The translations under genes and the position numbers were made by a program. From an uncultured Eubacteriales bacterium (GTDB lineage: Bacteria > Bacillota > Clostridia > Peptostreptococcales > Anaerovoracaceae), in contig ONRQ01000009.1 in NCBI GenBank assembly GCA_900320285.1, positions 1 through 56,416 of the forward strand: a stretch of DNA of 56,416 nt. Direction: 5' to 3'. This document shows positions 1-56,416 of this stretch, piece by piece. The notes beneath the pieces are model-generated. The model was not told the DNA's origin. It saw only the letters and a program-made list of their open reading frames with translations, and made no database searches. Every line of letters starts with the position of its first letter. The first letter of the stretch is position 1.

Positions 1-83
1 TCTGCTGCACATTTTCTGAGTACTGGTTCTGGAAGAACAGATGGACCTGCAGAAAAGTTAAATACGCGATATTCATCAGCCAT
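1..83 (-). CDS. serC: Phosphoserine aminotransferase, N-terminal fragment (runs off the left edge)
   Basis: Only the first 27 codons lie in the window. The encoded start, MADEYRVFNFSAGPSVLPEP, has the NFSAGP-VLP signature that opens SerC proteins. SerC is the PLP enzyme that converts 3-phosphohydroxypyruvate and glutamate to phosphoserine in serine synthesis. The ATG is preceded by a strong GGAGG (complement of 92-96) at normal spacing, so the start is well supported. Its pathway partner serA lies 2 kb away on the opposite strand with pckA between them. The rest of the gene, including the PLP lysine, is outside the window. Confidence 0.88.
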   Translation of the reverse strand, partial: MADEYRVFNFSAGPSVLPEPVLRKCAA

Positions 84-129
84 TGGTCTATACCTCCGTT
101 ATAAACTTTTTGTAGTAAAAGGGTTATTG

Positions 130-178
130 AAAAGGGCCGCCGACAGCCAAAGCACTTTCAGACTTCAGCGGCCTTTTT
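130..178 (-). terminator. Intrinsic terminator downstream of pckA
   Basis: Complementary arms at 130-140 and 168-178 (AAAAGGGCCGC / GCGGCCTTTTT, one bulged base) flank a 27-nt loop. The hairpin lies between the pckA stop and the serC start. Read on the minus strand it ends in a short T run, so it should end pckA transcripts before serC. Confidence 0.7.
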
Positions 179-246
179 ACCTGATTGAATTATACTTCAC
201 TTGTGTGAAGATTTATAGGCAGAATCGTGATATCCGTTCTGAATTA

Positions 247-1860
247 TTACAGAGCCGGGCCGGCTGCCACGAGTGCCTTGCCTGCTTCGTTCGATGTGTA
301 CTTATCGAAGTTCTTGATGAATCTGCCTGCGAGATCCTTAGCCTTCTCATCCCAGACTGCAGGATCTTCATAAGTATCTCTCGGATCGAGGATTCCAGGG
401 TCTACGCCAGGAAGCTCTGTAGGTACTTCGAAATCGAAGTATGGGATCTTCTTGGTAGGAGCCTTGAGTACATCGCCGTTCAGAATAGCGTCGATGATTC
501 CTCTTGTATCCTTGATGGAGATACGCTTGCCTGTGCCGTTCCAGCCTGTGTTGACGAGGTAAGCCTTAGCTCCGCTCTTCTCCATTCTCTTTACAAGTTC
601 CTCTGCATACTTTGTAGGATGCAGCTCGAGGAATGCCTGTCCGAAGCAAGCAGAGAATGTAGGTGTAGGCTCAGTGATTCCTCTCTCTGTTCCTGCCAGC
701 TTTGCTGTAAATCCACTGAGGAAGTAGTACTGTGTCTGCTCCGGTGTCAGGATCGATACCGGAGGCAGTACTCCGAATGCGTCTGCCGAGAGGAAGATTA
801 CGTTATCTGCCTGAGGACCTGCGGACTTGCCGTTGACCTTCTTGGCAATGTTCTGGATGTGCTCGATCGGATACGATACACGTGTGTTCTCTGTAACGCT
901 CTTGTCGGCGAAATCGATCTTGCCGTCTGCATCAACAGTTACGTTCTCGAGAAGAGCATCTCTCTTGATAGCATTGTAGATATCAGGCTCTGATTCCTTA
1001 TCGAGGTTGATTACCTTGGCATAGCAGCCGCCCTCGAAGTTGAATACGCCTTCATCATCCCAGCCGTGCTCATCGTCTCCGATGAGGAGTCTCTTAGGAT
1101 CTGTTGAAAGAGTGGTTTTGCCTGTTCCGGAAAGTCCGAAGAAGATAGCTGTGTTCTTACCTTCCATGTCCGTGTTTGCGGAGCAGTGCATCGAAGCGAT
1201 TCCTTTGAGAGGGAGATAGTAGTTCATCATTGAGAACATACCCTTCTTCATCTCGCCGCCGTACCATGTGTTGATGATTACCTGCTCACGGCTTGTGATG
1301 TTGAATGCAGCGCAGGTCTCGCTGTTCATTCCGAGTTCCTTGTAGTTCTCTACTTTAGCCTTGGAAGCATTGAAAATAACGAAGTCAGGCTCGAAGTTCT
1401 CAAGCTCTTCATCTGTAGGGATGATGAACATGTTCTTTACGAAGTGTGCCTGCCATGCAACCTCCATGATGAAACGGATGGCCATGCGTGTATCAGGGTT
1501 TGTGCCGCAGAATCCGTCAACAACGAAGAGTCTCTTGTTGCAGAGCTCGTTGATAGCGATTTTCTTGACTTCTGCCCATACTTCTTCCGACATCGGGTGG
1601 TTATCGTTCTTATAACCCTCGGTTGTCCACCATACTGTATCCTTGGAATTCTCATCCATGACAATATATTTGTCCTTAGGCGAACGTCCAGTATAGATAC
1701 CGGTCATTACGTTTACTGCATCGAGTTCAGTGAGCTGTCCCTTATCATAGCCTTCGAGTTCAGGCTTCATTTCCTCTTCGAAAAGGAATTCAAATGATGG
1801 ATTGTAAACCAGCTCAGTAGTACCGGTGATTCCATACTTTGTCAGATCAACTTTTGCCAT
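247..1860 (-). CDS. pckA: Phosphoenolpyruvate carboxykinase (ATP)
   Basis: 537 residues, the normal length for the ATP-dependent PckA family. It interconverts oxaloacetate + ATP with PEP + CO2 + ADP in the cytosol. Visible hallmarks are the P-loop [11 protein letters not shown] near residue 245, the following GDDEHGW metal/nucleotide motif, the substrate-binding TGRSPKDK near the N-terminus, and RVSYPIEHI. The ATG has a GGAGGT ribosome site (complement of 1867-1872). In fermenting anaerobes this enzyme often runs in the PEP-carboxylating direction towards C4 acids; malic enzyme and a fumarase/tartrate dehydratase gene at the right end of the window fit a C4 branch, but direction of flux is inference. 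Transcribed alone and divergently from serA. Confidence 0.97.
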
Positions 1861-1920
1861 TTAGTTACCTCCTGTTTATTTAATTACAGTTGTTTTCTTG
1901 CGAAATCCCAATTTTTTCTC

Positions 1921-1947
1921 ACTATAATATTATTCGTTTTATGTCAA
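1921..1947 (-). promoter_or_regulatory. Probable pckA promoter
   Basis: On the minus strand there is a perfect -35 TTGACA (complement of 1942-1947) and a -10-like TATAGT (complement of 1921-1926), spaced 15 bp. The spacing is short for a sigma-A promoter, so the exact -10 is uncertain. The AT-rich 257-bp interval also holds the serA promoter and nothing else I recognise. Confidence 0.45.
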
Positions 1948-1992
1948 TGTTTCAACTTGTATTTGTCTATTACCTGTGTCCTCTTATTTATA

Positions 1993-2021
1993 TTGATGAA
2001 AACATGCCGCAGTGTTATACT
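1993..2021 (+). promoter_or_regulatory. Probable serA promoter (TTGATG-17-TATACT)
   Basis: TTGATG at 1993-1998 and TATACT at 2016-2021 are separated by exactly 17 bp, a near-consensus sigma-A promoter about 95 bp upstream of the serA ATG. No riboswitch-like fold was recognised in the leader. Confidence 0.65.
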
Positions 2022-2117
2022 AAATGTGTATGGGCAGCCGCTCATAAAGCGTTGATATGCCTGTAAAAATTAAGTGCTTATATAATAATCTTTATATTAA
2101 TCAAAGCGGAGGACATA

Positions 2118-3254
2118 ATGGACAAGTATTACATCGGTACTCTAAACAACATTTCCCAGAAAGGTCTGTGCAGACTTACTGATAAGTTTGAGCTTACAGA
2201 CGACGTAGATAAGGCTAACGGCATCATCTTAAGATCCTTCAAGATGCATGACATGGAACTTTCTGACAACCTTCTTGCTGTCGGAAGAGCCGGAGCCGGC
2301 GTAAACAACATTCCTCTCGACAAGTGCGCAGAGAAAGGTATCGTTGTATTCAACACTCCTGGTGCTAACTCGAACGCTGTTAAGGAGCTCGCAGTAGCAG
2401 GTATGATCATGGGTGCCCGTAATATCTATGAGGGTATCGCATGGGGACAGACACTCGAAGGCGACGTAGCAACAAACGTTGAAAAAGGCAAAAAGCAGTT
2501 CGCAGGCACAGAGATCGCAGGAAAGACTCTCGGAGTCATCGGTCTCGGCGCAATCGGAGCAAAGATCGCAAACGCTGCTTATGCTCTCGGCATGAACGTA
2601 GTCGGCTATGAAGCATTCACACCGCATCCTTGCCTGACAGCACCTGTAGAACTCAAGGACAGTGCAGAAGAAATGGTTCCTGAGTGCGACTTCATCACGA
2701 TCCACGTTCCTTCCCTGCCTACAACAAAGGGAATGGTAAACAAGGATCTTATCGCTAAGATGAAGGACGGCGTTATCTTCATGAACTACGCAAGACCTGA
2801 CCTTATCGTTGTTGACGATGTAGTTGAGGCACTCGAGTCCGGCAAGATGAGAAAATACATGACCGACCTTCTCGAGCCTGAGTACATCGGCAAGAAGGGC
2901 ATCGTTGCTACACCTCACCTCGGAGCTTCCACAGCAGAGGCTGAAGAGAACTGCGCTGTCATGGCTACAGACCAGCTCATGGACTACCTTGAGAACGGAA
3001 ACATCATCAACTCTGTCAACTTCCCAAGAGTCTCCATGGAGAAAAAGGGTGCTGAGAGACACTGCTTCGTAGTCAAGTCCGACAAGACAGCAGACGAGAT
3101 CAAGGCAAAGATGGAAGCGTTCTACGGAGATAAGCTCGCAGGATTCGCAGGTGCAAAGAACAGAGCTAACGACTTCGGTTACTTCATCGCTGACGTTGCA
3201 GCAGGCACAGAGCCTTTCAACTGCAACTGCGTAATCAAGACAAGAGTTCTGTAA
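2118..3254 (+). CDS. serA: D-3-phosphoglycerate dehydrogenase
   Basis: 378-residue D-2-hydroxyacid dehydrogenase. It oxidises 3-phosphoglycerate to 3-phosphohydroxypyruvate, the first step of serine synthesis. The NAD-binding Rossmann motif GLGAIGAKIA lies around residue 147. The catalytic set is visible: Arg in NYARPDL, Glu in LLEPE and His in TPHLGAS. The C-terminal 75 residues (after VNFPRVSM) do not show the usual ACT-domain wording, so feedback control by serine may be absent or different. The start follows GGAGG at 2107-2111. Ends before a strong bidirectional terminator. Related 2-hydroxyacid dehydrogenases are possible, but proximity to serC supports SerA. Confidence 0.9.
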   Translation: MDKYYIGTLNNISQKGLCRLTDKFELTDDVDKANGIILRSFKMHDMELSDNLLAVGRAGAGVNNIPLDKCAEKGIVVFNTPGANSNAVKELAVAGMIMGARNIYEGIAWGQTLEGDVATNVEKGKKQFAGTEIAGKTLGVIGLGAIGAKIANAAYALGMNVVGYEAFTPHPCLTAPVELKDSAEEMVPECDFITIHVPSLPTTKGMVNKDLIAKMKDGVIFMNYARPDLIVVDDVVEALESGKMRKYMTDLLEPEYIGKKGIVATPHLGASTAEAEENCAVMATDQLMDYLENGNIINSVNFPRVSMEKKGAERHCFVVKSDKTADEIKAKMEAFYGDKLAGFAGAKNRANDFGYFIADVAAGTEPFNCNCVIKTRVL

Positions 3255-3280
3255 ACTATTCGTCCCGAAACTCGCTCAAC

Positions 3281-3314
3281 AAAACAGCTGATGCCACAAG
3301 GCATCAGCTGTTTT
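3281..3314. terminator. Bidirectional terminator between serA and the GH2 gene
   Basis: Perfect 15-bp arms (3281-3295 and 3300-3314; AAAACAGCTGATGCC and its complement) with an ACAA loop. A-runs on one side and T-runs on the other serve both convergent genes. Confidence 0.9.
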
Positions 3315-3367
3315 CATTATCTTAACAAATCGAGTCCGTCTTTTCCGAAGTATCGAATCTACCTTAT

Positions 3368-5014
3368 TTAAAAGATCGACTCTACCTTTTTGATCTCCCG
3401 GTCATATGTGAGCAGTCCGTTTACCTCATCTTCGATGTCGGAAAGCTGTGTATATATCGCAGCACTGAGACCTATGGCCTGCAGAGGTTCTATCTCCTCT
3501 TTATACAGGCGCGATATCTCTTTCTGCAGAGCAGCTCTGTCCGCGCATTTTTTATAGCCGTACGCTCTTCTTCCGCCGTAGTAATAACCCGGAAGCTTGC
3601 AGGTGTATCCGCCGAACTCGCTCAATACCAGAGGCCTGCTTCCAGGTGTCAGGTCGGCTTTTCTGAAGTAGACATGATAGCTGTCGACATCGCTCTTGTT
3701 CTGCCAGAACCATCCGGATGTGCTGTCTATGAACCTCGAACTGTCAAGCTCCTTCAATCTGTCATACGCGGAGTCTGCATCGAACTGTCCCCAGCCTTCA
3801 TTGAATATAGTCCAGTAGCAAATCGACGGATGATTGCGGAGTGCCTTTACCGTCCCTTCCATGGATTCAAGGAAGATCCTTCTGGTTTCAGGATCGTCGT
3901 GCAATTCTTTATCGTCAAGCTTTTGTCTTCCGGCCATCGGAAGGACTGAGTCTCTCATGAATGAGTAATCCGAGTTGTTCACCATATCCTGGAACACAGC
4001 CATTCCAAGCCTGTCACACTCATAGTAGAAGGTTTCAGGCTCAATCTTGATATGTTTTCTCAGAGTGTTATATCCAAGAGATTTCATGGCCAGGATGTCT
4101 TCTGCATATTTATCCGGTGATGAAGGTGTATAGATCCCGTCATGCCAGTAACCCTGATCCAGCACTCCATTGAAGAAATAAGGAACGCCATTGAGGCACA
4201 GCCTCGTGCATCCGCCTTTATCTTCTACGCTCAGAGTACGCAGCGCGAAGTACGATCTGACGCTGTCATCACCGCTCTTTATACTGAAATCGTAAAGGTG
4301 CGGATCTTCAGGTGTCCACAGCTCAGGTTCTTCGATATCTATGCGGACAGATGCGCATGGGCTTTCTGCTTCAGTCTCTTCAGCGAGCTCATACGCTTTA
4401 CCGCAGAGTTCCAGCGTGCCTTCTGTGATACCGTACGCTTTTATTTCGACCCAGTCCAGTCCGTTGTTTATCGCAAGAGATGTGATATGTTTCTCCGGCA
4501 CAGGCTCAAGCCATACACTCTGCCAGATACCGGACACAGGAGTATACCACATACCCCCGTTCTTATACTTCTGCTTGCCCCACGGATACTTATGATCGAG
4601 GTTGTCACGCGCTTCTACGATCACGCTGTGCTTTTCCTCATCTTCTTTGAGCAGATCAGTTATATCGAAACTGAACGGCAGATATCCGCCTTCGTGAGAA
4701 CCTACGAGTTTACTGTCAATATACACCTTTGCAGTCTGATCGACAGCGCCCAGGTGCAGGATCAGTCTCATGCCCTCCCATTCTTCCGGGACTGTAAAGC
4801 TGCGGCCATACAGCATGAGTTCATCCTTGCGGGTGATCCTGTTGAGTCCGGACAGCATGCTTTCCGGACAGAAAGGTACATTTATAACCGTAGGCTTTTC
4901 AGGAATGCCTGCTTCATTTGTTTTTTTGATACTGAACGTCCATTGTCCGTCAAGACTCAGCCATTTGTCCCTTACCATCTGAGGTCTCGGATAAGTATCT
5001 TTCCATGTAGTCAT
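3368..5014 (-). CDS. Glycoside hydrolase family 2 protein (beta-galactosidase/beta-glucuronidase type)
   Basis: 548 residues with the GH2 order: N-terminal jelly-roll sugar-binding domain (LSLDGQWTFSI near residue 18), an immunoglobulin-like sandwich around 170-260, then a TIM barrel. The general acid/base is Glu in FNEGW (about residue 403) and the nucleophile is Glu in LSEFGG (about 465), both in place. No signal peptide, so cytoplasmic. It is shorter than most GH2 enzymes and lacks extra C-terminal domains. The substrate cannot be read from sequence; beta-galactoside, glucuronide or mannoside are all possible. It is a single-gene unit, preceded by an array of four 18-bp palindromes overlapping its promoter, so tight, specific regulation is likely. 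Confidence 0.88.
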   Translation of the reverse strand: MTTWKDTYPRPQMVRDKWLSLDGQWTFSIKKTNEAGIPEKPTVINVPFCPESMLSGLNRITRKDELMLYGRSFTVPEEWEGMRLILHLGAVDQTAKVYIDSKLVGSHEGGYLPFSFDITDLLKEDEEKHSVIVEARDNLDHKYPWGKQKYKNGGMWYTPVSGIWQSVWLEPVPEKHITSLAINNGLDWVEIKAYGITEGTLELCGKAYELAEETEAESPCASVRIDIEEPELWTPEDPHLYDFSIKSGDDSVRSYFALRTLSVEDKGGCTRLCLNGVPYFFNGVLDQGYWHDGIYTPSSPDKYAEDILAMKSLGYNTLRKHIKIEPETFYYECDRLGMAVFQDMVNNSDYSFMRDSVLPMAGRQKLDDKELHDDPETRRIFLESMEGTVKALRNHPSICYWTIFNEGWGQFDADSAYDRLKELDSSRFIDSTSGWFWQNKSDVDSYHVYFRKADLTPGSRPLVLSEFGGYTCKLPGYYYGGRRAYGYKKCADRAALQKEISRLYKEEIEPLQAIGLSAAIYTQLSDIEDEVNGLLTYDREIKKVESIF

Positions 5015-5028
5015 AATTCAACACCCCA

Positions 5029-5150
5029 CGTAAAGTATTCTTTACATTGTAGCAGACTGGATATGTAAAGCAATCTTTACATAATAGCAAGTTATTGTGT
5101 AAAGTTTTCTTTACATTTCAGCAGATTAGTTGTGTAAAGCAGTCTTTACA
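5029..5150. repeat. Four evenly spaced 18-bp palindromes (operator array)
   Basis: Palindromes of form TGTAAAG-N4-CTTTACA sit at 5029-5046 (first base C), 5064-5081, 5098-5115 and 5133-5150, with starts 35, 34 and 35 bp apart. The 16-17 bp between them are also related (AGCAGA or AGCAAG in each of the three), so this is a roughly 35-bp tandem repeat, not just scattered sites. The array fills the space between the GH2 start and the ptb-like stop. Inference: dimeric-repressor operators controlling the GH2 gene. Confidence 0.85.
5046..5073 (-). promoter_or_regulatory. Probable GH2 gene promoter embedded in the palindrome array
   Basis: On the minus strand, TTGCTT (complement of 5068-5073) and TACAAT (complement of 5046-5051) are spaced 16 bp. 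The -35 falls inside palindrome 2 and palindrome 1 follows the -10 directly, so a bound regulator would block RNA polymerase. Degenerate copies of the same -10 position (TATTAT, TGAAAT) occur in the upstream repeat units. Confidence 0.6.
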
Positions 5151-5155
5151 TTTAT

Positions 5156-6058
5156 TTATACAGAAGCTGCTGCAGCAAGAACGATTGAATAGAATTTTTC
5201 TTCTGCACTGGAGCCTCTCGATGTAAGAACGATAGGCGCCTTTGCTCCTACGATGATTCCGGCCATCATTCCGTTGCTGCTGACAGTCCAGGACTTACCT
5301 ACCATGTTTCCTGTTGCCATTGAAGGCATGATCATTGCATCAACTTCACCCGCAACAGGGCTGTCAAACTTCTTGAACTCAGCGATCTCCTTGCTCAGAG
5401 CGATATCGTAAGAGATAGGTCCCTCAACCGTGCATCCGGTGATCTCGCCATTCTGATTCATTTCCTTAAGTGCTGCAGCGTCTACAGATTCCTGAGCCTT
5501 CTTGTTGAGAACTTCGGCTCCGCACATAACGCCAACTTTAGGATCTTCATAGCCGAGAGCGTGAAGTACATCAACAGCATTGTTGATGATCTTGACCTTC
5601 TGCTCAAGATCCGGCTGAAGCAGCATTCCGCCATCTGTCAGTACTACTACTTTATGATAATTCGGTACCTGGAAAAGGCCTACGTGAGACATGATCTTTC
5701 CTACCTGAAGACCTGTTTCCTTATTTACTACCTGTCTGAGAAGGTCAGCTGTCTGCATACGGCCTTTCATCAGGAAGTCACCCTTTCCTTCGCGGATAAG
5801 TGCGACTGCTTTCTTTGCAGCTTCTACATCGTCGTCTTCGTTGTAGATCGTAACATCTCCGAAATCGAATCCGTGCTCTGCGCAGATTGACTTGATTTCC
5901 TCTTCCTTACCTACAAATACAGGCTCAACGATACCCTCTTTGAACGCTTCGTAGACAGCATCCAGTGAATGCTCATCATGGGCGCAGCAGAGAACGATTC
6001 TCTTCTTTACAGGGTTTGCCTTTACCAGTTCAGCCATTTCTTTGAAATTCTTAAGCAT
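5156..6058 (-). CDS. ptb: Phosphate butyryltransferase / phosphate acyltransferase family
   Basis: 300 residues from the chosen start, the typical length of phosphotransbutyrylase, which converts butyryl-CoA and phosphate to butyryl-phosphate and CoA. The protein keeps the PTA_PTB family core: KRIVLCCAHDEHSLDAVYEA at the N-terminus, KGRMQTADLLRQVVNKETGL, and a C-terminal GAKAPIVLTSRG motif. I chose the ATG at 6056-6058 (MLKNFKEM) because GGGAGG (complement of 6065-6070) precedes it; an upstream in-frame ATG at 6091 lacks this. No kinase partner (buk) is adjacent, so phosphate acetyltransferase or another acyl specificity remains possible. Monocistronic, with its own promoter. Confidence 0.85.
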   Translation of the reverse strand: MLKNFKEMAELVKANPVKKRIVLCCAHDEHSLDAVYEAFKEGIVEPVFVGKEEEIKSICAEHGFDFGDVTIYNEDDDVEAAKKAVALIREGKGDFLMKGRMQTADLLRQVVNKETGLQVGKIMSHVGLFQVPNYHKVVVLTDGGMLLQPDLEQKVKIINNAVDVLHALGYEDPKVGVMCGAEVLNKKAQESVDAAALKEMNQNGEITGCTVEGPISYDIALSKEIAEFKKFDSPVAGEVDAMIMPSMATGNMVGKSWTVSSNGMMAGIIVGAKAPIVLTSRGSSAEEKFYSIVLAAAASV

Positions 6059-6116
6059 AACGATCCTCCCACTTTTGTTTTCCGGACACATAAATGTCCA
6101 TTATTTATCAATATAT

Positions 6117-6145
6117 ATTGTAGCACACTTGTCTCTGTACATAAA
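6117..6145 (-). promoter_or_regulatory. Probable promoter of the ptb-like gene
   Basis: Minus-strand -10 TACAAT (complement of 6117-6122) with an upstream TG (extended -10) and a weak -35 TTTATG 17 bp away. A short inverted repeat GGACA-N6-TGTCC (6084-6099) lies in the leader and could bind a regulator. Confidence 0.5.
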
Positions 6146-6156
6146 TATAGTATGGA

Positions 6157-6185
6157 TTGAAAAACAGTTATACGAATGATACAAT
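6157..6185 (+). promoter_or_regulatory. Probable nitroreductase gene promoter (TTGAAA-17-TACAAT)
   Basis: TTGAAA at 6157-6162 and TACAAT at 6180-6185 with 17-bp spacing, about 55 bp before the ATG. It is back-to-back with the ptb promoter. Confidence 0.65.
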
Positions 6186-6239
6186 CTTTGTTGGATAATT
6201 TTTAGATGTATATTCATTAATACGGACGGGGTGTAATAA

Positions 6240-7049
6240 ATGGAATATTATGAGGACATAGTTAAGAAGAGAAACTCCTGCAGAGGATTCTCGGAAAGAA
6301 AAGTAGAAGACGACGTTCTTACCGAGCTGCTTACATATTATGAAGAGGATGAGAGCGATCTCGTCGATGAGATCGAGACTGAGCTTAAGTTCTATATCGG
6401 TACTGTATGGGATGAGCTGAAGCATAGTGTCGGTTATAATGGCTTCTGTATAAAGGCTCCTGCATATATGGTAATTTACTCTGAAGTAGCGGATCATTAC
6501 CTTGAAAATGCGGGATATATTGCTCAGGGCCTTACCCTCAAGATGACTGAACTCGGGCTTGCTGCATGCTGGCAGACGATCAACGATGCCGACGAAGCTA
6601 AAAAGGCGCTGGGAGAAGATACTGATAAAGTCGTGGCTTGCGTAGTTGCTTTCGGTTACAGAGATCCGGATAACAACGAGAAGAAAGCTCCTAAGAAGTC
6701 CCTTGATGAGATGACTGACGGTTACAAATTCGGTCAAGACATTGACACCGATCTTTGGTACAACGAACTCGAGGACGGACTCAGAGCCATTGCTCATGCA
6801 CAGTCGTTCCAGAACCTGCAGCCTTACAGGATCATAGTCGACAACGATCAGATCTCACTGATAGGTCTGCCTGATGACATGACATCCGAAGCGGACAGAC
6901 TTCTCAACTACGGTATCGTTATGTTCAACTTCTATGCCGTTATGTGGGCGGTAAGACCTACTGCCCCTAGATGGAGCTTCGAGCCTGTGACAGACAGAGA
7001 CCTCGGTCTCCCTGCAGATGTCACATATGTTGCAAAGTGCGGACTGTAG
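6240..7049 (+). CDS. Nitroreductase family protein
   Basis: 269 residues. The N-terminus YYEDIVKKRNSCRGFSERKVEDD carries the basic RNSCRGF motif that binds FMN phosphate in nitroreductases. The central segment (GYIAQGLTLKMTELGLAACW) matches the family's core helix. The C-terminal half (LRAIAHAQSFQNLQPYRIIV) repeats the nitroreductase pattern, as in the two-lobed 'TM1586-like' subgroup. It should be a cytoplasmic FMN oxidoreductase; the substrate is not predictable. The ATG has only a weak purine-rich ribosome site (GGGGTG at 6228-6233). Single gene with its own promoter and a strong terminator. Confidence 0.8.
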   Translation: MEYYEDIVKKRNSCRGFSERKVEDDVLTELLTYYEEDESDLVDEIETELKFYIGTVWDELKHSVGYNGFCIKAPAYMVIYSEVADHYLENAGYIAQGLTLKMTELGLAACWQTINDADEAKKALGEDTDKVVACVVAFGYRDPDNNEKKAPKKSLDEMTDGYKFGQDIDTDLWYNELEDGLRAIAHAQSFQNLQPYRIIVDNDQISLIGLPDDMTSEADRLLNYGIVMFNFYAVMWAVRPTAPRWSFEPVTDRDLGLPADVTYVAKCGL

Positions 7050-7109
7050 GACAGCGGCAAACAGCAGGCCGGCACCAGCCATCAAACAAAACAAATTGTG
7101 AAATGAAAC

Positions 7110-7137
7110 AGCCCCCGGAAATAAACTTCCGGGGGCT
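7110..7137. terminator. Bidirectional terminator
   Basis: GC-rich perfect arms at 7110-7120 and 7127-7137 (AGCCCCCGGAA / TTCCGGGGGCT) with a 6-nt loop and T-rich flank. It lies between the convergent nitroreductase and adhesin genes. Confidence 0.9.
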
Positions 7138-7187
7138 TTCTTATTCATAACAAGCGCCGATTTTATGTTACCCGTCTGTTATCACTT

Positions 7188-10100
7188 TCAGGATCGCTTT
7201 CCTGCACCGGCTCCAACACGTCTGCGCGCAATCAGAAGTATCGCACAGCCTGCTGTAAGGATCGAGCCGAAGATGTAGAACAGCCTGGTGCCCGGGCCTC
7301 CGGAATTTGGCAGAGAAGTGCCCGGTGTGTTCTTCACTTCAATGGTAGTGTTTTTTTCCAAGAGAGATACGTTGGAATACTCTTTTGTATTTCCACTTTC
7401 ATCAGTAAGTGTCACTGCTCCATTTGACACATTGAAGAAAATATCATTTTCCAGAATGATATAACCCGGAGGCGCATTGGTCTCAGTAAGCTTATAACTG
7501 CCGTTTTGCATTCCGTTAATAGTCTTCTGATTACTGTTGGTCAGATCTATCAGCCCATCCGGCCCTATGCCCTCGGCAGTGACAGCTACATACGTGCCGG
7601 TATCATTCTTAATAAGTAATTTGAACTGTGATCCGAGCAACTGATTGCCCTCTTCATCTGTCTTTCGGATAGTAATACCAAGCGGCGTATTCTCAATGCT
7701 CATCAGATATGAAACGGTGCCCGGAAGAGAAGTATCTCTGGTCAGCCAGCTGGAATATCCGCTGTTATTGATCGTTACAGTTCCGTTCTGTCCGATCGTG
7801 AAGCACAGATCTTCCGCCAACATCTTATATCCGCTTGGAGCCGCCTTCTCTCTCAGGTAATAAGTACCCGGCGCAAGACTCTCCGTGATTTCCGTGAGGA
7901 TGCCTTCATTATTTGTTGCAATATCATCATAGCCGGTCTTTGGGTTATAAGCCGGACGAACATTTCCTTCACTGTCCTTAACCTGATCATACAGGGCAAA
8001 ATGAACGCCGCTTATTGGTGCTTTTGTCTCACCGTCAACTTTTACGACCTTCAGTTCCTTCAAAGCGCGATTCTTCACCGTGATGCGTGCCATAGACGAT
8101 TCAGTCGCCGGAGTTGTTTCATAGAAGCCTCTCGGCCCGATTAGCGTAATGTAGTAAGTAGTAGTTCCCGCTTCCACAGTCAGATCATAATCACTCGGTT
8201 TTGTTTCCGTCACTTTGATAGTGATCGGCTCGTCCAGCGCGACGTAACCTGCCGGTGTTTTGATCTCATCCAGAGTGAATGTTCCTTCACTCAGGTAGGC
8301 CGTAGTCACCAGGCCATTGCTGTCAGAAGTATATGAGTCATATCCAACATCTTTCCCCTCGGAGTCCTTAAGTGTGAACACAGCGCCTGACAGCTTTTGT
8401 GTCACCCACCAGTCCGTTTTATATATCTGAATACCAGGTCTGGAATTCGTCACGACGTCGGTACGGATGTTCTGGTTCTCTCCAGTAGAAGAACCTTTCT
8501 CATAGTTAACAGTGTATTCCTCAGTTCGTTCGGTACCGCTTACTGTCCTGCCGCTGACACTGATGTTGCCTCCCTCATCAATAGGTTTAATGGTGTCATA
8601 GCCTGTCACGACGCCGGTGCTCGTATTCACTACAGGTGTACCGGTCAGTTCCACCTCGCGAACAATGAATTCATTAAACTGATGTGGCTCCGTGTTTATC
8701 TTCAGATCCTGGAAGAACCAATAGATTTCCTTATCGCCGGTATTCAGCTTGCGAACGGTTCCGTCTATAAGATCTCCCGGATTGCCATGTCCATCATCCA
8801 GGAAAACTGCCATATAAATCGGATCGTGGATCATGAAGTCCTTATCCGTCCATTCCTTTTTCGCTGTCAGTCCCCAGCCCTCCTGGTTGCGGATCTCAAT
8901 TACCGGTGTTTCGGTTTTGTCAGCGATAGTGTCACTGATAGGTTCTGCTGTGACTGTGTTACCCTCCTCAGGATGACGCCCATACGTGCCATCATTATCT
9001 GTATAATACACAACATTTCCATCAGCAAGATCCGTACGCACATAGCCGTCACTGTCCCTGCGTGTATATCCTCTTGGAATCTCACGGTCAGGTTCTTCCA
9101 CCTTGTATTTAGTACCGACAACCAGGTCATGTACCTCGACTGTATAGCCTGCAGGAATTTTTGAAATCGAGCCATACATCGATGTGGTAAATGTGCCTAG
9201 TCTCTGCTCATCTTCACTCAGGTTTTTAAAATCTTCAAATGTACTGACACCGAGTGATACGAATTTCTTACTCGCCTTATCCCATTTACAGTATTTGCCA
9301 TCCAGTCCTTTGACGTAATAAGTGTACATGTCCGCCGGGGAAAGGTTATCCTGATCTGCAAACTCATTGCCAAGATACAGTCTGAAAGAAAACGTATCTT
9401 TGACATTTGCAACCTCTTCATCACTAAGTGGCTCGCCGTTTGAATCGTAAAGCTCCTTCTTTAATGATAATATACGCATGACATCATGAGAGACTTCGTT
9501 TGTGTACTCTACTCTCGGACGATTCTGTGTTGTATCATACGTAATGCCATAATCTGACCGGGTAGATCCTTCATACATTGTAGTGCTTTCCGGAAGAGTT
9601 TCATCTCCACTGGCAGGATCCCACCCATCAGTATTGTTATACGGTTTACCGAAGATTTCATTTTCTGGCTCGTCGCCGTTTATGTAAACATGATCATATA
9701 CCGCAGTATCCACACCGCATTCGACGATCTTATACCTGTAGGTATCTTCAGGGAAGTTGATCACTGCCGTCTCGTCAGCTTTAAGCAGGAATACGTGGTT
9801 ATATGTTATTCCTCCTATCGCCATTGATTCCTTATAAGGAATCAGTGTTTTTGTTCCCTTATATACCACATTTACCTGTCCTGTCAGATCTGAGTCCGCA
9901 TCCGGCTGCTCCAGCGGAACAGGGTCGTTATACTTGCTTATTATTCGATTGCCATTCTCATCAAGCGCGTATGTACCGTCATCATTTTTCTTGTATTCAG
10001 CTGTCTGATACCATATCTGATATGGATACTGGATCAGTTTATTCGATTTATTATCGATGCCCTTAAGCTTTTTGGACAGTTCTACAGTTCCCGGCTTTAC

Positions 10101-13100
10101 AGAGGCCAGATTGAAACGCATCTTAAGGTTGGATGCGCCAGCACCTCGCTCCATGTAGAACATCTTCATCTCATGTGCTGTGTAATCATTAAAGACATGT
10201 ACAGTTTCTCCATCCACTGTCTTTGTTACAAAGAGCGCATCAGCATCATCAGGATTCTTGCCGCGCGCCTGATAATTGTTCCTGAATATATCATAGAGCG
10301 TTGTTTCGGTGCCATTACAGTTTACTTCGCCTGTTCTGAAGTTTACAGAACCGCCCACAGCACTGTGAACGCCTCCGAGATCCAACACCAGTTCACCGTC
10401 AACGTAGAACCAGAAGTCATCATCACCGGTAAACTCGAAAATAATGTCATGACCCCAGTCGTCCACGCCATCAGGTGTCTGCGTAAATACGGCGGAAAGC
10501 TCCATACCGTAAAAATAGTCAGCTTTATTCTGTGGAATCGAGTACAATGGCTCGCCCTTGCGCGGATCTGTGTCCGGAAGCTCGTTTCCTCTGATATCCC
10601 GCTGATTCGTGATCAAATTACCTTGATCATCATGCGCGTATCCAGCCTCAGCGCTGATATCGTTATATGGCATGAACTGACCATGTGACCTGGTAGGACT
10701 CACAGTAGTTCCAATTGCACCAAGTTGATTGTATACAGTAAAGTTTCCGTCATCATTCAGATGAGCGAAGTTCTGGGTGCTGTCATATTCGAAATAGCCG
10801 CTTTCATTATATACACTCTGAATGAACAGATGATTGGCAGGTGTCATATCGTTAAAGAGTCCCGACATACTGCTGCCTTCTTTTTCGGTCTTTGCCGTGA
10901 TAATCGGATACCCGTCGTCTTCAAGGTTGGTAGATACCAGCCCTTTTTCCGTATCAAACGCTTGGCTCTGCTCCCACTTATGATAACCAAAATATGAGCG
11001 TTGAACGATATCACGGTTATCTTTATCGATGCTGTTATTGAAATCGATCATCTTGATGCTGATTCCATATTTATCGTTATCTACTGTCTCTACTGTAGTA
11101 ACAGAGGCTGCGTCCCCCTCAGGAGGTATCTCTGGAGGTACTATCACCGCGAAATGGAAATCATCAGCTTCATCGAGCGGGCATGTGACGGCCTTGAGGG
11201 AACCATCCTCATTCCGTACAATTTTCAGACCAGAATATGCATACGCATCATCATCCCACGCAACGATGGATGTATAGTCAAAACCTTGCCTGCGTCCGTT
11301 CAGGTTAATACCGACAGGCTGATCGGATATAATGCCTTCTGACTGAGGAGCCAGATAATGCCCTTCGTGAGCAGTGTTCTCCAGTTCATAGTAGTAGCTA
11401 GGAGTGCCGTCAGCATTGGTGTATTCAGTGAACTCCCATAGAGCCGAATTGACCTTGTTGCCAACCCAGTTGATCAGATCACCGCTGTCATAGACACGTA
11501 TAAGTGAGCCATCGTGATCAACGGCATAAAACTCATATTTTCTGGTCTCTTCGTTCCACACGCGGGCATAGATAACGACCTTCGTTTTGTCCTCTTTATA
11601 GATGACATTTCCTTCATCGTCATGCTTTATATGTCCTTGCTCATCCTTTTCAGTTGCGCTCAGGATATCGTCACTAGCGCTGATCTTGCGAGCAGAATAC
11701 TCAACAAAATCCTCCTCACTTAAGGTGGATTTTTCAACCAGATTAAGCCAGGTGGACGCATTGCTGTTATTTGCCGCATTAAAGCTGTTTGCGGAGTTTC
11801 CACTAATAATATAATTCAGCGAATAGTTGTTGACTGTGAAATGCCACTTTCCGCTGTTGGCACCCGTTCCGGGTATGGCCTGGATTTTCGAGGCGTGGGC
11901 TTTATCGACCAGTTTCACATTGTTATTTTGAATTTGTAGATACTGGTCCTCGCCCTCTACTGTTGTCCTGATATAGTACTTATCTTCGCCGGCCGATTCG
12001 AATGTCCACTCCTGAATATCGCTGTTCTCGGCGACGAGAAGGTTACCGCTGTTGTTGAGTACATCCGGGCGTATTAGCATATCAAGCCCTGCCAGACGGT
12101 TCCCTCCAGTATTCTCCGCCATCATCGCAGCTGCCTTTGTGGAATTATCATTATAAGCGATGCCGAAAGACTTACCGTTCAGTTTATACGGATCGTTCAT
12201 AAACTTTGTGAGAACGACACGCTCATTTGCATTAGCTCCGTTATTTCTCTGTTCAAAGAAGAAATTTCTGTTACTTCTGACGCTGAGCGCGTAATTCTTA
12301 TTATCAATCACAGTATAAATATAAAATGTACCTGCTGCATTTGTCGTCTCCTCTATAGACAGTGCCTGCGGATTTTCAGAAAAGCTGATATTCCTGGCGT
12401 TATCTACATTCAGATACATTTTTTTACCTTCTGAATCAAGGTAATAGATGTTCACTTTTCCGTTTCCAGCAGACTCAAAGCGCCATTTTTCGCCAGACTC
12501 TCTGTTTGTAGTGCCTGTAAGCTCATACGTCGCACCATTTAATATCCTTGTGCTGGTCATATAGTTTGTGCCGCTTCTTGCAATTGACAGATAGTACTCC
12601 TGATTCTCCTCTATGTCATCCAGAGTACTGACAGACTGGTAAATAGGCACTGGTTCTTCCGGTGCTTCAACAATAGAGTACACGCTGAAACCTTCCGCTT
12701 CGAACTCCACCACAGACCCGTCATCTTCGTTTTCAGTGACACTCTCAATCACTTCGCCTTCTTCGGCTCCGTCCTCAAAATGAACCACCTGAAGATCATC
12801 AGCCGAATCCTCCTCTGCCTTTTTCGTTCCTTTTGATCCTTTACTGCCGTCTCTGTCAGCAAGCTTTATTGATACATCGACCGGCTCAGGGATATCGAAT
12901 TTATTACCCTCGCTGTCAACGATCTTTATATCAAAAACACGGGCATATGAAACAGTGCCCTCATCCAGGCCAAGGGCCTCCTCAGTCTTTGTAACGTACT
13001 CGTCATATGCTTTTTTCTGTTTTGAATCCTCTCCCCGTATCTCCTCAGACTCCACATGTACAGCCTCAGGCAGGATAGAATTTTTGTCTATGACCGTTAC

Positions 13101-13553
13101 AGTATAATCATCACCTTCGAAGACCAGTCCTTCAGACTTTGTATCTTTTGCAGACTTTACAGATCCATCTTTCTCATCAGCAGTCTGTTTGTCAGCGTCC
13201 TTCGCGCTCGGGTCCGAATCTTCTTCTGAATCTGAATCATCAGCTATATTCGCATCTGTATCTATATCTATATCTATATCTTTATCTTTATCTTTATCTA
13301 TATCTGTTTCTGTACCTGTATCAATATCGATGTCAGGATCTGTTGTATTTTCATCCACTGTTTCCTCAACAGCAGCTGCAGGCACGTCAATACCTCCCTG
13401 CTCTGCCGCCTTGTCTTTTTCAAGCGTTATTGCAGGGAGTATCAGCAAATAAGTAGTGACAAATACAACCACACATGATAACGAAAGCACCAGCCTTCTG
13501 TATCTGCTGCGCCTACTTATTATTTCACGAATAATCTCCTTAAGCCTGTCCAA
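7188..13553 (-). CDS. Giant sortase-anchored surface adhesin with fibro-slime and CnaB/SpaA-type domains
   Basis: 2121 residues. The N-terminal membrane/secretion segment (VLSLSCVVVFVTTYLLILP) is followed by an acidic low-complexity region rich in DI/DK repeats (about residues 65-130). A fibro-slime-like module with DDDFWFYVDGELVLDLGGVH lies near residue 1050. From about 1365 onward come Cna-B/SpaA-type repeats (for example ELKVVKVDGETKAPISG and GITIRKTDEEGNQLLG), which in pilins form internal isopeptide bonds. The C-terminus has LPNSGG (an LPxTG variant, about residue 2081), a hydrophobic span and a basic tail. It should be covalently wall-linked; no sortase gene is in the window. The start is TTG preceded by AAAGGA; there is no ATG nearby and an upstream stop is in frame. 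Confidence 0.9.
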   Translation of the reverse strand: MDRLKEIIREIISRRSRYRRLVLSLSCVVVFVTTYLLILPAITLEKDKAAEQGGIDVPAAAVEETVDENTTDPDIDIDTGTETDIDKDKDKDIDIDIDTDANIADDSDSEEDSDPSAKDADKQTADEKDGSVKSAKDTKSEGLVFEGDDYTVTVIDKNSILPEAVHVESEEIRGEDSKQKKAYDEYVTKTEEALGLDEGTVSYARVFDIKIVDSEGNKFDIPEPVDVSIKLADRDGSKGSKGTKKAEEDSADDLQVVHFEDGAEEGEVIESVTENEDDGSVVEFEAEGFSVYSIVEAPEEPVPIYQSVSTLDDIEENQEYYLSIARSGTNYMTSTRILNGATYELTGTTNRESGEKWRFESAGNGKVNIYYLDSEGKKMYLNVDNARNISFSENPQALSIEETTNAAGTFYIYTVIDNKNYALSVRSNRNFFFEQRNNGANANERVVLTKFMNDPYKLNGKSFGIAYNDNSTKAAAMMAENTGGNRLAGLDMLIRPDVLNNSGNLLVAENSDIQEWTFESAGEDKYYIRTTVEGEDQYLQIQNNNVKLVDKAHASKIQAIPGTGANSGKWHFTVNNYSLNYIISGNSANSFNAANNSNASTWLNLVEKSTLSEEDFVEYSARKISASDDILSATEKDEQGHIKHDDEGNVIYKEDKTKVVIYARVWNEETRKYEFYAVDHDGSLIRVYDSGDLINWVGNKVNSALWEFTEYTNADGTPSYYYELENTAHEGHYLAPQSEGIISDQPVGINLNGRRQGFDYTSIVAWDDDAYAYSGLKIVRNEDGSLKAVTCPLDEADDFHFAVIVPPEIPPEGDAASVTTVETVDNDKYGISIKMIDFNNSIDKDNRDIVQRSYFGYHKWEQSQAFDTEKGLVSTNLEDDGYPIITAKTEKEGSSMSGLFNDMTPANHLFIQSVYNESGYFEYDSTQNFAHLNDDGNFTVYNQLGAIGTTVSPTRSHGQFMPYNDISAEAGYAHDDQGNLITNQRDIRGNELPDTDPRKGEPLYSIPQNKADYFYGMELSAVFTQTPDGVDDWGHDIIFEFTGDDDFWFYVDGELVLDLGGVHSAVGGSVNFRTGEVNCNGTETTLYDIFRNNYQARGKNPDDADALFVTKTVDGETVHVFNDYTAHEMKMFYMERGAGASNLKMRFNLASVKPGTVELSKKLKGIDNKSNKLIQYPYQIWYQTAEYKKNDDGTYALDENGNRIISKYNDPVPLEQPDADSDLTGQVNVVYKGTKTLIPYKESMAIGGITYNHVFLLKADETAVINFPEDTYRYKIVECGVDTAVYDHVYINGDEPENEIFGKPYNNTDGWDPASGDETLPESTTMYEGSTRSDYGITYDTTQNRPRVEYTNEVSHDVMRILSLKKELYDSNGEPLSDEEVANVKDTFSFRLYLGNEFADQDNLSPADMYTYYVKGLDGKYCKWDKASKKFVSLGVSTFEDFKNLSEDEQRLGTFTTSMYGSISKIPAGYTVEVHDLVVGTKYKVEEPDREIPRGYTRRDSDGYVRTDLADGNVVYYTDNDGTYGRHPEEGNTVTAEPISDTIADKTETPVIEIRNQEGWGLTAKKEWTDKDFMIHDPIYMAVFLDDGHGNPGDLIDGTVRKLNTGDKEIYWFFQDLKINTEPHQFNEFIVREVELTGTPVVNTSTGVVTGYDTIKPIDEGGNISVSGRTVSGTERTEEYTVNYEKGSSTGENQNIRTDVVTNSRPGIQIYKTDWWVTQKLSGAVFTLKDSEGKDVGYDSYTSDSNGLVTTAYLSEGTFTLDEIKTPAGYVALDEPITIKVTETKPSDYDLTVEAGTTTYYITLIGPRGFYETTPATESSMARITVKNRALKELKVVKVDGETKAPISGVHFALYDQVKDSEGNVRPAYNPKTGYDDIATNNEGILTEITESLAPGTYYLREKAAPSGYKMLAEDLCFTIGQNGTVTINNSGYSSWLTRDTSLPGTVSYLMSIENTPLGITIRKTDEEGNQLLGSQFKLLIKNDTGTYVAVTAEGIGPDGLIDLTNSNQKTINGMQNGSYKLTETNAPPGYIILENDIFFNVSNGAVTLTDESGNTKEYSNVSLLEKNTTIEVKNTPGTSLPNSGGPGTRLFYIFGSILTAGCAILLIARRRVGAGAGKRS
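13250..13330. repeat. Hexanucleotide repeat tract inside the adhesin gene
   Basis: Imperfect 6-bp units (TATCTA/TATCTT on the plus strand) encode alternating Asp-Ile and Asp-Lys. Because the unit is two codons, slippage would change the length of the acidic linker without shifting the frame. Confidence 0.75.
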
Positions 13554-13585
13554 CTTTCCTTTGTTAGATACCTTAAACCTTTAAA

Positions 13586-13600
13586 GGCATATAATATGCC
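13586..13600. promoter_or_regulatory. Palindrome at the predicted start site of the adhesin transcript
   Basis: GGCATATAATATGCC is a perfect 15-bp palindrome (7-bp arms about one base). It lies directly downstream of the predicted -10 and overlaps the likely +1, where an operator would block initiation. It could equally act as a small mRNA hairpin. Confidence 0.45.
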
Positions 13601-13608
13601 TAGAATAT

Positions 13609-13637
13609 ATTATCTTATACACCGAAACATGCGTCAA
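13609..13637 (-). promoter_or_regulatory. Probable adhesin gene promoter (TTGACG-17-GATAAT)
   Basis: On the minus strand, TTGACG (complement of 13632-13637) and GATAAT (complement of 13609-13614) are spaced 17 bp, about 55 bp upstream of the TTG start. This makes the adhesin gene a unit separate from the lacZ operon upstream. Confidence 0.65.
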
Positions 13638-13715
13638 TCAATAATTAACAAACTTTATCCTACGTACTGTATTTTTTGGCAAAAACAGAGACCGGACTAA
13701 GTCAAAGACTCACAT

Positions 13716-16688
13716 TCAACTATCTTTTTCGCTGCAGGAAATAACAAATCTCAGTTCGTAATCATCTTTGACAGTATACTTGAATTCGTCTTTTGTCTGA
13801 GGTCCGCATATACCTGTACCGATACCCTGCTGGAAAGCTGAGATGGTAACGTAGGTACCCGTTCGTTTCTCATCCTCACGATGTTTCATGCCGAGAAGCT
13901 CGACATCGCTGTAAGGCTTTATACCAAGTTCGAAGGCCTTGCCAACAGCACTGAACTTCACTGTCGTGATTCCGTTGCTAACGCTTGCCCACCTTGTATC
14001 GAAACGGTTCCCGCTCTCCTGCGGTTTAATATTCGGCTCGGTCATATCTGACACCTTGCAGCTTACATGTCCGATCGGGAACTGATCCTTCATATCCGCA
14101 TACGATTCGCCGCTTCTTCCATAGTACTCCACATCATCAAACGAGGAGTCAAATCTGAATGCTTTGCCGAATCTCGGTACTGTACCCTTCCCTTTAGTGC
14201 AATGAAGCCTGCTTGTGACGAGCACGGACCCGTTTTCATCTATTCTCTCATACGTGTCGGTACACTCGAACTCATTCTTCCTGCAGATTATCCTGGAAAC
14301 TACAGTCAGTTTTTTCTCTGTTTTTTCCATGGAAAGCACTTCTGTTCTCTGTCCGGTGAAATCTTTCATGGCGTCACCTACTCCGAAGAATATGAAGTCG
14401 TTATCTGTCGGAGCGCGGAAAACAATGGTCGCCGGATCAGAAGGCGTGATTAACTTGCCGCCTATAACAAGCGAGTCATCACTTATATTTCCAATAGGAT
14501 ATTTGCCGGCACCAGCCGGTGTGCCTGCTATATGCTCCCTGATCATGAGCTGTTCGCACGAAACTTCTTTCTTTGTCTTTCTGTCAAAAGCAGTGACCGT
14601 CAGCATGCAGTCTGTTCCGGCTTCTTCAGCAGCTTTTATATGTTCAGTGGTTTCTATCCGGACTGTGATCTTTTCGAGCGGCCCACACTCAGGGAACAGT
14701 GAAAATTCGCTGCCATCGCTCCATCTGCATTTCAGCTCATATCTGTAACCCGGAGTAAACGCCTTTGTGTTGAAGAGCTCAAAATCGTCCCCTCCAAGCC
14801 AGCTGACACGGATCGGGCGATAGATAAATCTGGTTATCTTCGCACCGGTTGATGGGCTGCGGTCAGGATAGAACATCCCATCCACGCAGAAGTTTTTGTC
14901 ATGCTCCCACTCACCATGGTCTCCGCCATATGTGTAACTGCCGTCTTTATGAAGCACCGCGTGGTCGACCATCTCCCACACACATCCGCCGGTAAGATTG
15001 TCATACGAATATATCTCTTTCCAGTAATCTTCCATGCCTCCCGGGCCTACGCCCATGGCATGAGCGTATTCGCATAGGAAGTACGGCCTGTCGCAGAACT
15101 GTTTTACCTTGTATGTTTTCTCGCCTATCTCGTGCACGCGTTCCGAAGGCGGATACATCTCACTCGCCACATCATATGCCTTCTTTTTTGTATGTACCGC
15201 GCTTTCATAGTGGACCGGAAGAGTCGAAAATCTCTTCAGATAATCATATTCCCTGTCTGTGTTGTACGTGCCTCCCGCCTCGTTGCCAAGGCTCCACATC
15301 ACTATGGACGGGTGCATCTTGTCACGCTGATACATCCTCGCAGCGCGGTCAACATAATGCGCCTCCCACTTCGGGTCGTCGCTTATGCGGTTGTAGCTAG
15401 GCGGGAGCCTGTGCACATAAGTACCGTGTGTTTCGAGATCCACTTCATCTATTACATAGATACCCAGTTCATCACAGACCTCCAGAAGATATGGGTCCGG
15501 TGGATAGTGCGAAGTCCTGACCGTATCTATGTTGTACTCCTTGCAGAGCTTCATGTCGCGCTCTATCTCATCAGGCGTCAGCGTATAGCCGTTCTCAGCA
15601 GAAGTATCATGGTGATTCACTCCGTGGAATTTAATAAGATTACCGTTCACCAGGAGCTTGTCGCCTCTTATTTCGACCGCTCTGAATCCTACGCGCTGCT
15701 TCACACAGCTGCCCTCGATCTCGTAGTACATGTTGTAGAGTTCGGGTGTCTCATCGCTCCACTCTATCGGAGAAAGGGTGCGGAAAGTCACCTCCGCCCT
15801 TTTGCCCTCTGACTTTACGGTCTTCTTCTCACTGATGCCACGGCCTTCGAGCGTGAATGTAACCTCGCCGTCCTCGTAAAGATAAGCTCTTGCGGTCGCA
15901 AACCATGTTCCGCTGACTTTTCTTGTGACGAAGTCCACGTCTTTGAAATCATTTCCTTCGGAAATCCTGAGCAGGACGTCGCGGAAGATCCCGTTGTTCC
16001 TGAACATGTCCTGATCTTCGAGATATGTACCGTTACACCATCTGTGCACTACGACAACGACCTCGTTGATCCAGTCATGGAGATAAGGAGTAACATCAAA
16101 CTCAGCTGTATTGTGAGAACCTTCCGTATATCCGACATAGCTGCCATTCACATAGACATCCGCGCAGCTTGCTATGCCAAGGAAAGAAAGGATATATCGT
16201 CTTTCAGGCGCATCCGGCCCGTCAGTATTGAAGAATGTCCGGTAGACACCTACGAAGTTGTACTCTTCGCCCGGATCTTTCCACCTTGGACCAAGGCCGT
16301 AATCCGAGCCCTGCAGGCTGAACACTTTACCGGCCTTGTCAAGTTCGGGGATCTTCGGAGGATCATACGGGAACTGGTATCTCAAATTAACATAAAAAGG
16401 CCTGTCGTAGCCGCGGAACTGCCAGCACGAAGGCACATCTATTTTATCGAATTTTATTGTATCGGTATCCAGCTGGTCCGGAAGCTGTGACGGCTTTGGA
16501 AAAAATCTGAAATCCCATTCTCCATTAAGGCATATGACCCTTGGCGACCTGTATCTCTTCTCTTTTCCTGACGCTTCGTCAGCAGACTTCCTGTCCGGAT
16601 ATGGAATAAAGTAGCTCCTCGGAGCCAGCTTATTGTCTTCAAAAGTATTGAAATCACAATAATTTGTCTTGTTGATCCTGTATTTCAT
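13716..16688 (-). CDS. lacZ: Beta-galactosidase, GH2, LacZ type
   Basis: 990 residues, the normal size of LacZ-type GH2 enzymes. The domains run in order: sugar-binding (ICLNGEWDFRFF), Ig-like, TIM barrel, then C-terminal beta-sandwich domains. The acid/base Glu is in SLGNEAGG (about residue 468) and the nucleophile Glu in CEYAHAMG (about 536). NHHDTSAENGYTL is also typical. No signal peptide, so it should hydrolyse beta-galactosides inside the cell. I chose the ATG at 16686-16688 (MKYRINK) because AGGAG is 8 nt upstream; a TTG one codon earlier is less likely. Last gene of an operon with two ABC transporters and a secreted protein, 39 bp after the latter. Confidence 0.93.
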   Translation of the reverse strand: MKYRINKTNYCDFNTFEDNKLAPRSYFIPYPDRKSADEASGKEKRYRSPRVICLNGEWDFRFFPKPSQLPDQLDTDTIKFDKIDVPSCWQFRGYDRPFYVNLRYQFPYDPPKIPELDKAGKVFSLQGSDYGLGPRWKDPGEEYNFVGVYRTFFNTDGPDAPERRYILSFLGIASCADVYVNGSYVGYTEGSHNTAEFDVTPYLHDWINEVVVVVHRWCNGTYLEDQDMFRNNGIFRDVLLRISEGNDFKDVDFVTRKVSGTWFATARAYLYEDGEVTFTLEGRGISEKKTVKSEGKRAEVTFRTLSPIEWSDETPELYNMYYEIEGSCVKQRVGFRAVEIRGDKLLVNGNLIKFHGVNHHDTSAENGYTLTPDEIERDMKLCKEYNIDTVRTSHYPPDPYLLEVCDELGIYVIDEVDLETHGTYVHRLPPSYNRISDDPKWEAHYVDRAARMYQRDKMHPSIVMWSLGNEAGGTYNTDREYDYLKRFSTLPVHYESAVHTKKKAYDVASEMYPPSERVHEIGEKTYKVKQFCDRPYFLCEYAHAMGVGPGGMEDYWKEIYSYDNLTGGCVWEMVDHAVLHKDGSYTYGGDHGEWEHDKNFCVDGMFYPDRSPSTGAKITRFIYRPIRVSWLGGDDFELFNTKAFTPGYRYELKCRWSDGSEFSLFPECGPLEKITVRIETTEHIKAAEEAGTDCMLTVTAFDRKTKKEVSCEQLMIREHIAGTPAGAGKYPIGNISDDSLVIGGKLITPSDPATIVFRAPTDNDFIFFGVGDAMKDFTGQRTEVLSMEKTEKKLTVVSRIICRKNEFECTDTYERIDENGSVLVTSRLHCTKGKGTVPRFGKAFRFDSSFDDVEYYGRSGESYADMKDQFPIGHVSCKVSDMTEPNIKPQESGNRFDTRWASVSNGITTVKFSAVGKAFELGIKPYSDVELLGMKHREDEKRTGTYVTISAFQQGIGTGICGPQTKDEFKYTVKDDYELRFVISCSEKDS

Positions 16689-16727
16689 CAATAATTCTCC
16701 TGAAGATGCAAAGTTTTCTGTATGGGT

Positions 16728-17750
16728 CTATTCTTCTTTTTCTCTTCTTTTAATAGCAAACACTACAGCAACTACTGCGGCAGCAGCAACAGCAGCCATG
16801 ACTGCAAGGCCTGCAATACCACCCGGAAAACGGTCAGTAAATGATGACTCTCCTTCATATCCGTTTTGCTTTGGCTCGATCCACTCAAGCGAAACCGGGC
16901 TGCCGTCCTTCAGTGTCTCCTCGATAGGCGGCCCTGACCTGTCTGTCATGTTTATTGTTCTGAGTTCCGGCAACATCTCCTCGTCTGAAGGTGCGGCAGG
17001 AGTTGCAGTCGGCTTTTTTACCTTTGGTTTCTTTACCTCTGCCGGTTTTGCAGGTTGTGCCGGTTTTGCAGGTTCCGGTGTGCTCTCATCAACAGCCTCC
17101 TCTTCACAGATGTCTTCACCACTTGCAGCATCTGTCTCCGTGGCTACCGCAATAAAGATAAGCTCAGGGCTTATTTTTTTATAAGTAGAATATGGCTGAA
17201 CCGTATCATCCGCTGTTTCTCCGGAATCTCCGGTATCAGCGGAATCTCCGGTTTCAGAAGCATCTGCAGTTTCATCGGTTTTGCCGCTGTCTTTTGAAAT
17301 CATAAGATCCATGTACATTTTTACAGGCGCCCCGTCTGCCGGTTCTATTCCGCGTATAGTACTGATATCCGTAGCACTGATAAATAATACACCATTCTTT
17401 TCCGGCCAGTCCTTGGCCTGTATGGCCTTGTGCTTTGCAAGCCTGCAGTTGGCTTCTTTCATATACAGTCCGGCTTTATCAAGAATGTATGCCGACAGCT
17501 CTTCATCTGTCTTGCTGCTGATATCTTCACGTGTCAGAACTACATTGTGCGTTACAAAAAAGCAGTAGACGCCATTTTCCAGCCCGACTTTGTGGACTTC
17601 GCGCAAAGGCTTATCCTGGCTCTTTTCGTCTTCAGCAAACACAAACTGTGGCGATACGAACATCACCGCAAACATCAAAGCAAGCAGCAATGATGCGATC
17701 CTTACGCAGACAGTTCTGCGATTATATTTGATATCTTTTCCGTTTACCAT
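16728..17750 (-). CDS. Secreted, membrane-anchored protein of unknown function
   Basis: 340 residues, not recognised. A signal peptide covers about residues 1-39 (hydrophobic ASLLLALMFAVMFVSP, then FAEDE). A folded domain of about 140 residues follows (YCFFVTHNVVLTREDISSKT; NGVLFISATDISTIRG). Next are an acidic Thr/Asp/Ser linker (about 165-190) and a Pro/Ala/Lys-rich linker (AKPAQPAKPAEVKKP). A C-terminal membrane span ends in KRREKEE. It would face outward, tethered by the C-terminal helix. The gene has AAAGG before its ATG and lies between the ABC genes and lacZ, so it may be an accessory of the transporters. There is no LPxTG motif. Confidence 0.8.
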   Translation of the reverse strand: MVNGKDIKYNRRTVCVRIASLLLALMFAVMFVSPQFVFAEDEKSQDKPLREVHKVGLENGVYCFFVTHNVVLTREDISSKTDEELSAYILDKAGLYMKEANCRLAKHKAIQAKDWPEKNGVLFISATDISTIRGIEPADGAPVKMYMDLMISKDSGKTDETADASETGDSADTGDSGETADDTVQPYSTYKKISPELIFIAVATETDAASGEDICEEEAVDESTPEPAKPAQPAKPAEVKKPKVKKPTATPAAPSDEEMLPELRTINMTDRSGPPIEETLKDGSPVSLEWIEPKQNGYEGESSFTDRFPGGIAGLAVMAAVAAAAVVAVVFAIKRREKEE

Positions 17751-17768
17751 TGTTTTAGCCTTTCTGCG

Positions 17769-20267
17769 TCAGTTCACGTCTGTGCGCGCAAGTATCGCAG
17801 CCGGTCGCCTGATCAGAGTATGCATTACAGGCAGCAGTCCGAACAGCAGATTAAACATAAATATAAGTATAAGTGACACAAGTACTGTCTGAGGCGTGCA
17901 GACGAACATATTGGATAGGTATGAAACATTCTGCAGCCGGCTTGTTACATAGTTCATCAGCAGCCATCCCGGCAGAGAAGCCATTGTGGTTATCGCAATT
18001 ATCTCCCCTGTAAACATTCTGTAGATGTCGGACTTCTTTACTCCGATGGCTCGCAGTATGCCTACCTCCTTTATGCGTGACAGGAATGACGCTCTCATCA
18101 TCAGGAACACTTCTATCAGTGAGATTATTATGATGATGGCTCCTACGATTAGGAATGCGCGTACCATCGCCAGCTGGCTCTTTCTGTATTTGGTTTTCTG
18201 ATACTTATAAAGATCTCTTGATTTTACACCGTAATTTTTCAGTGCTTCAATCGTTTGTTCCTTGTCACCGGCAGCTTTTACAGTCATGTTTTCAAGCTCT
18301 CCGATGAGACGGTATTTTATCGTATTGTTATTTACGTAGAACTTACCGTTGATTTCTTCACTTGTATAATATCCGGCAACTTTCAGCTTGTGTCCGTTGA
18401 TCTTTGTTTTGATCTCAGTTCCAAGCTTCATCGACTTTGAGTAATCGCTGTCTACAAGAACCTCATAATCATTTTCCGGCCACTTGCTTCCATCTGTCAG
18501 CTGGAGCTTTTCCTTGTAAAGACCATAATCCACCAGTTTTTTAGGATCAGGAGCAGACACGGTTACGACGTCATCATCTTCAATAGCTTCAAGACCGGCA
18601 TCTTCTCCGTACCCCTCTTCATCATCGTAATAGTCATCACTGTTGTTGTTTGCCAGCATGTTGATGAACATTGACTTTGACGCATAGATGCACGGATCTG
18701 AATTGTCTGTTATTCCGACTATGGTAAATTCAGGAAGATCCTGGAGAGTCAGATGGCGTCCCAGCAGCTCGTCAGGGGTTTTATATCCGGCATGGATCAT
18801 ATCTGTATTTTCTTCCTGAGCCCTCTTGAGAAGCAGAGCATCGAGAACGACCTCATACCTGTTCTCCGGAAGCCTTCCGTATTTTATGTCCTCTTCCTTA
18901 AGATCTTCTGCTGCACTTAACGAGCCGGTGAATACGGACCCGCCCCATGAAGTCTGCCAGTATTCATCGTATCTCATACGCATGTTGATACGTCCTGACC
19001 CCGGCATGGCATATTCTACTGTAGGATCTGACTCTATCTGCTGATAGTCATTTACCGGTATCTTCTTCTGCACAACACCGACATATGCCCTATTATCCTG
19101 AATGAATCTTTCATCAGGCATATTAAGGATTCCGGCGATATTGGAAACCGCGTAAGTGATGAACATAGCGGAGATCAGGAAACCTACCAGAAGTACCTTC
19201 TTAAGTATGTGATAATTGGCAACAGTACGGAATCCTGATGCCAGCATTGTAAAAACATTATAAACAGATGAATGCCTCAGAGGCTTTGACGAAACAAAGC
19301 GCTCAGGGTGGAACCTGCGGGCTTCAGCCTCTTCAGTTGTCAGAGCCCTGTAATGATCGTCAACAAGCTCGATACTGGAATTTTCATCCACTATCTCCAT
19401 CCGGTTGCCGGTATCGTGTGTCTGTATGAAAAGATTGCCGCGGCTGATAACGATATCAATGTTCATCTTTCCGCCGCTTTCATTGAAGACTCTGATTCGG
19501 TTATCTTCGTCGCCGAATGTACGCTGATCCTTGATGTCTTTGAGATAAATCCTGTTCTCGATCCTGTAATCAAGGCCTTCTACATTCTCATTGGTCTCAT
19601 CGGATATTACCTTTCCATCCCTCAGACGGATTATCCTGTCCGCGTAAAAATTTGCCAGGCTTTCCTCATGTGTTACCAGGATGACCAGCTTCTCACGCGA
19701 GATCGACTTGATAATATTCATAACCTCAAGAGTGTTTGCACTGTCGAGGTTTCCCGTAGGCTCATCCGCAATGATAATTGCCGGATTCTTGACTATGGCG
19801 CGGGCTATGCCTACACGCTGCCTTTCTCCTCCGGAAAGCATGTCCGCGTAACGCTTTCTGTAGCGGTACATACCGACAAGTTCGAGCGCATACTCGACCT
19901 TCTCTCTGATTTCATTCTCATCTTTGATGCCGACCATCTTCAGCACCATGGCAACGTTGTCGAAGACAGTCATTGTGTTGATGAGGTTGTAATTCTGGAA
20001 GATATATCCAATGTTGAGGTTGCGGATCCTGTCTACAGCTCCGGCAGTTCTGCCGGTGATCCTCTGCCCGTTTATAAATATTTTTCCTTTATCAGCTTTG
20101 TCCAGACCGCCGATTACGTTAAGCAGCGTTGTCTTACCGCAGCCCGAAGGTCCAAGCAGCGCAGTCAGTCCCGTTTCTCCGAATTCCAGAGAGGTGTCAT
20201 TGATGACATGGATCTGGTTGGATTTGCGTTTATAGAAATATTTATCTACATTTTGCAATGTTACCAT
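17769..20267 (-). CDS. ABC transporter, fused ATPase and FtsX/MacB-type permease (2)
   Basis: 832 residues. Residues 1-230 form a complete ATPase: Walker A GPSGCGKTT, signature LSGGERQRVGIARA, Walker B IIIADEPTGNLD and switch His in LVTHEES. A linker region of about 120 residues follows. One membrane helix sits near 355-375, then a large extracytoplasmic domain, and three C-terminal helices (VGAIIIIISLIEVFLMM; TTMASLPGWLLM; VLVSLILIFMFNLLFGLL). This is the topology of the MacB/FtsX superfamily, whose members export peptides or lipoproteins or transmit mechanical work instead of importing sugars. The start follows GGAGG at 8-nt spacing, 3 bp after the upstream gene's stop, so the two are translationally close and probably form a pair. 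Confidence 0.9.
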   Translation of the reverse strand: MVTLQNVDKYFYKRKSNQIHVINDTSLEFGETGLTALLGPSGCGKTTLLNVIGGLDKADKGKIFINGQRITGRTAGAVDRIRNLNIGYIFQNYNLINTMTVFDNVAMVLKMVGIKDENEIREKVEYALELVGMYRYRKRYADMLSGGERQRVGIARAIVKNPAIIIADEPTGNLDSANTLEVMNIIKSISREKLVILVTHEESLANFYADRIIRLRDGKVISDETNENVEGLDYRIENRIYLKDIKDQRTFGDEDNRIRVFNESGGKMNIDIVISRGNLFIQTHDTGNRMEIVDENSSIELVDDHYRALTTEEAEARRFHPERFVSSKPLRHSSVYNVFTMLASGFRTVANYHILKKVLLVGFLISAMFITYAVSNIAGILNMPDERFIQDNRAYVGVVQKKIPVNDYQQIESDPTVEYAMPGSGRINMRMRYDEYWQTSWGGSVFTGSLSAAEDLKEEDIKYGRLPENRYEVVLDALLLKRAQEENTDMIHAGYKTPDELLGRHLTLQDLPEFTIVGITDNSDPCIYASKSMFINMLANNNSDDYYDDEEGYGEDAGLEAIEDDDVVTVSAPDPKKLVDYGLYKEKLQLTDGSKWPENDYEVLVDSDYSKSMKLGTEIKTKINGHKLKVAGYYTSEEINGKFYVNNNTIKYRLIGELENMTVKAAGDKEQTIEALKNYGVKSRDLYKYQKTKYRKSQLAMVRAFLIVGAIIIIISLIEVFLMMRASFLSRIKEVGILRAIGVKKSDIYRMFTGEIIAITTMASLPGWLLMNYVTSRLQNVSYLSNMFVCTPQTVLVSLILIFMFNLLFGLLPVMHTLIRRPAAILARTDVN

Positions 20268-20270
20268 GTC

Positions 20271-22556
20271 CTATGCCTCCTCTCTGTATGTGCCCATGGC
20301 CGAGCTTTTGAAGATAGACCTCATGAAGCGGCCTGATATGAGGACTGCCATTACGAGCAATATGATCGCAAGTATTATGTAGTCTCTCATAGTCAGATAC
20401 GCGAGATGATCCATAAGTATGGCGGATTTTACAATCTCAATGCGGTTCAGATATATAAACAGAACAAACAGCGCATATGCGATCATGCAGTCAAGCACCA
20501 GTTCGACTCTCATAATGCGCCTTGCAGGTTCCTTTCCCATTCCTAGCATCCTTACGGTCGCAAAATATACTCCCCGGGATTTTAAAATAAGCCGGATAAC
20601 GAAATACGCTATAAAGAATACGGCCAGGCATACGATCACAGCTATAGGAAGCTGTATAATGCCGACTATCTCTTCGTCCATAAAGCTGTTTATATGGTCT
20701 TTGAGGACCAGTACATGGTACCCGCCTCTTTCGAGCATATCCTTCATGCCCACAGAATTTTTGGTGTCATCTACGAATACGGATACCTGGAAGTTGCCTT
20801 TTTCGTAAAGCCTTCTGAAATCCATCGTATTTATGTATATTTCGCCGTCATGATCCGCAAGATTTTTCAGACCGGTTTTTTTCTCAAATGTCTTTTCTCC
20901 GTATGTACCCATGATCATGAGCGTCAGCTCCTGATCATAGTAGAGTGCTTTGGTATGCAGCTTGACTTCATTCCCGGCTGCATATCCCTTCTTGAACAAT
21001 CCATCGTAACTGGTTGGCAGCAGGATATATCCTTCAGGTACATTTTCATTGACCACAAGACCGCCTGTTCCTACAAACAAGGTCTCTTCAGATCCGTTTA
21101 TCAGCATTGTGGTCTTGCTGTTTGATGCATACAGACCTTTCCGTACTTCCTCGATGAACGGCTTTGAAAAATAGATCATGCTGTTCTCGGTATCATCAGT
21201 CTCACTATACTCAGACTCGGTGTCGCTTTCTCTGCCTTCTCCATCTCCAAGGAAAACGATTCCGGCGACCTTAACCTTCTGCTCGTAGCCTCCGTCTGCT
21301 GCAACTGTATATGTCTTGCCGATAAGTTCTTCCGGGTTTTCTCCGAAAGTCCATCCGTCATCATAGCCGGAAAGCACAACTTCATCATCAGCCTTCGGCA
21401 TACCGCCAAGATCAGGCTCTTTATCCAGATTACCGATATCCAGAACAAAACCATAAAAAGAGAATTCATCATTTTCAATATAGACTGATGAATCGTACAT
21501 CACATCTTCACGAATAAGCTTCTCTACATGAGGGGCATTTTCGAGAGCCTCATAGTCTGCTTTTGTGAATGGACTGCGGTCCTGCTTTTCAACCACGATA
21601 CGTTTAGGGTCGTAGTTCGCAAAGAAGTTGTTCCAGCCCTCTTCTGCCACGGTATCCTTTTGCTTCTTGACTGTGACGTACTGCGCGCTTACAGCCCCTA
21701 CCACAAAGAGGAACACCAGCAGAAGAAGAAGGAATTTCGCAGGAAGATTAAAAGCATTGCGTACCCCAAGCCTCAGCTGTGTACCGTAAGGTATCTTCTC
21801 TTTCTTTGCACTGTGATCCGTTCCGGAACGCCTGTGCCTGTATGCAGAAGCTGCTGCATCCTCTCTACGGGCAAGCGCTGCTCCTGTATCTTCAACTATC
21901 TTTCCATCATGCATCTTGATGATACGTGTGGCATGGTCCCTGAACTGTTCGTAGTTATGTGTGACTACTATGACCAGCTTGTCAGAGGCAATATCCGTAA
22001 GAAGATCAACTATACCTTCAGCGGATTCACTGTCGAGATTGCCGGTAGGTTCGTCAGCAACCAGTATTTTTGTGTCCTTTGCCAGTGCACGGGCGATGGC
22101 AACACGCTGTTTCTGACCGCCGGAAAGCTTTGACACCTTGCGGTTCCTGAACTCGAAAAGTCCGACCTTTTTGATGATATCATTCACCTTCTGCCTGATC
22201 TCCGCCGGTTCACGGCCATCGATCTGCATCGCAAGAGCTATATTCTGGTAGACCGTGTAACTTGATATCAGGTTAAAGCTCTGGAAAATGCATGAAATGT
22301 ACTGCTGTCTGTAATCCTCAAAGTCGGAAGCAGTATAGTGGCTGGTTTCCTTGCCCTCTATGTACATCTCGCCTTCTTCATATGTGTCAAGACCTGAGAT
22401 GACATTGAGCAGTGTTGATTTGCCGCTGCCGGATTCTCCTGTGATCACAACAAATTCACCGGAATCCAGGTCAAGGTTTACTCTGGATATTCCGCTGGCT
22501 ATTATTCCTTTGCTGTAATAGTATTTTGATACGTTTCTAAGTTTGATCATTCCCAT
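20271..22556 (-). CDS. ABC transporter, fused ATPase and FtsX/MacB-type permease (1)
   Basis: 761 residues with the same architecture as the next gene. ATPase: Walker A GESGSGKST, LSGGQKQRVAIARA, ILVADEPTGNLD and VTHNYEQ. One helix near residue 277 (LLLLLVFLFVVGAVSAQY) precedes a large extracytoplasmic domain. Three C-terminal helices include PIAVIVCLAVFFIAYFVI and YIILAIILLVMAVLISG. First gene of the operon, start supported by GGAGG 8 nt before the ATG. With the 832-residue protein it probably makes a heterodimer. Substrate unknown; the downstream secreted protein and LacZ do not identify it. Confidence 0.9.
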   Translation of the reverse strand: MGMIKLRNVSKYYYSKGIIASGISRVNLDLDSGEFVVITGESGSGKSTLLNVISGLDTYEEGEMYIEGKETSHYTASDFEDYRQQYISCIFQSFNLISSYTVYQNIALAMQIDGREPAEIRQKVNDIIKKVGLFEFRNRKVSKLSGGQKQRVAIARALAKDTKILVADEPTGNLDSESAEGIVDLLTDIASDKLVIVVTHNYEQFRDHATRIIKMHDGKIVEDTGAALARREDAAASAYRHRRSGTDHSAKKEKIPYGTQLRLGVRNAFNLPAKFLLLLLVFLFVVGAVSAQYVTVKKQKDTVAEEGWNNFFANYDPKRIVVEKQDRSPFTKADYEALENAPHVEKLIREDVMYDSSVYIENDEFSFYGFVLDIGNLDKEPDLGGMPKADDEVVLSGYDDGWTFGENPEELIGKTYTVAADGGYEQKVKVAGIVFLGDGEGRESDTESEYSETDDTENSMIYFSKPFIEEVRKGLYASNSKTTMLINGSEETLFVGTGGLVVNENVPEGYILLPTSYDGLFKKGYAAGNEVKLHTKALYYDQELTLMIMGTYGEKTFEKKTGLKNLADHDGEIYINTMDFRRLYEKGNFQVSVFVDDTKNSVGMKDMLERGGYHVLVLKDHINSFMDEEIVGIIQLPIAVIVCLAVFFIAYFVIRLILKSRGVYFATVRMLGMGKEPARRIMRVELVLDCMIAYALFVLFIYLNRIEIVKSAILMDHLAYLTMRDYIILAIILLVMAVLISGRFMRSIFKSSAMGTYREEA

Positions 22557-22591
22557 CAGGGCAGCCTCCGTCAGCTTAATCTAACCTGCTA

Positions 22592-22620
22592 ATTGTATCA
22601 CAGACCGCCACAGGATTAAA
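22592..22620 (-). promoter_or_regulatory. Probable promoter of the ABC-transporter/lacZ operon
   Basis: Minus strand -10 TACAAT (complement of 22592-22597) preceded by TG (extended -10), with a poor -35 TTTAAT 17 bp upstream. It sits between the tal terminator and the first ABC gene. Confidence 0.55.
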
Positions 22621-22634
22621 CCGCCTTAACAAAA

Positions 22635-22661
22635 GAGACGCCCCGTCGGACGGGGCGTCTC
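22635..22661. terminator. Strong terminator downstream of tal
   Basis: Arms GAGACGCCCCG (22635-22645) and CGGGGCGTCTC (22651-22661) with a 5-nt loop; on the minus strand the hairpin is followed by TTTTG. It ends the tkt-tal operon. Confidence 0.88.
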
Positions 22662-22672
22662 ATTAATATTTT

Positions 22673-23326
22673 CTATTCTCCGAATACTGCTATGTAATCA
22701 GCCTTGAATTTTTCAATGCCGATATCTGTGAGCGGATGATCGATCATCTTCATCAGCACTCCAAACGGTACTGTTGCAATGTCTCCTCCGGCAAGAGCAC
22801 AGTCTGTGACATGCATCGGATTTCTGACGCTTGCGCATATGATCTGTGTTTCAATGCCTGCTACTGCAAATATATCAGCGATCTCTCTGATCAGGTCAGT
22901 TCCTCTTACTGAAATATCATCCAGTCTTCCGAGGAATGGTGATACATATGTTGCGCCTGCTCTTGCAGCAAGCAGTGCCTGGTTAGCCGTGAAGATCAGT
23001 GTAACATTTGTCTTAATGCCCTCTGCTGACAGAACCTTGACTGCCTTCAGGCCCTCAGCTGTCATAGGGATCTTGACTACCATGTTAGGGTGGATGGCTG
23101 CGATTTCGCGCCCCTCAGCAATCATTCCCTCAGCATCAGTAGTAGTTGCCTTGACTTCTCCGCTTATTGGCCCATCAACTATTTCTGTTATCTCTTTTAT
23201 AACTTCATTAAAGTCCCTGCCCTCTTTAGCGATAAGCGACGGATTGGTTGTTACACCGCAGATTATCCCCATGTCGTTGGCTTTTCTGATATCCTCAACC
23301 TTCGCTGTATCAATGAAAAATCTCAT
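22673..23326 (-). CDS. tal: Transaldolase (short, fructose-6-phosphate-aldolase-like subfamily)
   Basis: 217 residues, the size of the short MipB/TalC transaldolases. It moves a dihydroxyacetone unit between sugar phosphates in the non-oxidative pentose phosphate pathway. Visible are [13 protein letters not shown], the [13 protein letters not shown] loop, the Schiff-base lysine in VVKIPMT, and [25 protein letters not shown]. Start is supported by GGAGGAGTTGCA before the ATG. It follows the two transketolase halves in the same direction with a 32-bp gap, so the three form a pathway operon. Fructose-6-phosphate aldolase activity cannot be excluded on sequence alone. Confidence 0.94.
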
Positions 23327-23358
23327 TGCAACTCCTCCTTACTAACTATGAACGGCTG

Positions 23359-24294
23359 TTAAAGCCATGCTTTTACAGTTTCTACGATATTCTCTGCTGA
23401 AAGCCCGAAATCCTTGAGCAGATCAGCAGCAGGTCCCGAATGACCGAACTCATCATTTACCCCTATGCGACGTACCGGAGTCGGCAGTTTTTCACTGAGA
23501 AGTGAGCTTACTGCTTCACCGAGTCCTCCTATGATTGAATGCTCTTCACATGTGACGATCTTTCCGCATTCTTCAGCTGCCTTGAGAACAAGTTCTTCAT
23601 CCAGAGGCTTGATGGTGCTCAGATTGATCACTCTGGCATTGATGCCTTCGCCGCGAAGCTCTTCGCCTGCCTTGATGGCTTCACCTACCATGATTCCGGT
23701 AGCAATAATAGCTATATCGTTTCCTTCCTGGAGGACCTCGCCTTTTCCGATCTCGAATTTATAATCTTCGTCATGGAAAACAGGAACTCCGGAACGTCCG
23801 AATCTCAGATATACAGGGCCTTCGAACTCATATGCAGCCTTTACTGCAGCACGCGCCTCAACGTCATCTGCAGGGCAGATAACTGTCATTCCCGGTATGC
23901 TCCTCATCAGGGCAAAGTCTTCGCAGCACTGGTGTGATGCTCCGTCTTCACCTACCGAAATACCACCGTGTGTAGCGCCGATCTTTACGTTCAGATGAGG
24001 ATATCCGATCGAGTTGCGGACCTGTTCAAACGCTCTTCCGGCTGCGAACATGGCAAATGTGGATGCAAACGGCACCATGCCCATGGATGCTATGCCTGCA
24101 GCAACAGCCATCATGTTGCCTTCTGCAATACCGCAGTCAAAGTGTCTGTCAGGGAATTCTTTCTTAAATGTGCTCGTCTTGGTAGCGCCTGCAAGGTCAG
24201 CGTCAAGAACAACCACGTCTGCGTGCTCACGTCCCAGTTCTACAAGGGCATTGCCGTAACTTTCTCTTGTTGCGATTTTCTTGATATCTGCCAT
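23359..24294 (-). CDS. Transketolase, C-terminal subunit
   Basis: 311 residues covering the pyrimidine-binding and C-terminal domains of transketolase. It begins KKIATRESYGNALVELGREH and contains DADLAGATKTSTFKKEFPDR, FDCGIAEGNMMAVAAG with the catalytic Glu, and the C-terminal ITCEEH-like segment VTCEEHSIIGGLG. It works with the adjacent N-terminal subunit as a heterotetramer using thiamine diphosphate to transfer two-carbon ketol units. The start codon lies 1 bp beyond the stop of the N-terminal subunit gene, consistent with coupled translation. Split transketolases are common in Clostridia and archaea. Confidence 0.94.
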   Translation of the reverse strand: MADIKKIATRESYGNALVELGREHADVVVLDADLAGATKTSTFKKEFPDRHFDCGIAEGNMMAVAAGIASMGMVPFASTFAMFAAGRAFEQVRNSIGYPHLNVKIGATHGGISVGEDGASHQCCEDFALMRSIPGMTVICPADDVEARAAVKAAYEFEGPVYLRFGRSGVPVFHDEDYKFEIGKGEVLQEGNDIAIIATGIMVGEAIKAGEELRGEGINARVINLSTIKPLDEELVLKAAEECGKIVTCEEHSIIGGLGEAVSSLLSEKLPTPVRRIGVNDEFGHSGPAADLLKDFGLSAENIVETVKAWL

Positions 24295-24295
24295 A

Positions 24296-25141
24296 TTACA
24301 TCGCCTCCACTTCTTCGAGCTGCTTTCCGAGTTCTGTCATCGCCTGTTCGTACTGCTCATCGTTCGGAGCCTTGCCATGCCATCCGGCCTGGTCTTCCAT
24401 GAAGCTGACTCCCTTACCCTTGAGTGTCTTCATTATTATTGCAGTAGGCACGCCCTTTGTCTCTCTGGCAGCTTTCAGAGCAGCCTCAATCTGATCAAAG
24501 TCGTGGCCGTCAATCTCCTCTACATGCAATCCAAATGCCTTGAACTTATCAGGGATCGGATACGGATCGATTACGTCCGCGATTCTGCCATCGATCTGGA
24601 GGTCGTTGTTGTCTACGATAACGCAAAGATTGTCAAGTCCATAGTGATGAGCAAACATCATAGCTTCCCATACCTGGCCTTCTTCGATCTCGCCGTCTCC
24701 AAGCAGTGTATATACTCTAAGATCTTTGCCCTGCTTCTTTGCAGCCAGAGCCATGCCTGCTGCTGCGGAAACGCCCTGACCCAGGGATCCTGTAGACATG
24801 TCAACTCCCGGAGTTTCATTCATATTAGGATGACCCTGCAGGCGGCTTCCGATCTTTCTCAGTGTCTTTAATTCATCTACCGGGAAGAACCCTCTCTGTG
24901 CCAATACAGAATAAAGCCCAGGAGCAGTATGTCCCTTTGACAGTACGAATCTGTCTCTGTCCAGATCATCAGGTTTTTCCGGATCTACATTCATTTCTTT
25001 AAAATACAGATATGTATACATATCTGCGGCGGAAAGACTTCCGCCCGGATGTCCTGACTTGGCGGAATGAGTCCCTTCAATTATACCCATCCTCACCTTG
25101 CAGGCAAGCTTCATCAATTCCTTTTTTTCTGAGTCTGTCAT
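24296..25141 (-). CDS. Transketolase, N-terminal subunit
   Basis: 281 residues forming the thiamine-diphosphate-binding half. The signature GHPGGSLSAADMYTYLYF, RDRFVLSKGHTAPGLYS and the TPP motif LGDGEIEEGQVWEAMMFAHHYGLDN are cut across residues 30-165. It partners with the C-terminal subunit downstream. Start is supported by AAGGAGG directly upstream. First gene of the tkt-tkt-tal operon. The leader (25142-25325) is AT-rich with two GATATGATAAGG direct repeats near the gene; I see no recognised riboswitch. Confidence 0.94.
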   Translation of the reverse strand: MTDSEKKELMKLACKVRMGIIEGTHSAKSGHPGGSLSAADMYTYLYFKEMNVDPEKPDDLDRDRFVLSKGHTAPGLYSVLAQRGFFPVDELKTLRKIGSRLQGHPNMNETPGVDMSTGSLGQGVSAAAGMALAAKKQGKDLRVYTLLGDGEIEEGQVWEAMMFAHHYGLDNLCVIVDNNDLQIDGRIADVIDPYPIPDKFKAFGLHVEEIDGHDFDQIEAALKAARETKGVPTAIIMKTLKGKGVSFMEDQAGWHGKAPNDEQYEQAMTELGKQLEEVEAM

Positions 25142-25325
25142 AGTGCCTCCTTATCCGGTGATCTTATCTCCTTATCATATCCTTATCATATCTCTATGCG
25201 TTTGGCCTCTGAATTGCAGGCACACCGGAATGCATGCAAAAAGCCTATTTACACATTTATATTTTAACAATTGTGTCGTTACATTAAAATAGTTATATTT
25301 TTTAAATTATGGAGTATTTTTTGAA

Positions 25326-25358
25326 AAAGCCCCTGACCGCTGAACGATCAAGGGCTTT
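25326..25358 (-). terminator. Terminator downstream of the hydrogenase gene
   Basis: Arms AAAGCCC (25326-25332) and GGGCTTT (25352-25358), extended inward by further pairs with one mismatch, followed on the minus strand by TTTTTCAAAAAA. Confidence 0.8.
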
Positions 25359-25374
25359 ACAGTAAAACTTCATA

Positions 25375-26970
25375 TTATTTGTAAGTAAGCAGGCTGAATT
25401 TCGCTCTGTTGACAGGTTCGTAATCTTCTTCTTTGGCTTTAGCAAGCTCTTCCTGTATGCGTTCAAGATGCGGCAGGAGATCTGCGTACTGGCTGTCGAT
25501 AGCGTTTTCTACAGGGGCTTCCTTCATGGCAACGCCTACTGAGAAGGTCGCCTTATTAAGCGGCTGAAGTGTCCCTGCGCCGGCTATGCATCCGCCAGGA
25601 CACGCCATTCCTTCGAGCAGGTATCCGTTATATTCACCTGCAGCGGCCTTCTTCATCATTTTTTTGCACTCATCGAGGCCCTCTGCTTTTACTATTTTGA
25701 CTTCGCGCTCAGGATCGATACGTTTTATGTGATTGACTACAGCCTGTGCAACGCCTCCGCTTATAGCAAATCCGAAACCGTCGCTGCTGGCTCTTCTCAG
25801 AGTATCGCCTTCTTCGAGGTCCTCAAATACAACACCCTGTGCATCAAACATACCCGCGAGCTCCTCGAAAGTCAGGACAAAGTCCACATAGCTCTTGACC
25901 GTACGTCTGCTCGCCTCATTTTTCTTTGACAGGCACGGCCCGATGAAGGCTATCTTGCAGTCAGGATGCATTTTCTTTACAAGCCTTGCAGTCAGAACCA
26001 TCGGCGTCATCGCCATGGAGATGGTTTCTGCCTGTTCCGGGAATTCCGTCTTCGCCATTATCGACCATGCAGGGCAGCAGCTCGTGCACATGAACGGAAG
26101 CTCTTCCGGGACTTCCCTCAGGAAATGCTCCGCCTCTTCTATCGTACACAGATCGGCACCGATAGCTACCTCAAACACATCCTTGAACCCAAGTATACCG
26201 AAGGCAGCTCTCATTTTTTTGTCTGTAAGACCTTTACCGAACTGTCCGGCTATTGCCGGAGCTACGATGGCATAAACAGGAGTATCTGACTGTATTGCCT
26301 TTATGGTCTGATATATCTGTCCCTTGTCTACGATAGCAGCAAACGGACAGCTGTTAAGGCACATTCCGCAGGAAACGCACTTGTCCTGATTTATCATAGC
26401 GTGACCATACTCGTCCTCGCCGATCGCTCCCAGGCCGCATGCGGCTACACAAGGTCTCTCCTGTTTGATTATTGCATTGTACTGGCATGCCTTCATGCAC
26501 ATTCCGCATTTAATGCATTTTTCAGTATCTATAACATTGCGGCGCAGATCCCTGTCATAAGATATGCACTTTTTAGGACAGACCTCCTTGCATGGATGCT
26601 CAAGACAATTCTGGCATCCGTCTGTGATATACACCCTTTTCTCCGGACAGCTATGGCACGCGAATCTGATGATGTCTATAAGCGGCGGTTCATAGTACTT
26701 CTCTTCGATCATGCTTTCGTCGACACCCTTCGATGTCGGCGTATGTTCGTTGACCGGCCTTATTGCCATTCCCATTGCGACTCTGATACGTTCTCCAATG
26801 ATAGCTCTTTCGAGGAACATTGAAGGTCTGTACGGATCATTTTCTACATCTACCATCTTGTACGGGAGCTCATCGAGCTCCTCAGGGCCCCATCCTTCAT
26901 AGGCAAACCTCGCGACTTCAGTAAACACTTTGTGACGTATACGGCTTTTTTCTGTAATTACGCCTTTCAT
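25375..26970 (-). CDS. [FeFe] hydrogenase, monomeric, group-B type
   Basis: 531 residues. The N-terminal part is rich in Cys; two classical 4Fe-4S ferredoxin clusters (CIKCGMCMKAC and CVSCGMCLNSC) lie around residues 155-215, preceded by extra Cys motifs (CHSCP, CQNCLEHPC). The H-cluster domain has all three signatures: L1 TSCCPAW (about 298), L2 IGPCLSKKNEA (about 345) and L3 LEGMACPGGCIAGAG (about 453). The L2 wording IGPC rather than MPC is a group-B feature. It should couple ferredoxin oxidation to H2 formation, or sense or take up H2; group-B roles are poorly established. No maturation or diaphorase genes lie nearby. Monocistronic. Confidence 0.9.
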   Translation of the reverse strand: MKGVITEKSRIRHKVFTEVARFAYEGWGPEELDELPYKMVDVENDPYRPSMFLERAIIGERIRVAMGMAIRPVNEHTPTSKGVDESMIEEKYYEPPLIDIIRFACHSCPEKRVYITDGCQNCLEHPCKEVCPKKCISYDRDLRRNVIDTEKCIKCGMCMKACQYNAIIKQERPCVAACGLGAIGEDEYGHAMINQDKCVSCGMCLNSCPFAAIVDKGQIYQTIKAIQSDTPVYAIVAPAIAGQFGKGLTDKKMRAAFGILGFKDVFEVAIGADLCTIEEAEHFLREVPEELPFMCTSCCPAWSIMAKTEFPEQAETISMAMTPMVLTARLVKKMHPDCKIAFIGPCLSKKNEASRRTVKSYVDFVLTFEELAGMFDAQGVVFEDLEEGDTLRRASSDGFGFAISGGVAQAVVNHIKRIDPEREVKIVKAEGLDECKKMMKKAAAGEYNGYLLEGMACPGGCIAGAGTLQPLNKATFSVGVAMKEAPVENAIDSQYADLLPHLERIQEELAKAKEEDYEPVNRAKFSLLTYK

Positions 26971-27077
26971 ACTTTATTGACCCCCTTCTCTTCAAAATCT
27001 CTGAACTATCCACTAAACGCTGCTTTGTTTTAAAGCTGTTTTTTGCCATCTTTTTTATGAATATCCTACTGATACTA

Positions 27078-27106
27078 ATGATACCATAAAGAAGCTAATG
27101 TTTAAA
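27078..27106 (-). promoter_or_regulatory. Probable hydrogenase gene promoter
   Basis: Minus strand TTTAAA (complement of 27101-27106), 17 bp, TATCAT (complement of 27078-27083), with a TG one base upstream of the -10. The leader is about 100 nt. Confidence 0.5.
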
Positions 27107-27118
27107 AAATATCAGGTA

Positions 27119-27147
27119 TTGAAAGCGGCTTTTCTTTGTGATAGCCT
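27119..27147 (+). promoter_or_regulatory. Possible promoter of the thrE-like pair
   Basis: TTGAAA at 27119-27124 and a weak TAGCCT at 27142-27147, 17 bp apart, about 45 bp before the GTG start. The poor -10 lowers confidence. Confidence 0.35.
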
Positions 27148-27189
27148 ATCTGCCGTTCAATCCTTATGTTTTTGGAGAGGGAGATCGTT

Positions 27190-27948
27190 GTGGACTATAA
27201 ACAGATACTGAAAGTTATTCTTGATATAGGTGAGCAGATGATCAACAGCGGAGCTGAGATCGGGCGTGTTGAAGACAGCATGTACAGGCTATGCCGCAGC
27301 TACGGATTCATCAAGGTAAACTGCTGGGTCATCTCTTCAAATATACAGGCAACAGTAGAAACGCCGGATGGAGATATCTTCACTCAGATACGCCATGTAC
27401 CGGGCGGAGAAATGAATTTTGACAGGCTCGATTATCTCAACAGTCTATCGCGTAAAGTATGCAGAGAAACGCCTGACGCGCCTGAACTGAGGCGGAGACT
27501 CGATGAAGTCCTTGCAAGACCGGCGCAGCCTAAATGGGTACACTATCTGGCAGGTGTCCTCGGAGGAACAGGATTCGCGATTTTTTTCAACTGTGATCCG
27601 GCAGACAGTGTTATAGCTGTGCTTGCCTCTCTTATAATAGTTGCGATCGGGGATGCTCTTGGAAGAATAGAAACAAATCCGTTGGTATTCAATGCCATTA
27701 TTTCATTTATCGTTGAAATATTCATTCTTCTGTCTGTCCGCCTTGGAATAGGTCATCACTCCGGCAATATCACAGTCGGTGTAGTCATGCTTCTGATCTC
27801 GGGAATCGGATTCACCAACGGCATAAGTGATCTGCTCCACAGAGACACCTTATCCGGCATCATCAATATATCCAAGGCAGTACTTGGTGCCACCGGGATC
27901 GCAATAGGGATCGCTCTCCCTATTCTACTTCTGAAGGGGGTGATGTAG
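27190..27948 (+). CDS. Threonine/serine exporter family protein, ThrE N-terminal-type subunit
   Basis: 252 residues from GTG at 27190, chosen because GGAGAGGGAG ends 6 nt upstream; an ATG at 27166 lies before this site. The N-terminal cytoplasmic part (LDIGEQMINSGAEIGRVEDSMYRLCRSYG) is the DUF1212/ThrE signature. About four or five membrane spans follow (VHYLAGVLGGTGFAIFF; VIAVLASLIIVAIG; IISFIVEIFILLSV; and others). In Clostridia the exporter is split, and the small partner gene follows directly. Proposed role: amino-acid (Thr/Ser) export at the cell membrane; substrate not proven. Confidence 0.88.
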   Translation: MDYKQILKVILDIGEQMINSGAEIGRVEDSMYRLCRSYGFIKVNCWVISSNIQATVETPDGDIFTQIRHVPGGEMNFDRLDYLNSLSRKVCRETPDAPELRRRLDEVLARPAQPKWVHYLAGVLGGTGFAIFFNCDPADSVIAVLASLIIVAIGDALGRIETNPLVFNAIISFIVEIFILLSVRLGIGHHSGNITVGVVMLLISGIGFTNGISDLLHRDTLSGIINISKAVLGATGIAIGIALPILLLKGVM

Positions 27949-27949
27949 C

Positions 27950-28417
27950 ATGATGGAACTCTCCCCTAGTCTCGCGGTTCAGCTCATATCGTGTACAGCC
28001 GCCTGTGTGGGTTTTGCCTACTGGTTTAATGTAAAAGGCATTCAGGTAATGTATGCAGGCATCGGCGCATTCTTCACCTGGCTTGCATATGCACTGCTGT
28101 ACAACGCCGGATACAGCAATTTCCTTGCAACACTTGTAGGGTCAATATTTGTAGCCGCCTATGCCCAGGTAATGGCCAGAGTAAACAAAGCGCCTGCAAC
28201 CATATTCCAGACAATATGCGTTTTCCCGCTTGTGCCGGGGCCAAATCTGTATTACATGATGTACTGCATAGTAATGGAAGAACATGAAATGGCAGTGTCA
28301 GAAGCGATCACTCTTGTTGTTACCTGTCTGGGAATCGCTCTCGGCTTCATCGTTGTCGAGATCCTGAACAAGTACATATTCAGACCAACCATAAGAAGCA
28401 TAAAAGAAAAAGGATAG
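27950..28417 (+). CDS. Threonine/serine exporter family protein, small ThrE_2-type subunit
   Basis: 155 residues with four hydrophobic spans and the conserved RVNKAPATIFQTICVFPLVPG segment of the DUF3815/ThrE_2 family. It starts 1 bp after the stop of its partner, with AAGGGGG at 27935-27940, so translation is coupled. Two adjacent ATGs exist; the first is used here. The stop codon lies inside the terminator hairpin. Confidence 0.88.
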   Translation: MMELSPSLAVQLISCTAACVGFAYWFNVKGIQVMYAGIGAFFTWLAYALLYNAGYSNFLATLVGSIFVAAYAQVMARVNKAPATIFQTICVFPLVPGPNLYYMMYCIVMEEHEMAVSEAITLVVTCLGIALGFIVVEILNKYIFRPTIRSIKEKG

Positions 28418-28434
28418 CCGGCAAGGCTATCCTT
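28410..28434. terminator. Bidirectional terminator overlapping two stop codons
   Basis: Arms AAGGATAGCC (28410-28419) and GGCTATCCTT (28425-28434) with a 5-nt loop. The exporter stop codon lies in the left arm and the convergent regulator gene's stop begins at the end of the right arm. Confidence 0.85.
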
Positions 28435-30617
28435 TATAGTTTGTCATATTTTTCCATTATATATCTGAGCAGCGGATCGTTCACATCATATGTGATCCCG
28501 TCAATGCAGGCGATCGGCAGTACTTTAGGAGAAGTGCCGCTTATGAAGGCTGCATCAAAACTCCCCAGTTCGTCTTTTTTCACCGAGCAGTAATGAATCG
28601 GAATGCCGGCTTTTTCTATGATCCTTATTATCATGGTTCGGGTCACGCCCAGCAGCACTTCATCCGAAGGAGCTGTATATACCTCTCCGTCTCTTATAAA
28701 AAACACATTGGAGCGGCTGCCTTCTGTTATCCTTCCGTCTCTGTTGACAAGAAGGACCTCATACAGTCCTCCTGCTCTGATCGCTTTGTCAGTTGCGTCT
28801 CTCAGATCGTGATCCATCATTTTAATATTCGGATTTTTCCTCTCGCCTCTGAACAGACCTGTTCTGACACCCGTCTCATACATTTTTTCAGATGGATAAT
28901 GCGTCGGATTGAGATACATTATTGAATGCCCGCCGACATCCACTTCTACCTTAACATTGTGATCTTCTATCCCTATCTCAGCCACAAGATCGTCTATACG
29001 GTCTGCTAAGTATTCACACGTAAAAGGCACCGGCATGCCCATGCTTGCAAGCGACTTTTCAAGTCTCTCATAGTGCTCTTTAAGGAACTGCGGCTTCCCT
29101 CCGGTCAGCCGGATGACTTCATATACCGAAGGAAGGCTGAGGCTGCCCTTTGTCACAGCTGATTTGAAACCTTCCACCATTGTCCTGACCGCATTCCTTA
29201 TGCTTTCAAGCGGGATCTGGTTGTAGTAAAACACCAGATACATCTGCCCGTCACGGTCAAGCTGATCGATACTCCTGACTTTGATGCCGGCATCAGCAGC
29301 TGCCTTCACCAGACGGTCTGCCATTTCACGTCGTATCTCTCCTGTCCTGGTGTAACCGTTTTTCCCGTAAGAGATGACTCTTGTATGTGTATTCAGTCTT
29401 AAAATTATGTTGATGCCTGACTGGGTATTCTCAGCTGCAAGGAAGCTGCCCTCACTGCCATATTCCCTGATAGCGCCAAGGGCTTCCTGAAGCTTGTCCG
29501 AGTACAGCTTGCGAACCCGCCTGAGATTTGTATTATAGAAACCCCTTCTCATGAACTCCGCCAGTGTCAGCTGTTCGGTCTTGGAGCAGGTCTGATCGTA
29601 GTTATTCTTTATGCTCTCATACAGTCCCACCATTCTCTCCGGGAGTACCATATAACTGATCCTGATTGCCGGAAACAGTGTAGATGTGAAAGATCCAAGG
29701 TAAACAACTCTGCCGCAGCGATCGATACCCTGCAGTGCAGGTATAGGCATGCCTGTATATCTCAGCTCGCTGTTATAGTCATCTTCAATTATTATGCTGT
29801 CATTGGCTTCAGCCCAGTCAAGAATCTCATGTCTGCGGCTGATCGGCATCACAGCACCTGTCGGGAACTGGTTCTGAGGGCATACATATACAGCGGTCCT
29901 GAGATTGACCGGGAGACGTTCTATCAGGATACCGTTATCTTTTACCGGGATGCAGCTCATGCTGAATCCCAGATCGCGGAATATACTCCTTACAGGCATA
30001 TACCCGGGGTCTTCAACTGACACGTGCATGATATCCATCATCCTGAGTATCCTGCCCAGATGATTGATAAGCTGCTGTGTACCGGCGCTTATGATTACCT
30101 GCTCCTGAGAGCATATAACGCCTCTTGACTTATAAAGATACCCTGCTATCTCCTTTCTGAGTGCAGGCTCACCCTGACGGTCTCCTTCAGACAGCAACAG
30201 TTCAGGTGTTTCATTAAGCACTGCGGACATGCATTTCTTCCACTTGACAAAATCAAAGGACTCCGGGTCGAAGCTGAGCGGCACATCATCATCCTTTTGC
30301 ATCCCGGAATCGCTGTCGTATCCGTCTTCGTTCCCGTCCTGTTCCCTAAGGCCTCTATGAACGTCTTTTACTGCAGCACCCTGCGCGGCATAGTATCCGG
30401 ACTGCGGCCTGCTGACGAGATACCCTTCTGCCATCAATTGCTCATAGGCCTGTTTAACTGTCGTGACGCTCATGCCAACGGCAGATGCCATTGACCTTAA
30501 TGAAGGCAGTCTTTCCCCTGTCTCTATACGGCCATTGGAAATCTCCTGTCTGAGATATTCATAAAGCTGTACATAAAGGCTTTTGCCGGAATTGTGTTTG
30601 ATTTCAAATGAAATCAT
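28434..30617 (-). CDS. GntR/MocR regulator fused to a class IV aminotransferase
   Basis: 727 residues with three modules. Residues 1-75 are a GntR winged helix (SLYVQLYEYLRQEISNGRI; GERLPSLRSMASAVGMSVTT). Residues about 115-455 are a MocR-type class I aminotransferase fold (IIEDDYNSELRY retained). In the motif that normally reads GTFSK, this protein has GSFTS (about residue 306), so the PLP-binding lysine is Ser. Residues about 465-727 are a class IV aminotransferase (GRITEGSRSNVFFI; VLLGVTRTMII), with a candidate catalytic Lys in PNIKMMDHDL. Ordinary MocR proteins stop near 460-500. It probably both binds DNA and carries a working D-amino-acid or branched-chain-type transaminase. Divergent from an ECF transporter gene. 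Confidence 0.9.
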   Translation of the reverse strand: MISFEIKHNSGKSLYVQLYEYLRQEISNGRIETGERLPSLRSMASAVGMSVTTVKQAYEQLMAEGYLVSRPQSGYYAAQGAAVKDVHRGLREQDGNEDGYDSDSGMQKDDDVPLSFDPESFDFVKWKKCMSAVLNETPELLLSEGDRQGEPALRKEIAGYLYKSRGVICSQEQVIISAGTQQLINHLGRILRMMDIMHVSVEDPGYMPVRSIFRDLGFSMSCIPVKDNGILIERLPVNLRTAVYVCPQNQFPTGAVMPISRRHEILDWAEANDSIIIEDDYNSELRYTGMPIPALQGIDRCGRVVYLGSFTSTLFPAIRISYMVLPERMVGLYESIKNNYDQTCSKTEQLTLAEFMRRGFYNTNLRRVRKLYSDKLQEALGAIREYGSEGSFLAAENTQSGINIILRLNTHTRVISYGKNGYTRTGEIRREMADRLVKAAADAGIKVRSIDQLDRDGQMYLVFYYNQIPLESIRNAVRTMVEGFKSAVTKGSLSLPSVYEVIRLTGGKPQFLKEHYERLEKSLASMGMPVPFTCEYLADRIDDLVAEIGIEDHNVKVEVDVGGHSIMYLNPTHYPSEKMYETGVRTGLFRGERKNPNIKMMDHDLRDATDKAIRAGGLYEVLLVNRDGRITEGSRSNVFFIRDGEVYTAPSDEVLLGVTRTMIIRIIEKAGIPIHYCSVKKDELGSFDAAFISGTSPKVLPIACIDGITYDVNDPLLRYIMEKYDKL

Positions 30618-30640
30618 TCGTTATCCCCCTTGTTCCTGCG

Positions 30641-30667
30641 AATTGTTATTAATAAAAGTTAACAATT
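30641..30667. promoter_or_regulatory. Inverted repeat, candidate operator for the MocR-type regulator
   Basis: Perfect 8-bp arms AATTGTTA (30641-30648) and TAACAATT (30660-30667), centres 19 bp apart, in the leader between the regulator's predicted promoter and its start codon. A second symmetric element, GATTTCA-AA-TGAAATC (30600-30615), covers the regulator's start codon. Position suggests autoregulation. Confidence 0.45.
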
Positions 30668-30696
30668 GAGCATTTCTGAAATCACAGTTTAAGGCT

Positions 30697-30725
30697 ATTA
30701 TATTGCATATAAATACAGTGGTCAA
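30697..30725 (-). promoter_or_regulatory. Regulator gene promoter (TTGACC-17-TATAAT)
   Basis: On the minus strand TTGACC (complement of 30720-30725) and a perfect TATAAT (complement of 30697-30702) are spaced 17 bp. This is the best promoter in the intergenic region; I could not find an equally clear one for the divergent ECF gene. Confidence 0.7.
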
Positions 30726-30750
30726 GGCAGAACGGTCAAAGGAGGATATC

Positions 30751-31245
30751 ATGGGAAAGCATTCCACCGGAGTCAGCACAAACAAGCTCGTGTTTACTTC
30801 ACTAACAGCATGCCTGATTATGCTCGGTACACTCCTCTTCAGGATCCCAGTTCCGATGACTCAGGGCTATGTGCATCTTGGAGATGCGATGATCTATATA
30901 GGAGTTCTCCTTCTTGGCAGAAAGCATGGCTCTTTTGCTGCCGCCCTGGGATCTGCTATGGGCGACATCCTCGGAGGTTTTGCCTTCTGGGCGCCGTGGA
31001 GCTTCATCATTAAATATGCGATGGCGTTTGTTGCCGGCTCTCTGATAGAAAGAACATCCAGGATCATTTCAATGACAGCCGGCGGCCTTGTCATGTGTGC
31101 AGGATACCTGATAGCTGAACGAGTCATGTATGGAAGCTGGGCGCTGGCAGCAGTCGGCCTTCCATGGAACATCGGACAGTTTGCAGTAGGTATCGCAGTA
31201 GCATTGTCTGCTCAGCCATTATTCAGATTTATTCCTGAAAAATAA
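30751..31245 (+). CDS. ECF transporter S component
   Basis: 164 residues from the ATG at 30751, chosen because AAAGGAGG ends 7 nt upstream; an earlier ATG at 30703 lacks this and lies over the divergent promoter. Five or six membrane spans. The N-terminal NKLVFTSLTACLIMLGTLLF and GYVHLGDAMIYIGVLLLG are typical of ECF substrate-binding subunits, which pair with shared EcfA/EcfT energising units encoded elsewhere. The substrate is a vitamin or similar small molecule. Linkage to a MocR-family (PLP-sensing) regulator makes a vitamin B6 compound an attractive guess, but this is inference from context only. Confidence 0.82.
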   Translation: MGKHSTGVSTNKLVFTSLTACLIMLGTLLFRIPVPMTQGYVHLGDAMIYIGVLLLGRKHGSFAAALGSAMGDILGGFAFWAPWSFIIKYAMAFVAGSLIERTSRIISMTAGGLVMCAGYLIAERVMYGSWALAAVGLPWNIGQFAVGIAVALSAQPLFRFIPEK

Positions 31246-31312
31246 AGGTAATTTTCTGCCTGAATCGTGATAACATATTTATGCCATTTATTGTGTTTTG
31301 GGGAGAATAGAG

Positions 31313-31864
31313 ATGAGCCATACAGAGCAGATGAATATCCGTCTTGTAGTAGATGACGAGCAGGAACTTTATACGAGCTTCAGTCCGGAGGATGAACTGG
31401 ACGGATCGGTAAAAGCATACCTTAGGTCAAAAATTACAGCGAACAAATATAACAGTAATCTCCGGCTGACTGTCATCCCACGTAAACCGATGGATGAAGA
31501 AAAATTCCGGAGAGCTGTTTCATACTGGATCAAAGATGAAAAAGAATCGTTTAGTATAGAGGAAAAAAGCACTGTCCGCATGCTTATCGGGCTGTTGATT
31601 TTCGGCTCCATAATGATTCTTGCATGTCTTTCCCTTCAGAAGACTATCGATGTGCTTCAATATTCACTGATGCCGATATTGGGTTCTCTCTCTCTTTCCA
31701 GAGCTGCATCTATCCTGATCATAGACATGCCTACTATAAGGGCAAAACGATGGATACTCGGCTCAATGGAAAAACACAATGTGATAACATTTGAGTACGA
31801 CCAGGATAACAACAGCACTTCCGTTGAAGAAAACCAAAATAAAGATATACAGGTAGATGCATGA
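31313..31864 (+). CDS. Small membrane protein of unknown function, coupled to the GDPD gene
   Basis: 183 residues, not recognised. The first 90 residues are soluble and charged (QMNIRLVVDDEQELYTSF, then a basic/acidic stretch). A membrane span follows (MLIGLLIFGSIMILACLSL, about residues 92-110), then a second hydrophobic stretch (LMPILGSLSLSRAASILII) and a polar tail. The ATG at 31313 is preferred because GGGGAGA precedes it. The stop overlaps the ATG of the next gene by 4 bp (ATGA), so the two proteins are translationally coupled and probably act together at the membrane. Confidence 0.75.
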   Translation: MSHTEQMNIRLVVDDEQELYTSFSPEDELDGSVKAYLRSKITANKYNSNLRLTVIPRKPMDEEKFRRAVSYWIKDEKESFSIEEKSTVRMLIGLLIFGSIMILACLSLQKTIDVLQYSLMPILGSLSLSRAASILIIDMPTIRAKRWILGSMEKHNVITFEYDQDNNSTSVEENQNKDIQVDA

Positions 31865-33726
31865 ATAAAGCAATTGCCATTGTAAAAGACTGGTATAAAT
31901 CAATAGTTGAACCCTTTGAGCTGATAAAGGATAACTTCGGAAGCCTTGTTGGCTATGAGGTGTTATTCAGGGTTCTGGCTTTTTTTGTTTTGTTCCCTAT
32001 CATAGCGTGGACTGAAAAATTATTGCTCGCGGGGAACAAGACGAATGTCATTGCCTGGTACAATGTGGGATCATTTATCAGAAATCCTGTTTCATGGATC
32101 GTACTGATATTTATGATTGCAGTGCTTACCTGGGGAACAATGGTAGAACAGTTCTCGCTGTATGATGCAATGCATGCGTCAAAATCCGGCCTTAAAAGAT
32201 CTATAAAGCAGATAACTGCTGCCGGTTTCGAGCGGTGCTTTGAGCGTTATAAAGCCGGTAACTGGTTATTTATACCATATGTGTTACTGATACTTAGATT
32301 CGGGACCCTGACCGGCGACATATCCAGTGTTATTTCGGTTATTGAAATACCGGGTTTCATACTGGAGGATTTCGGTAAGCGCCCATGGGAAGGAATTGCA
32401 TTTGCCTGTTTTCAGGTAATCGCGATCTATCTTTTTCTTCGCTGGATCTACGCAGTCCCGGTCATGGTCGAAGAAGATGAAATAAGTTTCAGGGCAGCCT
32501 GCAGAAAAAGCGCATCCATGACAAGGGGAAAATATTTTATAAAGGTTCTCCTTTTCGTAGCAGAATGGAGTCTGCTTATCGTATTTTTCTATTATGCGGG
32601 AACTGCAGTGATCATAGCTGAATGGTATCTTCTGGCTTTATGGCTGATGCGCGGTGCAGTGGATCCGTTCAAGGTGTTTTTCACCGCACACTTCGTACCT
32701 GTCAGCCTGATTTTCTACCTTTTCATTCTTTGGATAGCAACACCGATTTTATTCGCGGCAATCCAATGTGCCTACTACAGGAGGAAAAATCAGCTGGGTG
32801 AAGAATCTCTTCAATATGTTGAGCCTCCACAGTACTTCCAAAAGTTCCACGTGTTGAAATGGTGGCTTATAGCTGTTTGTGCCATCAGTATATTTTTCTC
32901 CGGTCCGCAGAGATTTGAACAGATCAAATGGATGCTCAACACGGACTATGGAACAGCGATGATCATGGCGCACAGGGGGTATTCCGCTAAGGCTCCTGAA
33001 AATACCATACCTGCTTTTCAGAAATGTATTGATAACAGGTTTACTGCTGCAGAACTTGATGTACAGATGCTTGCTGACGGAACGATAGTCGTACTTCATG
33101 ACGACAATCTGAAGAGAACCACCGGTGTTGATAAAAATGTCTGGGAAGTCACTTATGATGAAATCAAGGATCTTGACAACGGATCATTCTTCGATGAGTC
33201 ATTTGCCGGGACCACGATACCGACTTTTGACGAGGTAATGAGGCTTGCGGGTCACGGTAAAGATAAACTTTATCTGAACATCGAGATCAAGCGCAACGGA
33301 CATGATGACGGGATCGTAGAAAAGGTCGTTGAGATCATCAGGAAAAACAACTATATGGATTACTGCGATGTGACGTCTCAGGATTATGAAACCCTCGAGG
33401 AAGTGCGTAAGGTCGATCCGGAGATCCTTACAGCTTACACATCAGCAATAGGTATAGGTGAGATTGATACACTCGATGCGGCAGATATCATCAGCATACA
33501 GGAGACATTCGCTACATATGAGAATATAGACCGTATCCATCGCGCCGGAAAGCGTGTTTTCGTATGGACCGTCAACGAGGAAGATACGATGAAAAGACTT
33601 GTAAGTCTGAATGTAGACGCGATTCTGACCAACGACCCTGCTCTCTGCAGATCAGTCATCGACCAGTATGATTCCAATATTATGAATATAGTGCAGAGAA
33701 TACATTCAGCATTTTCATTTTTATAA
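31861..33726 (+). CDS. Membrane-anchored glycerophosphodiester phosphodiesterase
   Basis: 621 residues. The N-terminal 360 residues hold about seven or eight membrane spans (the GPDPase_memb-type region), including VLFRVLAFFVLFPIIAWTEK and IVLIFMIAVLTWGTMV. The C-terminal 250 residues are a GDPD TIM barrel with the catalytic opening IMAHRGYSAKAPENT, the metal-binding ELDVQMLADG and the VVLHDDNLKRTTG motif. It should cleave glycerophosphodiesters to an alcohol and glycerol-3-phosphate at the membrane; in Gram-positives such enzymes may act on lipid or teichoic-acid products. Followed by a strong terminator and the left border of the integrated element. Confidence 0.92.
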   Translation: MNKAIAIVKDWYKSIVEPFELIKDNFGSLVGYEVLFRVLAFFVLFPIIAWTEKLLLAGNKTNVIAWYNVGSFIRNPVSWIVLIFMIAVLTWGTMVEQFSLYDAMHASKSGLKRSIKQITAAGFERCFERYKAGNWLFIPYVLLILRFGTLTGDISSVISVIEIPGFILEDFGKRPWEGIAFACFQVIAIYLFLRWIYAVPVMVEEDEISFRAACRKSASMTRGKYFIKVLLFVAEWSLLIVFFYYAGTAVIIAEWYLLALWLMRGAVDPFKVFFTAHFVPVSLIFYLFILWIATPILFAAIQCAYYRRKNQLGEESLQYVEPPQYFQKFHVLKWWLIAVCAISIFFSGPQRFEQIKWMLNTDYGTAMIMAHRGYSAKAPENTIPAFQKCIDNRFTAAELDVQMLADGTIVVLHDDNLKRTTGVDKNVWEVTYDEIKDLDNGSFFDESFAGTTIPTFDEVMRLAGHGKDKLYLNIEIKRNGHDDGIVEKVVEIIRKNNYMDYCDVTSQDYETLEEVRKVDPEILTAYTSAIGIGEIDTLDAADIISIQETFATYENIDRIHRAGKRVFVWTVNEEDTMKRLVSLNVDAILTNDPALCRSVIDQYDSNIMNIVQRIHSAFSFL

Positions 33727-33784
33727 CATATTAAAGGGTCTGTGATCCGGATTAATCCGCACTTTCACGACAGACATAATAAAG

Positions 33785-33811
33785 CCCCTGTAATCATTGA
33801 GATTACAGGGG
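33785..33811 (+). terminator. Terminator downstream of the GDPD gene
   Basis: Perfect 11-bp arms CCCCTGTAATC (33785-33795) and GATTACAGGGG (33801-33811) with a 5-nt loop, followed by TTTTCT. It lies just outside the element border. Confidence 0.9.
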
Positions 33812-33816
33812 TTTTC

Positions 33817-33839
33817 TGGCGGAGAGAGAGGGATTTGAA
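33817..33839. repeat. attL: 23-bp copy of the tRNA-Ser 3' end
   Basis: These 23 bases are identical to 44710-44732, the CCA end, discriminator, acceptor and T-arm part of the tRNA-Ser gene. The match stops sharply on both sides (33816/44709 and 33840/44733 differ). No tRNA continues here, so this is the displaced half-site left by integration. Confidence 0.9.
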
Positions 33840-33897
33840 GATTTCAGCAAGTCTGGAAACGTTGAAATTTCAGGAAAGGAGTGACGTCCCTCTTCCA

Positions 33898-33918
33898 GTG
33901 TATCCAGAAGTGTATCCA
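33898..33918. repeat. Left arm-type repeats (GTGTATCCA x2)
   Basis: GTGTATCCA occurs at 33898-33906 and 33910-33918, 12 bp apart. The same motif is repeated near the right end of the element (44573-44614). Candidate arm-type binding sites for the integrase. Confidence 0.6.
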
Positions 33919-33924
33919 AAACGA

Positions 33925-34491
33925 TTATTTACCGGCTTTTTTAATATCTTCTATATCAAGGAAAAACAAATCAATCCATGACAATAGTGTTTTTTCTCTG
34001 ATTTTTGCAGTACCATTGAGCTTTCCATTTTTCCAATTTTCAAATATGTATACCTTTGATTCTGTTATATCAAAACTTCCATGTGCAAATGCATTCCTTA
34101 TGCAGTAAAACAATCCCTCAGTATTAGAAACGTTGTTCTCGTTTTTTCTTATTATCAAATACTCAGAGTCTGGTTCATATGACACCAAATCTGACATATC
34201 CGTCACGGCTTTCAAAATAATATCCGTGTCTGCTACTCTTTTCATAGCTGCTCGGAAAGAATTAAGTGTTGCACCAGTTATACCCCTATCCTCAAACGAC
34301 TGCCCCCTGCAGCTTACTCGCTTAAAATGGTAGTTATACTTTGGATGAGGTTGTCCTTCAGTGTCTTCTATGTTTTCTTTACTCTTATTAACTCGATTAT
34401 ACGTTCTTACCGGACATTCAAATAAGTAAAATGTGATAATTGCTTGAAAGTTTTTACTGTTGAAAGGTATATCACTTTTATGCATCTTCAT
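33925..34491 (-). CDS. HEPN-motif protein, putative RNase/defence cargo
   Basis: 188 residues, family not firmly recognised. The C-terminal third has GLFYCIRNAFAHGSFDI, which contains RNxxxH (R-N-A-F-A-H), the R-x4-H catalytic motif with the polar residue after Arg seen in HEPN ribonucleases. The N-terminal half is not recognised. HEPN proteins are common as toxins or abortive-infection factors on mobile elements. No antitoxin partner is adjacent, so a toxin-antitoxin role is not shown. Two ATGs (34491 and 34485) follow GGAAGGAAG; the second has better spacing. The gene is AT-rich compared with the chromosome and is the outermost gene at the left border. Confidence 0.65.
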   Translation of the reverse strand: MKMHKSDIPFNSKNFQAIITFYLFECPVRTYNRVNKSKENIEDTEGQPHPKYNYHFKRVSCRGQSFEDRGITGATLNSFRAAMKRVADTDIILKAVTDMSDLVSYEPDSEYLIIRKNENNVSNTEGLFYCIRNAFAHGSFDITESKVYIFENWKNGKLNGTAKIREKTLLSWIDLFFLDIEDIKKAGK

Positions 34492-34608
34492 CTTCCTTCC
34501 ATTTCATATAAGCTATAGTATACGACTCTATTTGTTGCTTATGGTTGCCTGCTCTCAGGATTGAAATAATGGGCAAAAATCATCCAACAGTTCATTTGCA
34601 TGCTTAAA

Positions 34609-34636
34609 GCACTCTGCCTTTTTATAAGCAGAGTGC
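34609..34636 (-). terminator. Terminator downstream of the LRR protein gene
   Basis: Arms GCACTCTGC (34609-34617) and GCAGAGTGC (34628-34636) with a 10-nt loop, 13 bp after the stop on the minus strand; the T run is short (TTT). Confidence 0.65.
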
Positions 34637-34649
34637 CTAGTGTTACTCC

Positions 34650-37600
34650 TTATTTTGCCTTCACCTTCTTTATAGCAGACCACTTCGAAACATGTACTGC
34701 CCCACCAGATTTCTTGTAAGCTCTGATTCTTACATAGTATGTTTTCTTCGATGTAAGCTTTGTGATTTTCTTCGACGTAGCGTTCTTCTTTGCAGTAACA
34801 GTCTTTACACCAGTCTTGAAGGTCTTATCCATGCTGTATTGGATCTCAATCTTAGCAATCTTCTTCTGATTAGCTTTGCTGACCTTTTTCCACTTAACTG
34901 TTGCAGCTTTCTTTGCCGAAACAGGTTTGGAGATCTTTACTGAAGGTAGCGTTGGCTTCAGCATAGCAATAGCCTGTGTATCGCTATGACCACATACGCT
35001 GCATGTACATGTTTTCTGCCCATCAGCAACTTCGGTTGCTTCTTTTGTTGTTTTCCATGCACCGAAGGAGTGTGCTTTGATAGGAATCGCTTTTGATGAG
35101 CCTTCCTTAATGGCATCACATTTCGTGCAGTGAATAGACTCAGATCCTGCAGTTGTGCATGTAGCTTCTTTATCAACAGTGTACCTAGAATCCCAGATGT
35201 GAGTAATCGGTATTGATTCTTTAATTATCTTTCCACAATCACTACAGTGCTTCTCCTTCTCTCCTGTTTCTGTACAAGTTGGTTCTTTTGTTACAATCCA
35301 TTCACTATATTGATGTTTAACAATTGCAAAGGTCGTATTCTTAGTGCCTGTATAATCGCCCTTTAATTTAAGTGTGATTACATGTTTTCCGGCAGAGGTA
35401 CAATCAGATGGATATAAAATGTCATAAGACTCATTTCCTAACTCTTTACCACTGGAATCAATCACGGTTATTATTGGATAAACCGGCGATCCTGTGTAAT
35501 CATATTCGTCCTTATCAAGACGAATATACTTAATCTCATTTACTGACTCATTCTTTACACCATGACTTGTACAAATACTTGCAATATTATTATTATGTGT
35601 TTGTTCTTCAGTAGTGAGATTAATCTTATTCCGTTCTTTTTGTGCGTCATCAGCCTTCTCTTGATACTGTGCAGCAGATTTCAATTCAAGGTACATCTGA
35701 TAATCGGATTGAAGTTCTTTTATTTCTGCTTCAAGTTGTTTGATTTCTACTTGATGTCCACCTGCAGTATCTGCTCTAAGTGCCGCAAGCTGATTCTGCT
35801 TCTTTGTAATAGTGTTTTGTGTGCTTGTTGCTTGATTTGCATAATATGTGGATGATTGTAAATAGCTAACTCCATACTTATTCTTAATTTTATCTGCCGT
35901 ATTTGTATAAAGCTCTATATTTGCATCCAAAGTTGATGCTCTAGATATAACAGCATTATGTCTGCTGTTTTCATCTGCTAAATCGTCTTCTAATGATTGA
36001 CCAACATATACTGCTGCAATTTCAACATTAGAAGCAGGCATAGTGAAAGAAATCGAATTTGCTTTTAAATCATTTTCAGATAATAATAATTCGCCAGATT
36101 GTATCCTCCATTTTGAGAAGCTTCTATATGCAACATCATTTACATCTTGTATCGAAACATTATCGTTCTCAAAAAATCGTTTGCTAAATGATTTGTTATT
36201 TGTGTGATACGTTAATAAATACCCCAGTTCGTCTTGATTTATTGAAGGATCATTTTTAATAGTAAAGCTTTTTGTTAATAATCGTGTGCCTGTAAACAAT
36301 TCGCTCAACTTGATATCGACATATGCAGTACCTATATCAGTATTATCTCTATAGGCAAGAGTGTAATCCTCTCCCTCTGTGAGTTCATAATCACCAAGTA
36401 AAACTTTAACCGGCGGAGTAATTCTTCTTCCGGAATACGACTGATCAGGGATTGCTTCAACTGTAACGTTATCAGTGCTAGGACTTAGGATCTCGAACTC
36501 TTCAAATATGGAATCGTAGTATTTTCCTATTCCTGCAATTCTAATAGTAGCTGTTCCACGTTCTTTGTTATTATTATAAAAGAGATTGTAATCTATTCCT
36601 TCAGTCAGCTCCTTATTATCATCTTTAATTATTAAGTCAAGATATATATTATTGCCAGTATATGGTCTATCTTCGATTCCTGAAACAGATGCCATAGTAA
36701 TGCTCTTAATTAGTGACATATCACTTCTGTCGGCATTATAGGTTACATTGCATTTATCAGAAATAATAGAGCTCAAATCTAGCTTTTGGAAATCTGATGT
36801 ATTACCTTCATACCAAATTCTTTGAATACTATCGGGTATAACGGCGTTTTGAGAAAAAGCCGTAATACTGCGTGGGATGAATAATTTGTCCAAATTCGTA
36901 AAGCGATGTAACACATTATCTGAAATAACACTAATATTATCCGGAATAATCGCAACAGAAGTATCTGGATCTAAACAATTAATATAACTGAGCAGTTCTC
37001 TTGAAACATCAGTCAAGAATTCTTTCGGCGATGACGGACTTATTCCGGGATTTCCTTCACATACAACTGAATTAGTATAACCAGAAAATGAATAACTAGT
37101 AACATTTGTAACACTTTTAGGAACGTAGATTTCTTTTAAGTTACTACAACCTGAAAAGGCCGCGTCCCCGATTGTAGTTACTCCATTTGGTATATTAAAT
37201 GACACGAGGCTAGTGCAATTATAAAAAGCATACCCATCGATTTTACTTAGTGATTCAGGAAGGAGAACCTCTTTTAAGTTGGAACAACCATAAAATGCAT
37301 AACTTTCGATCGTTGTATACGATTCTGGAAGAGTAATTGACTCGATTGTTGTATTATCCCTAAACTTTCCGTACAGTTTTGTAACGCCTGTTGGTACAAT
37401 AACAGACTTCTCATTGTCTATATTTTTGCAACCAAATTGATAATCCTCTAAAGAAGCTCCATAATTGACTGGTACTGAATAACCTGAGGAATTGTATCCT
37501 CCTTGTGATATGCGATTCCATTCACTTCCCCATGATCCAGGTTTGTTCTCTTCACCACAAAACAAGACTTTAACAGAAGAACATCCATTAAATGGGGACA

Positions 37601-38546
37601 TCCTCACACCGTTTACCACCTGACCATTATATGTGCTCTGATACTTTTCACCGCCTTGAACATACGCTATTCCTTTACACAAATATACATTTGTTAATTT
37701 ATAGCAATCTTTAAAAGATGCTTCATAAATCTTCGTAATGCTCCCCGGAAGAACTAAGTCAGTAAAACCACATCTACTAAATGTATAGCTTTCTAAAACT
37801 CCTATCTTTTCAAATGGGAACTCAGTTAAAGATGAACATCCGTAAAATGCATATGTTCCAACAGAATAGTTGCTGGACTCTGATAAATCATGAAAGCCCT
37901 CTAGTTTTGAACATCCGTAGAATGCATATGTTCCTATAGTGTTTAAAGCCTCACTTCTATTTATGACACTGTTCATTTCGGTGCAGTTATAAAAAGCTCT
38001 GCTTCCAATTTTTGTTATCCCAGTAGAAAGAATCAGTGATTTTATATCCTTTCTATTGTAGAACGGAGAATTGCTACCTGTATAATCATACATATTTCCA
38101 GATCCAGAAATAGTTAAATTTCCTTCAGAATCCAATTCCCAGCTTAGATTGTTACCAACTGTACCGGAATCCACAATTTCTGCTAAATCCGAATCCTGAA
38201 AGCCATCTTCAGGTGCATCCATATCTTTATTAATAAAATCGCTAGATTCAGGCAGGTCAGAATTAGATTCATCCATCGAAGTGTTTGTAGCTTCCTTGCC
38301 ACCATCCATATCTTGGCTCACGTCAGAATCATATTCTAAAGAATCACCCTCTTCCACATGTGCGTCATCTTCGTACACTTCATCAGCGTAGCTATCTTCA
38401 TAATAGTTCTCATCATTTACTGTATCATTATTAGTAACCTCTTGTTGTAAGCTTGTTTCCCCCAATTCATTCGCAAATACAAAACTTTGAGAATATGTAA
38501 TAGTAATCATTAGAACAAGTAATAAACTTGACAATTTCTTAAGCAT
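34650..38546 (-). CDS. Secreted leucine-rich-repeat (BspA-like) surface protein
   Basis: 1298 residues. Signal peptide at 1-26 (LLLVLMITITYSQSFVFA), then a very acidic segment to about 110. BspA/LRR_5 repeats run from about 130 to 590 (repeating patterns such as SRAFYNCTEM and TYAFYGCSKLEG). Two Ig-like modules with YTGN/YSGR openings follow at about 615-790, and a coiled coil at about 860-1005. Three CxxC-bearing repeats (EPTCTETGEKEKHCSDCG) occupy about 1085-1190, and a fibronectin-III-like domain the last 100 residues. There is no LPxTG motif or C-terminal helix, so wall attachment is unclear. Start has GGAGGGAG upstream. AT-rich, clearly unlike its chromosomal neighbours; adhesin cargo of the element. 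Confidence 0.9.
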   Translation of the reverse strand: MLKKLSSLLLVLMITITYSQSFVFANELGETSLQQEVTNNDTVNDENYYEDSYADEVYEDDAHVEEGDSLEYDSDVSQDMDGGKEATNTSMDESNSDLPESSDFINKDMDAPEDGFQDSDLAEIVDSGTVGNNLSWELDSEGNLTISGSGNMYDYTGSNSPFYNRKDIKSLILSTGITKIGSRAFYNCTEMNSVINRSEALNTIGTYAFYGCSKLEGFHDLSESSNYSVGTYAFYGCSSLTEFPFEKIGVLESYTFSRCGFTDLVLPGSITKIYEASFKDCYKLTNVYLCKGIAYVQGGEKYQSTYNGQVVNGVRMSPFNGCSSVKVLFCGEENKPGSWGSEWNRISQGGYNSSGYSVPVNYGASLEDYQFGCKNIDNEKSVIVPTGVTKLYGKFRDNTTIESITLPESYTTIESYAFYGCSNLKEVLLPESLSKIDGYAFYNCTSLVSFNIPNGVTTIGDAAFSGCSNLKEIYVPKSVTNVTSYSFSGYTNSVVCEGNPGISPSSPKEFLTDVSRELLSYINCLDPDTSVAIIPDNISVISDNVLHRFTNLDKLFIPRSITAFSQNAVIPDSIQRIWYEGNTSDFQKLDLSSIISDKCNVTYNADRSDMSLIKSITMASVSGIEDRPYTGNNIYLDLIIKDDNKELTEGIDYNLFYNNNKERGTATIRIAGIGKYYDSIFEEFEILSPSTDNVTVEAIPDQSYSGRRITPPVKVLLGDYELTEGEDYTLAYRDNTDIGTAYVDIKLSELFTGTRLLTKSFTIKNDPSINQDELGYLLTYHTNNKSFSKRFFENDNVSIQDVNDVAYRSFSKWRIQSGELLLSENDLKANSISFTMPASNVEIAAVYVGQSLEDDLADENSRHNAVISRASTLDANIELYTNTADKIKNKYGVSYLQSSTYYANQATSTQNTITKKQNQLAALRADTAGGHQVEIKQLEAEIKELQSDYQMYLELKSAAQYQEKADDAQKERNKINLTTEEQTHNNNIASICTSHGVKNESVNEIKYIRLDKDEYDYTGSPVYPIITVIDSSGKELGNESYDILYPSDCTSAGKHVITLKLKGDYTGTKNTTFAIVKHQYSEWIVTKEPTCTETGEKEKHCSDCGKIIKESIPITHIWDSRYTVDKEATCTTAGSESIHCTKCDAIKEGSSKAIPIKAHSFGAWKTTKEATEVADGQKTCTCSVCGHSDTQAIAMLKPTLPSVKISKPVSAKKAATVKWKKVSKANQKKIAKIEIQYSMDKTFKTGVKTVTAKKNATSKKITKLTSKKTYYVRIRAYKKSGGAVHVSKWSAIKKVKAK

Positions 38547-38577
38547 AGATGTGTTCTCCCTCCGTAGCGCGTGACTC

Positions 38578-38721
38578 CTATATATACCTCGTGAGCCATC
38601 TGTTTATAGTACTAACAGACAAATTGAACTTATAAGCACGTTTCTTCAAAGTGCGTTTCTCATCAAAATGAATTCTACCAATAATAACTCTTTCAAACTC
38701 TATAAATACCTTCCTTTTCAT
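38578..38721 (-). CDS. Small helix-turn-helix ORF, possible transposase remnant
   Basis: 47 codons, not in the usual size range for gene callers. The product starts MKRKVFIEFERVIIGRIHF and ends with KKRAYKFNLSVSTINRWLT, a helix-turn-helix like the N-terminal DNA-binding segment of IS-type transposases. The stop falls straight after the helix-turn-helix and no catalytic domain follows. No clear ribosome site. It may be a decayed insertion-sequence fragment or a tiny regulator upstream of the LRR gene. Confidence 0.35.
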   Translation of the reverse strand: MKRKVFIEFERVIIGRIHFDEKRTLKKRAYKFNLSVSTINRWLTRYI

Positions 38722-39325
38722 CTCGCATTCTAAGTAAAATAGTAACATTATTTTAATAAAAAAACTTAAACAAAACTATTCCAAAAACAAAAAAACATGG
38801 CAGGCCATAACAACCTGTCCCAGACTTAAGTGTTCTTAAGACTCCATCGACAGTAAATGATTGCTTAGCAAATATGTATAGGAATAATTCCTCTATAGCA
38901 TTATCGTTAATTATTAGAGTGATACTATAAATCATGTCTTTATACCGGCAGAGAAATCTATTTCGAGAATATTGAATCTTTTAGGAATAAATTGGCTATA
39001 GCATTGTCGTTATTAAGTAGATGAAAAGCTATGGTTCACAGCACAGTGCTAAGCGAACACCTTTTTTGAAATAGTTCATAATTGTTGGAACAATTCAGCG
39101 TATCTTTTGCCGATTAATAATAGAGAGATAATTATATCTGAATTCAGCTTCATAGCTGGTGCAAGGTATCGCGTTCTCCCTTTAACCATTTTTATCGCGT
39201 TACAGCGAAGAAAAACGTCTATTTTCGCCCCGGGATCATACATTTTCTCTCGGCTAGGTGGACGTTATTTTGTTGCAAGTTATTTTTTTATGAAGACATC
39301 GTAATGAAGATCGGAGGTGATGTGT
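38722..39325. other. AT-rich intergenic region inside the element
   Basis: About 600 bases without a convincing gene; short open frames here lack ribosome sites and recognisable content. It contains a symmetric AATTGTT-GG-AACAATT (39080-39095) and two ATCGCGTT copies about 30 bp apart near 39170-39200. It probably holds the promoter and operator region of the plus-strand mobilization genes, though I could not fix a convincing promoter. Confidence 0.5.
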
Positions 39326-39502
39326 ATGCCCAGGATGTCAAAGAAAGATAAGCAAGAATGGGACTTCTATCTCGATGAGAATGGCAGGATCAGTTACAAC
39401 GAGCTCTGCAGAAATTGTGATCGCGAGTGTAAGCAGAGCTTCCGTGCCGTAATCATTTCATGTCCCGAGTACAATTCCAAGAGGAGGAAGAAGAAAGAAT
39501 GA
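39326..39502 (+). CDS. Small Cys-rich, basic protein upstream of the relaxase
   Basis: 58 residues from the ATG at 39326, chosen for GGAGGTGA at 39313-39320. The sequence has CRNCDRECKQSF followed by a later Cys (IISCPEY) and a basic tail (KRRKKKE), a possible zinc-binding, nucleic-acid-binding mini-protein. Function unknown. Its position just before the oriT-like region and relaxase suggests an accessory mobilization or regulatory role. Confidence 0.6.
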   Translation: MPRMSKKDKQEWDFYLDENGRISYNELCRNCDRECKQSFRAVIISCPEYNSKRRKKKE

Positions 39503-39734
39503 GAATTATTTTTCACGCAGGAGCACCGCCGCTGGCTCCATTTTTATTTAAGCGGCGTCGGAAACGAGATGAGATCAAGTCCCGGTCAGGGCGTGATCTC
39601 CGTGAGCATTCATGCGAACGAAGAGGAGTAACTCAGGTGGCTACACCGTGGATGCTCCTCTTTTTCGTTTCCACAGGGAGTCAAGGGGGGAAAGCCTTGC
39701 CCACGACATCTTTGCAGCGAAGCTGAAAGTGTCA

Positions 39735-39773
39735 TAGTGGGTTACACACATTCAGCAGGAATGTTGTGTAACC
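39735..39773 (+). other. Candidate origin of transfer (MobV type)
   Basis: TAGTGGG-TTACAC at 39735-39747 resembles the TAGTGTG/TTA nick region of pMV158-type MobV origins as I recall it. An inverted repeat (left arm 39740-39753, right arm 39759-39773, one bulged base) overlaps it. It ends 25 bp before the relaxase ATG. The 39503-39797 interval holds no convincing gene. Confidence 0.5.
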
Positions 39774-39797
39774 GGCTTCGCCCCAGGAGGAATGCGT

Positions 39798-41069
39798 ATG
39801 GCAGTAAAGAAGCCGGACATGTCCTGCGCGAGAGTTGTGCAGTATAAGTCCTCAGGACTGGATAAGATCTACAGGCACAACGAGCGCAGGAACCAGAGCT
39901 ACGGCAATGAGAACGTTATAACTGAGATGAGCAGGTACAACATACACTTCAAGGATCCGGGTGATGAGACTTACACAGAGATATTCATGAGGCTCGAGGC
40001 CGAGGGAGTGATCTCCACCAGAGGTCTCCGTGAGGATGCCACCCTGCTCGATGAGATCATCATCGATGTCAACACGACATACTTTGAAGATCACGGAGGG
40101 TATGAGTATGCGAAGAAGTTTTATGAGGAAGCATATCACTTCATAGAGAAGAAGTTCGGAGCGGACAACATAGTCTCCGCAGTCATGCATGCCGATGAGC
40201 TGAACACAGAGGCAAGCGAGAGATTCGGTAAAGATGTGTACCACTATCACCTTCACGCAATGGTGATTCCTGTCGTGGACAAGGAGGTCAGATGGAGCAA
40301 GAGGTGCAAGGATCCTGAGCTGAGAGGGACGGTGAAGGAAGTGATCCATCAGGTGAGCCACTCAAAGAAGTGGGCATCCAATATCCCGGAGACTGATGAG
40401 CATGGTGAAGTCATACTTAGAGCCAACGGCAAGCCGAAGTACAGAAAGTCCTACAGCATACTGCAGGATGAAGTGTATGAGCACATGATCAGTCATGGCT
40501 TCACAGGCTTTGAACGCGGAGAGAAAGGCAGCACTGCTGAGCATCTTGATACTCTTCAGTTCAAGATCGAGAAGGACAAGGAGAGACTTTCCGAAATAGA
40601 GGGTCGCATTGAGCAGACCAGGCTGCAGTATGAGCCGGCACTTGACGCAAAGACAAGGTATGAAGATATAGACAGCCTTGGGAAGAAGAACATCACAGGC
40701 AAGGTCGTGCTCTCCGGTGAAGACTATGAAGAACTCACCTCTCTTGCCAAGGAAGGTCTGACGAGCAGGACAAGGCTGTGGGATATGCAAAGGACTGTTG
40801 AGTACTACAGAGATGGCTTCGAGAGATACAGTACTCGGTATGAGAATCTCAGCAAGAAGTATGAAGAACTTACCGAGAAGACGAAGCCTTTCCTGGATGC
40901 CATGGAGCACTTCCCTGAGCTGGTCACAGCATTCGTGAACAAACTGAAAGATCTCTTCAGGGACAAGGCTGCAAGAGAACAGGCCGAAAGAGAAAGACAG
41001 ATTGCCGAGCGTGAAAAAAAGCGTGCTGAACGCCTGCTGAAGAATAAAACTCGCGGGATCGAGCGATAG
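39798..41069 (+). CDS. MobV/Pre-type plasmid mobilization relaxase
   Basis: 423 residues from the ATG at 39798, chosen because AGGAGG lies 7 nt upstream (an ATG at 39792 is too close). The N-terminal half is the relaxase: SCARVVQYKSSGLDKIYRHNERRN, and the metal-binding motif with HADEL and YHYHLHAMVIPVV (about residues 133-160), matching the HxDE...HxH pattern of MobV. The C-terminal half is a long coiled coil (about 245-420), typical of Pre/Mob proteins. It should nick the oriT candidate just upstream and lead the strand into a recipient using another element's secretion channel. Confidence 0.88.
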   Translation: MAVKKPDMSCARVVQYKSSGLDKIYRHNERRNQSYGNENVITEMSRYNIHFKDPGDETYTEIFMRLEAEGVISTRGLREDATLLDEIIIDVNTTYFEDHGGYEYAKKFYEEAYHFIEKKFGADNIVSAVMHADELNTEASERFGKDVYHYHLHAMVIPVVDKEVRWSKRCKDPELRGTVKEVIHQVSHSKKWASNIPETDEHGEVILRANGKPKYRKSYSILQDEVYEHMISHGFTGFERGEKGSTAEHLDTLQFKIEKDKERLSEIEGRIEQTRLQYEPALDAKTRYEDIDSLGKKNITGKVVLSGEDYEELTSLAKEGLTSRTRLWDMQRTVEYYRDGFERYSTRYENLSKKYEELTEKTKPFLDAMEHFPELVTAFVNKLKDLFRDKAAREQAERERQIAEREKKRAERLLKNKTRGIER

Positions 41070-41182
41070 AGGGCGTTTATTTACCCTCTGTCATTCTTCG
41101 GGCAGTTTCCCTATTGCATTGTAAGATTCTTCATATATAATCATAATCGAACAGTTGTTCTTTAATATTTGGAGAAATCACC

Positions 41183-42178
41183 ATGCAGACAGCACAGGCA
41201 CAACAGGCAATTAAGCCTATCATCAGAGCCAATCCATTGAATGATCTGCTGGACAGCGAAACTGAGCGCAATGCTCTCGGGCTGTCCCGCATTGGCTTGC
41301 GACAGCGTGATGGCAGTGTCAGAGAGCTAAGGAATTCTATACTGCTCCCTGCCTATTACCTGATACCAGAGGAGATCATGAAGAAGTGCGGACAGGAGCT
41401 CTATTCTCTGCCCCGTTTCTTCAGTCTGCTCATGCTTGACCAGAATGCGATAGATACCATGGAAAGCGATCTGTTCGTGCTGTGCATAATTGACTGCTAT
41501 GCATATATGGTCTGGCCTTATCTGTGTCCGGATATTCCGTATATGGAGATCTTCTCAGGAGATGAACCCTCATGGAGGATCGCACATGCTGCGGGGATCT
41601 GGATCACAGAGCTATACAGGCTTGATAAGATCCCGACACTCAGAGAGTATTCAGCGAATCCGTATGCTTTTATCCCATATGCACCGCCTGAAGTTCTGGA
41701 CAGCATACTGTCTGAGATCGTACCAAGCGCAGTAAAGCGATATAATCTGCAGCCAATCATAGACGCAGCAAAAGAAACAAGGTGCTTTGAGGACTTTGAT
41801 TTCAGAAAAAGCCGGCAGAAGATAGACTTCTACCGCAAGTGGTACCACACAAGATCAAAGAAAGCTGAGTTCTCACTTGAGGGATATAAGGAACATTTGA
41901 TGGAGGTTTATGACGATGATGGATGGGAAGTCCCTGATCCTGTCAGTGATTTTGAAGATGAGGTCATAGAAAACGTAGATGTACAGAGATTCCTGTCAAC
42001 ACTGCCTGAAAAAGACAAGACTATACTGCAGATGCGGCAGGATGGTTATACTTTGCAGGAGATCGCAGATAAGCTTGATTACAAGACTCACAGCGCTGTT
42101 CTCAAGCGCATAAAAAGCATCGGCAGGAAATATGAAAAATACTCCGGCCTCAGCTTCGGTTTTAAGCGACTGCCTTAA
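41183..42178 (+). CDS. Element-encoded protein with a C-terminal sigma-region-4-like HTH
   Basis: 331 residues. The N-terminal 255 residues are not recognised. The C-terminal 60 (FLSTLPEKDKTILQMRQDGY, then TLQEIADKLDYKTHSAVLKRI) read as a sigma-70 region-4/ECF-like helix-turn-helix. It lacks a recognisable region 2, so it is more likely a regulator or a replication or recombination accessory than a complete sigma factor. The start has GGAGA at 41172. It lies between the relaxase and the AAA ATPase and is followed by a strong hairpin. Confidence 0.65.
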   Translation: MQTAQAQQAIKPIIRANPLNDLLDSETERNALGLSRIGLRQRDGSVRELRNSILLPAYYLIPEEIMKKCGQELYSLPRFFSLLMLDQNAIDTMESDLFVLCIIDCYAYMVWPYLCPDIPYMEIFSGDEPSWRIAHAAGIWITELYRLDKIPTLREYSANPYAFIPYAPPEVLDSILSEIVPSAVKRYNLQPIIDAAKETRCFEDFDFRKSRQKIDFYRKWYHTRSKKAEFSLEGYKEHLMEVYDDDGWEVPDPVSDFEDEVIENVDVQRFLSTLPEKDKTILQMRQDGYTLQEIADKLDYKTHSAVLKRIKSIGRKYEKYSGLSFGFKRLP

Positions 42179-42205
42179 CAAACAACTTTATACGTTATTA
42201 CTCAC

Positions 42206-42222
42206 GCTCCCCTCGCGGGAGC
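42206..42222 (+). terminator. Terminator after the sigma-like gene
   Basis: Arms GCTCCC (42206-42211) and GGGAGC (42217-42222) with a 5-nt loop, followed by TTTTTT. It separates the gene from the ATPase-integrase pair. Confidence 0.82.
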
Positions 42223-42257
42223 TTTTTTAATGGAAAATTTTTAATGGAGGAAACACA

Positions 42258-43277
42258 ATGTATAAACCTTTAGAACTAGTAGACGCACAGGAGCTATTGC
42301 TTACACCGCTTGATGTACCGCCGTTCCTTGTCGAGGATATAGTCCCTGGCGGCGTGAACATAATCGCAGGTGATGAGAAGTCCGGCAAGAGCTGGCTGAT
42401 GCTGCTCCTTGCTGTATGCATCGCTACAGGACAGGACTTTCTTGGTCATCATGTTGACCAGGGCAAGGTCCTGTACCTCAGCCTTGAAGATACCTTCTCA
42501 CGCCTTCAGCAGAGGCTGTTCAAACTCACAGATGAAGTCGGATTCGGCAACATCCTGCTGGGTATCCAGAGCGGTACTCTTGATTCTGATCTGATAGAGC
42601 AGCTTGACGATGCAGTGTCCAGAATAGAAGGTCTCAAGATCATCATCATTGATACGCTGCAGCTTATCCGAGGGGATAACACGACCTTGAGCTATGCCGC
42701 AGATTATGCTGATGTTGCAAAGCTCAAGAACTTCGGAAGAGAGCACAATGTCTCATTCTTCCTTGTGCACCACCTTAAGAAGCAGATTGAAGCCCACAAC
42801 ATATTCAACCGGTTCAATGGTACTAAAGGCATCAATGGCGCTGTAGATACCATGTTCCTTCTTGATAAGGAGAGTGAGTTCAGCACCAGAGCATCTCTCT
42901 ATGTCAAAGGCCGCGATACACAGCCCGTTGAATTGCAGATGGAATTCAATGATTGTAAATGGGAGCTTCTGAACATCAGGACTCAGGAAGAGATCGCTGC
43001 TGCCAACACACCTGAGATCATACACAAACTAGTTGATTTCATAAGAGAAAGAAGATCCTGGAGAGGTTCAGCTACTGAATTGCTTAATGAGCTTGGTGAT
43101 CAGTCGGTCGGCACCAATGTCATCACAAAATATGTCAATCAGTACAAGAGCAGCCTCTTACTGGACGAAGGGATAGCATACAGCTACAGCAGGACACATG
43201 CTGATGGCAGGATACTGTCCTTCGAAATATGTGACAGCTGTGACGGCTGTGACAGCAAGGAGGACAACTCCCGCTAA
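42258..43277 (+). CDS. RepA-like AAA ATPase (AAA_25 family)
   Basis: 339 residues. The P-loop GDEKSGKSW (about residues 39-47), the LYLSLEDTFSRLQQRL segment and the Walker B strand LKIIIIDTLQLIRG (about 130) mark a RecA-fold helicase/ATPase of the RepA/AAA_25 type. These occur beside integrases in phages and integrative elements, where they probably act in replication or recombination of the excised circle. The C-terminal 80 residues look like a winged helix (SATELLNELGDQSVGTNVIT). The last codons encode a CDSCDGCDS string that comes from 9-bp DNA repeats. Start is supported by GGAGG at 42246. Confidence 0.82.
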   Translation: MYKPLELVDAQELLLTPLDVPPFLVEDIVPGGVNIIAGDEKSGKSWLMLLLAVCIATGQDFLGHHVDQGKVLYLSLEDTFSRLQQRLFKLTDEVGFGNILLGIQSGTLDSDLIEQLDDAVSRIEGLKIIIIDTLQLIRGDNTTLSYAADYADVAKLKNFGREHNVSFFLVHHLKKQIEAHNIFNRFNGTKGINGAVDTMFLLDKESEFSTRASLYVKGRDTQPVELQMEFNDCKWELLNIRTQEEIAAANTPEIIHKLVDFIRERRSWRGSATELLNELGDQSVGTNVITKYVNQYKSSLLLDEGIAYSYSRTHADGRILSFEICDSCDGCDSKEDNSR

Positions 43278-43295
43278 CACTGTCACGGCTGTCAC
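43230..43295. repeat. Iteron-like 9-bp repeats forming a large inverted repeat at the ATPase-integrase junction
   Basis: Three tandem copies of TGTGACRGC (43230-43238, 43239-43247, 43248-43256) are followed by two inverted copies (about 43278-43295). In RNA, 43240-43255 can pair with 43280-43295 over 16 bp with two G-U wobbles. The 24-nt loop contains AGGAGG, which can itself pair with CTCC. It spans the ATPase stop and lies just upstream of the integrase start. Confidence 0.8.
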
Positions 43296-43317
43296 GACCG
43301 ACACGCATCTCTCTGAG

Positions 43318-44556
43318 ATGCATTTCACTTCGGACGAAATCTTGTCGTATATCTCCCAAAATGGTAACATCGACCTGAGGGACGTCGAAAACGATATGAG
43401 AAAGTCCAGAAAGGAGAAGATCCTAGAAAAACATCCATACACAATTTATCAAGGCAAAGATGGCAGATGGCGTTCTCACCTGCCTGATGAGAGCAAGAAA
43501 GAAGGTCGCAGGCTCATAGTAAAGTCAAACAGAGATGATCTGGTTGATATGATATGTGAGCATTATATCTCGAATGACAAGGATCTTGCCAAAGAAGCAT
43601 GCACTCTCGAAGATCTGTATCCACTATGGATAGAATACAAGAGATTGCATGTAGTCGAGTCAACAGTCATACGAGTCCAGAAAGACTGGAACAGATACTA
43701 CAAAGACTCCCCTATCATCAAAAGACCTATCACAAAGCTTACTAAGCTTGAGCTCGACACTTGGGTCCATGAGATGATCCGGAAGTACAATATGGGGAAT
43801 CACCAGTATGGCAACTTCTCTCTGATAATCCGTCAGATGCTGGAGTTTGCAGTCGACTCAGAGATCGTTAAATCAAATGAGTTTCTGAAGGTCAAAGTAG
43901 ACAAGAAAAGAGTGCTGACACCCGAGCGTAAAAAAGCCGATCACACTCAAGTATTCAACAAGATTGAAGAGCAGCAGATAATCAGGCATGCATGGGATGT
44001 ATATGAAAGCGGACGCAACTACGTCCAGCGCTTTGTCCCCCTCGGCATAGTATTCATGTTTTACACAGGTCTGAGAGTAAGCGAGTTATCTGCTTTGAAA
44101 TTCAGTGACGTTGATGGCAACACCCTAACTGTTCAGCGTATGCTCAGGTATTCCACTGGTGAAGTAATAGACGGCACCAAGGGAACCTTCGGAGACAGAC
44201 AGGTGCCTCTGACTCCTGATGCTAAAGCAATTATTTCTGAGATCAGGGCAAAAAGAGAAGAACTTGAAATGGGAACTGACGGATATATCTTCTGTCCTCA
44301 TGAAAAGCCTCTCAACACCTATACTGCGATCCAGAAGGCTATCACTACCTACTGCAGGGAGCTTGAAATAGAAGAGAAGAGCATCCACAAAGTCAGGAAG
44401 ACTATGATCTCAGCTATGATCGATGGAGGACTCAATCTTAATACTTCAAGGCAGATCGCCGGCCATATGGATGAAAAAACTACTTTAAACAATTATTATT
44501 TCGACAGAAGTGATGAGGTTGAGAAGTATAACAACTTCGTAAGAGCACTAGCCTGA
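43318..44556 (+). CDS. int: Tyrosine recombinase (integrase) of the element
   Basis: 412 residues from the ATG at 43318 (MHFTSDEILSYI). An open frame extends back to 43198, but its codons come from the 9-bp repeats (TAVTAVTA), so the later start is preferred; its ribosome site is weak. The N-terminal arm-binding part includes YTIYQGKDGRWRSHLPDESK, and a SAM-like core-binding domain follows. The catalytic residues are in place: Arg in FYTGLRVSEL (about 251), H-x-x-R in HKVRKT (about 357), His in AGHMDEKTT and the nucleophile Tyr in LNNYYF (about 393). It should recombine the 23-bp att site in tRNA-Ser. No separate excisionase was recognised. Confidence 0.92.
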   Translation: MHFTSDEILSYISQNGNIDLRDVENDMRKSRKEKILEKHPYTIYQGKDGRWRSHLPDESKKEGRRLIVKSNRDDLVDMICEHYISNDKDLAKEACTLEDLYPLWIEYKRLHVVESTVIRVQKDWNRYYKDSPIIKRPITKLTKLELDTWVHEMIRKYNMGNHQYGNFSLIIRQMLEFAVDSEIVKSNEFLKVKVDKKRVLTPERKKADHTQVFNKIEEQQIIRHAWDVYESGRNYVQRFVPLGIVFMFYTGLRVSELSALKFSDVDGNTLTVQRMLRYSTGEVIDGTKGTFGDRQVPLTPDAKAIISEIRAKREELEMGTDGYIFCPHEKPLNTYTAIQKAITTYCRELEIEEKSIHKVRKTMISAMIDGGLNLNTSRQIAGHMDEKTTLNNYYFDRSDEVEKYNNFVRALA

Positions 44557-44572
44557 TCACAAATTACCGCAG

Positions 44573-44614
44573 GTGTATCCAGAAACGTCTGAGTGTATCC
44601 AGATTCTGGATACA
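44573..44614. repeat. Right arm-type repeats (GTGTATCCAGA x2 plus inverted copy)
   Basis: GTGTATCCAGA occurs at 44573-44583 and 44593-44603, and its inverse TTCTGGATACA at 44604-44614, making a near-palindrome at 44594-44614. The same core occurs twice near the left att site. Confidence 0.65.
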
Positions 44615-44709
44615 TCTGCACAGCCAAAATTCTTATTCCACAAATCTTTCAAATCCAGTCTTTTCAACCCTTACAAAGCAAAAGAGCCGTTCATTGAACG
44701 ACTCTCGGT

Positions 44710-44732
44710 TGGCGGAGAGAGAGGGATTTGAA
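44710..44732. repeat. attR: 23-bp att repeat within tRNA-Ser
   Basis: Identical to 33817-33839. It covers the CCA end, the acceptor strand and part of the T-arm, so integration regenerates a complete tRNA gene. Confidence 0.9.
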
Positions 44733-44801
44733 CCCTCGCGCCGGTACTACCGACCTACTGGTATTCGAAGCCAGACCCTTCAGCCACTTGGGTATCTCTC
44801 C
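44710..44801 (-). tRNA. tRNA-Ser (anticodon CGA)
   Basis: 92 nt including an encoded CCA. Acceptor GGAGAGA pairs with TCTCTCC, with discriminator G73, the serine identity base. The D-stem is CCC/GGG and the anticodon loop TTCGAAT gives CGA (reads UCG). A long variable arm (class II) and the T-arm GAGGGTTCAAATCCCTC follow. One C-A mismatch sits at the base of the anticodon loop (31-39). Its 3' end is the attachment site of the adjacent integrated element, and its 23 terminal bases are duplicated at 33817-33839. Confidence 0.93.
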
Positions 44802-44850
44802 GCAACGCGTGTATTTTAGCATAATAGAAACTCATACACAAGAGAAAAAA

Positions 44851-44876
44851 GTAAAAGCGGGCATACCCGCTTTTAC
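44851..44876 (-). terminator. Terminator downstream of the D,D-carboxypeptidase gene
   Basis: Perfect 11-bp arms GTAAAAGCGGG (44851-44861) and CCCGCTTTTAC (44866-44876), loop CATA, followed on the minus strand by TTTTTTCTC. It closes the ten-gene train. Confidence 0.9.
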
Positions 44877-44882
44877 AGGTTT

Positions 44883-46193
44883 TTATTTCTTTTTGATTTT
44901 CGAAAGCACAAATCCGAGCAACAGGATCAATACGATGACCGACCCTACAAATAATGTTGTGCGGTTTGTTATATAAAGGTATGACGGAAGCCAGCCCGTT
45001 TCTACGTCCTCTCCGGCATAGAGATAGCCCTCTCCCACTTCCTCTTTGTTTGCGTAGATATAGAACTTACCTACTTTTTCACCTTTTTTAACCGGAGCCT
45101 CCAGAATGTCCATCTCGGTCTTTACCTTGACTCCGCCTGCCCTCTGGTTTTTCGGATATGCATATCTGAGGCCCTTTGTGTCGAGAGAGACGGTAGACTT
45201 TACGCCATGCCTGACCCATGTATTGCATACATTCTTGTCGCTGTCCGTAACGATGAATCCCGGGGTCAGTTCATGAGCAACTTTGATGAGCTTGCGCGGG
45301 TCTTCTGACCTTCCCTTAGCAGTATCTCCGAGAAGCACAATGATTGCGCTGAGCCCGCTTTCCTTGAATCCCAGTGTAATTGTGCACTGAGTCTCGGACC
45401 AGCTGCCGGTCTTTCCGAAAGTCACCTCTTCAAGATTGTTGGTTGCCTTGAGCAGAGCATTCTCCATCTTGAGTTTGCCGCTCTTGTTAGTTGCCGGCAT
45501 CGTGTATTTCTTTGTAAGAGCTATCTCTCTGAGCTTTTCGTTCTCGAAGCAGTGCTTTGTGATGATCGCCATATCGCGTGCAGTCGTGTAATGGTTTTTA
45601 TGCTGCCAGCCATTTGTATTTACAAAATTGGTGTTCTCACAGCCCCATTTTTTGATCGTCTTGTTCATCAGCTCGACGAATTCCTTCTCGCTGCCCGACA
45701 CAGCTTCTCCAAGAGCTATTGCTCCGTCATTGGCCGACATCATCATCGCAGCATATATCAGATCAATTGCTCTGGACTCCTCGCCCGGCTCAAGTTCAAG
45801 TTCCATGCCGTCTTCGAGCTCTCTGCAGGCGTTTTTAGAAGCAACCACGATCGTGTCGGGATCGAGATTCTCAAGAGCCAGATATGCTGTAAGGATCTTG
45901 GTGATGCTGTATGGCTCCATCTTCTTATCCGCGTTTTTCTCATACACCGGCATATCGAGATCCGTTGAGTACATTATCGCAGCTTTAGCCTTGATATCCG
46001 GGGATTTTGAACCTACCTCACCGTAAGGCCTTAAAAGGCTGCGGTCATACGACATCCCGCTGCCGAAGGCTACAGGCAGATAGGACAGCACGATCGTGAG
46101 CACAATAATAAGCAGCGCCAATGCACGGGCTGCCTTTCTGTAATTTATTCTAACCCTCTTTTTCCTGTATCTTTTTCCCGTTTCTTCTGCCAC
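44883..46193 (-). CDS. D-alanyl-D-alanine carboxypeptidase (peptidase S11, DacF-like)
   Basis: 436 residues. Penicillin-binding motifs are present in order: SITK (about residue 93, Ser nucleophile), SAN (about 151) and KTG in FGKTGSW (about 256). The N-terminal membrane segment (ALALLIIVLTIVLSYLPVA) follows a strongly basic start, and a C-terminal hydrophobic helix plus KIKKK tail gives a second anchor, more than the usual amphipathic anchor. It should trim the terminal D-Ala of peptidoglycan stem peptides outside the cell. The start is GTG with AAGGA 9 nt upstream. Last gene of the train. Confidence 0.9.
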   Translation of the reverse strand: MAEETGKRYRKKRVRINYRKAARALALLIIVLTIVLSYLPVAFGSGMSYDRSLLRPYGEVGSKSPDIKAKAAIMYSTDLDMPVYEKNADKKMEPYSITKILTAYLALENLDPDTIVVASKNACRELEDGMELELEPGEESRAIDLIYAAMMMSANDGAIALGEAVSGSEKEFVELMNKTIKKWGCENTNFVNTNGWQHKNHYTTARDMAIITKHCFENEKLREIALTKKYTMPATNKSGKLKMENALLKATNNLEEVTFGKTGSWSETQCTITLGFKESGLSAIIVLLGDTAKGRSEDPRKLIKVAHELTPGFIVTDSDKNVCNTWVRHGVKSTVSLDTKGLRYAYPKNQRAGGVKVKTEMDILEAPVKKGEKVGKFYIYANKEEVGEGYLYAGEDVETGWLPSYLYITNRTTLFVGSVIVLILLLGFVLSKIKKK

Positions 46194-46207
46194 AGTTTAT
46201 ATTCCTT

Positions 46208-46924
46208 TCATTCTCCGCTGTCATAAATGACCTTTGGCTTTCCGCCTACATAGTCATATGATGCAAGAATGTATTCTACTCCTCTGAAATTACCTTTTAT
46301 ACCTGTACCGTAAGCCTGCATGCCATGAAGATGTCCGTAAACACACTTCCACACACTATACTCTTCGAGCAGTTTCGTAAACTCAGTCTCTCTTCCACCC
46401 GGACCCGCAGGCGGATAGTGCAGACAGGCTATAATGCGTGAATCCGGTGCTTCTTTTTTAGCAGCATCCAGTCCAAGCTTCATCCGCCCAAGTTCTCTGG
46501 CGTATATTTTCTCGTCATGTTCGGTGTATTCGTCCGAGCCCGGATATGGCCAGCCTCTCGATGCGGTGATCACTATATTTTCATTCTCCACAACATAACA
46601 TTCGTTCTGCAGAAATATTATATCATCGTAGAGCGAATTCAGATAACGGATCCTTGACCACCACAGATCGTGATTGCCCTTTGAGATCAGCTTTTTGCCG
46701 GGCAGAGCATGTATCCATTCAAAGTCGGCGATTGCTTCTTCGATCCTTAAAGCCCATGAAATATCGCCCGGGATCAGCACGATGTCATCGTTGGTCACCA
46801 GCTTCTCCCAGTTGGCCTTAAGCCTGTCTGGGTGATCTTCCCATCCCGGACCGAACTTGTTCATTGGCTTATCAATATTCTCGTTGAATGACAGATGCAG
46901 ATCTGCGACAGCAAAAATCCTCAC
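46208..46924 (-). CDS. Metallophosphoesterase (calcineurin-like)
   Basis: 238 residues. The dinuclear metal motifs are visible: DLHLS at the N-terminus, IPGDISWAL (about 53), SKGNHDLWW (about 82), CLHYPP and YGHLHG near the C-terminus. It should hydrolyse a phosphomono- or diester in the cytosol; the natural substrate of this subgroup is not known. Starts 24 bp after tcdA and ends 14 bp before dac. Confidence 0.87.
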   Translation of the reverse strand: MRIFAVADLHLSFNENIDKPMNKFGPGWEDHPDRLKANWEKLVTNDDIVLIPGDISWALRIEEAIADFEWIHALPGKKLISKGNHDLWWSRIRYLNSLYDDIIFLQNECYVVENENIVITASRGWPYPGSDEYTEHDEKIYARELGRMKLGLDAAKKEAPDSRIIACLHYPPAGPGGRETEFTKLLEEYSVWKCVYGHLHGMQAYGTGIKGNFRGVEYILASYDYVGGKPKVIYDSGE

Positions 46925-46948
46925 CGTCTTTCCTCCCCTGATACTATT

Positions 46949-47620
46949 TTACTGAACAGCGATCGATTTGATCACATATCCCGCAAGACACAGTCCTGCC
47001 GATCCAGGCACATAGCTTAGAGTGCCTAAATCTCCATCACGCGGGACAGGTTTTTCTTCCGAATAAACGACCGGAAGATGCTCTATGCCTTCTTCCCTGA
47101 GCCTCTTGCGCATCACTTTTGCGAGAGGGCACGTCGAAGTCTTGGAAATGTCAGCAATTTTGAACTGTGTATCAAATTTGCCGGCTGCTCCCATCGCAGA
47201 AACTATGTTAACGTCCTTTTCTATCGCGGTCTTTATGAGCGCTGTCTTGGCATCCACACTGTCTATCGCATCGATGATCCAGTCGAAGGCAGTAAGATCG
47301 AGTTCATCATCCTCTTTGTAGAATCTTGCGAGAGCCGTGACCGATGTTTCAGGATTTATATCGTTTATCCTTTCGGCCATCACTTCCGCCTTGTTTCTGC
47401 CCAGGGTCGATGTGAGAGCTATAAGCTGCCTGTTGAGATTGCTTGGCTGTACAGTGTCTCCGTCCATCACCGTTATGTTTCCGACACCTGCGCGAGCGAT
47501 CGCTTCCGCAGCAAAAGAGCCGACTCCACCGACTCCTACTATCATAACTGACGAATTCTTAAGACGTGACAAACCTTCTTCACCTATGAGTTTCAATGTC
47601 CGCGAATATCTTTCATTCAT
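46949..47620 (-). CDS. tcdA: tRNA threonylcarbamoyladenosine dehydratase (TcdA/CsdL, E1-like)
   Basis: 223 residues from MNERYS. The ThiF/E1 fold is marked by MIVGVGGVGSFAAEAIARAG, the ATP-binding NLNRQ and DWIIDAIDSVDAK segments, and a late CPLAKVMRKRLR. TcdA cyclises t6A37 in tRNAs to the hydantoin form. I chose the ATG at 47618-47620 because AGGAG lies 7 nt upstream; an upstream open frame to 47698 only overlaps recX. Overlaps the recX end by 8 bp, so translation is coupled. Confidence 0.88.
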   Translation of the reverse strand: MNERYSRTLKLIGEEGLSRLKNSSVMIVGVGGVGSFAAEAIARAGVGNITVMDGDTVQPSNLNRQLIALTSTLGRNKAEVMAERINDINPETSVTALARFYKEDDELDLTAFDWIIDAIDSVDAKTALIKTAIEKDVNIVSAMGAAGKFDTQFKIADISKTSTCPLAKVMRKRLREEGIEHLPVVYSEEKPVPRDGDLGTLSYVPGSAGLCLAGYVIKSIAVQ

Positions 47621-48149
47621 CCCCATACTCCTCTGCTTCTCTCCTGATGCTGTCCAGCACCCTGAAAATATCCCCTTTTGAAAAGCCTTTACCCTCAAGC
47701 TTTCGCGCTATTTTCGCAGTAAGCCTGTCATCGACAGTCTTCATGACCGGCGGTTCACCGTATATATCTGATGGCACGAATACTTCCTTCAGCGATATAT
47801 CGAGAGCATCCTCGAACTCATTGACTTTATTCTCATACAGAAAGTCTTCCTTCGCGTTACGGACAGTATCCCTGTCGATGCCCTTGTCCATGAGCTCGCG
47901 TTCAGCTCTCAGAGCACCGCGCTTTTTCTCATGATTATACTCATAATACCTCAACGCAAAAAGATAGTCATCAAGATATCTCATGCCTATCAGTTCGTTG
48001 ACCGCATCGGCTATCTCATCCTCATTATAAGCCTTGCCCTCAAGATACTTCCTGACTTCCTCAGTCGTACGCATCCTGGTCGCAAGATAAGAATACGCAG
48101 CCTCAATTGCAGTTTTCTTATTCTTTTTTCCTTTATCTGTATCGCCCAT
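47613..48149 (-). CDS. recX: RecX family regulatory protein
   Basis: 178 residues, made of three-helix repeats typical of RecX (AIEAAYSYLATRMRTTEEVRKYL; LIGMRYLDDYLFALRYYEY; KIARKLEGKGFSKGDIFRVLDSI). RecX binds and modulates RecA filaments. Here it is not next to recA but inside a division/cell-wall/recJ cluster. Start has AAAGGG upstream. Confidence 0.85.
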   Translation of the reverse strand: MGDTDKGKKNKKTAIEAAYSYLATRMRTTEEVRKYLEGKAYNEDEIADAVNELIGMRYLDDYLFALRYYEYNHEKKRGALRAERELMDKGIDRDTVRNAKEDFLYENKVNEFEDALDISLKEVFVPSDIYGEPPVMKTVDDRLTAKIARKLEGKGFSKGDIFRVLDSIRREAEEYGDE

Positions 48150-48173
48150 TAAACCCTTTCTGACAAACGCCTT

Positions 48174-48731
48174 CTACAGGCGGATGAAATCAGGTTCAGA
48201 TATGCTTTCTCTGTTATAAATACACACCGCTGCGTATATATCAGGCATTCCGGGGATCTGAATATCGCGAATGACGTACAGGTCACCATCGATCCGGACA
48301 TATTCACCTGATACCGGAGGAATACCGGTGTCGTAAACTGTGCCGCCGAGTGCTTTGGTAAGCGCCTCCCGCCTGGTCCATATACGGAAAAAGGCATCAG
48401 ACTGATCTGTCTCAGCCAATGTGATGCTTAGTGCGTCATCCGGAGCAAACCATCTGTCAGCAATCGCTTTGATGTCACATTTTCTGCCGGTCTGTACATC
48501 GAGTCCGCATTCGCTTTCCGCAATAAGAACAGCCCAGATGCTCCCTGTATGAGAAATGGAGAAGCAGTCAAAGCCTTCTATGAACGGCTTGCCGTGTTCT
48601 CCTTTCTTCAATGCTCCAGTCAGCGCCTTTGCTCTCTGTTCGTCTCCGGTATATGCCGCGAGAGCCTTCCCAAGCAGCCTGTGACTTTCCTCCCGGCCGC
48701 CCGCAAAATTGTCAGTGTAATATATTATCAA
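48174..48731 (-). CDS. 4'-phosphopantetheinyl transferase, Sfp type
   Basis: 185 residues. The signatures are GKPFIEGFDCFSISHTG, the Mg-binding GLDVQ and WTRREALTKALG (the WxxKEA-like motif with Arg). It moves phosphopantetheine from CoA to carrier proteins. No fatty-acid or NRPS gene is adjacent, so the carrier is unknown. The start is TTG in a TTGA overlap with the ctpA-like stop, with AAGGA 9 nt upstream; no ATG alternative was found. Confidence 0.88.
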   Translation of the reverse strand: MIIYYTDNFAGGREESHRLLGKALAAYTGDEQRAKALTGALKKGEHGKPFIEGFDCFSISHTGSIWAVLIAESECGLDVQTGRKCDIKAIADRWFAPDDALSITLAETDQSDAFFRIWTRREALTKALGGTVYDTGIPPVSGEYVRIDGDLYVIRDIQIPGMPDIYAAVCIYNRESISEPDFIRL

Positions 48732-50125
48732 TTCGCGAGTTCCTTAAGTACCTCTTCGAACACCTCTTCTCCTTCAGCTTCTATATCAGGCGTAATGCCT
48801 ACGCCGTTTACTGTCTCACCATTCGGTCTGAAATACTCTGTCACAGTAATTTTCACGGCAGACCCGTCATTGAATTTGTGCATTAACTGCGTGACACCTT
48901 TCCCATATGTCTTGGTTCCGATCACGGTTCCGGCATTATTGTCCTGAAGCGCAGCAGTCAGTATCTCCGATGCGCTTGCAGTATTTTCGTTTACGAGTAT
49001 GACCATTTCCAGGTCTGCCGAGCTCGCATCTGAATTATGGACCGTCTCCGTTCCGTCTTTAGTGTTTTCACTCATTATCTTGCACGCCGGAAGCAGGTAG
49101 TCCGCTATCTCGATACTCGGTTCCGTAAGTCCGCCCCCATTGTCTCTCAGGTCGAGAACGAATTTGGTGCAGCCCTGCGATTTAAGGTCTTTTACAGCCA
49201 TCTTGAAATCATCATCAGTGCCTTTTATGAATGAAGTAATGTTTATATATCCGATTTCCGGATGTCCCTCAACAACACTGTATGCGACAGAATCAGTATC
49301 TATTTTCTGTCTGGTGAGATCAAAGTCTAACGTTTCCTCTCCTCTTCTGACAGTGAGCCTGACTTTGGTGCCTGCCTCACCCGTGATCATTCCGACAGCT
49401 TCATCTACATTAGCCGGTGTTTCCCCATCGACCATAACGATGACATCCTCGACCATGATACCGGCTTCAGCTGCAGGTGTGTCTTCAAAGACCGTCTTTA
49501 TCACAATGTTTTCGCCATCCTGCACTACGCCTATTCCGACTCCTACATAGTCACCCATGTATCTCTTCTCGAGCTCTGCGTATTCGGCCGCCGTGTAGTA
49601 TTCGGCATAAGGGTCACCTATACTGCTTACGATCTCTTTGAGCTGTTCGTCACTTATTTCTTCAGGCACAGATTCCGCGATAGGATCCTGCTTTATCATT
49701 TCCATAATCTTATAATACTTGCCATACGACTTATCAAGGTCGGTGTAGTAATCATAATCACCATCAGGAATAAAGCGGCCCAGTTCAAGCACCTGCGTGC
49801 ACAGCAGGATCGCCCCAAAGCATGCCATAGCACCCAGAATGAACGAGATCAGAAGCCCAAGTGTCCTTCCCTTCTTTTTTTTAGGCTCAGGCTTCTTTTT
49901 AACAGGCTCAGGCTTCTCCTTAACAGGCTCAGGCTTCTCCTTAACAGGCTCAGGCTTCTCCTTAACAGGTTCAGGTATCTCCTTAACAGGTTCAGGTATC
50001 TCCGGCTCATCCCAGGTAAGAGGCTCGTCGGTCACTCCGTCATCCACGTTATAGAAAGCGGTATCTGAAATATCCAGCCCCATCTTTTTATCTTCATTTA
50101 TTTCTTTGATCAGATCTTCATGCAT
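48728..50125 (-). CDS. S41 C-terminal processing protease (CtpA-like) with Pro-rich repeat tail
   Basis: 465 residues. An N-terminal cytoplasmic tail of about 90 residues carries tandem 7-residue repeats (EPVKEKP), then a membrane helix (LLISFILGAMACFGAILL). A PDZ domain follows (YVGVGIGVVQDGENIVI; ITGEAGTKVRLTVRRGEE, about 185-275) and the S41 protease core. The catalytic Ser is in NENTASASEILTAA (about 383) and the Lys in TKTYGKGVTQL (about 407). It should cut envelope proteins at their C-termini outside the cell. The position next to the M23 peptidase and FtsEX suggests control of cell-wall hydrolases. Overlaps the recJ stop by 1 bp. Confidence 0.92.
   Translation of the reverse strand: MHEDLIKEINEDKKMGLDISDTAFYNVDDGVTDEPLTWDEPEIPEPVKEIPEPVKEKPEPVKEKPEPVKEKPEPVKKKPEPKKKKGRTLGLLISFILGAMACFGAILLCTQVLELGRFIPDGDYDYYTDLDKSYGKYYKIMEMIKQDPIAESVPEEISDEQLKEIVSSIGDPYAEYYTAAEYAELEKRYMGDYVGVGIGVVQDGENIVIKTVFEDTPAAEAGIMVEDVIVMVDGETPANVDEAVGMITGEAGTKVRLTVRRGEETLDFDLTRQKIDTDSVAYSVVEGHPEIGYINITSFIKGTDDDFKMAVKDLKSQGCTKFVLDLRDNGGGLTEPSIEIADYLLPACKIMSENTKDGTETVHNSDASSADLEMVILVNENTASASEILTAALQDNNAGTVIGTKTYGKGVTQLMHKFNDGSAVKITVTEYFRPNGETVNGVGITPDIEAEGEEVFEEVLKELAN
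49880..50005. repeat. 21-bp tandem repeats in the S41 protease gene
   Basis: Units beginning AACAGG start at 49901, 49922, 49943, 49964 and 49985, exactly 21 bp apart, with a decayed sixth copy near 49880. Each encodes seven residues (EPVKEKP/EPVKEIP). Slippage would lengthen or shorten the cytoplasmic tail in frame. Confidence 0.85.
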
Positions 50126-51771
50126 TACTCATTCCCAGCAGGCAATATCTCTCTGGCGATAACCTGCGCCTTTCTTACGTCTCTCCAGGTATTGATCTCT
50201 ATATTGCAGTAAATGTCCACTCTGCCTTCAGTAACTGCCTCATATGCTTCCGAAGCATTTCTGAAAATAACGGCATCTATGTTTCTTCCGTCGGCAGTAA
50301 CAAGTGAGAACCTAGCCATTTTATCATCGTCTTTAAGAAATCTCCACCCTCTTACTTCAGCATTCCTTATAAGGAATACCGGAACCTCGTTATCCTTGCC
50401 GCATGGCTCAAGCATCTGCAGCGCCTCGGCCAGATCAAGGTCTATATCATCTGTTCTGATCTCCGCATCGCAGTTGTGTGTCTCATCAAGAAGGTCAGAC
50501 TTATCCTCGAGCATCAGCCCTATATCTTTATTGAGAGCCTTCCTCAGATCGTCCATGTTGGAAGCGTCGATGGTAAACCCGCATGCCGCGCTGTGTCCGC
50601 CGAAGCTGATGAATCTTTCCCTGTATTTGTCGAGCATCTCATACAGGTTTACTCCCGGTATCGATCTGCCCGTGCCTTTGTATGTATCTCCATTTCTCGA
50701 TATGACTACAACAGGTCTGTTTATCTTTTCCCTGAGCTTACCCGCAACGATTCCCAGAACACCTTCGTGTGAATCATTTATTTCGACTACGACGAAGTCT
50801 CCTTTGTCAAGCTCATCATCGAGCATGGAACTGCCCCTCTCATAGGCTTCATCCTGAAGCCTTCTGCGCTCCCTGTTCGCTTCTATCAGCTCGGTACAGC
50901 ACTCTCTTATTTCCTGCTCATCATCTGACAGAAGAAGTCTTACGCCTAATGATGCATCGCCCAGTCTGCCCGAGGCGTTGATCTTAGGAGCTATGCCGAA
51001 CGAAATGTCACTGGCTTTGAGGTTTCTGTAATCGAGAGCCGATCTGTCAATCAGTTCTCTCAGTCCTCTGTTGCGGCATCCCAGGTGTATGCTTCTGAGG
51101 CCGCATTTCACCATTGTGCGGTTCTCGCCTGTCATAGGCATTATATCAGCGATAGTACCTACTGTCGCAAATTCGAGCACTTCTGCCATCAAAGGGCCCG
51201 GAACGCTGCGCTCCCTGGCTATCGCAAGCGCCAGTTTATATGCTACTCCCACTCCCGCGAGACCTTTGAAAGGATACTCATCTTCCGCAAGTCTTGGATT
51301 TATGATAAGTCCTTCAGCCTTGCTTTCACTCATGTTATGGTGGTCGGTCACCAGAGTACCGATACCAAGTGAATGCGCGTACGCTGTCTCCTCAGCCGAT
51401 GATGATCCGCAGTCCACCGTTACGATGAATTCGCCCCCATCCTCGCGTATTCTGTCTATGGACTCCCTGTGAAGACCATAGCCTTCATCAAGCCTTGAAG
51501 GGATGTAATATGTTACGTTATCCGTCAGTGAGCCGATGACCTTCATTAAAAGAGCAGTCGAAGTGATGCCATCGACATCATAGTCACCATAAATGACTAT
51601 GCGCCGGCCCTCATCGACCGCATTTAGCAAAGAATCCACCCCTTCGCGCATGTTAGCGAGCAGGAATGGATCATACGCCAGTCTCGGTCTCGGAGAGAAG
51701 AATTCTTCGAGCATCTCCTCTCCGATACCGCGTGATTCAATTATTTCAAGTACTTTTGAATGTATGGTCAT
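50125..51771 (-). CDS. recJ: Single-stranded-DNA-specific exonuclease RecJ
   Basis: 548 residues, close to the length of compact RecJ proteins. The DHH phosphoesterase motifs are present: YGDYDVDGITS (about 57-67), DCGSSS and LVTDHHNMSES (about 140), then the DHHA1 part GIAPKINASGRLGDA and GGHSAACGFTI. It degrades single-stranded DNA 5' to 3' in recombination and repair. Start ATG at 51769-51771 has no strong ribosome site. It lies between the M23 and S41 peptidase genes. Confidence 0.93.
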   Translation of the reverse strand: MTIHSKVLEIIESRGIGEEMLEEFFSPRPRLAYDPFLLANMREGVDSLLNAVDEGRRIVIYGDYDVDGITSTALLMKVIGSLTDNVTYYIPSRLDEGYGLHRESIDRIREDGGEFIVTVDCGSSSAEETAYAHSLGIGTLVTDHHNMSESKAEGLIINPRLAEDEYPFKGLAGVGVAYKLALAIARERSVPGPLMAEVLEFATVGTIADIMPMTGENRTMVKCGLRSIHLGCRNRGLRELIDRSALDYRNLKASDISFGIAPKINASGRLGDASLGVRLLLSDDEQEIRECCTELIEANRERRRLQDEAYERGSSMLDDELDKGDFVVVEINDSHEGVLGIVAGKLREKINRPVVVISRNGDTYKGTGRSIPGVNLYEMLDKYRERFISFGGHSAACGFTIDASNMDDLRKALNKDIGLMLEDKSDLLDETHNCDAEIRTDDIDLDLAEALQMLEPCGKDNEVPVFLIRNAEVRGWRFLKDDDKMARFSLVTADGRNIDAVIFRNASEAYEAVTEGRVDIYCNIEINTWRDVRKAQVIAREILPAGNE

Positions 51772-51788
51772 TTGCTGTATGAAAATGA

Positions 51789-53036
51789 TCAGTATAGTGA
51801 GAACGGATTGATGTGTTCTCCATTCTGGAAGACCGTGAAGTGCAGGTGAGGTCCTGTCGAAGCACCTGTGCTTCCGATATACCCCAGCACACTTCCCTTT
51901 GTGACATACTGTCCTGCTTTACAATTATAACCGCTAAGGTGTCCGTAGAGAACACTATATCCGTTTCCGACAGCATATTGTATGCAGTTTCCGTATCCGC
52001 CATACCACGATGCTCTCGTAACATAACCGTCAGCGATAGCATATACAGGTGCTCCCCTTGTGCCGCTTGTCAGTACGATATCCAGACCATTATGGAATTC
52101 CTTGCCATGGAACGGACATCTTCTCCATCCGTATTTGTCGGACAGTTCCCAGTTGGAAGCTGTAGGCCACGCGTATTCTCCCGGAGCCAGGTCTATCTGA
52201 CCGCCGGCATCTACGATCATTTGCTCAGCCTCAAGCTGCTTCTTAAGAGCATCGGCAGCCATCTCAGCTGCTTCTGCTTCTTTCTGGGCCTGCAGAGCAT
52301 GCAGTTCGTCTGCTTCCTTCTGATACTTCTTCCTGAGTTCGTCTGTTTCTACTTCCTTGGCCTCAAGTCCTATCTGCTGATCAACAAGCACTGCCTGCTC
52401 ATTCTCGAGCGCCGCCTGCTGATCCTCCAGCACTGCCTGCTCAGCCTCAAGCTCTTTCTTGAACTCCTCGAGCACCTCGTAATCTTTCTGCAGCTTCTTC
52501 AGTATCTTTTCATCGTTATCAAGGATCCTGTGAACGACTCCGACATTTGCCATGAGATCCTCTATATTCTCAGAATTGAGAATAACATCGATCATTCCGG
52601 CATTTCCGCTCTTGTACATGGCAACCAGCCTCTTGTTGAGAGCGGTGTTCTGCTCCTCGATCTCCTTTTCCTTAGCTTTCATCTCGGCTTTTTTTGCCTC
52701 GATTTCCGCTTTCTTGGCTTCTATTTCAGATATTTTGTTCTCAATCTCAGCTTCCGTATTTGAGATCTCGACTTTTTTATTCTCTATATCATCTGCCAGC
52801 TGCTCAAGCTGTTTCTCAGCTTCCTCGAAATTAGCTACAGCTTCTGCTGCCTTTTTCGCAGTCTCCTTAGCCTCTTTGCGCTTTGCCTCAGTCGCTTCCT
52901 TAGCTGCTTTTGCCTCCTCCTGAGCCTTGTCATATTCTTCCTGGCTGACCGCAAAAGATGACACGAAGTTAGCCAAAAGCAGAGTCATGATCAGCATAAG
53001 CACGATTAAAATGTTTCGTTTCTTTTTACTTTTCAT
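51789..53036 (-). CDS. Murein hydrolase activator/endopeptidase with coiled coil and M23 domain
   Basis: 415 residues. Signal sequence at the N-terminus (ILIVLMLIMTLLLANFVSSFA). A long coiled coil (about 30-270, with repeated EIEAKKAEIEAKKAEMKAK) is followed by a LytM/M23 domain (about 300-415). Zn ligands are visible: His and Asp in FHNGLDI (about 313) and HLHF (about 395). This is the EnvC/PcsB/CwlO-like architecture that FtsEX gates in other bacteria. All catalytic residues seem present, so it may be an active D,L- or D,D-endopeptidase, not merely an activator. It directly follows ftsX (16-bp gap), which supports the FtsEX connection. Confidence 0.9.
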   Translation of the reverse strand: MKSKKKRNILIVLMLIMTLLLANFVSSFAVSQEEYDKAQEEAKAAKEATEAKRKEAKETAKKAAEAVANFEEAEKQLEQLADDIENKKVEISNTEAEIENKISEIEAKKAEIEAKKAEMKAKEKEIEEQNTALNKRLVAMYKSGNAGMIDVILNSENIEDLMANVGVVHRILDNDEKILKKLQKDYEVLEEFKKELEAEQAVLEDQQAALENEQAVLVDQQIGLEAKEVETDELRKKYQKEADELHALQAQKEAEAAEMAADALKKQLEAEQMIVDAGGQIDLAPGEYAWPTASNWELSDKYGWRRCPFHGKEFHNGLDIVLTSGTRGAPVYAIADGYVTRASWYGGYGNCIQYAVGNGYSVLYGHLSGYNCKAGQYVTKGSVLGYIGSTGASTGPHLHFTVFQNGEHINPFSLY

Positions 53037-53052
53037 CTGCTCACGACCTGTT

Positions 53053-53943
53053 CTATACGTTGAGGAATCTTCTGATGGATATTGAGCTTCCGATCACACC
53101 TATGCCTATACCGAGGCAAAGGAACATGCCCAGCAATATATTTGTGAGCTGATCTGCAGGAACGACTGTTACTGAAAGTATCCTTGTTATGTCAGACCCG
53201 ATAATACCGGTTATCTTTGTGTAAATGAGATAAGTGAGGCCTGTCGCGAAGACCGATGCCAGCACTCCCACAAAGATGCCGCCCCATATGAAAGGAGCTT
53301 TTACGAACCAGTTGGTCGCACCAAGGTATTTCATGATACCGATCTCTTTTTCCCTGTTGAACACCGTAAGTTTGATGGTGTTGGCAACTATGATGATCGA
53401 TACTATTACAAGGAATCCCATGGCTACAAGGGATCCCACCTCTATAAAGTGAGATATCTGCGCAAGTTTCTCGATGGTATCACGGTAATAAACGACGTCT
53501 TCTACGCCCTCTATTTTCGGAGCCGAAGCCGCGACACTGTTTGCGGCATCCTTATCCGAGACATAGACCACATATGAGTCAGGAAGCGGATTCTCCGGGA
53601 GATTCTCCAGCAGGTAACCGTTATCGCCCCATTTTTTCTTCAGTGCTTCCATCGCATCTGCTTTAGTGACGAATTCTGTCCTGTCCACTCCGTCGGTCTT
53701 CTCGAGTGCTGTTCCTACAGCTTTCGTAACTTCTTCACTGCTGCCGTCCTTGATATAGATCTGGACCACATTTACGTCTTTTTCGATTGACTTGGCAAAC
53801 ATATTGACATTTACAAATGCCACAAAGAACAAGCCAAGTATTAGCATCATTGCAGTGATGGCAAGTACCGATGTGAAATACATTGCCTTATTACGTCCCA
53901 TCTGGGAAACAGCCTGTTTGAGGTTATATCCTACTCTACTCAT
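53053..53943 (-). CDS. ftsX: Cell division protein FtsX
   Basis: 296 residues from MSRVGYN. Topology: cytoplasmic N-terminus, first helix (YFTSVLAITAMMLILGLFFVAF), an extracytoplasmic loop of about 110 residues, then three helices (VGSLVAMGFLVIVSIIIVA; FIWGGIFVGVLASVFA; LGMFLCLGIGIGVIG). FtsX transmits ATP hydrolysis by FtsE across the membrane to cell-wall hydrolases. I chose the ATG at 53941-53943 because GGGGAGG ends 6 nt upstream. Overlaps ftsE by 8 bp. Confidence 0.93.
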   Translation of the reverse strand: MSRVGYNLKQAVSQMGRNKAMYFTSVLAITAMMLILGLFFVAFVNVNMFAKSIEKDVNVVQIYIKDGSSEEVTKAVGTALEKTDGVDRTEFVTKADAMEALKKKWGDNGYLLENLPENPLPDSYVVYVSDKDAANSVAASAPKIEGVEDVVYYRDTIEKLAQISHFIEVGSLVAMGFLVIVSIIIVANTIKLTVFNREKEIGIMKYLGATNWFVKAPFIWGGIFVGVLASVFATGLTYLIYTKITGIIGSDITRILSVTVVPADQLTNILLGMFLCLGIGIGVIGSSISIRRFLNV

Positions 53944-54814
53944 AGACATCCTCCCCACCATTCAGATAGGTGTCCACAAGACTGTCATCATATCCGACCG
54001 GGTCAGGCATCGCTATAGTCTTGCCCTTGCTGCTGCCACCACCTCTTCTGATCTGAGCCTGAGCTGCTCTGAGCTCGTTCGGATCAAGGAAAGTTGTGAA
54101 CCCCGGAACATATATATCGTCCTCTTCTTCAGTCTGTTTTGTAAATCCGTAGCTGCCCTCTTCATCACGGACGATCTTTCCATGATCTATGGCCACTACT
54201 CTCTTGTTCATCTTATCGACGATATCCTTTGCATGAGTAACCATAAGGACGGTAGTTCCTCTTACGTTGATCTGTTCGAGAAGTCTCATTATATCCATCG
54301 CAGTGATAGGATCGAGGTTTCCGGTAGGCTCATCGCATATGAGCACTCTCGGTTTATTAACGAGCGCTCTTGCTATACCTACTCTCTGCTGCTCTCCTGC
54401 AGAAAGCTCGTCAGGATACCTGTTGGCCTTGTCAGCTATGTCTACAAGTTCGAGTACATAAGGCACTCTTTCCTTAATTTCCTTTCTGCTCTTATGAAGG
54501 ACTTCCATAGCGAAAGCCACGTTCTCATATACCGTCTTCTTCTCGAGGAGTCTGAAGTCCTGAAATACCATGCCGATCTTCTGTCTGATCTTCGGTACTT
54601 CACGCTTCTTTATCTTGGTTATGTCCTTGCCGGCCAGAATTATTCTGCCGCTGTCAGGCTCTATTTCCTTGAGAATGAGTTTGATAAACGTTGTCTTGCC
54701 GGCACCGCTTGGTCCCACAAGAAAAACAAAGTCGCCACTGTTAATATGCACACTTGCATTTATCAGGCCGACATTGTTTCCGTACTTTTTTGTTACGTTA
54801 TTGAATACTATCAT
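53936..54814 (-). CDS. ftsE: Cell division ATP-binding protein FtsE, with C-terminal extension
   Basis: 292 residues. The ATPase core has Walker A GPSGAGKTT, LSAGEQQRVGIARA, Walker B VLICDEPTGNLDP and switch MVTHAKD. It ends near residue 225, where ordinary FtsE stops. About 65 more residues follow (EEEDDIYVPGFTTFLDP, then a Gly/Ser/Lys stretch and an acidic end), which is unusual. It partners with FtsX to gate the M23 protein encoded next. Ribosome site is weak (AGG close to the ATG). First gene of the ten-gene train. Confidence 0.93.
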   Translation of the reverse strand: MIVFNNVTKKYGNNVGLINASVHINSGDFVFLVGPSGAGKTTFIKLILKEIEPDSGRIILAGKDITKIKKREVPKIRQKIGMVFQDFRLLEKKTVYENVAFAMEVLHKSRKEIKERVPYVLELVDIADKANRYPDELSAGEQQRVGIARALVNKPRVLICDEPTGNLDPITAMDIMRLLEQINVRGTTVLMVTHAKDIVDKMNKRVVAIDHGKIVRDEEGSYGFTKQTEEEDDIYVPGFTTFLDPNELRAAQAQIRRGGGSSKGKTIAMPDPVGYDDSLVDTYLNGGEDVYE

Positions 54815-54873
54815 GCCTAAAGTTTCCGATCCCGCTGTAAATACAGCTATTTATCGCAGATAAATACGGGATT

Positions 54874-54900
54874 ATTATACATTCAGGCACATGGCTATAA
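54874..54900 (-). promoter_or_regulatory. Possible ftsE operon promoter
   Basis: A perfect -10 TATAAT (complement of 54874-54879) with TTATAG 15 bp upstream. An inverted repeat ATTTATC-GCA-GATAAAT (54849-54865) lies in the leader. No T-run terminator was seen after the malic enzyme gene, so read-through is also possible. Confidence 0.4.
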
Positions 54901-54919
54901 TCTCAAACTTAATGAACTT

Positions 54920-56095
54920 TCATTTTCGGGCAACCCCTGTTTCCCTTGCCGCTTCAGCTACAGCAGCTGCTACTGCAGGACCCACTCTTCTGTCGAAAGC
55001 TTTCGGTATTATGTAGTCCGCAGACAGTTCATCATCAGATACCAGACCGGCGAGCGCTTCTGCTGCGGCAAGCTTCATTTCTTCATTTATGGTCTTTGCC
55101 CTGCAGTCGAACGCGCCGCGGAATATTCCCGGAAAAGCAAGAACATTATTGATCTGATTAGGATAGTCGGATCTTCCGCTGGATATAACAGCAGCGCCCC
55201 CGGCCTTTGCTTCATCAGGGAAAATCTCAGGTACCGGATTGGCACAGGCAAATATGACAGGATCCGTATTCATTGTCCTTACCATCTCAGATGTCACCAG
55301 CCGCGGAGCCGATACTCCTATGAACACATCAGCACCGATGAGAGCGTCAGCAAGGGTACCCTTTTTACCCTCCGGATTGGTACATTCCGCCATATCCTTC
55401 AGAACTGAATTCATGCCTTCGGTACGGCCTTTGTATATCAGTCCGCAGATATCTGACATTATTATATTTTTAAAACCATAAGACAGGAGCATTTTTGCTA
55501 TGGAAACCCCTGCGGCCCCTGCTCCTGATATGACCACCTTTACTTCTTCTTTTTTCTTATTAACGACTTTCAGCGCGTTTATCAGTCCTGCAAGAACGAT
55601 CACGGCAGTCCCGTGCTGATCATCGTGAAAGACCGGGATATCGCATTTTTCCTTCAGCCTGCGCTCTATCTCAAAGCATCTCGGAGCGGAAATGTCCTCG
55701 AGATTGATGCCTCCAAATGATCCGGATATCTGATATACAGTCTCTACTATGGTATCCACATCCTGTGATTTTATGCACAGAGGAAACGCATCTACGTCAG
55801 CAAAGGATTTGAAGAGTACGCACTTGCCCTCCATTACAGGCATGCCCGCCTCCGCACCTATATTGCCCAGGCCGAGTACAGCAGAGCCATCTGTTATGAC
55901 CGCGCACATGTTCCACCTTCTTGTCAGCTCATAGCTCTTCGCAGGATCCTTTTGTATTTCAAGGCAGGGCTGCGCAACGCCCGGCGTATATGCCAGTGAA
56001 AGATCGTCCTTATTGTCTACACTAACTCTCGAAACAACTTCTATCTTTCCATTCCATAGTTCATGAAGTCTTTTCGATTCTGCTGCATAATCCAT
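54920..56095 (-). CDS. NAD(P)-dependent malic enzyme (oxaloacetate-decarboxylating)
   Basis: 391 residues, the compact bacterial form without a phosphotransacetylase tail. It converts malate to pyruvate and CO2. N-terminal markers are GKIEVVSRVSV and LAYTPGVAQPCLEI; FHDDQHGTAVIVLAGL carries the metal-binding Asp residues. The Rossmann motif is VVISGAGAAGVSIAKMLL (about residue 190). Start ATG has GGGGAGA upstream. Divergent from a fumarase/tartrate dehydratase subunit gene, which makes a malate/fumarate node with pckA elsewhere in the window. Confidence 0.94.
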   Translation of the reverse strand: MDYAAESKRLHELWNGKIEVVSRVSVDNKDDLSLAYTPGVAQPCLEIQKDPAKSYELTRRWNMCAVITDGSAVLGLGNIGAEAGMPVMEGKCVLFKSFADVDAFPLCIKSQDVDTIVETVYQISGSFGGINLEDISAPRCFEIERRLKEKCDIPVFHDDQHGTAVIVLAGLINALKVVNKKKEEVKVVISGAGAAGVSIAKMLLSYGFKNIIMSDICGLIYKGRTEGMNSVLKDMAECTNPEGKKGTLADALIGADVFIGVSAPRLVTSEMVRTMNTDPVIFACANPVPEIFPDEAKAGGAAVISSGRSDYPNQINNVLAFPGIFRGAFDCRAKTINEEMKLAAAEALAGLVSDDELSADYIIPKAFDRRVGPAVAAAVAEAARETGVARK

Positions 56096-56132
56096 AGTCT
56101 ATTCTCCCCTTTGTACAACTTGAATATGTTTG

Positions 56133-56161
56133 ACTCTAACATTGTTTGGCGCTTTGTTCAA
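56133..56161 (-). promoter_or_regulatory. Possible malic enzyme promoter
   Basis: Minus strand TTGAAC (complement of 56156-56161), 17 bp, TAGAGT (complement of 56133-56138). Both boxes match consensus at four of six positions. Confidence 0.4.
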
Positions 56162-56183
56162 CAATTATGCGACTTTTACCCGC

Positions 56184-56212
56184 TTGATAACAGCGTCACG
56201 ATGTAATAGACT
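56184..56212 (+). promoter_or_regulatory. Probable promoter of the tartrate dehydratase/fumarase gene
   Basis: TTGATA at 56184-56189 and TAGACT at 56207-56212 with 17-bp spacing, about 20 bp upstream of the ATG with AGGAGG in between. Confidence 0.5.
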
Positions 56213-56233
56213 TTAGCGGAACAGGAGGTGCAT

Positions 56234-56416
56234 ATGACCCTTAAAGAACAAGTCGATAAAATGACTGACATACTGGCTTCTTTCATTGGATATACGGCAG
56301 TACATCTTCCTGATGATGTCGTCTCGAAGCTCAGTGAGCTCAGAGATGCCGAGGAAGATCCTGCAGTATTGAGCATCTATGACATGATGTTTGAGAACAT
56401 GCGTCTCGCATCGAAA
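56234..56416 (+). CDS. L(+)-tartrate dehydratase / class I fumarase alpha subunit, N-terminal fragment
   Basis: 61 codons before the right edge. The product begins MTLKEQVDKMTDILASFIGY and continues LPDDVVSKLSELRDAEEDP and MFENMRLASK, the opening pattern of TtdA/FumA-type alpha subunits. These oxygen-sensitive 4Fe-4S enzymes interconvert fumarate and malate, or dehydrate tartrate. Start is backed by AGGAGG at 56223-56228. In anaerobic Clostridia the two-subunit version most often serves as fumarase; the malic enzyme gene beside it favours that reading. The cluster Cys residues are outside the window. Confidence 0.85.
   Translation, partial: MTLKEQVDKMTDILASFIGYTAVHLPDDVVSKLSELRDAEEDPAVLSIYDMMFENMRLASK

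Follow-up and report, generated by a model that had tools for sequence, protein, structure and literature searches.

By its gene content, a segment of about 11 kb in the window (the whole stretch of DNA analyzed, 56,416 bases) is an integrative and mobilizable element (IME), and the probability that it is such an element, acting by the mechanism proposed below, is put at about 0.88. As in canonical IMEs, it encodes its own integrase, it is bounded by direct repeats at a specific site that is empty in relatives, and it has a relaxase without a type IV secretion system (T4SS). The host genome is a metagenome-assembled genome (MAG), 78.6% complete and in 88 contigs, of a bacterium that is kin of ruminant-gut species. 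The features of the element and its borders are the following:

33782..33816, minus strand: hairpin with A/T tracts immediately outside attL (from sequence), probably the original terminator of the tRNA
33817..33839, plus strand: attL, 23-bp copy of the tRNA-Ser 3′ end (exact repeat; left-arm starts elsewhere)
33840..33917, plus strand: left arm with two GTGTATCC boxes at 33898 and 33910, probable integrase arm sites (sequence, relatives)
33925..34491, minus strand: cargo, 188-aa protein with a HEPN-type R-x4-H motif, R132 and H137 (alignment, context in relatives)
34650..38546, minus strand: cargo, 1298-aa secreted-looking protein with BspA-type LRR (LRR_5) and fn3 (Pfam)
38578..38748, minus strand: 56-aa HTH-like ORF upstream of the LRR gene (weak matches below the Pfam cut-off)
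39317..39502, plus strand: Cys-rich mini-protein, 61 aa (conserved in sister elements)
39706..39784, plus strand: candidate oriT, 79-bp near-invariant island with two hairpins (conservation and fold)
39792..41069, plus strand: mobV, MOBV-type relaxase (Mob_Pre; HxxR at 29, HxDE at 133, HYHLH at 151)
41183..42178, plus strand: 331-aa protein with a sigma-region-4-like HTH below cut-off (Pfam, NCBIfam, PHROGs)
42258..43277, plus strand: AAA_25 (RepA/DnaB-like) ATPase (Pfam, PHROGs)
43066..43306, no strand: module junction, where MobV-type homology (left) overlaps MOBP-locus homology (right) (sequence comparison)
43198..44556, plus strand: tyrosine integrase with R293, H397xxR400, H423 and a C-terminal YY (Pfam, PHROGs, alignment)
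44573..44619, plus strand: right arm with GTGTATCC boxes at 44573 and 44593 and an inverted copy (sequence)
44680..44707, minus strand: element-borne hairpin and T-run, 3 nt past the tRNA 3′ end (sequence; z only −1.5)
44710..44732, plus strand: attR within the tRNA gene (exact repeat and tRNA)
44710..44801, minus strand: intact tRNA-Ser(CGA), the target gene (ARAGORN)

The precise borders claimed in the first-pass annotation were confirmed. Exact 23-bp direct repeats at 33817–33839 and 44710–44732 bound 10.9 kb, and only these two matches were found in the 56,416 bases when up to 3 mismatches were allowed; none of 100 dinucleotide shuffles gave two matches. A search of the 2.02-Mb host genome with 61 bases spanning the left copy matched the same two places alone at E 0.001. 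ARAGORN detected one intact tRNA-Ser(CGA), whose 3′ end is the right repeat copy. Of 24 left-arm matches elsewhere, 7 begin exactly at 33817 and the remainder between 33776 and 33856. The hairpin outside attL folds at −20.9 kcal/mol over 55 nt, a value without shuffle control.

The empty tRNA-Ser site that had been proposed as a check was found in two congeners (L056 and L057), in which the tRNA lies 603 bp and 448 bp, respectively, from orthologues of the left-flank genes of the window, with no element between them. Both sites are strictly empty, with a single repeat copy and no integrase match, and the tRNA stands in one contiguous stretch with the genes of the two flanks. The locus of L058 is not pristine, since a degraded sequence resembling the repeat lies some 110 bp away from its tRNA. 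The first-pass annotation had also stated that its reading would be refuted by the repeat in strains lacking the integrase. Taken literally, G007 and G029 fit this condition: a left arm that includes the repeat is present in both, and their assemblies, which are incomplete (82% and 77%), give no integrase match. These arms are read as decayed derivatives, and not as evidence against insertion, because the strictly empty sites hold a single copy. A gene pair (31298–33726), the second gene of which scores as a glycerophosphodiester phosphodiesterase, separates the conserved left flank from attL. It was rejected as a part of the element, since it lies outside the repeat at which the 7 left arms begin. 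The pair has a full match in five relatives, there on another contig than the tRNA; hence, the left flank carries a further difference.

The gene beside the tRNA encodes, as had been claimed, a tyrosine integrase (Phage_integrase in Pfam, 59.1 bits with a cut-off of 27.1). The window has five GTGTATCC boxes, four of them at the ends of the element. Among 23 hairpins downstream of the tRNA, 5 miss a z of −2 with simple shuffles, and the window-type right end accounts for 4 of these weak hairpins (window, L053, L065, and L066). In the integrase tree, long branches were flagged for G020, G044, and the tRNA-Ser integrase of G017, and their placing is unsure; the last of these shares the tRNA target of the window and falls outside its clade. 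No excisionase was identified in the element. The first-pass wording of a “complete” IME is to be qualified in this respect; its borders and gene set are supported.

The relaxase scores 144.3 bits with Mob_Pre (PF01076, cut-off 25.5) and 69.7 bits with the NCBIfam MobV equivalog NF041497. Since the latter value misses the cut-off of 100, the protein is classed from its sequence as MOBV-like in the wide sense and not as that equivalog. Motifs I (HxxR) and III (HxDE..HxH) are present, the gap between HxDE and HxH being longer than in the published HxDExxPHUH, and the region of motif II (NYD/EL) reads RYNIHF by eye. Full-length copies with 79–100% identity, 14 with that of the window, were found in 12 of the 47 genomes of the genus. 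The rest of the proposed gene set was mostly borne out, namely the RepA-like ATPase, the conserved Cys-rich mini-protein and the lack of secretion genes: no T4SS family was matched in Pfam by the nine element ORFs scanned. For the claimed likeness of the 331-aa protein to sigma region 4, both matches lie under their cut-offs (23.3 vs. 25.7 bits in Pfam and 27.8 vs. 42.9 bits in NCBIfam).

Furthermore, the present analysis revealed a non-coding 79-bp island just upstream of mobV in which 2 of 79 columns vary across 12 elements, compared with 482 of 1236 in mobV. The alignment covers 12 of the 14 MobV copies; the other two start less than 120 bp from a contig end. The DNA fold of the island has a z of −5.35, and a nick (GTGGG/TT) is predicted between 39741 and 39742. 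The pattern was found in 4 of 247 genomes of the family, a set in which the genus is represented by only 9 of its 47 genomes, and all 4 also have a MobV match. The island is shaped like a MOBV oriT and is a candidate for the cognate oriT. An 88-aa ORF (39460–39726) was not accepted as a gene, given its overlap with the stretch rich in hairpins that precedes mobV and the indels in homologous sequences.

The large LRR protein predicted as cargo was supported by LRR_5 at 202.3 bits (cut-off 27.7). It has a signal-like N-terminus and no LPXTG-type anchor by eye, and the term adhesin is plausible for it. As for the HEPN-motif protein, the motif claim stands (RNAFAH, with R and H invariant in the window and three relatives), and no family model in Pfam, NCBIfam, PADLOC, or PHROGs was matched; PADLOC likewise matched neither cargo protein. 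The position after the R, rated as polar, holds C in one of the four sequences. A PDB search gave a chance-level FliE match only (E 0.93), and 24 pattern matches in viral contigs included no relatives. The search for this protein covered the 247 family genomes used for the oriT pattern, with the 9 congeneric ones. Two relatives are encoded within type I restriction operons, next to hsdR or following hsdM, and a defence role is plausible.

The backbone (Cys-rich mini-protein, MobV, region-4-like protein, AAA_25 ATPase, and tyrosine integrase) recurs with different cargo in sister genomes, as had been suggested for a search, and does so beside tRNA-Ala(CGC), tRNA-Ser(GGA), and tRNA-Thr(CGT) with different integrases. 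The present analysis further showed that the element is a mosaic. Its mobilization genes are closest to those of elements in tRNA-Ala and tRNA-Ser(GGA), whereas its integrase end (43066 to 44733) shares 94% identity with two MOBP-relaxase loci (G039:C55 and G026:C29). These loci share the integrase, right arm, hairpin and repeat with the window, but carry a MobA/VirD2-type relaxase (in G039 also NikA-like) in place of MobV; their right ends adjoin the arm of another element, whereas that of the window adjoins the tRNA. Of the AAA_25 gene they keep no more than the 3′ end, next to int, and therefore the MobV type is suggested as the donor. We lean towards the view that IMEs of the genus swap whole integrase and attachment ends across relaxase classes by crossover at the AAA_25 3′ end overlapping int (43066–43306), so that the mobilization module would gain new tRNA targets and each end would bring its own tRNA terminator.

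In the proposed mechanism, the integrase would act on the 23-bp tRNA 3′ end and its identical counterpart on an excised circle; recombination between the two would keep the tRNA gene intact and probably set the element's own terminator behind it. MobV would nick the 79-bp island, and the AAA_25 ATPase and the region-4-like protein would probably act in replication or control after excision. The element is expected to depend on a helper, because it lacks transfer genes; the coupling protein and mating pore would be supplied by an unrelated co-resident conjugative element. In the host genome, 4 matches to the coupling-protein family PF02534 were found. The left half would hold cargo open to exchange, namely an LRR protein that is secreted or sits at the surface and a putative RNase of the HEPN type.

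A decayed island derived from a former IME, with its borders visible and excision and transfer lost, is an unlikely alternative reading. Decayed kin do occur at the same tRNA, since G019 keeps MobV residues 1–145 (the one truncated copy) and a 30-residue integrase end, and orphan left arms lie in G038:C4 and G012:C37. Nevertheless, all backbone ORFs in the window are full length with intact catalytic motifs, both arms are present, and the oriT island is unchanged.

The PHROGs matches of the integrase (integrase families) and of the AAA_25 protein (DnaB/primase families) would also suit a satellite-like island, or one derived from a phage, that a helper phage packages, with no conjugal mobilization. 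This is very improbable given the relaxase and the oriT-like island; moreover, MobV has no PHROGs match and the scanned proteins match no structural or packaging family. Equally little credit is given to an assembly artefact, by which unrelated contigs were joined at the tRNA repeat. The 23-bp repeat could mislead the assembly of a MAG, but both congeners have the two flanks in continuity around the empty tRNA, the left arm starts at 33817 in the 7 places mentioned, and in G046, G038, and G019 the same right end is joined to this tRNA.

With an IME as the preferred reading, a little-studied gut lineage gains a mobile element with clear borders, for which empty sites, sister copies and a candidate oriT are available and whose excision and mobilization are directly testable. 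The narrow breakpoint makes visible a proposed route of IME evolution, module swaps by recombination between elements, and the tRNA-Ser(CGA) site emerges as a shared point of insertion at which genes for surface proteins, transporters and putative defence functions are gained and lost. A literature search on integrative mobilizable elements in rumen Mogibacterium found nothing, which is no wider claim that such elements are unreported.

Regarding known systems, MobV of other bacteria and plasmids shares 55–65% identity with that of the window over at least 259 residues in 20 of 34 genome-contig loci, and all 213 plasmid records fall below 60%. The loci checked (L151, L154, L157, and L159) differ in gene context, with AAA_25 matches of only 21–23%. 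PrrC and ApeA-type HEPN RNases (PMC3710099) have an R-x4-6-H motif and a link to restriction operons, the former shared by the HEPN-motif protein and the latter by its relatives; the window protein differs in having 188 aa, no ABC ATPase part and a position alone in the element. The relaxase domain of MobM from the MOBV1 plasmid pMV158 (PDB 4lvi) is homologous to that of the window MobV (E 1.1e-11, residues 12–137), HxxR and HxDE being aligned and the stretch from HxDE to HYHLH being longer in the window; pMV158 is a non-integrative plasmid, whereas the window holds an integrated element. Between the end of the upstream hairpin and the candidate nick there are 8 nt, as given for IR1 of pMV158 (PMC5863519). 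The nick sites are GTGTG/TT in pMV158 and GTGCG/TT in IMESag-rpsI, a streptococcal IME of 9.1–9.5 kb at rpsI with a MOBV1 relaxase, Rep_trans and RepA_N initiators and RelBE (PMC5090054). The element in the window resembles it in size, Phage_integrase family protein and Mob_Pre relaxase, as does its candidate oriT in the inverted repeats and the predicted GTGNG/TT nick, and differs from it in the tRNA-Ser(CGA) target, the AAA_25 and region-4-like proteins, and having no Rep_trans match.

The element at 33817–44732 is bounded by two exact copies of a 23-bp repeat. The right copy supplies the 3' end of a tRNA-Ser(CGA) gene (44710–44801, minus strand), which is intact. A 61-base query matched the host genome at these two places and nowhere else, and such a pair arose by chance in 0 of 100 shuffles. 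The integrase gene (int) ends 153 bp from the repeat, its usual placement. The cargo half is unlike the backbone in composition, since G+C was 34–38% over 34–39 kb versus 44–50% over 39–45 kb.

Twenty loci from 18 genomes, most of them picked through a tRNA-locus search, were fetched for comparison. In six of these (L056–L060 and L062) the right-flank genes lay on one side of the tRNA and orthologues of window 27166–31245 on the other, no match to the window integrase was found between these flanks, and the repeat was present once (up to three mismatches allowed); in L058 a further copy, more degenerate, lies roughly 110 bp away. Two sites were strictly empty: the gap measures 603 bp in L056 and 448 bp in L057. 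The remaining four, with gaps of 1.5–2.9 kb, contain other ORFs. The empty tRNA-Ser site that the first-pass annotation proposed to look for was thus found in relatives, and the element is an insertion at tRNA-Ser(CGA). Two host genes (31298–31864 and 31861–33726) lie between 31245 and the left repeat (attL). The second scores as a glycerophosphodiester phosphodiesterase, and its homologues in five relatives (L118–L122) were on contigs other than that of the tRNA. This pair, outside attL, is a difference separate from the insertion.

Full-length MobV relaxase was present in 14 copies (79–100% identity) in 12 of the 47 genomes of the genus, with one truncated copy in G019; 21 of the 47 matched when distant matches were included (E 0.001). 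The order Cys mini-protein, mobV, region-4-like protein, AAA_25 ATPase and int was seen again in loci L129–L132, L143 and L145.

tRNA gene adjoining int, and cargo, in the sister-element loci
L129: tRNA-Ala(CGC); methyltransferase, zinc-finger and HTH proteins
L130: tRNA-Ser(GGA); BspA-type LRR protein
L131: tRNA-Ala(CGC); Na/Pi cotransporter and two-component system
L132: no tRNA gene found beside int; IS110, MerR and a PDC-S06-like gene split over two ORFs
L143, L148: tRNA-Thr(CGT)
L145: tRNA-Ala(CGC)
L144, L146, L147: no tRNA gene found beside int

Because this order recurs with differing cargo (L129–L132), the check for one backbone with varying cargo came out positive. The ORFs of L066 resemble the L131 cargo in size and order.

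Window 43066–44733 was 94% identical to two contigs, G039:C55 and G026:C29 (the MOBP loci), where a MobA/VirD2-type relaxase gene lies upstream of int, as does one for a NikA-like protein in G039; identity to G046 was 95% over 43066–44763, that contig ending before its relaxase can be seen. The mobilization genes matched elsewhere: identity to the tRNA-Ser(GGA) element was 84% over 38982–43379, and to a tRNA-Ala element 88% over 38998–43306. The MobV tree grouped the window with elements in tRNA-Ala, tRNA-Ser(GGA) and one unknown site, and the integrase tree grouped it with G046, G039 and G026, both clades being supported at 100/99; integrases clustered largely by target, G017 being an exception. 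Judged from these alignments and trees, the mosaic of mobilization genes and integrase end is a module exchange, a process already described for streptococcal IMEs (PMC5357655; PMC5704250, section 5). Next to int, the MOBP loci retain a scrap of the AAA_25 gene, which suggests a transfer from the MobV type; alternatively, this stretch may just carry the int promoter. The MOBP relaxase region of L055 (11866–13257) is read as two ORFs of 260 and 186 aa, the second running to the contig end.

Of the window's five GTGTATCC boxes, four sit no more than 140 bp from one or other of the two repeats, placed as integrase arm sites would be. To judge from predicted folds, the element appears to bring its own tRNA terminator: a hairpin of differing sequence was predicted soon 3' of the tRNA in 23/23 tRNA-Ser loci examined (18 of the 23 reached z -2, but the four loci with the window-type end fall short), and the hairpin outside attL is the probable original terminator.

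The left arm or its repeat occurs at further loci. In both L124 (3531–10982) and L123 (2532–9985) the left-arm repeat is present twice, at a spacing of 7.4 kb. The ORFs enclosed match an ABC sugar-type transporter and GH77 in L124 and are alike in size in L123, with no match to the integrase between the copies; these may be passive units moved in cis. In L127 (6787–6809 and 11303–11325) the left-arm repeat is inverted relative to that in the tRNA, by either inversion or misassembly. Another element with the same left arm occupies the same tRNA in L061 (5978–12953; genome G010); it encodes a 359-aa ORF resembling the C-terminal part of the window LRR protein, along with Abi_2 and an integrase that did not match that of the window. 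Deletion between tandem elements may have left it behind.

Within the cargo, the 188-aa HEPN-motif protein was present in 4 of 247 family genomes, R132 and H137 being kept in 4/4 aligned sequences, two of them pieces. One relative overlaps the hsdM end and precedes hsdS (G131) and another abuts hsdR, with hsdS and hsdM close by (G204); the G131 hsdM and one G204 hsdS were assigned by Pfam, and the remaining hsd genes by eye from translations. In G035 a relative (50–53%) is separated by some 0.7 kb from a left arm that matches. Restriction operons with embedded HEPN proteins are known (PMC3710099). A role in defence is likely for this putative RNase. Type I restriction operons with at least two hsdS-like genes, a tyrosine recombinase and a HEPN relative occur in L177 (6082–16197) and L178 (5996–14658), named partly by eye, where specificity switching combined with an RNase would be possible. 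The LRR protein, of BspA type, also carries fn3 and may act in adhesion.

The window lies on contig C28 of the host MAG, which totals 2.02 Mb and is 78.6% complete. The named records with MobV of at least 79% were sheep and goat gut MAGs (Mogibacterium sp., a genus included in Anaerovoracaceae) and RUG isolates (uncultured Clostridiales), RUG presumably standing for rumen; we infer a ruminant-gut lineage.

In a survey restricted to streptococci, MobV accompanied a tyrosine integrase only when MobT was also present (PMC5357655); the present element carries an AAA_25 gene, and Rep_trans had no match in it. Upstream of mobV, a 79-bp candidate oriT (39706–39784; DNA fold z -5.35) varied at 2 columns across 12 elements (all of the 14 copies except two that begin less than 120 bp from a contig end), versus 482 of 1236 in mobV itself, whose longest run with at most two variable columns was 29. 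Its core pattern (up to three mismatches) occurred in 4 of 247 family genomes, nine of the 247 being congeneric, and all four have a MobV match, one truncated. The predicted nick GTGGG/TT lies 8 nt beyond the end of the first hairpin (39733), a spacing like that of pMV158, where IR1 is placed 8 nt ahead of GTGTG/TT (PMC5863519, PMC5090054).
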